Assembly (NCBI GenBank): GCA_023853785.1
Contig: JAJIRX010000781.1
Coordinates: forward strand, 1 to 64,000
Length of the DNA: 64,000 bases
From: Psilocybe azurescens
Taxonomy: Eukaryota; Basidiomycota; Agaricomycetes; Agaricales; Agrocybaceae
Reading direction: 5' to 3'
The notes beneath the pieces were generated by a model. The model was given only the letters and a program-made list of their open reading frames with translations. It was not told the DNA's origin and made no database searches. Numbering within the stretch: position 1 is the first letter of the stretch; every line of letters begins with the position of its first letter. Shown in pieces: positions 1 to 64,000 of this stretch. The translations under genes were made by a program, and so were the position numbers.

Positions 1-229
1 TGCATCGAGCTAGAATGCAAGGGAAACATATGCAGTGTTATAAAATTTCCAGCAATAAGCAGTATGTCGCGTCATCCACTCACCGTGAGGACTTTGCAGG
101 CCAATCGGACTGATTTTCCGGTGAATTGTGGAAGTCGTGCAGAGTTCACGCGTCGAGAGCTCTTTGGGTCCTTCTTGATCTCCGGAGTACATGGTTGTGG
201 TCGTTAAAGGTGGTGATGCTCACGGACGC
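1..229. other. left flank, no gene recognised
   Basis: Host-side flank of the KDZ transposon. I see no conserved reading frame or structured element here; the short open frames do not resemble any family I know. Confidence 0.4.
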
Positions 230-236
230 GTCAGTT
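230..236. repeat. 7-bp target-site duplication, left copy
   Basis: GTCAGTT sits directly outside the left terminal inverted repeat and recurs exactly at 10456-10462, directly outside the right one. This fixes the transposon boundaries at 237 and 10455. Confidence 0.9.
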
Positions 237-1384
237 CACCTAAGGTTCCCACCCCGGTGCCTAATTAGCTGGCAAGAACCGATCAAATCGCGCCACCTAG
301 TTAGCCTGGCTTTCGCTAATTCCTCTTACCCTCCAATATTCCTATGCCTAAATACCCACTTTTCTACTTTTCCTCTTCAACGTTGTAGATTAGACAAGAT
401 ATTAGATTAGACAAGATAATCGATTGCAGAGATAGTAGATTAGACAAGATTAAATAGATAATAAGATCCAGATTATCTTCGGTAGATTATCTATCGTCAG
501 GTACCGTAGGTCTGGTAGCCGCCTGTCATGCATTACAATGCTCGGCAACATTTCCCCGCCCTTCCTCCCGACACTACCCGATTCTCGGCATTGCCGCCCG
601 CGCTGCTCGGTCAATGCGTCATTTCTATCCCGTGTCCCGAATTGACACATGTTCCGTCCGCGCCTCCTGTTCTGTCCGCCTCTCGTCCCGTCCGCCTCCC
701 GTTCCGCCTCCTGTCCCGCCTCCCATCACCGCCTCCCTTCCCTTTCTGTCCATCATTGCCTCCCACCTTGAATCCACCCTACTGCATGTTCCCTTAGTGT
801 TGTGTATTGTAATTACAGCATAGAAAATAAATGTACATTCAATATTCAAGGTATTACATCTAGTCAGTCCCAGTTCATTGTGATAAAGCTACTTACTACT
901 TGCTCACCGTCCTCAACGTCGGTGAGCAATGCTTGCTATTCTTTCCAAGTTAGGTTAGTGCTCCATTTTTGCAGGCGCCACGTTTGACGTGCACCACTAC
1001 CCTCACGTATCTGTCAGATTTTGACACCCAAGACATCCTAATTTGGTTCTCAACACTCATGTGGCGCTGCCGATTTTGATGCGAGAAACGGCTACGCCCT
1101 TCTCACAATCTTCACAGACTATATTCCTAATCCGGTTCTCAACGCTCATGTGGCGCTGCCCATTTCCGATCGGCGTTGAGCGTGAGAACCCGCGGTCTTC
1201 AGCCTCCTCCATGTATCTCTCCTCCATGTATCTCTCCTCTTGCTTGCTTGTAAGTCTTCCTCAGCGCTCTTGGTTTTCTCTATGTCCAAGAGGTCAGGTC
1301 TTTCTAGCGGTGTTACTGTAGTCTGTGGCACCAGCTTTGGAAACCGACAAACCCAGCAGCCCACCCGAAAGCGTGTCAAGCTCA
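237..1384 (+). repeat. KDZ element left terminal inverted repeat
   Basis: Matches the reverse complement of 9291-10455 from the outer CACCTAAGG to the bases around 1384. It contains runs of short tandem motifs (TTAGACAAGATA near 390-450, a CCGCCTCC-rich tract near 655-745) and the first exon start of the transposase. The two copies differ mainly by 1-2 base indels in C runs. Confidence 0.92.
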
Positions 1385-4300
1385 ACAAATCAGCACAGCA
1401 GCTCGCAGCCGACAAAAGCCGGTATCAGGCGCAAATCGCAAGTAAGTAGTCGTTGCTATCCCTTTTACTTTAACTTACAGCGTCCAAGCCCTCAGTTTTC
1501 AAGAACGAGGATCTCCTCTGCGCAGCTGAGAACGATGTGGATATGACCGATGGCGCATGGATCGACGAGGACGACACTGCTTTCTCGGCCACCTCCTGGA
1601 GAAGAAGGATTTTTTCAAGTCATGCGGGGGAGGTTCGTTTGCAAGACTTGTTTTTGGATACTCTTGCGGAGCAGTACGTGTTTTCATCCTATTCGTTATT
1701 GGATTTAACGGCGCAGTCCCTAGAAAACGGAAGGACCATCGCACGCGAAAGGACCGAGTGGAACGTCAGATCCAGGCCTGGAAATCTGTGCTGCCCCACC
1801 CGGTCAACGATTCCTCAAATTCCAATCGCAAGGTCTGCCTACCAGAAACGCGGAGGGCAGAAATCAGGTTCCCTGGACAATTGAAGTCATTTCTTTGGAA
1901 GGTAGTTGCAGATTTTCTTACTGAGAATAACACTAACATCTTTGACAGGCCGAGGACACCGTCCTTTTCTTTTCACAACGGATGCGATATCTGCTGCTGT
2001 TACTCTCGTCGAGTCTGGCATCATTCCGGTATCTCCTGATCAACCCCACTTAGGATTTACGATCGAAAGTCTGCGCTTTTACAGGCAGTTACGACGTGTA
2101 TGTCCCGATTTAGCATCAATGCATTTGCGAAAGCTCTGGATTTCTATCATGCTGTAAGTTCCCTTGGATCCTTTCCTACATTTCCGTTGTTGACTCCTCT
2201 AGATTCCTCATATGCCCTATCTTGCCGATCAGCTCAGCAATGCCTATGATTGTTACCTTGAGATTATACGAGCTGTCAAGAAGATCGTTAGCGCCAAATT
2301 GAAGCGGGGAAAGCTGGGACACACAAAATATCTGTCCTCCATGCCTCTACGAGGTAGAGGACGAACCGCCTTGAAATTCCGCCTCCTTGCCGCCATGGAT
2401 GGTAACAACTCTCTCAAGCTTGTCGACAGCGCGTTTCGTACTGGCTCAGTTCGCACAGACACTCGTAAATCAACGTCTCGACGCTGGATTTCATCAGAAG
2501 AAGTGGACTTATTCAAGGAAGAGGTGAAAAAGGTGTGTTTGAATATATCTCACGATATAGGAACTGTCTAAGTATGGTCCTAGGTCTCTCCTCGTACTCA
2601 GAAATCATCAGCCGACCAACATCCGCGACCATCAGCGGTCGTAAATCCGCCTGATATGCCCATTCAGTCTATCAGTGATGCAGACCCCAGAACAGACGAC
2701 GGAGCTCAGCCACCGCCAGGGACAATGCCGCCAGGTGTTCATCCAGATTGCGACGGACTGGAGGATCTTGATAATGAAGAAGTTGCTTGGCTTAACGTTT
2801 TGGAGCACGATGGATTGGCGCAATGCATCAATGCCTGCGTCGATCGTTGGAGAAATGCTGGCCCTGAAGCCCGAAGAAAATGTATTCCTTATTTGCTATT
2901 GCTGGCATTTTCTTGGTTGTCTGCCGTCATGGGCATGTCCTTGTCATGTGTGACATGATTCGGAGTGGCGAACTGTACGTCTCCATTTTTAGCAGATCCT
3001 TAGTTCTCAAACTCATGTTGACTAATCTAGAATGAAATATCCCCTGGCCATTGTCAACCGATTATTCCAAGACTTCGGATCTGACATATGCCTCGCATAC
3101 GATATCATGTGTGCATTTGTCACCACTCTCAAAAGAGCTGCCTTGGCACGAAAATGGCTGCCCTGAATCTTAGTGGCGTAGTCCCTGCGTTTCATGGACA
3201 TGCCCATAATCGTTTCTGTCAAGTTCACTGGCATCCTATCTACGTTGACGGCGTGGGTATGGAGGACTTGAGGAGTGTGAATGCACTTTTGGCCGCTCCA
3301 ATGAACTTGCTTCCGTTACCCGTTTGGCGACTCCATATCATCGAGAGCAGCATATCGATGAACATTTTCACTTTCGCGACCTCGACAAGCATACAACCTC
3401 AGGTAAGTCACTGTTCTGGCCGTATTGGTGGTGTCTGGTGTCTAATTGGCCCTCTTAGGAAATTTCATCTACGAAAACTATCGCCAGGCACTGGAGAGAA
3501 TCGCGATTGATACGCCTCACCTGGCTGAGCTGTCCACAAAGCTCAATACTGCTCGGGAGCTGCGAGACTACGAAGGGTACCTCAAGAGCGAACGTGAATA
3601 CCTGGCGCGTCTACGCACAGAGCCTGCAGATGAACATGCAAAGGCAGAGTACGTGGAGCTCTTATTCGATTTGGATTCCCTCAGGTATGTATAGTAGATA
3701 ATGTCTCCCTTCTGTTGTCTATCTTATTTACTAATTTGTCAGACAGAAGAGTGAAGCCTCGATGGCTCGTTTCAATGATCGTGATTGCCTTATGATCCAG
3801 GAAGGATATACTGGGAAGCAGATCACACAGATCACTACCCAGTATCGTACCACATACCAGCGCTGGGCCGCCAAGAATGAAGAAGTGCTTCGATACGAAG
3901 AGGAGCGGAATATCGCTGTTAGATGGACACCCAGTATGCAGGAATACAAGGAAGCCTTGGTTATTCTCCGTGAACGTAAGTACCGCAGGGCTCTGGACGA
4001 TCTGGAGAGGCTGGTGGTCCAGCGCCTTTCGAAATGAAAAAGCTGGGGATGAGTGGCGTAGGTACGTGGCAGGACATCTGTTCTGAGATCTCATACTTAT
4101 TCTCAACATTAGGCTACAAGCTTCGTGAGAAGATCAGCAAATCTCTCAAGACCAGAGCTGGTGCAATCCAATCCGCATTGAAACGTTACAATGAGGCAGC
4201 GGCCTTGATGGTCCCACCGCGAGTTGTGTTGACTTGGGAGTCCGTCATTACTGCTGTCAACCTCGCCGATTTCGACCTATTGCGAGATACACGACAAGAT

Positions 4301-4797
4301 ATCCGGACGCTGGAATGGGCTCAGCCAGCTAACCGTGAAGCTATGGTGATGTATTTTCAAATCAAACGAGCTAAAGAAGAACTTCTTCGTCTAAACGTAG
4401 AAATCCGGCGTTTATTAACTTTTTATGTACCGATGACCATGTCGACCACTACCGAGCTGTCAGTGCCAACATCATGGTCAATCCCCTCTCGCCCTTCGAG
4501 ATATCTACTCGATGGCAATACCATAACAAAATTCACAAACAGATAGCCCGGCGCCTTCTGCAAACAAGTCGACTTCCTGGCTTTAGTGGCGCTCTCTCTT
4601 TTATAGACTGACGTAAAGGCCGCGATTCATCTCTTAATGAAGATACCCCTGCTCCTGCATGGGCAAGGGATATACTCGGGATTACGCAAATCGATATCGA
4701 CATCGTCGAAGTGGATGACTTGGCGGTTGATGATGCAGACGTTGATATGGACTCCTTTATCACTTTTTTAGATGATGTTTCTATTGCTGATAGTTAA
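1282..4797 (+). pseudogene. KDZ transposase, multi-exon, frame-broken
   Basis: Would cut and paste the surrounding element through an RNase H-fold nuclease. Family landmarks appear in order: a basic N-terminal stretch RTRKDRVERQ near 1740-1775; the cysteine motif CPPC with LYEVEDEPP near 2330-2365; DGNNSLK near 2398; DMIRSGEL and YPLAIVNRL near 2953-3065; YDIMCAF near 3100; the hallmark HGHAHNRFCQ near 3195-3225 followed by GVGMEDL; then a long helical C-terminal region with NIEIRR-like residues. Introns with GT...AG ends are visible (1442-1480, around 2155-2203, 3400-3459, 3685-3742). Conserved blocks lie in different frames with no intron between them near 2105, 2300, 2375, 3140, 3265, 4030 and 4430, and there is an in-frame TGA at 4609. 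Most shifts are repairable by one base in a short homopolymer. The chosen ATG at 1282 lies inside the left terminal repeat. Identification is secure; the exact exon model is not. Confidence 0.9.
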
Positions 4798-5970
4798 TGT
4801 AGCCGCATTTATTTTATTTCATCTAATTGCAATTTATTATATCCCCCTCTTTTGTGCGGTTGAGTCCTAAGTCATGTAATCACTGGTGTTTCGTTCATCG
4901 AAGACTCGAAGACTTGAAGTGACAAACAGATTGATCTCTCCTGTATGTGCTGAAATAATAGATATCAGCTTCTAGCTGACGATCGAGGGAAGACTTCGTA
5001 GAGAAACCTCACTGCTAATGTAGATCATGTATGCCCTTTGATGCATTCTTAATGTAGGTGTCTTTGCCTTTTGTTTTCTCAGTGACGAAATAGTTAGCGT
5101 CAGTAATAAGTACACTTCTGCGTTGGTGTATAGCATCCACATCTCATTGAGCATTACAATGTCGGTAAAGGTAAAAATGGGCTTAAAAACATGTTGAATT
5201 TATTTGAAATAGAAAAATTATAGAAATTAGGATCTTGAGTAATTCTTTGCAGGCTCATTTGCTGTTGAGCAATAAAGGATTCAACTCGTGAGATTTAGGC
5301 TAAAAATTCATGTTCTTCAAGATATTTTCGCAATCGAAGATGCCCACAAGCTTCTACATGTAAAATAACTAACCAGTATTGTTTAATACATACCCTATCA
5401 TAGTTCTTACCAAGTTCTTCTCTGTCTTACCCAACGAGACTGGTACTAGGGATAAACAAACCTGGCAACTATCGTCATAAGCAACTCGATGGATGATGCA
5501 AGTTCCTACCAAAATAATAAATAAATTGACTTGAAAACCAGCTCAAGTAATTTGTCTCTAGCTAAAAAATATGCAGTGATAGGTCTGCAATGCTTTGTAT
5601 ATTGACCAATACACGCGGTGTTCGAAAAATTAAGACGTTTTAAAAGCCATTTAGCATACCGCTCAAGAAGATAAACACTCCATAAAGTAATAAAAATGAC
5701 TAATTATCTTCTCAAAAACATATAGAAATATTTTCAAGGCCATAGGAGTAAAATTGCACATACAAGGGAGAGCTTAATGTTGTGCAGTGGGCAGATTGTG
5801 TATCATCCTAATTTAGTAACACCCCATCCTTTTTCATGCATCTGATCTCATCCCGATCCCTCACTAGGTCTTTAACCTCAATTCGGCTCTGTCAAAGACC
5901 CTGCATAATACGTTTCAACACATAAATGTGAGTCGAAAGGAGTCGACATGCCTCGTTCACAGTCGCATCC
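4798..5970. other. AT-rich spacer inside the KDZ element
   Basis: No conserved frame on either strand. Probably the transposase 3' flank and the promoter region of the next gene; I see no terminator or promoter motif I would defend. Confidence 0.5.
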
Positions 5971-7318
5971 ATGGATCAAACTCCAGTCGGCGCTGGGGCT
6001 ACTCCCCTCAGGATGTCTGATCTCGGTTTCCATCCCGTTGGGCTATATCGACTTACGCCCGTCATCTTGGAAAGCCGAGTGCTTCCATCTTCCAAACATA
6101 CCGCTCTCGCTTTGAAGCAGCCGATTTTGCTTGGTTTGCAGCTGGTCTTGCCTCGGAGCCTGCTAACATCAAGTCCGACGAATTTTATCCACAACTCCAT
6201 GAACTTCGCAGTAACACGGCCTACCCTGGTGGAACAGAGATCCGAAAAGATCTCCGCAAACGTCTTTGTGGTCTCACTTTCGATTTTGTACATTCTTCTA
6301 TCCCTCTCACATATGTTTTGTCTTACCATCGTTTCTAGGCTGCACTTTTGGACTGTACATTTGGTGGAACAACCCTTGTCGTACACGTTCGGCGACCACT
6401 CGGCCTGGTGCTCCCAAGCGTCCAGAGTATGTGAAGGCGGAAGTCTACTTTCCTGGGCACTTGGCTAGAGAGGACACACGCTACTCGGAGGCCGTTTCAC
6501 ATATCGTTCAGAAATTCATCACGGACATTGGAATCCCGAACATCGCTCGCTATGAGAGAAATGCAGGGCCTCATTGGACACTACCCCACCCACTCTCATT
6601 CCCTCTGCTCTCCCTCGGCAAAGCCTCCAGCCGAATGCGTCGCCACCTGGGTCAAGTGTTTTCACTTATCATGGTGAACGGAAACCCCATGTCGTTGTCG
6701 TTTCTGATGATGAAGACTTCAATATCGCCACTTCTCAGTACCAACCCATCAACTACTCTGCAAGAGAGACTGCCTTGAAATATGAACTAAATTCCGTACG
6801 CCAAACACTTCAGGACGTTGAAAACGCATTAGCAGACTCTCGCCGTTGTGAAAACGAGCTTTTGGCTGAAATCGGCCGTCTTTCCGGTTCCCCTGCATCC
6901 AACTCGCGTTCTATGACTCCCCTCACCGCACATACGACACCCCGCACACCAGATCGCTCCAACGTGACTCATCGAGTAAATCCTTCACAAGCGCCACTCT
7001 CTCCGGTGAAATCGCTTTCCGTTGCAGCCACTAAACCATCACATCATGGTTCTTTTTACCCTCCTACGCCACAGGGAAGAGAGAACTATTCTCAAATTCC
7101 AAGCTTTCTTCCGAGTCCTATGAAACCGGACCTTGGCTCTGATTATGGCCGCTTCATCCAGGATAATGGGTTAGCTGAAATTTTTTACCATTGACCTTAT
7201 TCGCAACAAGGTTCCGATGTTTCTGTGGCGTGATGAACTCATGAAGGCAGGAATTTCTGATACCATTCTAAATGAGCTCATGTCCTCCATGAGCTCTCAT
7301 TCTTCTGACAAGGCCTAA
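5971..7318 (+). pseudogene. KDZ-linked protein of unknown function, frame-broken
   Basis: A protein of unknown function that resembles genes I recall beside fungal KDZ transposases. Visible blocks are MSDLGFHPVGL at the N-terminus (frame 1); FEAADFAWFAAGL with DEFYPQLHELRSNTAYP (frame 3); GLYIWWNNPCRT with EVYFPGHLA and IGIPNIARYE (frame 2); then HGERKPHVVVVSDDEDFNIATSQYQPINYS and a predicted coiled coil around 6780-6890. A Ser/Pro-rich linker and a short C-terminal helical tail (MFLWRDELMKAG) finish the protein and run to TAA at 7316. The blocks change frame near 6045, 6330, 6570 and 7185, the last within a run of six T. The conserved IWWNNPCRT and SQYQPINYS stretches make the gene real; its biochemical role is not known. 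Confidence 0.72.
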
Positions 7319-7715
7319 GCGCCACACCCTTGAACCATTCCCTTTCCGTTTGTTGATTTGTCTCCATACATTGCCTTAAATGTATCTTTCAATTCTTTCT
7401 GTCTTTACCACATCTGTCTGTTAGACTGTTATTGACCTTTGAAGTATCTCCCTTTTGTATAAGCTTTGTTGATTTAAATTTTCGTACACGGCCTTATGTT
7501 TCTTGCACGTATCTTTCCTTTTTGGATCCTGTAAGAGATTTGTTGAAGTTTAGATACTATACCATTTTTGGTTGTGTAGGTCCCTTCAGAGTGTAAATTC
7601 CCTGTCATGCTCTCCTGGGGGGCGAAATACAATATATTGTGTTTTTCTTATTTCTATATTATATTCCAACCTTTAAAAAGAGAAACAGCAGTCCTCATTT
7701 TCTTTTCGACACGGA
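7319..7715. other. spacer inside the KDZ element
   Basis: T-rich sequence between the second and third transposon genes with no conserved frame; presumably the 3' UTR of the former and the promoter of the latter. Confidence 0.5.
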
Positions 7716-9186
7716 ATGCCTCCAACTAATGTACTTCTCCCCTCTGGCCGCCTCCGACATGTTACCTCTAAAGCTGCTCCACTTACTAAAACACAGCGCA
7801 AGGAGAGGGCAGAACGCAACCGCGTTCGTCAGGAAGAAATAAATGACGCCGTCGCAGAATGGAAGCAAACCACGTTGAAGACTGCCAGTGATTTAGCTGA
7901 GCAGTTTGGAAAGAAGCCCCGCCACTTTCTTGATTTATTTTTTCAAAATGGTGCTCACCTTGTCCATAAACGCTCAAAGGTCAACGCGCACAATGCCTTC
8001 TTGCACATGAAGGCCGAAGAGCTTCGTGAAAGTCAGTGATTGAATCCTTTTAATTTTTAAATTCACTGACCATTCTTTCAGACGGCGAGATACCTACTTT
8101 GGCAAGGCTCAATGAGGAGGAGGTCAGGAGCGAGTACGACAACCTTAACCACAATGAACGTGAAGAAATCATTGTCCGTCATGCCGAATCAAGCTCAGCT
8201 GCCTGCCAACAACGTGTTACTGCCAAGGCCCGTGTCCAGGATGTCGCCAATACGTTTAAAACTATGCAGCAAATAGTAAGTACTTTGATGTTAGCAGTGA
8301 TTACTTACTCATTGTCGCAAAAGATGAACGGCCTCAATACACGTGTCGGCCGTCGAGGGCTTCATCTGCTTGGTGCGGAATTCTCCTGACTTCCACATGG
8401 ACCCTAAGTGGTACTTTTCGAACCCAGCGTTTATGGAGTACATGAAGATCGCAGTTCCGGCTCACAAGGGATGGGATATTGGACATGTTGGCGCTAAGTT
8501 AGAGGTGTTTGCCATTGCAGGATGCGACACAATTAGTGAGCCTCTTACATGTTCATTGTTGACTCTCGAGCTGATTTATTTTGATACAGGGCTCCACCGA
8601 ACATCAAAGCAGCAAGCCGACGAAATGAAGAGACAAATCCAGCGATAAAATTCATACCATGCTCAGTAAGCACCTATATTCGAAAACGTCCAGTTGTACA
8701 TCACTGACTATGTTGAATTAGCTGAAATCACCGGCAATGAGAATGCCCAGATGCACTACATCGACTATGAAGAGAAAATTGTTCAACGTTTCGGAGTCGA
8801 GCTTGTTGGTTGGACATACGACAAGCTTGTGAATCCGAGTTTACTTTCCACCTCCCTGCCCGGTCTCCGGAAGCTCCTGGACGCATTCAACAATGGAACG
8901 TGTAAGTTTGTCCGCCTGACACCATTGCAGCTCAATGAGCGTCGTCAAGAGCATCAGATAGCCATTGATGACGGTTCTGTCCCCGCTCCAAAGACGCCGC
9001 AAGTCTCGGGAAGGACAGGGGGGACGAAGAGGAAGGAGGTCGATGAGCTGGATAAAGAAAATGAGAACGTTCGCAACACACCGCCTGTGTCCAAAAAGAG
9101 ACGAACCTCCGCCACCAAGAAAAAAGGTACTCGGTGTCCAAGCACAGCCGAAAAGCACGGAAGAGGTCAAATCGGAGGAGGACTAA
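7716..9186 (+). pseudogene. KDZ-linked HMG-like protein, frame-broken
   Basis: Begins at ATG 7716 with a basic N-terminal region (KTQRKERAERNR) followed by KVNAHNAFLHMKAEELRE, which resembles the first helix of an HMG box, so DNA binding is inferred. An intron near 8034-8082 separates it from EEEVRSEYDNLNHNEREEI. A second (8275-8322) precedes EGFICLVRNSPDFHMDPKWYFSNP and the block VFAIAGCDTIS. Further introns lie near 8533-8590 and 8667-8721, then NAQMHYIDYEEKIVQRFGVELVGWTYD. The C-terminus is Lys/Arg-rich (KKRR) and ends EVKSEED at 9186; another frame would run to 9203. Single-base frame changes occur near 8350 (an extra C) and 8645. I recall proteins with the RFGVELVGWT block beside KDZ transposases in mushrooms; the function in transposition is unknown. 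Confidence 0.75.
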
Positions 9187-9290
9187 TTTTGCTAGCATCT
9201 TGAACCTGTTTCCTTTTTGGTGATCGTATCGTTGATATCATGTCTTGCGTAATAGTATATGTTGTCTTCGGAGAAATGGATAGCGCCACA

Positions 9291-10455
9291 TGAACTTGAC
9301 GCGCTTTCGGGTGGGCTGCTGGGTTTGTCAGTTTCCAAAGCTGGTGCCACAGACTACAGTAACACCGCTAGAAAGACCTGACCTCTTGGACATAGAGAAA
9401 ACCAAGAGCGCTGAGGAAGACTTACAAGCAAGCAAGAGGAGAGATACATGGAGGAGAGATACATGGAGGAGGCTGAAGACCGGCGGGTTCTCACGCTCAA
9501 CGTTTCTCGCATTGGAAATGGGCAGCGCCACATGAGCGTTGAGAACCGGATTAGGAATATAGTCTGTGAAGATTGTGAGTAAGGGCGTAGCCGTTTCGCA
9601 TCAAAAATCGGCAGCGCCACATGAGTGTTGAGAACCAAATTAGGATGTCTTGGGTGTCAAAATCTGACAGATATGTGAGGGTAGTGGTGCACGTCAAACG
9701 TGGCGCCTGCAAAAATGGAGCACTAACCTAACTTGGAAAGAATAGCAAGCATTGCTCACCTGACGTTGAGGACGGTGAGCAAGTAGTAAGTAGCTTTATC
9801 ACAATGAACTGGGACTGACTAGATGTAATACCTTGAATATTGAATGTACATTTATTTTCTATGCTGTAATTACAATACACAACACTAAGGGAACATGCAG
9901 TAGGGTGGATTCAAAGGTGGGAGGCAATGATGGACAGAAAGGGAAGGGAGAGGCGGTGATGGGAGGCGGGACAGGAGGGCGGAACGGGAGGCGGAGACGG
10001 GACGAGAGGCGGACAGAACAGGAGGCGCGGGACGGAACATGTGTCAATTCGGGACACGGGATAGAAATGACGCATTGACCGAGCAGCAAGCGGGCGGCAA
10101 TGCCGAGAATCGGGTAGTGTCGGGAGGAAGGGCGGGAAATGTTGCCGAGCATTGTAATGCATGACAGGCGGCTACCAGACCTACGGTACCTGACGATAGA
10201 TAATCTACCGAAGATAATCTGGATCTTATTATCTATTTAATCTTGTCTAATCTACTATCTCTGCAATCGATTATCTTGTCTAATCTAATATCTTGTCTAA
10301 TCTACAACGTTGAAGAGGAAAAGTAGAAAAGTGGGTATTTAGGCATAGGAATATTGGAGGGTAAGAGGAATTAGCGAAAGCCAGGCTAACTAGGTGGCGC
10401 TGATTTGATCGGTTCTTGCCAGCTAATTAGGCACCGGGGGTGGGAACCTTAGGTG
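9291..10455 (-). repeat. KDZ element right terminal inverted repeat
   Basis: Inverted copy of 237-1384, 17 bp longer because of small indels. It carries an antisense copy of the first transposase exon. The outermost CACCTAAGG ends at 10455, immediately followed by the target duplication. Confidence 0.92.
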
Positions 10456-10462
10456 GTCAGTT
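10456..10462. repeat. 7-bp target-site duplication, right copy
   Basis: GTCAGTT, identical to 230-236. Confidence 0.9.
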
Positions 10463-11968
10463 GCTAACACGAACGTGACGGAACAAGCAATAGTCAATAA
10501 CGCGTGATTTAGTTTTTTCCACGGTTTTATTAAGCCCCTGTTTGGCCCCTATTAGCCTGAGGTCTCTCAGAGTCTTGCTACAGTTTTCGTGCCGGCAGAC
10601 GATATTTCACAGGATGATAAATCAAGATTGAGGATAATCATAAAAGGCCGGGCATTTCAACGACTCTAAAACATATCCTGTTCTCCCTAAAATCATTGAT
10701 TACTTATGATGGGACAACTTTGTCCCAATCTATGGTAATATTCGAGGACCTTATGAATCCAAGAGTGCAAGGGATATCATATTCAACAACTTGTAATGTC
10801 TAAAAAAGAGGGATGAAGTACTTAACCTGAGTTTAATTTCACTTACTGATTCTGGCTTATGGATGTCAACTGTAAGCCTGGCGGCTCACCGCTTCATATA
10901 CAATCCGAGCAACTAGGTGCCAGAGTGTATTTAGAGTGCCATTTTGGTGTAACGGTTACGGCTTGTCGGACTGGCATGACCAGCTTACATCAACCTATCC
11001 TAGGGTTCATGATTGACGCGAGGGTCAGAGGGGGTAGTATTGTGTAATCCGTAGCATCTTTGGTGCACAATTCCCTATATTGTTCGTTTATGGAGAATGC
11101 TTGAAATATTTCTCTGCAATATCAGAAATTCTATCATCAGGATCTACAATAACGTTAGATCTCAGAGTTTAAAAATGCAGGCCTACCATGCGAGTTGATA
11201 ATTTGAATCTTCACGACTGATCAGTAAATAAGGCAATTGGCAAGTCCCGCTGAGAATGCTCGCAAGAGACTTGTCCGCTGGGATATTACGAACACGGATT
11301 ACTGGTGATACATTCCCAAAGATAGGTATTTGTATCTTGTGTGCAAGGAATCAAGATCGAGCGTCACGGTGAATCGCGGTGAGTCGCATCCATGCCAAGT
11401 CCATGCATGATTCGGCCTGAGTCATCCTGCCCGAAAAGCTCACCACAATCAGGCCCAATATCAAGACCGAATATTTCCTCTGTTCGCCCCTTTTAGTTAA
11501 GATGTAGGTGGCCCAAGAGACGCCAGCAGTCGCAATTGCAAGCGGAAGCTGAGTGAGAGTAAGTTCGGATCTGGTCGGACTTGGGCCCTTCAAAGTTCAG
11601 ACGCAAAAATGTGACCTATTAGTCATGTGCTGTGACCGACACGACTGCATAAATTTGAATTTCGCGTGCAATTTTGTTGCAATTCGCGTGTTTTATAATT
11701 TTACTAAATCACGAAGGATATTGATATTCAAGTGGACATTTTTCATGCAGTGTTGTCCAAACGTCACTGCCAACCTTTGGGCAAGCCAAAACGAGCTGGA
11801 TTGACGTGATGTTAATACAAATATGACGCTGGAAGTGGAGCATTTTATACTCATACTAGGTGACTAGGAGTCGTGATATACGTTTAGCTTATACGTTTAG
11901 CAAATGACACCCGGAGGCAGCTGAACACATCTTTAAAGGAGTAATTGTCAACAATCATGTGCTCATTG
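10463..11968. other. intergenic, nothing recognised
   Basis: About 1.5 kb without a conserved frame, repeat family or RNA gene that I can identify. Open frames here are under 85 codons and look random. Confidence 0.4.
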
Positions 11969-12816
11969 ACACTGCTGGCGCCGACCAGTGTAAGTAAAAC
12001 TTACAGCGAATTAAATACAGAACTTATGTAAGAATTGCTGTAAGTATGACATAGAGCACTTCTGTTTGAAAATAATACAGATAACAAACAGATATTCTGT
12101 TCGGTGGCTATAAGTTAAACAAACAGTATTTCTGTTTCTAAGCTGTAAGTCAATAATACACCTGAATAAAGAGAATTTCTATTCTTTGTCTGTTTGTTAA
12201 ATATACAGAATAGCTGTATGTAATTTCTGTATGTAAAACATACAGATATTGTGTATGTAATTGCTGTATGTTATACAAACACGAGTTCTGTAAAGAAAAC
12301 TTACAGTCAAAGTACAGAATTTCTGTTTGTTTTACCTACAGAATTTATGTATATAATTGCTGTATGTAAAACTTACACCAAAATATACAGTATTCGACTG
12401 GCTCAGGTGTAAGTTTTACATACAGCAATTATATACATAAATTCCGTAGGTAAAACAAACAGAAATTCTGTACTTTGACTGTAAGTTTTCTTTACAGAAC
12501 TCGTGTTTGTATAACATACAGCAATTACATACACAATATCTGTATGTTTTACATACAGAAATTACATACAGCTATTCTGTATATTTAACAAACAGACAAA
12601 GAATAGAAATTCTCTTTATTCGGGTGTATTATTGACTTACAGCTTAGAAACAGAAATACTGTTTGTTTAACTTACAGCCACCGAACAGAATATCTGTTTG
12701 TTATCTGTATTATTTTCAAACAGAAGTGCTCTATGTCATACTTACAGCAATTCTTACATAAGTTCTGTATTTAATTCGCTGTAAGTTTTACTTACACTGG
12801 TCGGCGCCAGCAGTGT
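11969..12816. repeat. 848-bp near-perfect palindrome (foldback element)
   Basis: Two arms of about 407 bp are inverted copies of each other around a spacer of roughly 26 bp (about 12376-12401). The ends read ACACTGCTGGCGCC on both strands. I count only a handful of mismatches, for example at the CACCTGAATA/CACCCGAATA and CCTACAGAA/CCTACGGAA positions. The arms are themselves built from short alternating motifs of the type CTGTATGT and ACTTACAG. No coding frame is present and I see no clear target duplication. This fits a non-autonomous foldback transposon; transcripts through it would form a long hairpin. Confidence 0.9.
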
Positions 12817-13821
12817 GAAGATTTGCTACTCACTTTGGAAAGGGAACCGATTTGCAGCACGTAAGTCCAGTATTGCCTACAGATGTTATATTAGACAATC
12901 GTTTATGTTATACATCACATGAAAGCAAAAAATTACAGTCCTATGGCACCAGACAATTATATAGTATTAGTTATCAATTCCATAAAACAAATTCAAAAGA
13001 ACGTACTCCTTGGCCCGAGCCTAGCGTAGTGTCGTGGGACGTCAGTAAGAATAGTAAGCACATCTTCTTGTGAACATACATTGATCCCCCAGACCACCTT
13101 GAGCTGCGACGAAAGCGGCAGAACCAGAAAGAACAAGAAGGATGGCGGCGAAGTTGAAGACTTTGTACATCGTGAGGATTTGTTAAAGCTCCTGTCTCTC
13201 TCCTCCTCCTCCTTTTATAACTTTCAGAACTGGCTCAGGGATGTGATGTTTCCTACGACATCGGATATTTACAGAGCGTATTGTGGTCATTACACCTCCA
13301 AATTCACTACAGAAGTGATTAAAATCGCTGTACATGTTGAATATTATGAAAGATTTTGGATATCTTGGAGCGGATCATTGTCATTACGGCCAGTATTAAC
13401 GCCATTCTGAGAGAACCCCGAGAATTGCTACGAAGACACGAGATTTGAGGGCATTCTGGAATGGGCAAGATCCATATACCTCTCACTGTGTTAGCTTGCG
13501 TATTTTATGAGCCAAGTCAAAGAGCTTGCGGAGGAATATTGATTGGACATTTGTTCGATGTGGGGCCTCAGAAGGGTAATAAGCGCTCAACGTTCGACAT
13601 GTGATACCTTCAAGCTCTCGTTATTTCCCCTTGAAACTATAGTGTTCTACAAATCACCTAAGTCTAGTCTAGATCAGGTGTGTAGCTGATCACGTCCATT
13701 TCTAATGTGATTTTGATTTTCAAGAAGGGTTTGGATGCAGTCAGCTGGACGTGTTCGGGAAATTAAAGAGTAATGGACTCACAAATGATAGGGCATGGCC
13801 ACAATCAGATACGCCGGATTT
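12817..13821. other. intergenic, nothing recognised
   Basis: Small open frames exist (the longest about 110 codons at 13081-13410) but have no motif or family resemblance I can point to, and part of that one is a pyrimidine tract resembling an intron end. Confidence 0.4.
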
Positions 13822-14996
13822 CTAGAAGGCGTAATCAGTCATCCGTATGGAGATTTTTATCGAAGCCATGGACCGGACGACCGGTAGGATATTTTTCGTG
13901 TAATGGTCGATATGACCTTGCACTTTGGGATCGAGTGAATGTCCCAGTTTTTTGCAGGCAACAGTTAAGTTTATGGCCTTGAGAAAAGAGTATTTTGGAC
14001 ATGATAGGACCGCGTCAAAATCGTCTAGTTGGCGCTTTGATTTCTCGATATCTATGTCGCCATTTTCGTCGCATTCGAATAACGTTTCGTATCCGATGGT
14101 AATGTTAATGGTTTGGATGCGGCTGGGTTCCGACTTCTTGATTCGAAGCAATTGGCACAAATTTGGAAGGATCAGGCGACATTCCGCGGCGGTGTTCGTA
14201 AATGGTGCACCGATGACCACAGTAAGAGTCTTCAGATTTTTGAGCGACACAATATTGGAGCTGGCTGGGAATATTGTGAAGTCTGGGCAGAATATCGGTA
14301 GTTATTTATACAAGCAGACAACATTACATACCGTCCTCACTAGGCTTCCAGATTATAGTGGTAAGAATGAGCGATAGTGATTCTAAATTCGAAGAACAAG
14401 GAAGGAGGTCGTCTGGAAAACGAGCGATATTCTGCAGTTCCAGAGATGTCAAAGAGGGGAGACGCGCATATTTGTCGAATAGCAGACGACAACTCCTCGC
14501 TAAAACTAGTCCACCGATATGTCCGAACGACGTTCTTGAAAACAAATTTCTTGACCCCGCCAAGTTTGCAAAGAATCGAAGGAACAGTAGGGTCCATAAG
14601 AAGCCAACAGGGCCGAAACAGTTGTGCAACATCCTTGAAAATGTTTCCCAATACCAACGTTTGGACAGTCCCCGCCGTCCCCAGACGATCCGTCTCTCCC
14701 AGAAGATGGAGCAGTGTTTGAAGCCATCCTTTCTGCTTTCGGTTATATTCCGACTGAAATTGTGGACCGCCTAGTAGTTGGAGTGTCGCGAATATATGAT
14801 GTTTGACCCGGGAGTGGAAGGATTTCGACACGAGCGAACAGGACAGAAGGGTTTTTCTGTTCTCCGATGCTGCTAGGTCATCAATGACCAGGTCAAAAAT
14901 TTCTGTCGGAAAGATGGCAGCCTGGACCTCCTCGTTGTAGGCCGAGTTCTTCGTGGTCAGAAGCGGCATATTCGGCAAGCTTGTAGTGGTCGACAT
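13822..14996 (-). CDS. F-box protein with LRR-like C-terminal region
   Basis: Probable substrate adaptor of an SCF-type ubiquitin ligase. Starting at ATG 14996, residues around 28-70 form an F-box: IFPTEIFDLVIDDL followed by the SCSLVSKSFHSRVKHHIF helix typical of agaricomycete F-box proteins. Downstream is the leucine-spaced SLTSLELQN repeat-like region. A 49-nt intron (14283-14331, GTATGT...CAG) leads to a second exon with SLKNLKTLTVVIGAP and a TAG at 13822. Between SAIRQICAS and SLTSLEL the frame changes near 14461-14475 by a single base with no room for an intron, so either the copy is broken or one base is missing. Mushroom genomes have large families of such proteins, so the substrate cannot be inferred. 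Confidence 0.72.
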
Positions 14997-15415
14997 CGGT
15001 AAACGGTGTTTTCAAACGACTGGAGAAGAAACAGACGAGGTTTGCCGGTGCATGGTCGATTTATACACAGTACCAGACAGTATCCGGGGCATGAATCTGA
15101 AACACAAGCGACTTGTAGGCGACGGAAGCTAAACTAACAAGTCCACGTAGTCAGCTCATGGACGGTGAACCACGGTCTCAATTGGAAAAAACCGATCGAT
15201 GTGCTGTTGAAAATGCAGCAGCTGACGAAGCGGAGTTATTTGTGGAGGGACACTAGAGACGGGTTCGACTTGAACTAGCGTATTCGCGAACAAAGTCTTT
15301 CCTACTCCTTTACCAGGGTTCAGGTTGGGGTATTTGGGGAACCACCAGCGTATTACCATAAGTACGGTGACAACACTTCTCAAACTCTCAGTTGCTCGGA
15401 TCTTGCCTCAAAAGA
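14997..15415. other. promoter side of the F-box gene, no gene recognised
   Basis: Short open frames only. No distinct promoter element that I would name. Confidence 0.35.
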
Positions 15416-15650
15416 GGCGATCAGAGTGCCCGATTTTGGGCCGGTTTTGGGACCGGTTTTGCCGCTCAAAAGCTCTCCAAAACCACTTTAAAAATCGTCG
15501 CAAAAGCGCCTCAAGAGGTTTTAAAATAGGTTTTCAAACTTCTTCGAAGGTACTTTTGATGATTTTATTTCGAAAACCTAGGTTGAAGTGGTGTCAAAAC
15601 CGGCATCAAAACCGTGTCAAAACACTCAATACAGTCCACTCTGACCGTCC
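15416..15650. repeat. possible short MITE-like repeat
   Basis: A 235-bp segment whose ends are inverted (TCAGAGTG at 15421-15428 and CACTCTGA at 15637-15644), with internal repeated GGTTTTG, CAAAACC and AAAACCG motifs that pair with each other. No coding content and no target duplication seen. Assigned as MITE-like from structure only. Confidence 0.4.
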
Positions 15651-17503
15651 CTAATCTCTTATCTGATCTGCTTACTTGTTTACCTTCCATTCATTTCTTA
15701 CAGTTTTTCTCGTTGAAGATTCAGTACATTCGTGATATATGACTGCAGAATCTGCCAATGGGAAATCATTGATTGTGCTATGTTGTAAAGGAGGCGCTCG
15801 ACACAAAGACATTTGTATCTATTGTACACTTCAACTCTGTCAGAACCTCTCAATAGGGGAGAGAACAACATATATAGAATTGAAGACACTCCTCAGCGTC
15901 ATTTATTCGCCACTCAATCGTTCTATATTCTTGAATCCGATAGATCTAGGGATTCGTGTCATAATTTCGATCTTGTCTTCGACCCTGCCCTTCCTTGTAC
16001 CGGTCTGCTTGTGCCAGTGACCCCTCTCTGATATTATATCTCATAGAACTGGCACATGGCGAGAACTCATAAAATCTCTCAGTCTCTAGAATACCTGCCG
16101 ACGCCGGTTCCTCGAACGTAACGTCGCGTTGAGACAGTTACGAGAGTGGGCGTCAATTACTCGTTGTATATCGATTTTCATGGGATTATAGATCACTTTC
16201 GATAGTAAATCTATTCCTGTTAGCAGGGTAACTTATCTAAAGTCCAACAAGTCAGAAGATAATAACTTTTTAACATCTTCTCAGTGTGGGGCATTCCCTC
16301 GTCCCATCGCCCAATCGCAAGCTACACTACAGTGCTACTTTCCCTGATTACCTTACCATTCTTTTCTGAAATAAATAAAGTATCAAAGACCGTTTTCACT
16401 CTTGTTATCTTAATCTTCCATGCTAAGAGACGTTTCACCGTCGTAAATAAGAGCAGACGGCCTGAGGCCTCTCTTAAAGGGGCCCGAGTAGAGACCCAAG
16501 AGGTCAGCTCGGCTCTGTTCTGCATAAAATGACTTTTTCCGCGGCCTTGGCAAGCGGAGCTTGATGCATAGCGAGTGTCATTGTCAAGAGATTCGATTAC
16601 ATTACTCAGGAGAGGTACATCGCACCAATTAGATAGTCCTCTTTGGTGTCATTCTTGCTCGAACCACACCCAGTGATTGGCGACTTGATCGAAGGCATAC
16701 TTGAAAAAAAAATAAGGATAAAGAAGACGATACACAAAAAGATGAATGTCCGAGAGGCAACCCATGTCGAATTTTACGTTTTCTATACTTAGACTACGGG
16801 GGAACCTGACAGCCTTGAATGATGGTACCCCGGAGTCCTTCTGAAATTCAGATATCGCAGACTCCAGAATAATGATCAAGTCCGTGGTCGTCCGAGGAGT
16901 TGCTGAATATAACCTCGACGTTGACTCCGTCGCTAAGGTTGACTCGGTTCTTTGTGTTATGAGGTAGAATTCTTACCAGTTTGACGCAAGGAAGTAGAAA
17001 TATACAAGCCGCACTCCATACAAAACTCGGTTCTGCTTGCTAGAAGATGTCCAGGTGTCCTGTAATCCCAGAACGTAGCAATATTTCCACCTAGTTTCCG
17101 CCATCGTTAGCAGAGCGCGTAGGAGTCAAGGAGATCTATTCTTGCCACCTCAACTCCCGAATGTCTCGGAGAACCTAGTACGACTGGTTCCTATAATTAC
17201 TATTCTGATTGTCAGTCGATGCCTAACATGCTTAAGAAATAGAAAAGCCCTATGACGATGCTTTGCCTTCAATTCTTGGCTTGTAATTGGTGATCAACAC
17301 AAGCGTGAAGCTGACAGGTCAGTCGGACTCGAGCATGACTGTGGGCTTTGAACGACTTTCGGCGAACACCGATGAACTTGCTGACCAAACGTTAGCATGC
17401 TCTCTTCAGTCTGTCTTTCCTGTTTCCTACTCCGAGAAATACAAAATACTTACTTCTTCCACAAGAATGTGCAACCCGATGTGTAGTCGTACATAACTAT
17501 GAC
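15651..17503. other. intergenic, nothing recognised
   Basis: About 1.85 kb. No frame above 95 codons, no tRNA-like box pairs and no repeat that I can link to another part of the window. Confidence 0.4.
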
Positions 17504-18811
17504 CTACTCCAGCTGCCTTAACCAATCCCCCGAGACAACTCCTTGCTCAAGGCTCCAAGACGAAAGAGTCCCACCAGTCTCCGCTTCCTGCCCAAACACA
17601 TACCTCGACAGTTTATCGATGATATGACCCCTGCAGAACGGCGACGAAATGGCTATCTCGAGGGCCTCGTATACATGCGAATGGCGGGTGTAATGTGCGC
17701 TGATAGGATCTGCTCGTGTAAAAGCGGCGAGGTATTCTTCTCGAAATGCCTCAAGAGTCGCGGGCGAGTCTTCCTGGAGCTCTTCGCGAGGGCGGATTGG
17801 CGTTACCAGTTGACTAGCGGGTGTAGTCGGACGTTCTGCCTCTTCATCGCTGCCTTGTCCTTCCGCAGTGGACTCGTTCTCATTCCCAGGATATCCATAC
17901 ACGAGAGGATCCCAGTCACGGGTAATCCAAGAGGGATACCTAGCGTAACCTCCCTGTCTAGGGCCAATAATCATTCCATCCCAGTCAATAATACCTGTAA
18001 CGTTTCCTTCATCATCCACAAATACGTTCTGATAGTTGAAGTCGGGCATGGAAAGCACGAATGGTGGTCCGTCTAGTGTCTCATCGGGTAGAGACCCGGC
18101 AAATAAGCGGAGGAGGGCCAGGGAAACTTTGTGATCCGTTGTGGGTGCTGAAGCGAATTGCCTGGTAATCTCGCCGAGCAGATAAGTGTGCACAGTGCTA
18201 TATGGTCCTCTTATGGTGGTATCTGCATTCTCAAGATCATCGTAAGAAGGCAGCAGTGGAATGACAACATGTTCATCCAGTTTGGCGTCGTAATCGAGAC
18301 TCCCGATGCTGGGAAAGCTCAACGCCTTTAGTTGGGACATGTACGAGACCAGGGATTCAAACACAGTATTGCGTCTCGCTTGACTGAACCAAGCGGAATC
18401 GAACCATAATTTACAAAGTTGCGTGCCCTTGATGCGCTCCATGAGCATGTACGGCCGACCAATTGCATTTTCGGGAATGGCCGAATAGTCGTAGATGTGC
18501 GGAATTGGGATGGTTGTGTTCTTTTGTATGAGTTTCATAACAATGATATCTGACCGCATGCGCTGCTCGAGTAGAGGACTCCATTCAACTATGGGAGTGC
18601 GGAAGACCCATTGGGCTCCATCGGCAAAGTCGAGAAACCACACTACATTGAAAGCGCCAACTTTCGGGACAGGAGTGACGGTGCATGGTGTGTCGATAGA
18701 GATGAGTTGCTGATATGCCGCCCCAGCCAAGGATGCAATGGTTGTGAGATCAACAAGAGCGACGAAAGAATGGGTGGATGGGGACGAGGACGCAGAGAGA
18801 TTGTTAGACAT
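17504..18811 (-). CDS. APH-fold phosphotransferase-like protein, 435 aa
   Basis: Single-exon gene starting at ATG 18811 (SNNLSASS); in-frame codons upstream offer no better ATG. The order of motifs follows the aminoglycoside/choline kinase-like (APH) fold common in fungal genomes: a glycine-containing N-lobe with FNVVWFLDFADGAQWVFR, the helix with LIQKNTTIPIPHIYDY, the hinge PYMLMERIKGTQL, the catalytic loop MPDFNYQNVFVDDEG, and the metal-binding IDWDGMIIGPR. The loop has Met where many members have His, before the retained Asp and Asn. About 70 residues after the catalytic core are acidic and Ser/Thr-rich (NESTAEGQGSDEEAE). Substrate is unknown; such fungal proteins are often annotated as aminoglycoside phosphotransferases without evidence that they confer resistance. 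Frame is fully intact, unlike several neighbours. Confidence 0.85.
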   Translation of the reverse strand: MSNNLSASSSPSTHSFVALVDLTTIASLAGAAYQQLISIDTPCTVTPVPKVGAFNVVWFLDFADGAQWVFRTPIVEWSPLLEQRMRSDIIVMKLIQKNTTIPIPHIYDYSAIPENAIGRPYMLMERIKGTQLCKLWFDSAWFSQARRNTVFESLVSYMSQLKALSFPSIGSLDYDAKLDEHVVIPLLPSYDDLENADTTIRGPYSTVHTYLLGEITRQFASAPTTDHKVSLALLRLFAGSLPDETLDGPPFVLSMPDFNYQNVFVDDEGNVTGIIDWDGMIIGPRQGGYARYPSWITRDWDPLVYGYPGNENESTAEGQGSDEEAERPTTPASQLVTPIRPREELQEDSPATLEAFREEYLAAFTRADPISAHYTRHSHVYEALEIAISSPFCRGHIIDKLSRYVFGQEAETGGTLSSWSLEQGVVSGDWLRQLE

Positions 18812-19170
18812 GTCCAAGCTTCGCTCAATCAATCAGCGTGCAAATAACTCGAGGTGAGTGACAAGTCCTAGTGACCATCTGAAATCCACAGAATAAAAAA
18901 TGTAAAACGCAGCAGCAAAGAGCCCGAGATTGGGACGCAACTTTCAAGTTGTGTGTACTACCACAGTGATCAATATCCAGATGACCGAAATCCATCACCT
19001 GCAGGTTGCTTGCAGACTGCCGGGTCCTATGTGTCCATTTTTCTATATATTGTACATAGCAGCTTCGCTCATGATAACTTTGACAGACCTGACTCGTCAC
19101 AGCAACTTCCCCCTTCCTTCCTCCAGCGTACAACAAATCCCTCCTCATGACCCCTTCTCTCCAGCCTTTC
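18812..19170. other. intergenic between kinase-like gene and broken gene
   Basis: No feature identified. The start of the kinase-like gene faces the + strand frame that begins near 19178, so a shared divergent promoter is possible. Confidence 0.3.
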
Positions 19171-19977
19171 TATCCATGCCTAGCGGGTCTATCGAAGTGC
19201 AGTGGCCCTTGGACCTCACATCGTACATCGATTTCGTCACCATGGGCGGCGGTGCCCGTGCAGACCAGTACTTTAAAATGGACCCTCGACCCATACCTGA
19301 CTTTTGCGACCATGCAACCTAGCGCCGCTGTGCACTTCTAGAGCGGCGCCTCGGATGACGGGCAGAATCCCCAACTGAAGGCAGCCTGTTTTATCACGCA
19401 GGCGAATAACGGGGACACCAATTTCGTCGCGCACCATCCCGGCGGATCTCAAGAAATTGTGTTCTCGACCCTCGAACGCTATCGTCCGAATGACTTTGAC
19501 AATTTACGGGAGTTTGGGCTTTCACGGACCAGCTCCACTGGACCATTTTATCCAAGAGCGGGATAATGCTAAACACGGATATACTATTTGCACCAAGTAC
19601 GGTACTCAGATCCTCCATCAGTATCATGACAGTACAAATCCATTGTGTCCTAAGGTGATGTTGTGTCGTTATCGACCGCCAGTGCAGCAGCAGGTAAGCA
19701 GTTATCTTGGATTCGTACTGCTGGCCGTAACACTCAAGTAATTCACGTATATCTTCCATCAGATTCAAAGCTTCTCAGGTAAGTCAAACAGTTGGCCATT
19801 CTCATGGGAAGTCCGCACGGCCTATGATGGCAACGACAAGAAACTGAAGTTATGGATCCGGGTCGAGCGTCTTCAAAGTCCCAGCATTGACCCGATTGAC
19901 TTTGATGCCTTGGTCCACGCTTGTATTTTGTCCACTTGGATCATGAAGTCGAAGATCATTGGCTGCACAAAAATTTG
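19171..19977 (+). pseudogene. uncharacterised gene, apparently broken
   Basis: Protein-like blocks lie on the + strand in successive frames: SGSIEVQWPLDLTSYIDFV then MGGGARADQYFKMDP near 19178-19285; QLKAACFITQANNGDTNF and EIVFSTLERYRPNDFDNL near 19370-19510; and WPFSWEVRTAYDGNDKKL with LWIRVERLQSPSIDPIDF near 19795-19910, ending at TGA 19975-19977. Stops at about 19339 and 19562 and frame changes separate them. I do not recognise the family; composition suggests a soluble beta-rich protein. It may be a degraded gene or an intact one with unrecognised introns and indel errors. Upstream it faces the kinase-like gene divergently. Confidence 0.35.
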
Positions 19978-20305
19978 AACTGCTATCTTGTTGTATTCAC
20001 TTCCATGTCGCAGTGCTATCGACAATCACTCTAGCATATATATGCAGCTTACCATCAATGTTCCTTGGGATGAATGTATTACACGAGGTGATAAGAAAAA
20101 GTGTCGTAGCTAGATTAAAGTTTATTAAATGTATTAACCCAAAAATGCCCTAGTACCAATACTATCAGTGATGTAAGCATGCAGCCTGAGCATAAGATGA
20201 GGCTCAAATGTGGGTAAAAGAAACAAAAATGATCGATTTATCGTTGATAAATTATAAATTTAGGTCATTGAAAATCGCGCCCTTCTCACAAGGCATAATC
20301 CCTTT

Positions 20306-22264
20306 CTAAACAGCGAGAAGCATCTTGGCGGGATCTTCGAGGTATTCCTTGATTTTCACTGAAAAGAAAAGATAGATTAACAATTAAACGCATTCCTTGT
20401 AATCAACAGCTGGACAAGACATACCAAGGAATGTCACAGCTTCACGTCCATCCATCAAGCGATGGTCGTAGGTCAGAGCAACGACCATAATGGGACGGAT
20501 GACAATCTGGCCGTCAACCACAACGGCGCGGTCTTTGATGGTGTGCATGCCTACACCACGTGATTGCATTAGTTTCAAGCACATCGAGAGCAACAGGAGA
20601 GAGGAACGTACCGAGGACAGCTGCTTGAGGCAAGTTGATGATAGGTGTGCCGTAGAGCGATCCGAAGACGCCTCCGTTGGAGCTAAAGATTGGTGAGAAA
20701 GGATGTAAATATGAGATATTGACCTGCGAAGACGAAAGACGATAAGAGTGAACAAACATGGTGAATGTGCCTCCAGCCATATCCTCAAGTCCCAGCTTTC
20801 CATCGCGAGCCTGTCATACAAAAAAATCAATATCCAACCACAATGTTATCGAACAAAATTTAAAAATAAACAAACGCACCCTCTTGCCCAGAGAAGCAAC
20901 CTCTCTCTCAATGTCAACCAATCCCATTCCCTCAGCATTCCTCACCACAGGCGTCACCAATCCCTTGGGTGTAGCAACCGCCACGCTCAAATCGACGTAA
21001 TCCCTATACACAATCTCATCTCCTTCAATGCTAGCATTTGCCGCAGGGATCTCCTTGAGCGCCAACACCGAGGCCTTGGCGAAGAAGGACATGAAGCCCA
21101 GCTTCACGTCGTGCTCTTTCGCTACAGCGTCCTTATATTTCTTGCGCATGTTGACGAGAGCGGACATGTCGATTTCGTTGAAGGTCGTTAGCGAGGCGGC
21201 GGCGTTTTGCGATTGCTTGAGGCGTTCGGCGATGCGCAGGCGCATGCGGTTCATTTTGACCTGTGGTCCATTTTTAATGAGTTTAAAATGTGAGCAGAGA
21301 TAATGAGGTATACACGCACCCTGGTCTCATTCCTGCTACCGACAGCGGGTTTAGGAGCGGCAGGGGCGCTTTCTTTCTCCTTAGGAGTTTTCTCCTTTGA
21401 AGATTCTTTTGAAGACTCCTTCTCGGCTTTAGGTGCCTTCTTATCTGAATCTGATGGTTTGGGAGGTGGCGGCAGTTTCTTATCTGCCTGTTGGTCGCTA
21501 GGTTCAGAAGCATCTTTGGGCTTGGGTTTTGATTCTGTTTCTGAGGGGCCCTTCTCTTCTTTTGGCGGGGGGAGGAGCAGGAGTCGAGGCTGGTGCAAAT
21601 TGCCATAAATATTGCGATAGGGAAGGAATGGAAAAATGATGACGTACATTCGCTGACTTCTCCCTCTTCGATGATGAAAAGATCCTGACCAGGAACAACG
21701 GTGTCCTCCTCATTTGCAAGCAGTTTGACGATGGTTCCAGCTTTGGGCGCGTTTACTGACACGTCAATCTATAGCCCAGCCAAAAGATCCGGATGAAAAA
21801 GGAAGCACGGGTGGAAGCAAAAAAGGTCAGAAGGATATGTTTGGGAATCGGTCGGGGAGACCGTTCCTAGTTCCAACGGACCTTGTCAGTCTCAATCGTG
21901 GCAACCTCCTCATCGACAGCGACAGTGTCCCCGACTTGTTTTGTCCACGTCTTGAGGGTACCCTCGGTAATGGATTCCGCCATTTGGGGTACTTGAACAG
22001 TTTCGGCTAATTGAAGGGTCCCCTTTAGTGGTGTGTGGGGTATTGAACACCAAATGTTGCAACAGACCTTGCAGCAGACGACTGGTATGGAACTGTGCCA
22101 TCCTGGAGCGAATCCTGAACACCAGATTATGAGCACTGCTGGACCGGTCGCCCGGGTAGGTCTGCAACTGGCGCAACTTACAGGAGTTTTGAAGCATCCT
22201 GAATATGCTGAGGGCGCAACAGAGAGCGGCCGCGCGCGACGGCGATGATACGTTTTGAGAGCAT
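20306..22264 (-). CDS. KGD2: dihydrolipoamide succinyltransferase, E2 of 2-oxoglutarate dehydrogenase
   Basis: Transfers succinyl groups from lipoamide to CoA in the mitochondrial TCA cycle. Ten exons with GT-AG introns can be placed: 22264-22182, 22135-22068, 22006-21882, 21768-21648, 21589-21320, 21260-20880, 20810-20758, 20682-20612, 20550-20425 and 20358-20306. The order is a basic mitochondrial presequence ([13 protein letters not shown]), then a lipoyl domain ([13 protein letters not shown] with ETDK as the lipoyl-lysine site and [11 protein letters not shown]). An Ala/Pro/Lys linker follows, then the CoA-dependent acyltransferase domain ([45 protein letters not shown]). The catalytic [11 protein letters not shown] motif is intact, and the protein ends DPAKMLLAV. 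There is no E3-binding domain, as expected for KGD2. One extra base in an A run of the coding strand (T run at 21560-21563) breaks frame in the linker. For an essential gene this suggests an assembly error. The donor at 21881 is the unusual GTCCGT. Confidence 0.95.
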
Positions 22265-22414
22265 TGGTAAAGTCGGAGGAGGATAGTATTGGAGTCAGAA
22301 AATGGGCTGCCAGCTGCATCGTCCACACGGTAATCTGTTTGGCCCAGCTTGGTCCGTCTCCCTGACACACCGCAAATGACACCGTCCGAGCCCGACACAT
22401 TTCTTCCAATTCTC

Positions 22415-23496
22415 TGTTATTCATCTACAATACAGTCAAATGACTGAGCTACCGGAACACCTTTGTTCTCCAAGGCGCAAAATAGTGTGATATTTTCTCA
22501 GAGAGAATATGAAGCCAAAGTATGGTCACCTAGATTCCCATTGGTACAACCTGATAAGAGACCTTTCTAATTTCCCACCACCAGAATTAACCTCTCATCT
22601 TTATCTAGTTCGATGACATATCTCCGTATGCGCTCTTTTTATAACACCTATTAGAAGAGAGAAAATTGCAAGTAGAAACGGCAGAGTAGGCGTGAGAGAT
22701 ACCTTGTTGAAAGGGAGCGGACAGAAATAGATAACGGTCAAAGCTATGACGTCAAGCTAACGTCCTCTATTGAGTTATTCAAGCAGGACTGGGAAGTCTT
22801 TCTATAACAACACTCTCAACTAACCACCGCATAGTACACGCCAGAACCTTATTTTCAATGAGTTTCAAAAGTGACCCTACTATCAATCCTACTAAACCTG
22901 ATCGTAAGTGTTCCGGTGACTTAAACCTGGCGCTAAGTAGTACTAAAGAAGCGACGTGCACCAGCGGTTACGAGGAATCAACCAGACTCAGAGAATACAA
23001 GCACAGAGGGGGGTGTCAGGAGAGCAGAATATTCCCGGGAGCTACCCATCGAGCCCCAAAGACAGTATGTCACTGTTGTCTACCGTATATGCGTTTGCTG
23101 ACTGAAGCATCTCGACACAGCTACAAGCTCCGGCGGTTATTCTGCAACTCCGGAGAACACATGGTCAGATAAATCCCAGAGAGGAACCAACTTTCCTCTA
23201 GGAGCGGAAAGCAACAGCGCGAATGTTAATGGAGAGAGCAGTAACGATACCGGCCTCATAGACCAGTCCACGAGCGGAACCGATCTGGTGCCTGAGATAC
23301 AAGACGCAAAGCAAGGTCGAGACAAGACTTTCGACAACTCAGAGGATGTCTGGGGCGTTGAGAAGGGTGCCGGGAAGGATTTCTAATGCATGTAGTGCAA
23401 CGATGGTGCTTGAATACAAGTATTGAATGACTGTACAGCAATTCATCCTACATAGATGCATTCTTAAATTTAAAGGTGAAGAATTAAGATAACGAA
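22415..23496 (+). repeat. 1.08-kb dispersed repeat, copy 1
   Basis: Begins TGTTATTCATC about 150 bp upstream of the KGD2 start and matches 62417-63473 in the same orientation over its full length, with scattered substitutions and small indels. I see no target duplication and no terminal inverted repeats. It carries protein-like + strand frames: one from ATG 22858 (SFKSDPTINPTKPD, LALSSTKEATCTSGYEES) and another ending DVWGVEKGAGKDF at TAA 23384-23386. The second frame is open for about 94 codons in this copy but is shifted in the other copy. It could be a low-copy transposable element, or a duplicated fragment of a gene I do not recognise. Confidence 0.8.
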
Positions 23497-24412
23497 ATGG
23501 TATACAGAGCAACTTGTTTCTGAGAGGTTTGGAGCATCGATAGTAGCTTTCGCGCTATGAATCCCAAGTAAGGTAACAGAGGCTTATCACAATGTCCTGG
23601 GCCATGTTCCTTCCTCTGGACCCCTCTCCACTGCTTGATAAAAAAAAAGAAAATATGTGCGCATAAAAAGATCCTGGTAAGTACAGACATACATCGTGGA
23701 TAGTAGATGGGTTATGAACGCGTTACAATGTTACAATGTTACAAAGTATAAACGAAATTGGCGATGAATCAACTTGGGTTTCATTGTCTTCGCCTTCCGG
23801 CTTGGGATGAGGCCTATCTGTGCGAGTCCAGCTCGGGTTTGATAATTTGTTTTTCGTTCCCCTTTTCTATCTCGGTTTCGTTTCGTGTTCAATTTTGGCC
23901 CTATCTTTCTATACCTTCCCATGCTGATTTTATTCGTTTCTTTTATATTGTATTTAAGTAGATGTTCCATTCTTGGGTTTTCAATTCTATCAGTGCCCGA
24001 TGTCTTCTTCTGCTCTTTTGTCTGATCACGGCTGGAACTAAGTATAAGCAAGTGACAAGCGCTGTGGAAGGCACAACGCTTTAACACTTTGATATATTCC
24101 GTCAGACACTAGATAGAACGTAAAGGCTTCGTAGCTTTTATGGCTTCACGGTTCACGGGCTAGTTGTCACAGGCACTTAGGACCCTAAGCTTCCTCGACG
24201 TTGCGTAGATCAATCACAGTGAGGAACGAATGTGTACTTGAATAAAACCATTGAAAGACGAGATAGCGAATGATCTATATTTTGATGCTACGCGGATTAA
24301 AAGAGTTGTATTTGACAGATGGAGAGTAATGTCAGTGTTATACATATATACACCAGGCTATGAACGTGATATAATGATATTGTTGCAAAGCATAAGAGAA
24401 AGAGGCGACGAA
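23497..24412. other. intergenic with a weak local duplication
   Basis: A stretch near 23711-23785 resembles 24359-24430 (shared GAATCAACT, AAAG.ATAA spacing), which includes the 3' end of the next gene. Otherwise nothing is recognised. Confidence 0.35.
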
Positions 24413-25287
24413 TCAACTCGGGCTTCGTGCTTGAAGTGCCATATGGTGGATCCTGGCCGACTTCCTGGACGGATTCCTGGTCATTCTCGACGGGGCAGTT
24501 TGAGCACGTTTGGGGGTGGCCTGCTGGGGAGACAGTGAATCATCCTCTGTTGATTGTTCTTCATTGTCTTCATCTTCCTCAGCGTCATCCACTTTTCGTT
24601 TCCCAGTGATAGATCCATACCCAATTGGGTCATTGTCGCGAGACCAATTTTCGTTTTCTGGGAATGATTGCATGTGTTTTCGAAGAATCTCAATGATATC
24701 TTGGTGAGTAGGTGGAGGCGGGAGGTTGGGGCCCTTTGAGTTGACATAAGGAAGAATGTTTGTCGTAGCTTTTTGAGGGATGGAATCAAATCAGTAAAGT
24801 ACTTGGTGTACTTGCGAGTGACGATTTGGTCGAAGATGTACTGGGTCGACATGGCCATGAATTTAGCTTCTCCGAGGGCTTTAATTGGGTTTCCCGCTAA
24901 CCATCTATTTATATGATCGTCGTTCTCTATGTCGAGAGAAAAATGGTTTATCGGCGCGTTATTGAACCATGGGGGCGTGGCGACCAATTCTAAGGTGGTA
25001 TGTAGGAAACATGAACAAGGACAGCAATCTTGGTTTCATAGAGATATTCCAACCCTACAATCTTTTTTAGATATGGTATGCGCGGAATAGTCAGAGCAGT
25101 ACCATACTTTCAGCACAGAGTGCATACTTAAAAGTCGTGACCTCATGCAAGTGCTGCAGCTGAGGTTATCATTATGTACTTCCCATCTTGAAGAAAAGCG
25201 ACGATATTGATATTTCAATGAAATAGAAACCATGCACAAGGACTCACCACGGCATAGTGCAAACCAGTAACCCTCGATAGGAAGCAT
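24413..25287 (-). CDS. conserved basidiomycete protein of unknown function
   Basis: Starts at ATG 25287 (MLPIEGYWFALCR), then a short intron (donor GTGAGT) and DGKYIMITSAAALA. Further blocks are IPYLKKIVGLEYLYETK, then ELVATPPWFNNAPINHFSLD, NRWLAGNPIKALGEAKFMAM, ILPYVNSKGPNLPPPPTHQD, ILRKHMQSFPENENWSRDND and PIGYGSITGKRK. An acidic, low-complexity Ser/Arg-rich tail ends ALQARSPS at 24413. I have a memory of similar proteins in other mushrooms (SRDNDPIGYGS motif) but no known function. The frame slips by one base near 24985-24990 (a T run) and near 24775 (an A run); each is repaired by a single base, so the protein may be intact in the organism. The tail's basic and acidic patches suggest a nuclear protein. 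Confidence 0.65.
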
Positions 25288-25678
25288 TTATAGGACGGGA
25301 ATAACAGTTCTTGTTCAAGACATCCTGGTTCTGTTGGCTCAAAATTTTAAGGACGCGATATTCGTCTGTGTTCCAAGCCCCCTTTTTATGACCGGTGTTA
25401 GAGGTTCAAGTGGGTTCGCCATGGAAAACATATAAGCGAAGTTTGGTAAAGAAGCGCGGATGGGGTAGACAGTCAAAGCATGCCTTCGAAAGAAAGGCGA
25501 AGGGAAAGGATAGATAATAATTATGAAGGGTAAGCGTATTTAGATACAAAACATGCATCCAAAACTTAGCGCAGTGATGACTGTTATGCTGACTGACTTC
25601 CCGTCCACAACCACTTCTCATTCCACCCTTTCCCGGTAATTAATACTTCTACAGCAGTTGATGAAGATTATGTAGCCA

Positions 25679-26543
25679 TTAGTCGATGAGGTACTTTCTC
25701 TTGAAGAAAGAGCGGAGATGGAAAATTTGCCATGCGCCTAGGCCCGCCAGGGAGATGATGGAAAACCATGCAAAGTTTTGTACGCGTTTATTTGTTGAAA
25801 CTGGATAAAAGGAATGGTTAAAAAAACCAGGCATAAGCGAAAGAAATGTGGTAATCAGAGACAGAAACGTACAGTTGGTCTTAGTGAATCGCTCTTCACG
25901 CTTCTTCAGATAGTTCATCTCGTCCACAACCTCCTTCACGAGACCTTCCAGCTTCCGCATCTCGGTTTCAAGACCAGAGAGTGATTCCTGGTTAGCAATA
26001 GCGCTATGACACGTATTAAGACCGGAGTTGATTCTTGTGCCAATGTTTAGCCACGAGACACTCACTTGTAGTCAACAGCGTCAGCGCCAATATCAATGTC
26101 CAAGTCGATGACGCGACTCAATTTACTCTGCTCTTCGTGCGAGAGTTTCACATCTATGGTCGAAGTCAGTACATACAGCCCCAGGAGTGGTAGCAAAGAA
26201 GTATACACATACCGCCGTCGATGTAATTTCTCAAACACACGCCCACTTCGCCCTCGGAATGTGTAGTGATAGCCAGCCTCGACTCGGCCTTGATGCCCCT
26301 CTTGCTCAAGTAAATGTTCCTATTCGGACCCGAGTCAACGATTTCGATGTCCACACGCTGATTAACACCTGGCCCAACGTTCGCTGTGACGATGACGAGT
26401 GAGTTGGGATGCGCCGGGTTCCATATACATTTTTGTGGTGGGTAGCGGAATGCTGGCAGATTGAACTTAATAGCTGAGAAAGAGAGAAATAGAACGAGAA
26501 GAGGTAGCAGTGATAGCGAGAATGGCAGCGATGGAGATGCCAT
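25679..26543 (-). CDS. ERV25: p24 (emp24/gp25L) family cargo receptor, ERV25-type
   Basis: Type I membrane protein of COPII/COPI vesicles that helps sort cargo between ER and Golgi. ATG 26543 opens a signal peptide (SPSLPFSLSLLPLLVLFLSF). A GOLD-domain-like lumenal region follows (CIWNPAHPNSLVIVTANVGP, QRVDIEIVDSG, cysteine in EVGVCLRNY). Next come a coiled coil (LSGLETEMRKLEGLVKEVVD, MNYLKKREERF), one transmembrane helix (FAWFSIISLAGLGAWQIFHL) and the short cytosolic tail RSFFKRKYLID, whose paired aromatic and basic residues are typical of COP-binding p24 tails. Introns are clear at 26154-26212 and around 26000-26066, and between TKTN and STNKRV near 25800-25872. Frame is intact. Assignment to the ERV25 (delta) branch rather than another p24 rests on the tail and overall length and is moderately firm. 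Confidence 0.88.
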
Positions 26544-26599
26544 GCTGGAGGTGAATGGGAGGGAGTCGTCGTGAAAGCAGGATGTGAGTGAGTGTGTCT

Positions 26600-27770
26600 A
26601 CCGTTGGCTCGGCAATAGTAGGACTCACATGCTACGTGGGACTCTTCGGACACGCATCACAGCCCGGCCTTCCCTCTGCAATAGGGACTACATGTGTAAC
26701 GATCCGGTTTGTTCTCACACCCCGTTTATCTTTTCCTTTTATCTTATCTCTTTATTTCGACTACATTCCATTCCGTCAACCAATACGCAAGTTATTCCTC
26801 TCCATTCTTTTCTATCCTTTTCTATCTGAAACCATTCCTTACCTCTAACCCTGAATATAACTTCTTTTATCTGGACCCTTTTTACATAGTATTAGGACAC
26901 TATCCTACAGTATAAATACAGACATGTTCTAGCTACAAGATCCCAGTGAACAACTAGCATTTAAACCTGTCTATTCAGTGCTTAAGCATCACTACCACAT
27001 ATATTCTGTGTGTCAGGAAGAAACTACCTGTTAGAGTTCTGAATACTTGAACCTTGGTGTGTTCCTATGAAGACAAAGGTTAGTGTATTTATTTATTTAG
27101 AGTCTGTCATTCTGAGACTCTTGAGAATGTGTAAGATGCTGAGTAAGTATCCAAAGATATTTGAGTAAATTTGTTAACAGTTAGATCTTGAGTTTAATGG
27201 ACAATTATCATGTACTACTAGGGCAAGACTATAGAAGTAATAATATAACTTGTATAGTAGCACAAAGCGTTACTAACAAGTAATTGTCCTGGTGTACTTA
27301 AGTTTTTAGGGTGTAAATTGAGTGTAAAAGATAATATAGAATGGGTATCTAGAGTAATCTTTATATACTACAGCTAATACTTCTATATGATGCTAGAACT
27401 ATTCAACTGGAAGGTTCTATATAATATTGAGAAGGTTCTAATATATTCTGACTATGTGTAGCAAATGCTAGACAAGGGTAACAAGCCTTACACATGTTGC
27501 ACTCATGTTTGGTCTTTGGCTTGAACTGTTTTTAGCTGCTTGCAGGTAAGTCAGATCTTCCCAAGATACTAAATTGGGAAAGTCCTAATCAATAGAACTT
27601 GCTTGGCAACAATTTAGTATGTTATCTATGTATTTGAACATTTATTCTGTACTTTGTGATGTGTCTAAATACATGTATGAGGCTCATATAATCAGAAGAG
27701 TAAAGAAAGACCTAGAAAAAGAAAAAGAAATGGCATTTAGATGCTACTTGCACATATTGACCAACTGGTT
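26600..27770. other. AT-rich intergenic region
   Basis: Boundary between the host genes and the transposon nest. AT content rises steeply after 26700. No conserved frame or repeat link found. Confidence 0.45.
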
Positions 27771-28534
27771 GGAGGGCTTTTGTGTCCCCACATATTCCGG
27801 CCAGAGTCCGCCGGAGTCCGCTGCGGAATGAGAGCAAAAATATGGCACAAGGCCCTGCTATTTCATTTAATATCAATTCCGGGCGGAATGGCGGATTCTG
27901 CAGCGGAATTGAACGGAATCTGTTTACACTGAAACAGAATACCCCAGAACGGAACCAAAAATGGAACCATAAACGGACTTAAAATTTGATATTATTTCTC
28001 GGCAATTCTCGGCAACAGTGAACAATGTCACATGCATGACTTTTGGTTGCCACGTCAGTCCATTGGTTACTCCAACCACCCCACCTCTTCCTGCGACCAC
28101 CACCACCCCGTTGCTGCTGTCGTGCGTGCCCTCACCACCTCGCCGTTGTCGGTCGGAGCCAGGCACTCGCCAACCCAACCCGACATGCATCGCAGCACCA
28201 CCGACCAATGACAGGTCCGTGTACGATGACGACGACTCGGACACGCATACACGGTATGACGGCAATGACGACGGCTCCATATACGACAACAATGACACCG
28301 GACCGAGAGGGAACAAGGTGGAATGAGGGGAGGGGATGCGAGCAGGTAACGAGGCAACGTGAACGCGGCCGCAACACCAGGTAAGTTGCAAACCCCACCC
28401 ACCGCCGCCACTAACCCTCCCCCCTCTTTCTCATATAGACCGATGGCGATACGTGTATGTACTGCACGTACCGCGACACACGCAACGTGTAACGGTATGA
28501 CAACAGTACATACAAAAGCGGACACGACACGTAG

Positions 28535-28840
28535 GGACAACAACAACAACATGCAGGACGTGTACCGTGACACATACGACACGTACGGCGGCCACAAAGA
28601 CAACACGCAGGACACGTACTGCGACACGTACAACACGCACAGCGGCCATGAAGACGACACGCAGGATGTGTACCGCGACACGTATGACATGCACAGCGGC
28701 CACGAAGACAACATGCAGGACACGTACCGCAACACGTATGACACGCAAAGCGGCCACAAAGACAACACGTACGACATGCACAGCAGCCATGACGACGACA
28801 CACATGACACCGAGTACAACACCAACGTATGGCACCCACA
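28535..28840 (+). repeat. 54-bp minisatellite encoding 18-residue repeats
   Basis: Units of 54 bp begin CGGCCAC near 28589, 28643 and 28697, with degenerate units on both sides. On the + strand they translate to repeats of the form SGHEDNMQDTYRDTYDTH. All other frames are also long because the CAC/ACG composition lacks stops, so coding status is uncertain. The inverted copy lies at about 48060-48520. Confidence 0.75.
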
Positions 28841-29459
28841 ACGGCCGCGAAAGACAACAACGATGACATGTATGACACCGAGTACGATGGCCACGCATGA
28901 CGGCCACAATGGACACAACGGCCACAAGGACGACAACACATACGGTGGATGCGTACCACACCCACAACGACGATGGCATGTATGACCGATACAACCACCT
29001 GTCCACCACTTTTTTTTTTAAAAAAAAATTTTCACTTTTTTTCTTTTTGTTCTCTCAATTTCTTTTACATTTATGTGTTTATTTGTTCATTTAACCCAAG
29101 TATATACCCTCCTGCCCATCTTTTTTACTCTGTTATGTTTTTTATTTTTATTTTATTTTGTTACAATGGACTTTGCATGTAGATAATAATGTAGTATATA
29201 GTTATTAATATATTATATTACATTCATGAATTTACACTAAGATTGATAGATTGAAATATTCTAGTTGGAATTCAACTGGATTCTGTTCTATTCAAAGTTA
29301 AAGTTGGCACTCCAATTGGAGTCCACCTGGACTCTATCAGCTCTTCCACCATAGGTCTCAATCATGGTATTTATTATTATTATTGCTATTATTATCATGT
29401 ATTTAGTTCCTTAAATAATATAGATGCATGGACAAAATTTAATAGGTCTGAATCCACAA

Positions 29460-30002
29460 CTAATATATTAAAGTTTTTGCAGTCTGTTTATAAGACAAAA
29501 GAATCTTGTCCTGAATACATATGTATTGACAAAGGATGTCAAGTGTTGCAAACAGCTGTTACCAATGGAAGTTGGGATGCTATGTGGAAAAAACATCAAG
29601 ATTTATTGTGGACACTTACCATTATATTAATCACCAAGCCAATGATTATCTTTGTTGAAAGTACTGCAATCCTTCTCTAGGTGATGGTTCAGCTCCAAAT
29701 CTTGTAATTATTGCATATGATGATAATGGCAATGCATATGCCCAGAAAACCTTTAATACACAAGTGTGTGAACAATTAAATGCATGGCTGGGTGGTTTTG
29801 AATCTATACTTAAATGTATGACACCTGGCAATTTCAACTGGTTTCTACACACAATACTATTTTACCACACAAAATATGTCATTGCAAAAAGAAAAGAAAG
29901 GCAGAGTCTTCAGATAGTGATGATAAAAATGAAGAATTAGGATTGGATGAAGAGACTAGTGATTCTAGTGAAGCAGAGACCAGTGATTCTGACTCAGACT
30001 AA
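29460..30002 (+). pseudogene. KDZ transposase C-terminal fragment (left K copy)
   Basis: C-terminal portion of a KDZ transposase of the second KDZ subtype seen here. Blocks visible on the + strand are ESCPEYICIDKGCQVLQTAV, then TYHYINHQANDYLC, APNLVIIAYDDNGNAYAQK, EQLNAWLGGFESILKCMTP and GNFNWFLHTILFYHTKYVI, followed by a basic patch KKRK and the acidic tail SSDSDDKNEELGLDEE ending DSDSD at TAA 30000-30002. There is a TGA after YLC and frame changes near 29595 and 29890. The partner fragment at 47460-47705 is collinear. No catalytic core is present, so the fragment cannot be active. Confidence 0.82.
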
Positions 30003-30035
30003 ATTGAATACAAGTGTGTAAAAAATAAGTTAATT

Positions 30036-30200
30036 CACATAGTAGATTATATAAGCAATGTACAGTAGGTGTATGATATAAGGTAGATTATATAAGCAGT
30101 GTATAGTAGGTGTATGATACAGGGTAAATTATATAAGCAGTGTACAGTAGGTGTATGATATAAGGATTATATAAGCAGTGTATAGTAGATGTATGATAGT
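30036..30200. repeat. about 40-bp tandem repeat
   Basis: Units of the form TATATAAGCAGTGTACAGTA plus GGTGTATGATATAAGG recur about four times downstream of the KDZ fragment. The inverted partner is at about 47265-47420 and near 47696-47740. Confidence 0.75.
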
Positions 30201-30321
30201 AGTGGTAACTGTGTAAATCTATTTTTATATTCAGCCTAAAGGTGTGGGAAATTGTTTTTACTCAGCTTCAAGCCATGGGAATTCCACTTTATTACTGTAT
30301 TGGCTATAAATAACTCTATTC

Positions 30322-30432
30322 CCCTTCATTCCCCATCATTCCCTCCATTCCCTCTCCAATTCCTTTATTCCCTCTTCAATCCCCTCTATTCCCTCTATTC
30401 CCTCTATTCCCTTCACTCCCTTTCTCAATCCC
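30322..30432. repeat. pyrimidine-rich short tandem repeat
   Basis: Iterations of CCCTCTATT/CCCCTTCATT-type units close to the right end of element K. The inverted partner is at 46990-47150. Confidence 0.75.
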
Positions 30433-30850
30433 TCCAGTCCTAGGGAATATGTGGGTGAGTGAGAAGTACTGCAAAAATGGCCAGAAAATGTGATCATGAA
30501 ACATGTTAATGAACTTAATTCTGATTTTGATTCTGATGGGAAATGGACTGGACTCAATGCTGCAAATATTACTAAGAAAACCTTTCAGAACACTGAAGCA
30601 ATATCCACTGTTGGAATTGGGCTTTCAACATGCCAAAAGTTGTAAAAATTGGTCAAAAATTTGGCCACCAAAATGTCATGGGAATTTTATAAAAAGGCTA
30701 TTTTAGGCTCTATTCAATAGTTCAAATAAGGAACAGTCAGGAGATTTTTGTTTTGTTTGCAGAAGTCTCTACCTGGTATCAGATGAGGACTCAGGAAAGA
30801 CACAGGCAATGGAGGATGAGATAATCAGAGTAATTGACAAGGTATAAACT

Positions 30851-31251
30851 TGTTATGAACATTTTATTTTTCCTCACTTTTTCATTTCCTTTTCATTTTC
30901 TTTCATTTTTTTTACATAAAACTTGACATATCACATGATGGACACCATCATGTGATCATTTCTACTTGACTCATTCTCATGCCAACTCATACTCTCAGTT
31001 AGATATTGGACTCTGACTCATGTTGATACTGTTATGACTCACTTCCTCTTCTGACTCACAATATGACTCACATCATACTAGTAGCTGTAGATACTCAAAC
31101 ACTTAAATAGCAAGTAGATACAATGATTGTTTTTAGCTAGTTCTTGAGAATCAAATTTCCTCTTACTTGATACTGCTTGGAACTCGCTGTTCTTGATTAC
31201 TTGACTGTCAGCTTTATCCATGCACATGAATAGATGCTTGAAGTTGTAACA
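30851..31251 (+). repeat. Ty3/gypsy LTR, 5' LTR of a truncated + strand copy
   Basis: Begins TGTTATGAAC and ends GTTGTAACA (401 bp). It is similar in reverse complement to the LTRs at 44681-45083, 51142-51542 and the split LTR 46934/52742. A gag leader follows directly on the + strand, so it is the 5' LTR of a truncated element. Confidence 0.85.
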
Positions 31252-31319
31252 AAAAAACTAGCTCATCTACAAATCTCACCCACTCTCTAGCAGATGAGAC
31301 CCTGAAACCCAAAACAAAA

Positions 31320-31880
31320 CATGGCACCACCAAAAGTGGAACCTCTGCTACTAACAGCTCTACAGAAGGAACCCCAACACAAAGGAATTAGCATACCCCA
31401 AACCCATTCCAGACAAAGCTCTGAGGGTATCAAACTAAAAAACAACAAGGACTTATCAAACTTGCTATTTGACTTATTATCAACTCTGGCAATAAATCAG
31501 AAAGAACAACAAGACACAGATATGGTCAAAACAAACAGAAAGAAAGAAATCTTGATCAACAAACCCACTATATTCAATGGAGGCAGAACAAAGTCCAAGT
31601 CTTTATACAAAACTGCTATCTCTATACGAACATAAACAAAGATATCTATAATACCAATAAGAAGAAAATCACTTTTGTCTTGTTGTTCTGCAGCAAAGCA
31701 GAAGTGAAATTATGAAAGGAACTACTGGCAACCACACCATTGATTGGGAAACCCTCACAGCCTTCCTTGATAAGTTCCACAACACATTCACACTCATACA
31801 CAAAACCAGATTGGCCATGAATGACAAACAACAACTCAGACAAAAACCCAAAGAAAGGAGGTCTTTTCTTTCCCCACACA
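31320..31880 (+). pseudogene. truncated gypsy gag fragment
   Basis: Starts with MAPPKVEPLLLTALQKEP and carries SRQSSEGIKLKNNKDLSNLL and LINKPTIFNGGRTKSK, which match the - strand gag start at 44660-44300 (there DLSNLLFDLLST-like and a conserved KPAVFDGDRTKSK-type block). It is cut off near 31880, where unrelated CCAGTGGA-rich sequence begins. No nucleocapsid, protease or polymerase follows on this strand. Confidence 0.7.
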
Positions 31881-32200
31881 ATCTATATGGAATCCAGTGA
31901 ATTCCAGTGGACTCCAGTAAACTCCAGTGGACTCTCTGCCCAGCCAAACTGGCTCACAGATTGTCTAGTCTACTGGACTGGACTGGACTGCAGTCCACTG
32001 GACTTGCACTGGACTCCTGCCAAATTTTCAGTCCAGTCTCAGTCCAGTGGATTATGAGTCCAGTCAAGTCCACTGGACTTGGGCCTAAATATTCACTGAA
32101 CAACAACAAATAATATATTTATTAGCACAGTCCAGTGGAGTCCAGTGGAGTCCAGTTGAATCCACTGGAGTCCACTGGATCCAATAATTAACACAATATC
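31858..32200. repeat. CCAGTGGA/TCCACTGG-rich transposon terminus
   Basis: Starts GGAGGTCTTTT, close to the terminal motif GGAGGTCTTTACA seen (reverse complement) at 43870-43885 and 46150-46165. It continues with dense CCAGTGGAGT, GTCCACTGG and CTGGACTGGA iterations. No coding frame. Probably the end region of a non-autonomous DNA element. Confidence 0.5.
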
Positions 32201-32539
32201 TGAAGTATGATCATTAGTTATTAATATTAATTGCAAAAATAAAAGACTAAAGTCAATGAAAATAAACTCTATAAAATAACAATTAAATGAAACAATAGTT
32301 AAATATATATGGGAGCAAAGCCTCCCTATGAATACATTTTTGTATTTTGTTCAGTCTGCAGGGTGAAATTTCACAGGCACATGTGATGCACATGCATGCC
32401 CAGCATCAGCCAATCAGCACGACAACAATCAAATGAACACATCAGCTCTTTTTTCCAACCACCACCCACCCCCTTCCTCTTCTTTTTCCATCGCCACTGC
32501 CATCCTTGCCCTCTCTGCTGTTCATGACAACTGCAGCTG

Positions 32540-33075
32540 CCACACACACAACAACGAGGACTGATGCAGACAACTGTGATAACAAGGACGATGAGGAAGG
32601 CTGCAACAAGGACATGGACGGTGATGGCAAGGATGAGGATGGTGAGGATGCGGATGGTGACAGCAAGGATGGCCAGCAAGGATGCAGATGGCAAGAATGG
32701 CAATGGCAAGGGCTAGGGAGAGGACACGTCGGTGAGGGGTGACAGTGACAGCAAGGACAGTGGGCAAGAGCAAGGAGGGTGAGGATGCAGATGGTGGGTG
32801 AGTACAGTGGACAAGGGGTGAGAACAGTGGGCAAGTACAGTGGGCAAGAGTGAGGATGGCAGGCAAGAACAAGAACAAGAATGCAGATGGCAAGGGCATG
32901 GACAGTGGGTGAGGAGAGTGAGGATATGGACAGTGGGCAAGTACAGTGGGTAAGTACAGTGGGCAAGGGCAAGGGCAGCAGGCAAGAGGAGCACAGCAGG
33001 GAAGAGCAAGGACAAGAACATAGATGGCAAGGGCAAGGAGAGTGAGGACATGGATGGCAGGCAAGTACAGCAGGC
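32540..33075. repeat. purine-rich imperfect minisatellite
   Basis: Iterated GGATGGTGAGGATG, GTACAGTGGGCAAG and GAGCAAGGAC motifs over about 530 bp. The long Cys/Pro/His-rich - strand frames here are a by-product of the low complexity and are not reported as genes. Confidence 0.7.
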
Positions 33076-33800
33076 AAGAGTGGAATCCAACCGGTTCGAC
33101 CAGAATTTTATTTGGCAGTGTCCCTGCCAATTAGCAGTAAAATGTCCAAATTTTTCCAACCAGATTCCGACCAGTTCCACTGTTAACAAGTCCGACCAAA
33201 ATCCAATCGAATCTGACCAGAATCCGACTGGAATCCAAGTGGAATTTATCAAATTTAAAACCCAATTAGACCCAATTCCGAGTGGAACTCGAGCAGTACC
33301 AAGCGGAACCATATTATGTCAGCATACTATTTATGGCTCAGCAAGTAATAACACAAAAAGTATACATAGATCTTAACAGTTTGTGACAAATTTGGTATTG
33401 TTAGAATTGTAAAATTCAGGAAAATATGTTTACATAATAGTTATATAAAATTAAACAATTTCCAGTAAAGAAATACCCATTTTCATATAAATCTGTGCTT
33501 ATATAATCCAAATTTCTTGAATAAAATTGATCTTTGTATTCTATTAATTTCTATTATTGCAACACTATTAAATATAGCTAACAGAGTACTATTTTGTTGC
33601 AAAAAGTGGTTTACAATGTCTATATATATTCAAATTTACAGAATTTTGTATATTGAACATGCTGACATAATATTCAGATAATGATGTAATTACAGGTGCA
33701 TTTCCCTCATTTTTCTGATCATTTTGATATATAATATGTGGGTATAGCTTCTGAGGAAGTGCCAGAATATATTATTGGGTGTTGTAAAGAATGGTATATA
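33075..33800 (+). repeat. Tc1-like element end region, left inverted copy
   Basis: Collinear in inverted orientation with 43125-43860: shared landmarks are TTTGGCAGTGTCCCTGCC, ATTATGTCAGCAT, TTTGTGACAAATTTGGTATT and GGTATAGCTTCTGAGG. In the right copy this segment leads into a Tc1/mariner transposase, so both are read as 5' regions of that element. Confidence 0.7.
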
Positions 33801-33827
33801 ATTTATAAAATGTTAAAAATACTACAA

Positions 33828-33903
33828 GCAATAATAGTGTAGTTGGTAAAGCATGTATAGAAATAATATATATAAGGCTGTTGGTTCAATTCCTGTTGAG
33901 TGT
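33828..33903 (+). other. tRNA-like sequence (tRNA pseudogene or SINE head)
   Basis: An A-box match TAGTGTAGTTGG at 33835-33846 and a B-box match GGTTCAATTCC at 33883-33893 are spaced as in a tRNA gene. The B box carries A where the consensus has the G of a CpG. I cannot close a convincing acceptor stem, so a functional tRNA is unlikely. Confidence 0.5.
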
Positions 33904-34079
33904 ATTTTATAATTTTGCATTTATTACAAATATCATGACCTGAATGGATTACTTAAGAGCTTATGTAAAAAAATTATGTAATACTGACTAAGCATACAAT
34001 ATCATGTGATTTCAATACATCATTTATAAGCTTATGTAAGCAATAATTATGTAAGGCTGACTAAGCATTGTTTTGTACA

Positions 34080-34660
34080 CTGAGTAAGTACATTCTGAGA
34101 AATTCCAACCAGATTCCAACCAGTTCTGAGTGAGTCTGAGTGGATTCCGACCAGATTCCGACCAGTTCCAACTGGGTCCAAGTGGTTAGAAATTCCAACC
34201 AGATTCTGACCAGTTCCAACTGGGTCCAAGTGGTTCCGACTGGTTCTGACCGGTACCGGTGGGGCACTGTAAAGTACTGCTTTTTCTGTTCTTTTTTCTT
34301 TTTGTTTCTTTTTGTGAAGTTTTTATTTTATTTTTACCTGTATATAACCATGTAGTATATAGTTTTTAATATATTATATTACATTGTCACATAAATTTAA
34401 GCTAAGATTAAAGTATTCCAGTTGGAATCCAATTGGATTCCATTCCATTCCATTCTATGTGAATTTAAAGTTGGACTTAGTGAAATTCACAAAGTCTTAT
34501 TGAATGAAATAAGCTGGAATGAACTTGGATTCCAGTTGGAATGGGCTCATTCCATGATTCCCAGCCATTCCACTTGAAACCATTAAATGGAATCAAATTG
34601 GAATTGGTCTGGATTCCAACTGGAATTCAACTGGAATGGGTGGGGACAGTAAAGTACTGG
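34080..34660. repeat. fragments of CCAACTGG-type and K-like repeats
   Basis: 34085-34260 repeats CCGACCAGATTCC/CCAACTGGGTCC units and ends at a GGGGCACTGTAAAGTACTG junction. 34340-34470 resembles the AT-rich interior of element K near 29190-29290 (GTAGTATATAGTT, AATATATTATATTACATT). A frame at 34541-34897 is open for about 118 codons but not recognised. Confidence 0.5.
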
Positions 34661-35099
34661 TTGTTCTGCAGGGACATCTGCAACTTTGAAGTCGGTTATA
34701 TCTGGGATGATAAGAGGAGAGAGAACAAATTGGGGTTTCTTTACTGTGCAGTGTTTGATGAGTACTTGTTCAATGGCTTGTTCAAATCCCCTTTGTTAAA
34801 GGCATTTGAGAGCATCATTGGCAGCCTTGTGGTGGACTCGGACTCTTGCATGTTTGACTGTGATGTCTGCCTTGATGATTCATATTTCACCAGCTAGATA
34901 GTTGAAGAATTCAAGTTCTTGTTTGATAAATGGGGGCAAAGGGCTTTAATGTCATATCAGTTTTCAGCATTTTTCAAGATTTCGAGAAGTTCGTAGACAG
35001 AAAGAGTATTAAAAAGTTGAGACAATGTAGTAGTAGGTTGGGGAACAGAGGAAGCACGAGCAGTGGAATGAGACATTGTTGAGTGTCGATGTTTACTGC

Positions 35100-35300
35100 C
35101 TAGAAGTGTAGCAACTTGACCTTTCTTATAGCCTTCATTGCCAGTCTGGGTTTGAGTATTTCCTTGAGCTGAGAAATCTGCAGTTTATACTCTAGATTCT
35201 GGTCATGCACCATTGCTGCACATCTTGCCTTGAGTTCATCGCGTGCTTGTCTCTCCACATCTTGGGAAATTATGAACGCTATCTTGAGATCTTCAAGCAT
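35100..35300 (-). other. coiled-coil-like frame downstream of gypsy pol
   Basis: A 66-codon frame rich in Glu, Lys and Leu (DLKIAFIISQDVERQARDEL, EYKLQISQLKEILK) follows pol. I do not recognise it. It may be an extra gypsy-encoded protein or host sequence captured at the 3' end. Confidence 0.3.
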
Positions 35301-35450
35301 TCATTGTCAGTCTTCTTGGCTTTTGGTATTTTTATCGTGAGGAAGATCAGTTAGTGGGTGTGTTAGGGAAAAGAGTGGACTTGACATGTTTGATTGAGAA
35401 AAAGGAGAGCATGTTGATTGATTATTGAAGGAGTAAAGATGATGGTCTTT

Positions 35451-38400
35451 TTACAGCTTGTGATGTGTTTGGTAAGCCTGTAAAATTTTATCACCAGTTT
35501 CTTCAAATACTGAAGCCAGGTCCCACATTGTTTTGGTGATCAGATAGTCTTTCCATTTGACATAGTACTGGTATCCTCTTCCTCTTTTTTGATGTTTGAG
35601 AATTGTCTCTATTTCCTAGTGTTCTTCTTCGTTTAATATCTCTGGTGGCGGTTGAATGAAGTTGGGTCCATGTGTTTCAGTTTTGTGATATGAATTAAGA
35701 AGTGTTGCATGGAATATGTTGTGAATGAGCCAGTCTTTGGGGAGTTCCAGTCAATAAGTTAGAGGTCCTAAAACTTCTTTAAATTTGAAGGGTCCTTCTT
35801 GCTTCAGTGCCATCTTTTGTGATAATTTGTCTGTAAATTTGTTGCTTCTAGCCAAACCTTTTGTCCTTGGGTGAATGGTATGAATTTTGAATTCTTCCTT
35901 TTGGCCATTCTTATCCAGGCTAGTTTGTGGGCAGCTAGGGCTTCTTCTTGATCCTTTTGAAGGTACTTCAGCCTTTTCTCTACTGAAGGGAATTTGGTGT
36001 GTTCAAATGCAGTGGGGATTGCGATAGGAGAGTATCCAAGGATCAATTCAAACAGTGTTCTCTATCTGTCCACATGTCTTCAGCTATTGTGAGTGAATTT
36101 GAGAGTTCCAAGTTGTTTGTGCCAGTCTTCTGGGTGAGATGAGCAATATATGGATAGATAGGCTTCGATTTCTTGATTGTATTGTTCTGTCGTTCCATCA
36201 GTCTGAGGGTGATACACGGTTGAGAATTTTGATTTTACTCTAAGAAGTTTCATTAGTTCCTTGAATGATTCGGGTGGAAAATCTGGGGCCTTGATCTGAT
36301 GTAAGGCTGTCTGGTAGACCAAACCTTTTGTAGAGATTGTCCAATAAGAGTTTGCTAGTTTTCTCAGCATCCAGTCCTTTCATCCAGCATGGAACAAGAA
36401 TAAGTCCTTTCGTGTTTCCGTGGTCAGTGATGCTCAGAATTGTGTCAAATTTGACTTCTCCTTGTCTGTCCAAGATTGGTGGGAGATTTGTAAGGAAATC
36501 CATAGCGCTATCTGCAAATGGTCAAGTTAATTTTGGTCTGGGTATTGGTGTGAAAGATGGGTTGGAGGAATGTCAATTTATCTTGAATTGTTGGCAAGCA
36601 GCACATCCTTTTACATACTGTTTGACAAATGAGCGTAGCCCTGGCCACCAATAATGTTGTTTAACTGAGTTGAATGTTTTGAGTTCTCCAGGGTGTCCAG
36701 CTGAAATAGGATCATGATATGATTTGACTATGTCCCTTTGTAAGGTTTGATCTTTTGGAATATAGGCTCATGTCATGTGTTCAGTGGTCCTCCTTCTAAT
36801 AAGGTTTTCATTGCTTCTGCTGTGTCGTGGTCCAGTTCATTTGCATTGGCAATTCTTTCCTGTAATTCAGCTTTGATTAAGTCAATGAAGAGTTTTTCTG
36901 GGAGTAAGGTGATGTTTTCATTGTTGTGATCTTCTTCTGGGGTAAAGTCGGGGCATCTTGATAGGGTATTGGATTGAATCATTTTGTTTCCCAGCATATG
37001 TACCAATTTCAGGTTGAATTCTGAGACATATAGAGACCAGCATGCCTGTCGTCGGTTTAAATTTTGGGCTGATCTGAAATATGTCAAGTTTTTATGGTCC
37101 AAATATACTGTGGTTGTGTGTTCTGATCCCTGGATGTGGTGCCTCCATTCTTGTAATGCTCAAATTATTCCCAATAATTCCCTGTCGTAGATTTCATAAT
37201 TCCTTTCAGTCGGGAAAATGTCCTGGATATAAATGCGCATAGATGTCTTTTGCCATTTCCGTCTAATTGAGTAAGGACTGCTCCAGAGGCATATTTTGAA
37301 GCATCAGATTCAATTTGAAATGGTTTAGAGGGGTCAGGCATCAGAAGTACAGGTTCTTCCATGAACTGTTTCTTTAGTTCATTGAAAGCAGCTTGAGTTG
37401 TGTCGTTCCATGAGAATCCTTTGTCTTTTTCAGGAGTTCATTCAAAGGTCAGGCCACCTCTGAGAACTTCCAGATGAATTTTTGGTAGAAGTTCCCATAG
37501 CCTAAAAATGATCAGACTTGCTTGAGAGTATTAGGCGCCGGCCAGTCTTGAATTCTTTTTAGCTTTTTTGGATCTATAGAAATTTTTCCTGCTTCGACAA
37601 TCATTCCAAGATATTCCACCTTTTCTTGAGCAAATGAGCATTTCTCTGGCTTGAGATAGAGATCATTTTCTTGAAGTCGTTGTAGAACCATTTTGGTGTA
37701 TTTTCCAGTTCTTTTCGATCTTTTGCAAAGATTAGAATGTTGTCCATATAGATGATTATGAAACATTGCAATATCATGTCTTCAAAGATTGAATCCATCA
37801 TGGATTGGAAAGTTGCTGGGGAGTTACACATGCCAAAGAACATTACAGTTGGTTTGAAGAGTCCTCAGTTGGTTTTGAATGCCGCTTTCCATTGGTCACC
37901 ATCTTTTATCCTGATGTTGTTGTAGCCTCATCAGATGTCCAATTTAGTGAAGAATTTTGCACCTTTTAACTTGTCTATGAGTTCTGTAATCCATGGTAAA
38001 GGATAGGCATTCTTGATTGTCCAGTTGTTCAGATATCTATAATCTTGACAAGGTCTGAGCTTCCTGTCTTTCTTTGATATGAAGAAGAAAGAGGATGCCA
38101 TAGGTGATTCCAAGGGTCAAATGTATCCTTTGTCTAGTTGTTCCTTTGTCCAGTTGTCCAGTTCTTTTTGTTCTGCTGGGGTGATATTGTATGCTTTGAA
38201 TATTTTGGGTATAAATCCTTCCTTTAGTTCAATTTTGTGGTCCCATGGTCTTGGTTCCAGGAATCGGTCTGCTGCTTGTTTGTCAAAAAGGTCCATATAT
38301 AAATGATATTCCAGGGGTATGGTGTTCTGGAGAGGTTTTGTCAGTTTCTCCAGTTCATATTGTTGGGCTAATGTTTGCAAGGTAGTGATTTTGGTGTTCA

Positions 38401-39330
38401 GCCAAGTTTCTTTTATCTTGTCTTCATTTGTGTTCCCAATATATTGGATGATTAGAGATTTGAATTCCTCCAGTGGATGAGTAGTCCTGATTGTTGATAT
38501 TTGTTTGTCTGTTTCTTCTTTGATGGTGGTCTGGTTTATTGTAGGTCCCTGACACGGTTTCCAAGTTATCTGCCTATTCTGCCAATTGATTTCTGGGTTT
38601 TTCTCTTGTAGCCAAGGGAATCCTAGAATAATTTTATGTTTTCCAAGCCCAGAGACTAATAACTGTTCTCAATGGTTCCAGTTCCTAACTTTTAGGTCCA
38701 AGTCCACAAATGATGAGATGGTTCCTTTCTTGTTTGGGTTTCCATCTACATTATAGACTCAGATTGGTTTCTCCAAGGGTCAGATTCTGAGTCCAAGTTT
38801 TTGTGCATAGTTCTGGTCAATGAATTTTCCTCCTGCTCCTGAGTCTAGAAGTGCAGAGGTTTCGACAATTTGTGAGCCATTCTGTTTTTTGCAGGGAATG
38901 AAACTGGTAAAAGCATAGTTTTATTCTCGATTGTTGCTGTAAGTACAGACTGTATCTTCAGATAAGGAGAGACAGATGTCGTCCTGTTTCTTTGCTTTAA
39001 AATCTTTTTCTTCTTCAAATCCCATTTTGACCATGAGGTCTGTAAGTTTGTCCTTTTCATCCTTGTTCAGGTTCTTAATGTGGGGTGTGGAGTTCCTTTG
39101 GAGTCCATTTCTTGCTTTGTTGTCCTTGGGTCTTGTTCTGATTCATTTGTCCTTTCTGTGAGCATTCTCTGGATAGGTGTCCTCGTTGTTTGCACCTGAA
39201 ACAGGTGCCTTTCCTGATTAATTTGGCTTGTTCTTCGGCTGTCATGGCACCCCACATCCATTCTGCTTGGGTCGTAGTACCTGTTGTACTTTGGGGGTTA
39301 TTCTATTGTGGTGCCCTTCTGCATCAGGAA
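35451..39330 (-). pseudogene. Ty3/gypsy gag 3' end and pol polyprotein, inactivated
   Basis: Order along the - strand: a CCHC zinc knuckle (CFRCKQRGHLSREC, near 39205); the protease active-site motif LLDSGAGGKF near 38855; reverse transcriptase with [20 protein letters not shown] near 38000 and GMCNSPATFQSMMDSIFEDM near 37830; RNase H with ESDASKYASGAVL near 37320 and HKNLTYFRSAQ near 37090. The integrase has DHGNTKGL and SDQGP near 36290-36420 and the Glu-containing TDGTTEQYNQEIEAYL near 36180. A GPY/F-like region and the chromodomain-like YQYYVKWKDY near 35570 follow. In-frame TGA codons appear near 38670, 38125, 37930, 37870 and 37165. The catalytic YMDD reads YMDN near 37750. Frame also shifts after ELENT near 37700. 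Not functional. Confidence 0.88.
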
Positions 39331-39639
39331 AAAGAGGTTTTATCCCAAAGAAATCTAGGTGTCTTTAAGCATCTTAGAGACTTTAAAGATGATAAAGACA
39401 CAAAGCACCCTAAGCACCTTTCAACGCCAAAGTGACGTGGGAACAGTTTATCCAAAGCATTCCAAAGCAACCCAAATATTATCCACAGGCCTCCCAAAGA
39501 CCTCTCATAGACATCTAAAGCTATTTAAGGCATCTCTGACATCCACTGAGATGTCTTTTATTTCTCTTCAGGTTCACTTGAGACGCAGCATGGTAATGGC
39601 ATCTTACAGAATTCAAGTATAGTAAAATGTATATATAAT

Positions 39640-40720
39640 TAAAGCAAGCTCTCTACTATAGTGATATGCTAGTTGATTAGACAATCACAGACAGGGAAGA
39701 GGATATATAAAAATAATATATAATAGGATAGATAGAACGTGGGGTGGTCCATTATCGTAATCTAAGATACTATAGCTAATGTTGGCATTGGGCCATTGGA
39801 TGGGCACAGCAGGTTGAGGAAGGAGAGGGCAAGTGGTGCATAGACATCAGGACTAGAGATAGTTGTCTATTACATGAGTTTTAGTGAGCAAAAAGTGGGG
39901 AAACGATAATCAAAACATACCTGTCAGAATTTAGCACCCTCATTCATTACTCCAAAAGGCAAGATAGTGGGATGAGTGCCACCAAATGTAAGCACAGGGA
40001 AATGGGCAGTGAGTCACCGGATGGCCAAATGAACATGGCAAATGATACATCACCGATGCCAGTGCTGGGGCCAAAAACAGTCCTATGCAACCTGTTATGC
40101 ACGTTGTAGTTAGTAAAGAGACGGAAAAGGGGCTGTGGTATACTCACTTTCAGGATTTAGCATTTCTATTCATAATGATGAAAGACAGAACAGTGGTGGT
40201 GATTGTGAGTGTAGGGTAGTGGGCATTAGACGCACCAGATGACAAAGATGACAAAGATAACAGGACTGTGAGCCACCCTCTGTGGTCTGTTGAACGTATG
40301 GTCGTTAGCAAAAAGAAAAAGACGGGAGATGGACTGAACATATCTGTGCAGATGGGGCGGCATGGTGTTTGATGTGAGCTAGTTGCATACTTAGTTGCCA
40401 CTGTATGTGGCATAAGCATGTGGCATGGTACACTGGGGGTCTTGGTTATGGATTAGCAATAGAGGGTGGTAGAGGGTAATGGTAGTACTTACTGAGGTAC
40501 TGCCATTATTACGCTACATGGGCACCATTGCCAGTTCTTGTTACTGTCAGGTGGTGTCAGCTTTACTATATAAAAGGGAATGGTGGTACTTAGTATTAGC
40601 ACAGTGAGTGTGGGGCAGTGAAAATGGCATCAACAACATTGGGCATCATTGACAATTATGAGGGTAAGGGAACGGTGGTGGTGGTGGTGAACCAAGAACA
40701 AAGTTGAACTTCACAAATCG
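39640..40720. other. nothing recognised inside the composite insertion
   Basis: AT-rich and GTGG-rich sequence with no conserved frame. Two passages (39900-40140 and 40140-40420) share similar wording (AGGATTTAGCATT, GGGCAGTG/GGGCATTA), suggesting an old local duplication. Confidence 0.35.
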
Positions 40721-40724
40721 CTAG

Positions 40725-41735
40725 GCAACAGCATGGGTATTCCCGTATATATCGGCCCTTTTAGCCATATTAAATCTTTGAAATACCATACACATGAATC
40801 GCGCATTTTTACCCATCAAAAGAGTCTAAAAACAGCCAAATTGGTGGAGAAATGACTGAGATATGGCCTATTTTAATGCATTGCATACAATTGGCCATAA
40901 TTCACTCAGTTTTGGCTTAAAAATTACGCTTTTGGACTTGTTTTGAAGGTGACAGGTAGGATAATTTTTATCCGTAATTTTATCCACACAATAACCGGCT
41001 ATTAACCCGTACACAATACCCGAACCCGTGCCATTGCCTACAAGTCACAGAAGTTCAATCTTTCACATGATGCATGGGAAAATTTCCCAAAACTGATATA
41101 AAAATGATGTGACCAAATCTACGAGACATGTCTTGTAGATTTGGTCATGTCCCTTTAGGAAATACTGTCACAACCAAAATGCATCCCATCTTGTATAAGT
41201 TGTACTAAAGGCAGGGTGAGTTATAGCAACAGTGCTGGGTGAGAAGAGTGTGGTAGTACATATCTTTCAGTTATCCAAGCTCTAAACAAGGATGTGAGAA
41301 TGTGGTGGGTGGTGGAATGTTGAAAGGAGTTCACTTCACCAGGAATGGCATAAGTAAACAAAAGCACAAATGGAGAATGTCATGTGATTTACATTATTTA
41401 TTTGCTTTCAAGGGCAACAGCATGTGTATTTCTGTGCGTATCGGTCCTATTATCCGTATCCAGCCCGTGTAATACCATACCCACAATCTGTGCATGTTTA
41501 CCAATCAAAAGAGTTCAAAAATAGCCAAATCGGGCCAGAAATGACTGAGATATGGCCTATTTTAATACATTGTACAAAATTGGCTGTAACTTACTCAGTT
41601 TTGGTTCAAAAATTATGTTTTTGGGCTCGTTTTAAAGGGGACAGACAGAATTTTTTATCTGTAATTGTATCCGCGCTATGTCCGGCTATCAACCTGTACA
41701 GAATACCCGAACCTGTGCCGTTGTCTAGGTTCAAA
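40725..41735 (+). repeat. pair of direct repeats of about 320 bp
   Basis: 40725-41040 and 41412-41735 align along their length: shared GAAATGACTGAGATATGGCC, TATTTTAAT.CATTG, CTCAGTTTTGG and AATACCCGAACC. They are separated by 370 bp of other sequence. Confidence 0.75.
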
Positions 41736-41892
41736 TTGAATTTGCCTTTTGCATATCTTTTTTACCATGCAGCTACTATTTTCCTGCAATCACCAGGCCC
41801 TGTGCCCCTGTCTTATTCCATTATCTTTTAAATATCATGTTGTAGATGTAGTTTATTAAATTAGCTATGTACTTATCTAAGGAATTCTAAGG

Positions 41893-42197
41893 AATGGCAC
41901 GCATTTTTGAGCCCATGTGGGTTATGGGTACCGGTACGCATGGGTATGGGTACGGGTAACGATTTTCGTACGCGTGAGATTTCAAACGAGCTCTAGAACA
42001 TCCCAAACGGTTGAGAATTGAGTGAGATAGAAAGGAAGCAGTGAAATTCACTATTTCTGATCTATCTCCCTCATTTCTCAACCGTTCAGATATTTTGGGC
42101 TCGTTTTGACAGGTAAACCCGCCGGATTGCGGGTAGGTCTCGCCAAGGGTATGGGTACGGGTATAGCGCAAGATTCCCGCAGGTCACCCATGCCATT
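41893..42197. repeat. palindromic MITE-like element
   Basis: About 305 bp beginning GGAATGGCAC and ending GTGCCATTCC-like (TGCCATTCC); the arms pair through GGGTATGGGTACGGGTA/CCCGTACCCATACCC-type motifs and through CTCAACCGTT near the centre. No coding content. Confidence 0.65.
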
Positions 42198-42479
42198 CCC
42201 TATACTTATCTAAGATTTAATAATGCTATGCTCAGAAATTTCAAGAATGCTTTGTGGTAATTTAGAATTTTTAGAAGACTCATAGAGAGCTTCAGAGAAA
42301 TTTGAAATCTTGCAAAGACTGCTGAAAGCTTTGAGGAATCAGACTATTTCCAAAGACCACAAAGACATCCCAAAGCAGCCTAGAGTGATAAATGTGCTTT
42401 ATAAAGGTTGTAATTACCTAAGACATTCTCAGGGCAAATCCCTTTTTCCTGATGTACGCATTTTATGGTCAATATCCGA

Positions 42480-42960
42480 GTACAAGCTTACCTTTTTCCT
42501 TGTAAATCCATGTTGATACAGTGCTCTTGTAATCATTGTTGCATCGACATCTGCATTGTAGGCCACAAATAATGCATTCTGTAGCTCTAATACATAAATG
42601 TCTGGCCTTTGCTCAATGAGGCACTTGAGATACTTTTAGATTCCAGTTAGAACCTCATTAGTAAAGGAGTCAAGCAACACTTACAAGGACTTCCAGAGAG
42701 GTCAATTCCCGTGGCCTCCCTGTTTCTGATGGATGCTTCACTACTTCACCTGTTGATCTCCACCGACTTTTCAACCGTCGAATGGCACGAGAACTGATCC
42801 CTGTTGCAAATTCAATGTTCTTGTCCTTCATTCCGCTGAAGGGACATCATAAGAACGAGTCTCTTCTGTTCTTCTGGGATATATCGATAGTTTCCCATAG
42901 TAGAAGCTTCACACTGTGTTGGATAGTAGTAGACGTTGAGTAGATGATTGTTTAGATAGT
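42480..42960 (-). pseudogene. Tc1/mariner transposase, N-terminal half
   Basis: On the - strand: MGNYRYIPEEQKRLVLMMSL, then after a one-base frame change KDKNIEFATGISSRAIRRLK and SRWRSTGEVVKHPSETGRPR, the paired helix-turn-helix region with the GRPR motif that Tc1-like proteins use for DNA contact. A GTAAGT...AAAG intron follows, then YLKCLIEQRPDIYVLELQNA and ITRALYQHGFTRKK. The sequence ends at the internal insertion near 42455, before any DDE catalytic residues. A relic, not active. Confidence 0.75.
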
Positions 42961-43124
42961 TGAAAAACAGGCAAAGTGACTAGAACTACCATAATGGGGT
43001 TGATATCCTGGACTCCACGGCAACGTCATGGAGCTCGGGTAACCAAAAGCAGCTGTTTGTGCAAACAAAGGCGCACACATGAAAAAATTTGAAAGTGGCC
43101 TAGGGTTTTGCAGATAGCTGGAAT

Positions 43125-43885
43125 TATATACCATTCTTTACAACATCTAATAATATATTCTGGCACGTCCTCTGAGGCTATACCCACATATTATATATCA
43201 AAATGATCATAAAATTGAGAGCAGTGTGTCTGTAACTATATCATCATATGAATATTATGTCAGCATGTTCAATATGCAAAATACTGTAAATTTGAATATA
43301 TATGGACATTATAAACTATTTTTGCAATAGAATAGCACATTGTCAGCTATATTTTAATAGTGTAGCAATAAAAAAATTCATAGAATACAAAAATCAATTT
43401 TATTTAAGAAATTTAGATTATATAAGCACAGATTTATATGAAAAATAGGTATTTCTTTACCAGAAAATTTCCAAATTTATGTAACTATTACATAAACATA
43501 TTCTTCTAAATTTTACAATTCTAACAATACCAAATTTGTCGCAAACTGATAAGATCTGTGTATACTGTTTGCATTATTGCTTGCTGAGCTGTAAATGGTA
43601 TGCTGACATTATACAGTTCCGGCCAGTACGACTTGGATTCCACTCGGAATTGGGTCTAATTAAGTTTAAAACTTATATAAATTTCACTTGGATTCCAATC
43701 GGATTTGGTTTGGACTTGGTAACAGTGGAACCAGTCGGTACTGGTGATTCTGACTGGAATCTGGTCAGAAAAATTTGAACATTTTCCTGCTAATTTGGCA
43801 GGGACACTGCCAAATAAATTCCGGTCAGACCGGTCGGATTCTGACTGGTTCTGACCGGAAACTGTGAGGAGTGTAAAGACCTCCT
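43125..43885 (-). repeat. Tc1-like element end region, right inverted copy
   Basis: Inverted, collinear partner of 33075-33800. It directly precedes (on the - strand) the Tc1 transposase N-terminal half and forms the outer end of the insertion in gag. Confidence 0.7.
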
Positions 43886-44660
43886 TGGATTGTTCTTGGG
43901 AGATTATCAGAATACATGATTTTGTCAGTGAGTTGAGGCATGATGCATTTTGGAATAATCCTATGAGATGAATGTGGTCCGATTCTGTTTCCGTTCCTAG
44001 GTTGGCCTGTTCTACCAACAATTTGAGTTTGTTGATAATGTCTTCTACTCTTTCATTGGGCTTTTGCCTGAGTCACTTCATGTCATTCATGGCTGACCTG
44101 GTTTCGTCTACTGGAGTGAATGCATCATGGAATTTTTGAGAAAGGTTGCAAGAGTGTCCCAGTCAATGGTTTGATTGGGACTGGTTCCTTCGTTCTTGAG
44201 GTCAAATACTGTTCTTTCCAGAGTTTTGCTCCTCCCTCCATGCAGAATAATAAGATGAAGGCAATTTTCTTCTTGTCTGTGTTATAAATGTTGTTGTTTA
44301 TGTCTATGTAGAGGAGCAGTCTTGTAAAAAAGACTTAGATTTTGTCCTGTCTCCATCGAATACAGCGGGTTTATTGATCAAGATTTCTTTCTTTCTGTTG
44401 GTACTTGTTTTAACCATTTCTGCATCATGTTGTTTTTCCTGATCTATCACCAGTGTTGATAATAGGTCAAATAGCAAGTTTGATAGGTCTTCATTGCCTA
44501 GGTTGATATCTTCAGAGCTTTGTCTGGACGGGTTCGGTGTTTGCCAATTTCATGTCAGGGTTCTTTCTTCAGAGCTGTCTGTAGTGGAGATTCACTTTTT
44601 GGTGGTGCTGTGTTTTGTTTTGGGTTTTAGGGGTCTAATCTGCTGGAGAGCAGGCAAGAT
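43886..44660 (-). pseudogene. gypsy gag, 5' part
   Basis: Reads on the - strand from the leader downstream of the LTR. It includes SRQSSEDINLGNEDLSNLLF-like residues near 44500 and the block INKPAVFDGDRTKSKSFYKT near 44350. It stops at the insertion at 43885. Homologous to the + strand fragment at 31320-31880; frame is broken by stops and small shifts. Confidence 0.7.
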
Positions 44661-44680
44661 TCGTAGAGGAGCTAGTTCTT

Positions 44681-45083
44681 TGTTACAACTTCAGGCTTAT
44701 ATTCACATGTGTGGATAAAGCCAACAGTCAAGTAGTCAAGAACAGTGAGTTCCAAAGCGGTATCAAGTAAGAAGAGATAAGATTCTCAAGAACTAGCTGA
44801 GGAATAATAGCAGTGTCTACTGGCTATTTAAGTGTTTTGAGTATCTACAATTATAGTACAATATGAGTCCAAGTATGAGTCAGAGCATAAGATGAGTCGC
44901 AACAGTGCTGTCGATGTGAGTCAGAACAAGAAGTGAGTCATAACGGTATAGACAATGTGAGTCAGAGTAGAATGAGTCAGATATACAATCACATAATGTT
45001 GTCCATCATGTGATAAGAAGGCTTTTATATATGAAAATGAAAAGAAAAGGAAAAGAGCAAAGAAAAATAAAGTGTCCGTAACA
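44681..45083 (-). repeat. gypsy 5' LTR (403 bp)
   Basis: On the + strand begins TGTTACAACT and ends GTCCGTAACA. It lies immediately upstream, on the - strand, of the gag leader. On the other side it abuts a Tc1 transposase relic, which it probably interrupted. Confidence 0.88.
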
Positions 45084-45089
45084 GCATAT

Positions 45090-45575
45090 AGAAAACCATC
45101 AAATTTAGAGAAGGACATATGATGATTTGGAGTTGTATAACAACAAGTGGTATTGGCTACATGTGCAGGATAGAAGGCAAGATGGATGGAGAACTCTATA
45201 TAAGCATTTTGGATGACCATGTCTTCCAAACTCTGGAGTATTACAACTTTAATCAGGATAATTTCATCTTTTAGCAAGATAATGACCTCAGACACACATC
45301 CAAAAGGCTCAGAAATGGTTTAAAGCCCATAAAACAGAACTTTGAACTGGCCAGCATAATAACTAGATTTCAATCCAATTGAAAATTTGTGGCATATTCT
45401 CAAAATCTGCATTGTAGAATACAAAAATACTCAAAGGGTATCCAGAAGTTGTAGGGCAGAATACTGGAGGAGTGGGAGAAAATACACAAGGAAGACTATG
45501 TGAAATCAATCAATAGTATGTCTAGAAGAGTTTTAGAAGTTTTGAAGGCAAAGTGGAGCCACACAAAGTGCTAGT
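45090..45575 (+). pseudogene. Tc1/mariner transposase, C-terminal DDE part
   Basis: On the + strand: HMMIWSCITTSGIGYMCRIE and GKMDGELYISILDDHV; then QDNDLRHTSK with the second catalytic Asp, followed by AQKWFKAHKTEL in a shifted frame and DFNPIENLWHILK, the block carrying the region of the third acidic residue. A C-terminal helix with VLKAKWSHTKC ends near 45575. Frame breaks and a TAG before QDND show it is dead. The N-terminal half is missing because the gypsy LTR abuts at 45083. Confidence 0.75.
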
Positions 45576-45579
45576 TTAT

Positions 45580-46930
45580 ATAGATACCCATATTCCAACA
45601 GGCCACAAAGAAACTGTCCAGATGTGTTAATTTTGTAAAGTATTTAATAATAATAGATGAACCAAAAAAATACAAACATATATTATATCGCTTGAAAGCT
45701 GTGATCCAGGGCTTTCTATTGCATTTAAATCATGTAATTTCATAAGGATTACATGGAGTTATAGTCAATTTAAGTTCAATTTCAAAAACATCCAGACAGT
45801 TTTTGAGTCACTGTAAGTTTGAAACTCAATTTAATTTTTTAATTAATAATAATAAGAATAACTCTATCACTGATTGTTTGCTTGTATCCTTTGGATGTCT
45901 GTTGGACTTCTGTTGGACTTCTGTTGCCTGTCCAACCATTCTGGTCAGCTCTAATAGACTAATAGGTTTTTTCTACTGCTTTCCATTGGACAGTCTGCTT
46001 GAAAAGTCTATTCAATTAATTATCCAACCAGAAAGTGAGTGGACTGTTACTGGAAAGTGAGCAGAAAATTTTACCAAATTTGCACCAAAGAAAATGGTGT
46101 TCTGGTTACACCAAGTCCAATGGAAGTCCAGTGGATTCTGATCAGACAATATTGAGGACTGTAAAGACCTCCCAGTTTAGACCATGTTGCCAAACAGACT
46201 CTTAGCACATGTGGCCTGCTATACTGTGTCAGAACTTCAGCTAATGTTTTCTGTGTTCTCTGCTATTCTCAGTCAATGCATAGTTACATCCTTTTACAGA
46301 TACAATCTCTAGCCTAACTGCCCAGTGCTTAGACATTAATAATTATACCATTTACACTACTAAGCTATGAGCTGATACTGTGTATTTTATAGATTTACCC
46401 ATCCTTTGTAAGCATATTATAGCTCACTTGTGTACATCTGGATACTGAAAATTTCAGCTATCCTTCATTATTTGTCTTTCCATACAACTAGCCATAGAAT
46501 GGTCTCTTTAATTGGTTTTTGAGCTTTTATACAGAGAGTATAGTAATTGTCAGGGCAACACTAAAATCAGTGTGACAAGGTCACTAACAAAGACAAATAA
46601 GAGAGTAGGAGCAGAGGATGAGAAAAGAGCAGAGAATAGACTTATGAGGAATCAATGATCTGAAAGTCCACACCAATGCTAGTGGAAATCCTAAGAGATT
46701 GAAGCTGGGGATCTACTCTAAAATATGCAGTATTTATATTACTCTAGAGGTAACTGACTAAGCAAGGTTCCATGATGAGTAATAAGAAAGACCACAATGA
46801 AAAATAATGAAGACAATGATGAGTAATAAACAAGACCATGATGAGTAATAAAGCGAGTGATGATGGAAACTTCTGGGATGATCAAAATATTAAGAAGAAT
46901 AAAAGATATAATGAATGATGAATGATAAGA
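45580..46930. other. transposon debris, no gene
   Basis: Follows the Tc1 relic. It includes a probable Tc1 3' end (CAGTTTTTGAGTCACTGTA near 45797) and a segment ending GGACTGTAAAGACCTCC near 46150-46168. The GATGAGTAATAA motif recurs near 46770-46860. No coding frame. Confidence 0.5.
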
Positions 46931-46933
46931 TAA
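46929..46933. repeat. 5-bp target duplication of the split LTR, left copy
   Basis: GATAA immediately before the LTR start TGTTATGAC; identical to 52743-52747 on the far side of the split LTR. Confidence 0.85.
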
Positions 46934-47459
46934 TGTTATGACTTCAGGCCAGTACTTCTCACTCCCCCACATATTCCCTAGGACTGGAGGGATTGAGAAA
47001 GGGAGTGAAGGGAATAGAGGGAATAGAGGGAATAGAGGGGATTGAAGAGGGAATAAAAGGAATTGGAGAGGGAATGGAGGGGAATGATGGGAATGAAGGG
47101 GAATGATGGGGAATGAAGGGGAATGATGGGGAATGAAGGGGAATAGAGTTATTTATAGCCAATACAGTAATAAAGTGGAATTCCCATGGCTTGAAGCTGA
47201 GTAAAAACAATTTCCCACACCTTTAGGCTGAATATAAAAATAGATTTACACAGTTACCACTACTATCATACATCTACTATACACTGCTTATATAATCCTT
47301 ATATCATACACCTACTGTACACTGCTTATATAATTTACCCTGTATCATACACCTACATACACTGCTTATGTAATCTACCTTATATCATACACCTACTGTA
47401 CATTGCTTATATAATCTACTATGTGAATTAACTTATTTTTTTACACACTTGTATTCAAT

Positions 47460-47705
47460 TTAGTCTGAGTCAGAATCACTGGTCTCTGCTTCACTAGAAT
47501 CACTAGTCTCTTCATCCAATCCTAATTCTTCATTTTCATCATCACTATCTGAAGACTCTGCCTTTCTTTTCTTTTTTGCAATGACATATTTTGTGTGGTA
47601 AAATAGTATTGTGTGTAGAAACCAGTTGAAATTGCCAGGTGTCATACATTTAAGTATAGATTCAAAACCACCCAGCCATGCATTTAATTGTTCTATATCA
47701 TACAC
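47460..47705 (-). pseudogene. KDZ transposase C-terminal fragment (right K copy)
   Basis: An uninterrupted frame with EQLNAWLGGFESILKCMTPG, then NFNWFLHTILFYHTKYVI, the basic patch KKRKAE and the acidic tail SSDSDDENEELGLDEE ending DSDSD at 47460. It lacks the ESCPEYICIDKG and HYINHQAND regions that the left copy retains, because 47700-47740 joins directly to a tandem-repeat unit, indicating an internal deletion. The acidic Ser/Asp tail is a feature shared with the left copy. Confidence 0.82.
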
Positions 47706-48059
47706 CTACTGTACACTGCTTATATAATCTACCCTGTATCATTGGATTCCAACTAGAATATTTCAATCTATCAATCTTAGTGTAAATTCATGAGTGCAAT
47801 ATAATATATTAATAACTATATACTACATTATTATCTACATGCAAAGTCCATTGTAACAAAATAAAATAAAAATAAAAAACATAACAGAGTAAAAAAGATG
47901 GGCAGGAGGGTATATACTTGGGTTAAATGAACAAACAAACACATAGATGTAAAAGAAAATGAGAGAACAAAAGAAAAAAGTGAAAATTTTTTTTTTAAAA
48001 AAGAGTGGTGGATGGATGGTGGTATCGGTCATACATGCCATCGTCGTGGGCGTGGTACA

Positions 48060-48520
48060 CATCCGCCCGTACGCATCGTCGTCCTTGTGGCCGTTGTGTC
48101 CGTTGTGGCCGTCATGCGTGGCCATCATACTCAGTGTCGTACATGTCGTTGTCGTTGTCTTTGCGGCCGTCATGGGTGCCATACGTCAGTGGCATACTCA
48201 GTGTCGTGTGTGTTGTCGTTGTGGCCGCTGTGCGTGTCGTACGTGTCAGCGGTACGTGTCCTGCGTGTCGTGGTACACGTCCTACGTGTCGTATGTGTCG
48301 TCGTCGTGGTTGCCATGCATGTTGTACATGTTGTCGTTGTCGTCTTTGTGGCTGTCATGGGTGCTGTACATCGGTGGCGTACTCGGTGTCATTGTTGTGG
48401 CCGCCATGTGTGTCGTGACGTGTCACGGTAAGCGTCCTGCGTGTTGTGGTACACGTCCTGCATGTCGTGGTACAGCGTCCTGCGTGTCATTGTCGTTGTC
48501 CCTACGTGCCGTGTCCGCTT
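48060..48520 (-). repeat. minisatellite, right K copy
   Basis: Inverted counterpart of the 54-bp array at 28535-28840, with CGTGTCGTACGTGTC-type iterations and more degenerate units. Confidence 0.7.
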
Positions 48521-48584
48521 TCGTACATACCGTTGTTGTACCGTACACGTTGTGTGTGTCGTGGTACGTGCGGTACATACACGT

Positions 48585-50269
48585 TGAACTACGTAGTGTG
48601 TGATTTGATATATAAATCGAAAACCAAAACACAAACCAGAGAGGAATGGTCTAGACTAGATAAGACGACTCTCTCCCTGTTGAGTTAAAGTGAGGGCTGG
48701 CTTTGCCACTAGGTTGTGTAGATGTATGTGGTCTGAGGAGGGCAGGGACGTATGAAGGAGGAGGAATGGATGAGGGAATATAAAATGCCCTTGAGTATTT
48801 ACTGGGAGGAAGCAACCCGACTTGATTAGGGTAGAACGGTGTGAACAAAGAGTGATGACTGTGGAGGGGCCAAATGACTAGATAAATTGTAGGGATTGAT
48901 ACGGGGCAGGAGTGAGAATGTAGTCTTGATCCTAATGCACTTCAATCGAGTCTACAGCGTCTGCAAAGCTAGAAGTAAAGCCTGCTGATGGAGTAATGGC
49001 TTGAGTGGCCTGGAGTGATAGATGGTGAAGGATTGTGCAATGTTCTTGAACCAAAAATCAAACAGAGCGGTGAAGTGAATGAGGGATGACTAGGGCGATG
49101 GATGAAGATGACAACAAGACCAAGATTGCAGAATAAAAATATTCTGGAGCAATAGAAGCGATGGGGAGTTGAGGATCTTGAAGTAGAGGAAGAATGAAGG
49201 GTCTGGAGGATGGTAGGATCGAAATGAACTGGAAAAAATTCTCTGTGATGAGAGAACGAGTGGTTGGATAGGCTGGTCTAGCCTCTGATGAACGTCTTGA
49301 ATAACTGGAGTGATTGTTGAATTTTGTGCTGAATATTGATAGAGATTGATTGAATGCGTGCTTGGAGTGCTGGACTGAGTACTTGATAACTTGAAATCTT
49401 TGCTGTGAAGAAAGTTGGGGCTTGTAACTTCCTTGCATTCCAAGCGATACTAATACATGGTTTATATACCAGAGAACATAGAAAAATATTTAAAAGAGAT
49501 CAAGCGTCCAAACTATACTAATCATTCTGTAGAACGACACCCAGTAGTCCCATCTGTCAACTACATACAATAGATTGAAGGCTGATGGAGTTTAGGAGTG
49601 AAAAATAGAAGGATGAGTAAGTAAGTAACATAGGATGAGTAAGAAGTATAAGCAGGATTATGAAAAGCGAAGTGAGATGAGTAAGAAAGAAGCAAAGCTG
49701 AGTAAGTACAATAAGCAAGAATGACAAAAGGAAGGAAGGATCAATCATATGAAAGTGTCAGACAATAGAAAAGGAGCCAAAATAGCGAACAAGTACCATG
49801 CCAATGAATAGAACCAGTCTATTCATGGCACAGCTCAGTCATCCATTACCAAGACTGCTGAGTGAGACAAAGATTTGCTGCATATGTGGAATCCAGTTAA
49901 GGACCAAATAGTTGTAGATGATCAAATGCTGATGACGATGGTGATATATGATGCTGTGCAGTGCTGTGCGTACTAGGATGGATAGGAATAATGTCCAAGA
50001 ATAATCTGCGCATAGCCTTGAGGTTCGAAATAGATAGATGATTGAATCATTGATAGGGAATGTAACTGATCAAAGGGTTGAAGTGGAGATTGAAAGTTGG
50101 AATGGAGCTTGAAGTGGACTGTGAATGGGCTTTGACGTTGAATATTGAGGGATGTGCTTCAGATAAAAATGCAAAATAATAACCCTGGCTTCTGCATGCA
50201 ATGGGAGTCAAGACAGATGCTCTAAGCTTATAGATAAATCTCATATCCAATCAAAATTGGTGTATGACA
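48585..50269. mobile_element. unidentified 1.7-kb insertion in K
   Basis: Interrupts K where the left copy is continuous (near 28443-28450). It starts TGAACTACG and ends GTATGACA and is flanked by ACGT on both sides (48581-48584 and 50270-50273). The TG...CA ends would fit a long solo LTR, but a 4-bp duplication and the lack of a partner leave the class open. Contains no recognised gene. Confidence 0.6.
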
Positions 50270-50417
50270 ACGTATGCCATCGGTCTGTATGAGAAAGAGG
50301 GGGAGGGTTAGTGGCGGCGGTGGGTGGGGTTCACGACTTACCTGGTGTCGCAGCTGCGTTTCACGTCGCCCTCGTTACCTGCTCGCATCCCCTCCCCTTG
50401 TTCCACCCTCGTTCCCA

Positions 50418-51768
50418 ATAGTAGTGACCAGCGGTTTTCATATTATAGGGACCTATCCACAGATGTGATTTGAATAGGGCCTAAGGGTAATGAGATGCAT
50501 TTCATTCTTTCATAACAAGCCTAGCCTGACTATCATTACCAGTGGGCATTTCATTTCTTTCAATCCAAGCCTGGCTGTCATTATTCTGGCCCTTTCATTT
50601 TTTTTTCAATACAAACAGGCATTTCATTTTCTTGTGCCCTATTTCATTATCCCAGGATAAATACCAATATACTCCAATGCAGATGGGAATCCATTATATA
50701 AGATTACATAACACATGCATGACCTGTTAGTTGCCTCTATTTAATAGATATACCTTAGCTCTCTTCAAATTATGGCCTCAAATCAAAACATTATATAAGA
50801 TATCACCTGATCCCATTTACCTGGGGTGGTGACATGCTCAAATATATGTTTTTGTTACTATATATAGTAATGCAGATTCTATCACATTAAATTCTCTAAA
50901 TTATGATAGCCAAATAAATAAATGAAATATATAGAAGTAATGAGATACCTTCACCTTTTAGTTTATGAAAGTTTTTCAAATTTGTAATATCCCCATGGGG
51001 ATAAGATAATCCTAGAAGATTATGAAATACTCAGCATTATAATTCAAGAAGTTATGATATTACAATGTTAATGAAATACTCAGGAATTATGAAATATAAT
51101 AAAAAGAATTTTCTGTCCATTTATAATAGTCCCAAAGTAATTGTTACGACTTCAAGCTTATATTCACGTGCATGGATAAAGCCGACAGTCAAGTAGTCAA
51201 GAACAGCGAGTTCCAAGCGGTGTCAAGTAAGAGGAGGTTAGATTCTCAAGAACTAGCTAAAGAATACAGTGGATCCTTCCTGGTATAAATACTATGAACC
51301 GCACAGCAAGTTGAAACGAGTTTGAATGTTCATCAGCAGATGTATATAAGAATAGAGGAAACAGATCAAGTGTTCATCGAAAGATGTATCATAAAAGATA
51401 GAAGTGAAAGTCCATCAAAGATATGATGGAGTTTCATAGATATGATGGAAAGCAAAGTTTATCAGAACATACGATGATGTATCAATGATGTGACGGATGA
51501 CAAAGAAAAGGGAAAAGAAAAGAAAATAAAGTGTCTGTAACAGTAATGAGTTCCATGGATAATGAAATTCCTTATGATAGCCAGACCAGGTTTGAAAGAA
51601 ATGAAATAGCCAGATAAATGATAGTCAGACTTGGATTGAAAGAAATGAAATTCCCACTGGTAATGATAGTCGGCTAGGCTTGTTATGAAAGAATGAAATG
51701 CATCTCATTACCCTTAGGCCCTATTCAAATCACATCTGTGGATAGGTCCCTATAATATGAAAACGTTT
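50418..51768. mobile_element. DNA transposon with about 130-bp terminal inverted repeats
   Basis: The ends are inverted copies: TTTTCATATTATAGGGACC near 50435 and its reverse complement near 51745-51763, continuing inward through CACAGATGTGATTTG, GAATGAAATGCATCTC and CATTACCAGTGGG. It interrupts K where the left copy reads GAGAGGGAACAAGG. No transposase frame remains, so it is non-autonomous, and it carries a solo LTR. Confidence 0.8.
51142..51542 (-). repeat. solo gypsy LTR nested in the DNA transposon
   Basis: Starts TGTTACGACTTCAAGC and ends GTCTGTAACA (401 bp). The 5-bp duplication GTAAT at 51137-51141 and 51543-51547 is perfect. Same family as the other LTRs in the nest. Confidence 0.92.
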
Positions 51769-52747
51769 GTCACTACCACTCTCGTTCCGGTGTCGTTGTC
51801 GGCGTATACGGAGCCGTCGTCATCGTCGTCATACCGTGTACGCGTGTCCGGAGTCGTCGTCATCGTACACGGACCCGTCATCAGTTGGTGGTGCCGCGAT
51901 GCATGTCGGGTCGGGTTGGCAAGTGCCTGGCTCCGACCGACAACAGCGAGGTGGTGAGGGCACGCACGACGGCAGCAGCAGGGTGGTGGTGGTCGCAGGA
52001 AGAGGTGGGGTGGTTGGAGTAACCAACAGACCGACGTGGCAACCAAAAGTCACGCACGTGACATTGTTCACAGTTGCCGAGAATTGCCGAGCGATAACAT
52101 TAAATTTTAAGTCCGTTTATGGTTCCGTTTTCGGTTCCGTTCCGGGCTATTCTGTTTTGTAAACGGATTCCGTTCAATTCCGCTCGCGGAATCCGCCATT
52201 CCACCAGAATTGATATTAAATAAAATAGCAGGGCCTTGTGCCATATTTTTGCTCTTATTCCACAGCGGAATAGCGGATTCCACAGCAGACTCCGGCGGAC
52301 TCCGGCCAGAATATGTGGGGGACACAAAGCCCTCCTTCAGGCTTGTATTCACGTGCGTGGATAAAGCCGACAGTCAAGTAATCAAGAACAGTGAGTTCCA
52401 AGTGGTACCAAGTAAGAAGAGATTAGATTCTCAAGAACTAACTAAGGAATAATAGTGGTGTCTACTGGCTATTTAAGTGTTTTGAGTATCTACAATTATA
52501 GTACAAGATGAGTCCAAGTATGAGTCAGAACATAGGATGAGTCACGACGGTGCTGTCAATGTGAGTCAGAGTGTGAGTCAGAACAGAAAGTGAGTCATAA
52601 CAGTATTAACGATGTGAGTCAGAATAGAATGAGTCAATATATGATCACATGATGGACAACATCATGTGATAAGAAGGTTTTATATATGAAAATGAAAAGA
52701 AAAAGGAAGGAAAAGAAAAAAGAAAATAAAGTGTCCATAACAGATAA

Positions 52748-53397
52748 AAGATAAAAGATAATCAAGTGATGAAAACAGGAGAAACTCTGACAGTAATTGT
52801 GTATGATATCTGTCTTTGAATGGTAGATTTTTAACTATGAGTTCATCTTTGTCACTATCTGTACCATGTTTGTGGACCTTTTCTGTCAAGAGAAAAAAGT
52901 ATCCAACTGTTGTTATAGCAAGATAATAGTGTGAACAATTTTGTTAGTAGCAGTTTTTAGCAAGAGACTGTTTTGTTTTTATTGTGTTGGAATAAAAGGA
53001 TTGGCTTCTTTTCCTCTTCCACTTTTATGCTCTTCCTGTTTTTTCATCCTGTTCTTCACGTTCTTCTTCACTACTATCCTTAATATACACTGTGCTGTGT
53101 ATGATCATTATTCAGGTCATCAAGATTATCAATGAATTGATCATTCTCAGAATACATATGAAACTCTTTAGTAACATTCTCACTCTGTTAATTGAGTAGT
53201 CTATGAATGTGTTTGAAATTGATTATTATATTTACATGTGTGTCTGATTCTCATGCTTGATTAACAGAAAGATTTGAAACTATGGTGTTACATTTATATA
53301 TATTGGACTGATATTTGAAAAGATAGAATGATAATTGATCTATTCATTACAATATTAAGTGGTGTGGCTAAGATGGGCTAATGTGATGTATATAATA
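52748..53397. other. AT-rich sequence between nest and GTPase gene
   Basis: A - strand frame at 52889-52680 starts MTEKVHKHGTDSDKDELIVK and may be a decayed exon, but I cannot assign it. Nothing else recognised. Confidence 0.35.
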
Positions 53398-56300
53398 TCA
53401 ATAATATAAATGAATAGAAAACAAATAAATTGGCTTACAGAGAAGGTTTTGAAAAATTATTTTTTGAAATTTTGCAAAATCATCATCAGATGGGCAATGT
53501 TGTTTTGTGATCCAGTCATCCATCTGTATAGATGACAAATAAGTGTTTAAAAGTTGATCAACTTGACTACATCTATCTTTCAGATAAGTGCTCCAAGCTT
53601 TTAAAAATTTGTGAATAGGGCTATCACTAGTTGAAGTGATCCAAAATGAATATTCAACTGTGATAAGAATAGCTAAAATAAACAATGAGATAGACAAACT
53701 AGAGAAACAGAGTAGCTATTTACTAACCTGCAAAAGCATTGAGGATGGCTTCTATAGCAATGATATTTGATGAGTGATAGAGTTTTAGAAATGCAAATCC
53801 AGGACTGAAACAAAATCTTACAGAAAATTGATCACAAATATGTTTTTGGATTTGTTGTACCTATAAAATAAAAATAATGTCAAAAAAAAACAACAATCAG
53901 TACGTAATGAGGAATAAAATGAACACAACTTACAAACTAAATAATGTGTGATGTTGATATATTAGCAATTTCAAATTAGCACAAGTAGTACACACAACTT
54001 ACTTCCTGAAAAATATTCATAAAAAGAATATTAGCAACTACAGTAAATCACAAATAGTGCATATGACTTTACAAACTGAATAAAAATGGGTACAGAAAAT
54101 ATTAGCAATTGCAATTAATTACAAATACTACACACAACTTACATACTGAATAAAAAGTATTGCAGAAAATATCAGCAATTGCAATCAATCACAGACAGTG
54201 CACACAACTTACATCCTGAATCAGAATTGATGCAGAAAATATCAGCAATTGCAATCAATCACAGACAGTGCACACAACTTACATCCTGAATCAGAATTAA
54301 TGCAGAAAATATCAGCAATTGCAATCAATCACAGACAGTGCACACAACTTACATCCTGAATCAGAATTAATGCAGAAAATATCAGCAATTGCAATCAATC
54401 ACAGACAGTGCACACAACTTACAAGCTGAATCAGAATTGATGCAGAAAATATCAGCAATTGCAATCAATCACAGACAGTGCACACAACTTACACGCTGAA
54501 TCAGAATTGATGCAGAAAATATCAGCAATTGCAATCAATCACAGACAGTGCACACAACTTACATGCTGAATCAGAATTAATGCAGAAAATATCAGCAATT
54601 GCAATCCATCACAGACAGTGCACACAACTTACATGCTGAATCAGAATTAATGCAGAAAATATCAGCAATTGCAATCAATCACAGACAGTGCACACAACTT
54701 ACACGCTGAATCAGAATTAATGCAGAAAATATCAGCAATTGCAATCAATCACAGACAGTGCACACAACTTACAACCTGAATCAGAATTAATGCAGAAAAT
54801 ATCAGCAATTGCAATCAATCACAGACAGTGCACACAACTTACAATCTGAATCAGAATTGATGCAGAAAATATCAGCAATTGCAATCAATCACAGACAGTG
54901 CACACAACTTACACGCTGAATCAGAATTGATGCAGAAAATATCAGCAATTGCAATCAATCACAGACAGTGCACACAACTTACATGCTGAATCAGAATTGA
55001 TGCAGAAAATATCAGCAATTGCAATCTATCAGCAATTGCAATCAATCACAGACAGTGCACACAACTTACAACCTGAATCAGAATTGATGCAGAAAATATC
55101 AGCAATTGCAATCCATCACAGACAGTGCACACAACTTACAAGCTGAATCAGAATTGATGCAGAAAATATCAGCAATTGCAATCCATCACAGACAGTGCAC
55201 ACAACTTACATCCTGAATCAGAATTGATGCAGAAAATATCAGCAATTGCAATCCATCACAGACAGTGCACACAACTTACATCCTGAATCAGAATTGATGC
55301 AGAAAATATCAGCAATTGCAATCCATCACAGACAGTGCACACAACTTACATGCTGAATCAGAATTAATGCAGAAAATATCAGCAATTGCAATCAATCACA
55401 GACAGTACACAACTTACATCCTGAATCAGAATTGATGCAGAAAATATCAGCAATTGCAATCAATCACAGACAGTGCACACAACTTACATCCTGAATCAGA
55501 ATTAATGCAGAAAATATCAGCAATTGCAATCCATCACAGACAGTGCACACAACTTACATCCTGAATCAGAATTGATGCAGAAAATATCAGCAATTGCAAT
55601 CAATCACAGACAGTGCACACAACTTACATTCTGAATCAGAATTGATGCAGAAAATATCAGCAATTGCAATCAATCACAGACAGTGCACACAACTTACAAT
55701 CTGAATCAGAATTGATGCAGAAAATATCAGCAATTGCAATCAATCACAAACAGTGTACACAACTTACAGTCTGAATTATATTTGATGTTCCACATATCAG
55801 CAAATCTAATTGAGCATGCAATCATTTTTGACTAGCAGGATTCTTACATCATAATTCTTATAAAGTACTATTAGCATATTATCAATAGTTCTGAATGTTG
55901 CACTCACATGCTATTTATATGTCATTACAATAATTTAACAAATAAATATTCACTGCTTACAGTCTAATTCAATGTCAGTTCCTGTAGTTTATAGTGCAGT
56001 TGCATATTCACATACATAATAGGTATGTGGAAACCAACTGATGGCCTCAAATATCAAATCATCCTTTATATATGAATTAACCACTTAAATCATTTTGCAC
56101 ACCTTAACCAACATACATTATTTTTATTTCTGTTATACTTTGATTCCCTATACTAAAAAATATCATAAGTAATGTTAAAATACAACAAACTAATAACATA
56201 CCTCTTTATTGCATACTCAATGCATATCTTCAAATTATTTTGCTGAACAGTAACAAACAGCTTTTTGAGAGCAAGGTCATCTATTGATGCTGCTGTTTTT

Positions 56301-57316
56301 TGATCAACTCTTCAATTTGTTTTTGGTGATCACTTTCGTTCTTATCAAGTGCTATTAATGATATTAAGTCTCTAAATTGATTTAGCAAATTATAAATGAC
56401 TTACCCTCAAGCTGAACATAACTCCGTGGGGGAAATTTATAGCTTCTAAGTGGTTGCTCAAACTTCTGCTGCAAAGTGTCCAAAGCATGCCTGGTATTCT
56501 GCTCTAGGGTATTGCTTCTGTTCCAAACCTGACTGATAAGATCGTCAAATTTCATGAAGATTGCCACAACTGGCACTGGTTTAATGTAAGTTTTCATCAT
56601 TGAAATGTTTGTGACAAGCTTACCATTCCATTTGCGATTTTCATTGAAAAATTTAACTTCCAAGTCCAATAAGGGGCGTGATACATCAGGGTCAAAGCAA
56701 AACCTACACCCATTGTGATCTGAGGTGCTTCAAATAAAATAAAAACAATAAACACATACCATATGATATGAATTTGACTATCAACTTCACGGGCCTTTGA
56801 ACCCTCTTCAATGAAATCCATCACAGCCTTCAGTTCCTCCTCACCCCCTGCCTCAAAACCCGCCGAGTCATGGAAGATGAACTTCGGGTTACTCTTAAAT
56901 GTGAATGCTCGACGGACGTCATGAGTTCCACGCTTCAGTGCCAAAAGTCAGTCATTTGATCTGTGGGAATGCAGAAATTATGGAGTAGTACCCTCGAAGT
57001 CGGTTCAAGCTATTGACAAATAATAAGTGTCTGACATCTTGCGTAAGGCTGGGTAGCTCACAAGATTTTTACCCTCATCGTAGATGGATGGCTCTTCAGT
57101 CGTGTTACATACCCGCTTTAACAGGGTTGTTTTGCCAGCGTTTGCCCTCCCGATAACAAGAATGCGAAAATGGGTGTATTTGGCTCGGAGTTTCGCGGCC
57201 TCTTTCCTTGGTACTGTCCCGGTACTCGGCGATCCAAGTCCCAGGGATTTCTTTAGTCGATTGCCCAATGCTTTGACTTTCGACTCTTTAGCAGGATTTT
57301 CACGATTAGCGGACAT
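53398..57316 (-). CDS. P-loop GTPase (agaricomycete G-domain protein), multi-exon
   Basis: Starts at ATG 57316 (SANRENPAKESKVKALGNRL). Exon 1 ends at a GTAAAA donor at 57072 and contains the G1/Walker A motif GRANAGKT. The next exon carries HDSAGFEAGGEEELKAVMDF (G3, DxxG). After an intron comes CFDPDVSRPLLDLEVKFFNE, then another intron and VPVVAIFMKFDDLISQV (a G4-like KFDD), SYKFPPRSYVQLEG, and a further exon (about 56340-56201) with SIDDLALKKLFVTVQQNNLK and CIEYAIK. A probable C-terminal exon pair lies at 53861-53398: VQQIQKHICDQFSVRFCFSP, FLKLYHSSNIIAIEAILNAF, WSTYLKDRCSQVDQLLNTYL. These exons are separated by a 2-kb array of intron-like repeats on the same strand. One A is missing in the run near 56290 (KKTAASIDD frame). 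Such G-domain proteins are expanded in mushrooms; cellular role unknown. The link of the 5' and 3' exons into one gene is an inference. Confidence 0.75.
53934..55963 (-). repeat. tandem array of about 28 intron-like 70-bp units with 3-nt spacers
   Basis: Read on the GTPase coding strand, each unit is 3 nt followed by 67 nt that starts GTAAGTTGTG, holds GCTGATA as a branch-site match and ends TCTGATTCAG. Spacer triplets (given by their lowest + coordinate) lie at 53934, 54003, 54073, then every 70 bp to 54983, then 55070, 55140, 55210, 55280, 55350, 55418, 55488, 55558, 55628, 55698, 55768, and an outlier at 55961. The core units are nearly identical apart from a purine switch, an ATCAATC/ATCCATC switch and the spacer. 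Edge units are diverged yet keep GTAAG, CTAAT/CTGAT and CAG or TAG. One 17-bp duplication lies at about 55027-55043 and one 2-bp deletion near 55407. Confidence 0.92.
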
Positions 57317-60300
57317 CTCGATGATGAGTGTAGCGAAACAACAGTCCGGTTGGGAAGTGCAGAGGGGCGATGTCGTCGGTCGACATCTCATCCCACGGAC
57401 TGCTGATCAGCCGCGGGCCAGTGGGTACAGAGAGCGCTATTAATGGATGGCCAGGACTCGGGAAGGAAGCTGCATCTCATGATCAGTTGAGCGACTTGGG
57501 ACGTGACAATGCCTCCCTTTCCAAATTTACAGTGAACGTTTCATGTCTCTGCGTACATGATTCCATATAAAGTCGAAGTCTGATTTCGACGGGGCCATGG
57601 ATTCTCTTACTCGGCAAGGAAAGCAGAAGGCAGCGATCGGTCACTACCCCACCAGCTCAAGCTGATCACGACCTCTGAGGTCAAAATGAACATCAGATAC
57701 CTGCCATCCCTCAACAATTTTCTTCTCCTGTGGACATGATCGATTTCTAACACGAAGAGAGATCTATTCTCATCGTCTCTGTGTCATGTTCAATACACAG
57801 CCCCTGATCATCATCATCCAATTGAGGATAATTCCCGATTACCAGGGTAGTTGGATTCATAGTGAGTACCATGCTGGACTTTGCACGCGTACCCATTTTA
57901 TATCACGAAAAATAACTAGAGGTATGCTGTAGGGTATAGATACGCTACAAATGAATCCAACAGTTCTCTGTCCACACTAACACCCGGAAGATTGTACGTA
58001 TATGATACTTTACTACCGTAGCTAGCATTGAGAACGTAGTTAAATGGTCACGGTTTATATCTAACCAATATGATAGGAGCGCAGAGAAGGTGATTCTCTT
58101 AGTATTGAAGATAAATATAGACGAGGATGATCGTAGAGTCACGAAGGGTGGTGGAGTACATAGCCGATGCTAAAACCTGTAGGTAGGCTATGAACGGGTC
58201 TCGTAGCTGGAACAAATACTGGATTAGAAATACATAGTAGCCTCCTCCGGTTTGAAGCTATGGGGCAGTGTTCACGATATGGAAGCAATGTGAGATAGGA
58301 GACTCAAATCCACATTTAGATATTGAAATAACGCACAAGGTTTCGTAGATGATAGGGTAGATGCAATATGAATGACACAGTATAGGTTCCATGAAGGTCA
58401 TGAGTCGGCGGCAAAAGGAAGGGGAGCGTCATCGATACTGGAAAGGAATGAAGGAACGATGGGTCCTCAACGATTCTCCTCTAGACGTGTTGCTACACCC
58501 CAAGTGCCTTTGTGGCACCATTCCTGTCAATGTCTTGAGGATTTACTGGGCCGACGATCTACATATCACCCATCGTCGACGATAATCTCATAGGTGGGAA
58601 GACAAAGAGCGTGAGGGAGCTTGGACGTAGCGACGACTACGCGACTGTAGAGGATGCAACAGCAACGACGGCAATGCAGCTGTAGAAGATATAGCAGTGG
58701 TAGTAGAGATGATTAAAGCAAGGAGGCTAACGCGTCGGTCGATGGGGAGACTCGCAGAACACGCTGAGTCTGGGAAGGAGGTTCAAAACAAACGATGGGT
58801 ACGTCTCACAGCCCTGAGGGGCACTATAATATATCTTTCGCCCCGAATCATCACTGTACTCTCCAAATGTAGACCAGATTCCAAAGGCAGTGAATGAACG
58901 GAACAGTCAATGTTGATATAGTCCGCCATCCGATAGTTTGATTACAATTTGAACAGCTTCACAGCGAGCGTGAGCTGTTGGAGACCAGCATACATCAGTT
59001 TCCGATGTTTAGACAGCGAAGTTTCGATCGAACATGTGAGGAACGAGGGCTTACCATCGTGAGAGCCGGAGTGAATATTTCGTCTAATGGACATTCAAAG
59101 ATATGTCGCTTTTAAATTAGATCACATCACCTACCTGGAACGCAACTGAAGTGTATGTGAAGCCGCGATACTAAGCGAAAGGATGGTACGTTTTGATAAG
59201 GCTATGTACGGCGCCCGGGCGTAGCAGTACCATCCGAATGAGTTTATGCTTATGTGCGAGGCGGATGAGATCGTATAAGACAAGTGAAGGTGGAGGAGAT
59301 CATGACGAAGCAGTTACGATCAGAGCAGGACTTTCACATTACCTGAGGGACGAAGTTGATATTAACATTAGGTTGAAATGATGCACAAGACCAAACAATA
59401 ATAGCCTGGGAGTCACGCGGAAGCTTTCAGGATGTCCCACGGCTGGTTCACAATTGGTATAGACCATCCACCACCGTTCTTGATACAGCCTCTGAGCTCT
59501 GAGCTGCGCAATCCCAGACGTAATGAATCATGGTCCGACTATTGACGTACCTAACATACTCTGAATTTATTATTGTTCCATCCTTCACTCGTCTCGTCAG
59601 ACTCAGACCCGTCGACCATTCGAAATGAATGCTGTCGATCCAAACCCGAACAAAAGCGTGGAGTTTCAAGTACAGGCATTTGGTGAGATTTGATTACAAC
59701 TTGTTATACATGATGCATGACCTCCCAAATTCTCCATTCTTGTTCCGTCATCAACGATTTGTGAGAAAAGAATATCCGAAGCCTCATGTTCAACGACCTT
59801 GCAACAAGATACTACCAAATCCAGAGTTATAGCTTCCACAAGACACAGTCATACCATCACTCGCTCTTCTTTTCCGCTATTTCCGCCTTTCCCTGTATAT
59901 CCTTTTCACACCTTATCCACTCCAGCTGTATCCCCCCAAACAGGCCGTTGAACGGATTTATGGTTAGTGAATCTTTGCTATTCCTTACACAGCACCATCG
60001 ACGTCTGTCTCGACTAACATTCCTTATATTAACGATGAACAGGCACAACCAAGAGTAGTGGAAGTGGCATTGGTGAAGGTTGACGTCGGATGCATCGTTT
60101 CCACTGTCCACTGTCAATGTGAGTGTTATATCCTGACGAAGACATCTTAACTGATACCCACAGGACTTTTCTACCTTCTAATCTATCTGTATGATGCTTC
60201 AGGTGCAGTGGGCTATGAGTACCGCCCTATCAGGATATTTGGTCGCGTGAGACCAGTCGGACGTGCACCGCTTCTATTGCACTTACCATCATCCCCGTCG

Positions 60301-60900
60301 CAAGGTAGCTTCCGCGCTTTGGATTTATCTTTGTACAAGCATTTAACTGGAATCCAGCGACCTGGCAAAGCCAAATAACCATTTTTCGTCAAAATCCTCC
60401 ACGTCCCAGTGGTTTAGAATGATGGTTTGGGATCGGGTAAGCGCATGTTCTACACAAAATTCGTTATGTCTTACCGATTCTCGTTTTTTTTGGCAAGAAC
60501 TACCCATCTCAGAGACCTCTTGGGGCCATAGTTTCTACCAAAACCGCCGCCGCCCCTTACCTAGCACCTACTAGGTTTACTCTGGGGAAGGTTCCTCCAC
60601 GAATGCACAAGCGTTCTCTGCGTCTCAATCGAGCACTAATAACAGGCTAAACTTCTGGTGAATATTTCCATAAACTCTGTCAAACGTGTATTTCCTGCAT
60701 ACCTCTGATTTTATGAGATACTCCATTTCCTGCACAAACGTTACGGAACGGCCACGGGGCCACAGGGGGTGGAGGAGGTTTACGACGAGGAGCCTGAGCA
60801 CAAACACAGGGCAGTTACTTTGGGTTAGGGCTAGGTGACTAAGTAAATCCAATCAAACATCGTTCTGATTTTTCATCAGTTTCCCAGCCTTATTTCCTTC
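57317..60900. other. 3.6-kb region without recognised genes
   Basis: Many short frames, the longest under 95 codons, none with a motif I recognise. A candidate spliced transcript on the + strand around 59830-60250 has plausible GT...AG pairs but no supporting protein similarity. No tRNA box pairs or snRNA-like sequences were noticed. Confidence 0.35.
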
Positions 60901-60949
60901 TCATCGTCATCATCTACTTTGCATCTACCCGCCATGGTATTTGATGCGC

Positions 60950-61457
60950 ATTCTACCAGCCAACTGAACGTTAATTCCCGCTCTCCACAGAGCTCACACT
61001 CGTGCCTGCACCGGTGAGCCCGCGGCCGACCTCCCGCCTCGCGCGGCTGTACCCATGCTCGTCATGGACGTCACTGACGTCCTCCTCTGGCGCACAGACA
61101 CAGAAAGCCCTGCAACACCCGTGTTTCCGGGCGCGGTGCGGTGCGGTACGTGTTCGCGTTGCCCGTGTCCGTCGCAGTAGACGCGCTGGACACCGGTCTC
61201 TTAAGTACTCCCACCCGAGATCGATCTCGTAGACACCTCAATAAGGGCTGCGAAGTAGACGGCGACGGCGTCGTCCTGCCCCCTGCGTCCGCCAAGTGCG
61301 TCATCGTGCGTGGCGTGGTGACAATGTATGCGCTCCCTCTAGAACAAGGCCTCAACGACGCGGCCACAGACCCACCCACCGCATTAGAGTACTGCGACGT
61401 GCGGTTTGACGGGGCCGAGGACGAAATAATCGCTTTTCGCAATGGCATTTTCTGAGA
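60950..61457 (+). pseudogene. GC-rich gene of unknown function, frame-broken
   Basis: Blocks VPMLVMDVTDVLLWRTDTES (frame from about 61051) and, after a frame change at the duplicated GCGGT near 61135, YVFALPVSVAVDALDTGLLS, VVLPPASAKCVIVRGVVTMY and ALPLEQGLNDAATDPPTALE with YCDVRFDGAEDEIIAFRNGI, ending at 61457. Codon use is markedly GC-rich, unlike the flanking 57-60 kb. I cannot name the family. The 5' end is unclear. It converges on the - strand gene that follows. Confidence 0.45.
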
Positions 61458-61659
61458 AGGCGACAGGGATCTTATGGACGGAGCGAGCGAATTTTGGCCT
61501 CAGAACTGAGGCTGATGCCGTGGTTGTACGCTTACGGACGCCTGTGCAAAATGCCGATGTTGCAATAGGGGTGACGCTATTTGTCGTCTGCCTCGCCTGC
61601 CACGGGGTATGGTACACCAATGGGACCTTGCTCGTGAGGCTCTGCATATCGTCCTGTGC

Positions 61660-62416
61660 CTATGCTTGGTCTTCATTGCCATTACCGCTGAAACTGACGG
61701 TATCATCATCGTCGCCCCCCATAATTTTCCACGTCTACGACCACATCCTCTTCATCCCGTCCTTCCCCATCCAACACGCTCACCTTCATAGCCGCACTCT
61801 TCCCATCTTCTCCATTCTCTCCATCTCGCTCATCAATTCCAACCTCATCTCTGTCCTTGTCGCCAGCACCCAGATCCGCATCCACGTCCTCATCAGTTGG
61901 ATAGATACCACTGTCCCCAACATTATCCGGCTCCACAATTGACGGAGTAAGCTTCGAGTCCGGCCTTTCCCTATTCCTGTCTGGCGTCTTCCTAAATGTA
62001 TTCGAAGCGGCGTTGGCGTTGGCGTTGGCGTCTGCAGCACACACTTCAGACGTAATCCTCTTCGCAGACGACATCTTTTCCTTGCTGCTGTTATTTTCAT
62101 TCGTCCTCGCCGCGCGTCCTCCCACACTAGGCCACACAGCAGAAATCATGTTCGCACTCCCCGCACTCGCCATGCTTGACACGCTGTGCGTGCTCGCACT
62201 GCTGCCCCGCAACGCTGCACGCGCATCCTCGATCCGGGCCCGGTGCCGGTATCAGGCCGGCTAGACGGGGATAACAGCGAGTGCTGCAAGTTCTGATTGC
62301 CGTCTCTATCCCTATCCATGCCCGTGCGTACAGACGACGCGACGCTACTCTCCCTCAAACCCCCACCTCCACCCCCAGTCACACTCAAAGAGGCATTAGT
62401 GATACTCCGGCTCAAG
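61660..62416 (-). pseudogene. Ser/Asp-rich unknown protein, 5' end cut by repeat copy 2
   Basis: The - strand frame reads SRSITNASLSVTGGGGGGLR, SSVRTGMDRDRDGNQNLQHS, then after a one-base shift near 62235 SSASTHSVSSMASAGSANMI, and ANANANAASNTFRKTPDRNR. The acidic tract DEDVDADLGAGDKDRDEVGI follows and then a VVVDVENYGG end; a run of six G near 61722 may hide a further frame to DDDDTVSFSGNGNEDQA at about 61660. The upstream side stops exactly where the dispersed repeat begins at 62417, so the promoter and first exon were displaced or the gene was truncated. Low-complexity protein, function unknown. Confidence 0.45.
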
Positions 62417-63473
62417 TGTTATTCATCTACAATACTGTCAAATGACTGAGCTACCGGAACATCTTTGTTCTCCAAGGCGCAAAATAGTATGATATTTTCT
62501 CAGAGAGAATATGAAACCAAAGTATGGTCACCTAGATTCCCATTGGTACAACCTGATAAGAGACCCTTCTAATTTCCCACCACCAGAATTAACCTCTCGT
62601 CTTTATCTAGTTCGATGACGTATCTCTGTACGCGTTCTTGTTATAACACCCTATTAGTATTAGAAGAGAGATGAGAGATACCTTGCTGAAAGGGAGCGGA
62701 CAGAAATAGATTACGATCAAAGCTATGACGTCAAGCTAACGTCCTCTATTGAGTCTATTCAAGCAGGACTGGGGAGTCTTTCTATAACAACACTCTCAAC
62801 TAACCACCGTATAGTACACGCCAGAACCTTATTTTCAATGAGTTTCAAAAGCGACCCTACTATCAATCCTACTAAACCTGATCGTAAGTGTTCCGGTGAC
62901 TTAAACTTGGCGCTAAGTAGTACTAAAGAAGCGACGTGCACCAGCGGTTACGAGGAATCAACCAGACTCTGAGAATACAAGCACAGAGGGGGTGTCAGGA
63001 AAGCAGAATATTCCCGGGAGCCACCCATCGAGTCCCAAAGACAGTATGTCACTGTTGTCCGCCGGCCGTATATGCGTTTACTGACTGAAGCGTCTCGACA
63101 CAGCTACAAGCTCTGGCGGTTATTTTGCAACACCGGAGAACACATGGTCAGATAAATTCAGAGAGGAACCAACTTTCCTCTAGAAACGGAAAGCAACAGT
63201 GCGAATGTTACCGGAGAGAGCAGTAACGATACCGGCCTCATAGACCAGTCCACGAACGGAACCGATCTGGTGCCTGAGATACAAGACGCAAAGCAAGGTC
63301 GAGACAAGGCTTTCGACAGCTCAGAGGATGTCTGGGGCGTTGAGAAGGGTGCCGGGAAGGATTTCTAATCCATGTAGTGCAACTATGGTGCTTGAATACA
63401 ACTATTGAAAGACCGTACAGCAATTCATCTACATGCATTCTTAAGTTTGAAGGCGAAGAATAAAGATGACGAA
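62417..63473 (+). repeat. 1.06-kb dispersed repeat, copy 2
   Basis: Direct-orientation copy of 22415-23496, 40 kb away. Small indels interrupt the frame that is open in copy 1 (for example the shortened CCC run near 63161). Begins TGTTATTCATC and loses similarity after GACGAA at 63473. Confidence 0.82.
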
Positions 63474-64000
63474 GTAGGCCACGATACGGATAAATAATTC
63501 CAATGGCGACAGCTTCATTCAGAAGCCCACCGTCCGTTGAGCGTTGTCAAATTCAGTCGGAATGACTATTGCATTCGAGCCTGGCAACATTCAGCTAGAA
63601 CTGTACTCAGATGAAAATCCAAATCAAGTTGGAAGACATTGTTTCGGCGACAGGAAACTAATCACCGTATGGGGTATCCACAGTTAGGCCGACAACGATG
63701 AAATTCCCGCTGCGTATCCCATCGCCCAAGTATGCGATTCCTATAAGCTGTTCCCTTCCAGAATAGATTTTTGATAAATCAAAAGGACTATATTAATTCA
63801 GAGGTTTGAACGTGGAAGTTGCTTGGAAGCTGCAGACTCATAAGTGGAAGGCCGAGTTGTGATGCGTGTCCGAAGAGTCCCACGTAGCATGTGAGTCCCA
63901 CTAATGCCGAGCCAACCGTCGACACACTCACGACCTGCTTTCACGACGACTTGCTCCCATTCACCTCTAGCATGGCATCCCCATCGCGGACATTCTCGTT
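63474..64000. other. right edge, nothing recognised
   Basis: No conserved frame or repeat partner found in the last 530 bp. Confidence 0.35.

Follow-up and report, generated by a model that had tools for sequence, protein, structure and literature searches.

Tandem intron-like units separated by hypervariable triplets, probably single-codon exons, in a GTPase gene family of Psilocybe azurescens

A GTPase gene of Psilocybe azurescens was found to carry a tandem array of intron-like units separated by hypervariable triplets. The gene lies in the window, which is the whole stretch of 64,000 nucleotides that was analysed. Arrays of this kind were placed at 39 loci in the genome, all of them in one GTPase family. 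Comparison of the arrays, their flanking exons and related proteins makes it probable that the triplets are spliced single-codon exons, coding together for a diversifying and probably recognition-related segment of the protein.

Structure of the array and its host gene

On the minus strand of the window, 28 acceptor-NNN-donor junctions follow one another from 55966 down to 53939. The earlier note had listed these triplets in order, and a recount reproduced all 28 of them at the same coordinates, with GAA as the sole triplet that is not NNT, as had been claimed. Independently, TRF reported a 70-bp period with 24 copies and 91% matches at 54093-55787. The spacing of the window units is mostly 70 bp, with exceptions of 68, 69, 87 and 193 bp. 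The 87-bp spacing is an internal 17-bp duplication in one unit, and the 193-bp spacing is a stretch with older units, such as CAT followed by the donor GTGAGT. The core array is embedded in a longer run of older, decayed units that extends upstream. When the window's 21 clean units were scored position by position, the pairwise difference was 0.67 and 0.60 at the first two gap bases and 0.00 at the third. Most intron positions showed no difference at all, two were polymorphic (0.43 and 0.50) and a few reached 0.10. The reading of the region as a row of intron modules in a GTPase gene, with hypervariable exons of one codon between them, is supported. The features of the gene, read along the minus strand, are as follows.

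56361..57316, minus strand: GTPase-coding exons (GRANAGKTTLLKR, FIFHDSAGFE, MKFD) interrupted by short introns; approximate boundaries (Pfam, homologues)
56202..56351, minus strand: exon ending in ..VQQNNLKICIEYAIK, upstream of the array (sequence; homologous part aligned)
56016..56063, minus strand: 48-nt exon DDLIFEAISWFPHTYY, the last ordinary one before the array; ends in phase 0
53934..55963, minus strand: about 28 intron units in tandem, mostly of 67 nt (GTAAGT..CTRAT..YAG), with putative 3-nt exons between them (junction recount, TRF, unit profile)
55961..55963, minus strand: first putative single-codon exon, ACT, with donor GTAAGC (junction recount)
55908..55910, minus strand: older putative single-codon exon, CAT, with donor GTGAGT; present in many paralogues (sequence)
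53861..53933, minus strand: last intron, after the final TTT codon; most of its sequence differs from the array unit (sequence)
53822..53860, minus strand: 39-nt exon VQQIQKHICDQFS after the array; starts in phase 0
53728..53751, minus strand: short exon equivalent to EPSLNAFA; 24 nt here compared to 25 in most paralogues shown, with the frame disrupted in the window copy
53440..53662, minus strand: C-terminal exon (AILITVEYSFW...IIFQNLL), common to the family (match at all 27 loci first compared)

The joined exons matched the Pfam family MMR_HSR1 (PF01926) with an E-value of 2.8e-06 and 27.9 bits, compared to a curated cut-off of 21.9, and the relatives P0055 and P0060 were also above the cut-off (25.9 and 26.1 bits). 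These two relatives, used whole as queries, provided the C-terminal side of the domain search. For the window protein, P0055 and P0060, Pfam gave no NACHT match above the cut-off and no ankyrin match; in P0055, NACHT appeared as a sub-threshold P-loop match (13.3 bits compared to 26.7). A database search with the host protein returned 748 homologues, the nine best being Psilocybe cyanescens gene models with 57-84% identity. A search of PDB sequences gave weak GTPase matches only (best E 0.0027).

Among 29 sequences, 19 contained the exon that precedes the array (DDLIFW..WFPHNYY), and in 15 of those 19 it is 48 nt long and in frame. The 39-nt exon after the array was found in 23 of the 29 sequences examined and is 39 nt long, without a stop, in all 23. 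Both junctions flanking the array are in phase 0 and, therefore, each triplet reads as a codon. There are no stops among 651 triplets, 630 of which are NNT. The window copy is one base short, compared to its paralogues, in two neighbouring exons (before DDLIFE, and EPSLNAFA) and, thus, may be a young pseudogene or contain assembly errors. Frame differences in the 48-nt exon were also seen at loci L010, L011, L020 and L028. The family likely contains pseudogenes, or the assembly contains errors.

One reading of the array that does not involve coding is a satellite or a regulatory splice sink, which would be removed as a single 2-kb intron or act as a trap, with the triplets untranslated. The variable bases beside conserved splice signals, the phase-0 flanks and the lack of stops argue against this, as does the occurrence of 3-nt gaps between introns of unrelated sequence in sister genes. 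Removal from the first donor to the last acceptor is possible in principle, and the P. cyanescens gene models examined stop at or before the array point, except for P0007, which skips it. A pure splice sink, which the earlier note had offered as an option, is not supported, given flanks that are in frame when the triplets are read as codons and transcript-like homologues that carry a hypervariable segment at this place. We consider a satellite or sink very improbable.

Occurrence of the arrays in the genome

The genome assembly comprises 70.4 Mb in 937 contigs. A DNA search with a 301-base piece of the array gave 246 matches, with about 150 places among the matches listed. In the 27 loci first compared, consisting of the window and 26 further loci, GTPase exons lie upstream of the array in 25, the other two arrays being at contig ends, and the C-terminal exon lies downstream in all 27. 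A search with the GTPase exon gave 40 matches at 38 loci, and at 36 of these loci the exon is followed by an array in the same orientation (26 of class A, six of class B and four of a third kind). The remaining two, on C758 and C9, are outside the array count. Three class A arrays without an exon-1 match bring the total to 39. The unit that the earlier note had described in one gene does recur elsewhere in the genome, and the array is not unique to the window gene. The arrays contain about 9-50 units each. Searched for as a pattern, three GTRAGT donors in succession with YAG-NNN spacing gave 766 matches in the genome, with places known for 100 among the matches listed, and the reversed pattern gave none, which excludes chance as the source of the arrangement.

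Many near-identical introns could also be the product of an introner-like element, in which the intron is a mobile element that spreads by insertion. Amplification of this type had been suggested earlier, and the distribution of the copies does not bear it out. They are in tandem and, among the matches listed, occupy one position of one gene family, with short fragments elsewhere (C211, C693 and C680). There is also no target-site duplication, since the triplets on either side of a unit are often different. An introner-like origin is extremely improbable on these grounds.

Two of the fragments, C211:120989-121215 and C693:8932-9157, are short pieces of class A array with 72% identity and no GTPase exon match, and they are possibly gene remnants. 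At locus L023, on C680 near 44.5 kb, 41-bp and ATTCCC repeats like those at window positions 30039-30421 lie directly before the array, and two further units are found about 2 kb upstream of it. These features suggest that an element like the one of about 18 kb described next inserted into the L023 GTPase gene. In the window, an element of about 18 kb at 29800-47663 has inverted ends of 238 nt at 100%, further arms of 140, 108, 96 and 85 nt, and 41-bp subterminal repeats. An element of about 10 kb at 290-10400 has long inverted ends (267 nt at 100%, with further arms inward to about 1.4 kb), and a 54-bp tandem repeat lies at 28546-28822 within a 290-aa open frame.

Splice signals and spacing of the units

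A profile of the unit gave 699 matches in the 27 loci, 604 of which were full-length. Of 595 gaps between adjacent full units, 583 measure exactly 3 nt and the other 12 measure 0-4 nt; one gap of 1887 nt, between separate clusters, was left out of the 595. Since the profile was built from units found by a 3-nt pattern, gap sizes were recounted without the profile. In the loci examined, a 3-nt gap was counted 605 times, compared to 16 times for sizes of 0-2 and 4-15 nt together. Indels were found in 12 of 595 gaps (3 bases) and in 122 of 604 introns, which are not 67 nt long (67 bases). Per base, gap indels are no rarer than intron indels and, therefore, gap length alone was rejected as proof of selection on the frame.

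The donor is GTAAGT in 571 of the 604 full units, and the acceptor is CAG in 562 and TAG in 42. In the 443 clean 67-nt units, G1, T2, A3, A66 and G67 are invariant, the invariance of GT and AG being partly by construction since full-length matches were chosen, and the branch A is present in 442. Across all 699 matches, GT is at the expected end in 666 and AG in 667. The 95 matches that are not full-length have GT at the expected place in 62 (69 within 3 nt) and AG in 63 (88 within 3 nt), which leaves 26 without GT and seven without AG within 3 nt.

Two other candidates were tried and rejected. Stwintrons do not match an array in which complete donor-to-acceptor units are separated by 3 nt in 583 of 595 cases. 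For a host array of known snoRNAs, the four Rfam matches in the region (E up to 10) scored 15.8-22.1 bits compared to gathering scores of 35-47.

Variability of codons and introns

Within arrays, the 443 clean units differ pairwise by 0.635 and 0.604 at the first two gap bases and by 0.064 at the third, and the intron differs by a mean of 0.094 and a maximum of 0.334. Even between units with identical introns, the triplet differs in 303 of 443 pairs within arrays and in 1166 of 1319 pairs between arrays. The third triplet base differs in none of the 443 within-array pairs. Between arrays, the proportion of pairs that differ is 0.88, compared to 0.89 expected for randomly drawn triplets. Identical neighbouring triplets are commoner than in shuffles (133/525 compared to a mean of 92.9), and this excess is a sign of unit duplication.

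Six pairs of paralogues were compared to contrast the rates of change. In L011/L012, the introns are 1.2% different, the flanks 2.9-5.1% and the variable bases 52%. Together with L012/L015 and L013/L015, this pair has introns and flanks about 1-5% different and variable bases 52, 65 and 61% different, respectively. The closest pair, L017/L018, shows 0.6-1.3% in the flanks and 29% in the variable bases, and L021/L009 shows 9% in the introns and 76% in the variable bases. L026/L027 has the opposite trend, with 12% in the variable bases, 3.7% in the introns, 5.1% in the 3' flank and a third base that differs in 2 of 17 cases. Near-identical units can be misaligned in register and, therefore, register-free counts were added. 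By this count, 17 of 23 L012 triplets have no partner in L011, with introns about 1% from their nearest match. The values are lower for other pairs, such as L013/L015 (4/18) and L017/L018 (5/28).

A pattern that would fit concerted evolution with diversification at fixed codon positions is seen both within and between paralogues. We infer from these comparisons that diversifying selection on the codon is combined with homogenisation of the array. The 16 NNT triplets are used in a far from independent manner, and Cys and Ser codons are rare (chi2 171, a value inflated by unit duplication).

Another possible explanation is that the two bases are actively rewritten, by targeted hypermutation or by conversion of the codon only, in which case no selection would be needed. 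The lack of relation between triplet and intron identity between loci (1166/1319 pairs differ) would be expected from such a process. No mechanism is known to us by which change would be limited to two donor-adjacent bases, and this counts against it. Selection on the amino acid explains the unchanging third position, where T to C is synonymous, and the skewed NNT usage fits selection as well, with the reservation that its statistic is inflated by duplicated units. Targeted rewriting is, in our view, quite improbable as an alternative to diversifying selection.

Sister genes with other introns and the same spacing

Loci with the GTPase and no strong unit match were partly read, and two of these, L039 and L040, carry strongly diverged versions of the array. 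Their gaps are 3 nt at 26 of 27 and 31 of 32 parsed donors, respectively, counts in which two ambiguous cases were taken as 3 and three L040 matches without a nearby donor were dropped. At L041, the unit is an unrelated one of 69 bp with a GTGAGT donor, which gave one match to the class A profile (E 4.8), and all 29 of its gaps are 3 nt. Its triplets are GAT, TTG, CGT, GGT, GCT and CAT. The three codon bases at L041 differ by 0.62, 0.70 and 0.44, and most intron positions by zero, with one at 0.51. L042 has the unit class of L041 (class B) with the triplets TTT, TTG, AGT, GAA and GAT. A DNA search located class B at six loci, always in the orientation of a GTPase match and downstream of it. 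A pattern of donors then A/G revealed arrays at four of the five remaining diverged GTPase loci, and these are known from the pattern alone. The C-terminal exon was not found at the class B and third-kind loci in the search that matched all 27 loci first compared. The occurrence of a different intron with unchanged one-codon spacing in a sister gene provides the strongest argument for conservation of the codons as opposed to the sequence of the repeat.

Variable segments in related proteins

A search with a C-terminal profile found proteins on environmental contigs of 0.9-1.6 kb, in which the frame is uninterrupted across several intron positions of the family. Based on their frames and lengths, these contigs were taken as spliced RNA. 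The environmental proteins have a variable segment between WFxH..YDYGKTE and ..KPSLxxFAAILICLENSFW, for example IIDLRHLAYDDDDLLLLLDGLL (P0055), EGGLGGGRLGGRLGHLRLGLGGRGGGLGHLRL (P0121) and DRRGLGLLGILRRDLLRDLGRRDL (P0147). Of 31 proteins aligned from 171 database relatives, 16 had at least 10 segment residues and at least 40 residues after the segment and were scored (15 environmental and one genome model); the other 15 rows were dropped. In 11 of the 16, the complexity of the segment is below that of all flank windows of the same length, and in five it is not unusually simple (P0060, which is the genome model, P0127, P0130, P0145 and P0097). Between P0128 and P0141, the flanks are identical at 69 of 83 and 91 of 106 positions, compared to 7 of 16 in the segment, which also has 10 gaps.

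The spliced segment predicted for L031 (nndhdddfhfhrrillrhrsfhfhhll) resembles those in the environmental proteins, and the mature product would read ..WFPHFYY-NNDHDDDFHFHRRILLRHRSFHFHHLL-IPKIVQTIRGQFS.. at this place. At L033, VVSTQFSKPSLNAFA, which is downstream of the array, aligns to IVSTKFDKPSLYAFA of P0124 and puts the variable segment at the array's position. In the relatives, which are known from transcript-like proteins, the segment may likewise be encoded by microexons.

A restricted alphabet without K, E, Q, M and W, residues that no NNT codon specifies, was tried as proof of NNT coding in other species and fails for most segments. There are no such residues in P0055 and P0147, and one each in P0121 and P0125. 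In the 16 scored proteins, they make up 60 of 381 segment residues compared to 1011 of 4432 flank residues.

Among the 171 relatives, 62 reach WFxH; 42 of these stop short of SFW, and 20 continue to the C-terminal SFW, four of which are NCBI genome models. Such truncation is expected if gene predictors fail at microexons, and fragments contribute to it too. One gene model, P0033 from Phlegmacium glaucopus, contains a stretch of M, L, I and V only (IMMLILMMVMMLLLLLIMLI), like the +1 reading of an NNT run. This stretch is possibly a mis-framed microexon product.

Combinatorial alternative splicing could add to the single-codon exon explanation. Codons would be skipped freely, and many isoforms differing by single residues would result. 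Since nearly all exons are 3 nt, any skipping would keep the frame, and splicing of this kind is reported for the nearest precedent, the truffle nank family. Compared to P0141 and P0139, P0128 and P0146 seem to have kept an upstream intron, suggesting that splicing of such transcripts may be incomplete. Wholesale skipping of codons is not what the lengths of the scored homologue segments point to, as these are 10-34 residues and fall within the range of 9-50 units. We regard combinatorial splicing as possible, with the balance tipped slightly against it.

Proposed origin and role of the variable segment

In the single-codon exon model, each 66-67-nt unit would be an ordinary GT-AG intron and each 3-nt gap a phase-0 codon. 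Splicing of every unit would then join about 9-50 codons. The resulting segment would be hypervariable and often of low complexity, and it would lie after the GTPase domain and before a C-terminal region that is conserved. At the DNA level, the units would expand, contract and homogenise through tandem duplication, unequal exchange or conversion, and this would keep the introns alike. Diversifying selection would act on the codons, and the neutral intron repeats would provide a substrate for recombination around each variable codon. The segment probably serves in recognition, which could be non-self recognition, allorecognition or the sensing of symbionts or viruses. This role is proposed by analogy with fungal NLR repeat domains and truffle microexon NLRs and is the weakest step of the model.

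A broader and rather unlikely proposal is that mushroom-forming fungi use single-codon exon arrays as a dedicated diversity generator. Neutral introns would be kept alike as a recombination substrate, and one codon per unit would change tens of times faster than the background through selection, perhaps with help from a targeted process. Combinatorial splicing would multiply the repertoire, and at least one replacement of the intron sequence would have left the architecture intact.

Comparison with known systems

The earlier note knew of no described system of this form, and this was wrong. In the descriptions available, truffle NACHT-ankyrin genes are reported to have tens of alternatively spliced 3-bp exons (Iotti et al. 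2012, via PMC4986451, PMC10197012 and PMC3689799). No description of the arrayed GTPase family was found in the open literature searched. With the basidiomycete GTPases, tens of single-codon exons would be known from a candidate recognition family for a second time, apparently independently of the ascomycete NACHT-ankyrin genes. Neutral and selected sites would be unusually well separated within each repeat. The arrays offer a natural experiment in concerted evolution and a means to test how small exons can be and how far intron definition can go. They also suggest that, in standard gene prediction, the variable part of these proteins is skipped or lost by truncation.

Several other systems share single features with the arrays. 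Introners, fungal introner-like elements and stwintrons likewise provide many sequence-similar introns per genome (PMC9860276, PMC4457414, PMC12403724). In the parts of these accounts consulted, they are dispersed or nested, whereas the GTPase introns are in tandem, in one family, with single codons between them. SNHG14 with SNORD115/116 has tens of consecutive similar introns, and those introns are described as carrying snoRNAs in the portion of the source used (PMC11608373), whereas the GTPase introns match no Rfam family at the gathering score. The Schistosoma micro-exon genes are a variable family with many short exons, mostly multiples of three. They differ in having exons of 6-81 bp (3-81 bp according to the abstract), long introns and secreted proteins, and the sections of the source consulted mention no homogenised intron array (PMC10526429).

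The closest likenesses are fungal. In fungal NLR repeats (HNWD WD40, ANK and TPR), which are described as having high internal conservation (PMC4986451, in part), the repeat is protein; here, the repeat is mostly intron with one exonic codon each. As in the nank family of Tuber melanosporum, so far as its partial descriptions go, the genes form an expanded fungal family, they contain tens of 3-nt exons with splice signals, here at the sequence level, and their products are nucleotide-binding proteins of the P-loop type; those of nank are discussed as non-self receptors. The family described here differs in that it has an MMR_HSR1-type GTPase, with no NACHT or ankyrin match above the cut-off, and belongs to a basidiomycete. 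Its exons form a tandem array with homogenised introns and extreme codon variability, a comparison limited on the nank side to those partial descriptions. By analogy, the GTPase arrays may work as the truffle nank system does, and as do fungal NLR repeats, which are subject to concerted evolution and diversifying selection.
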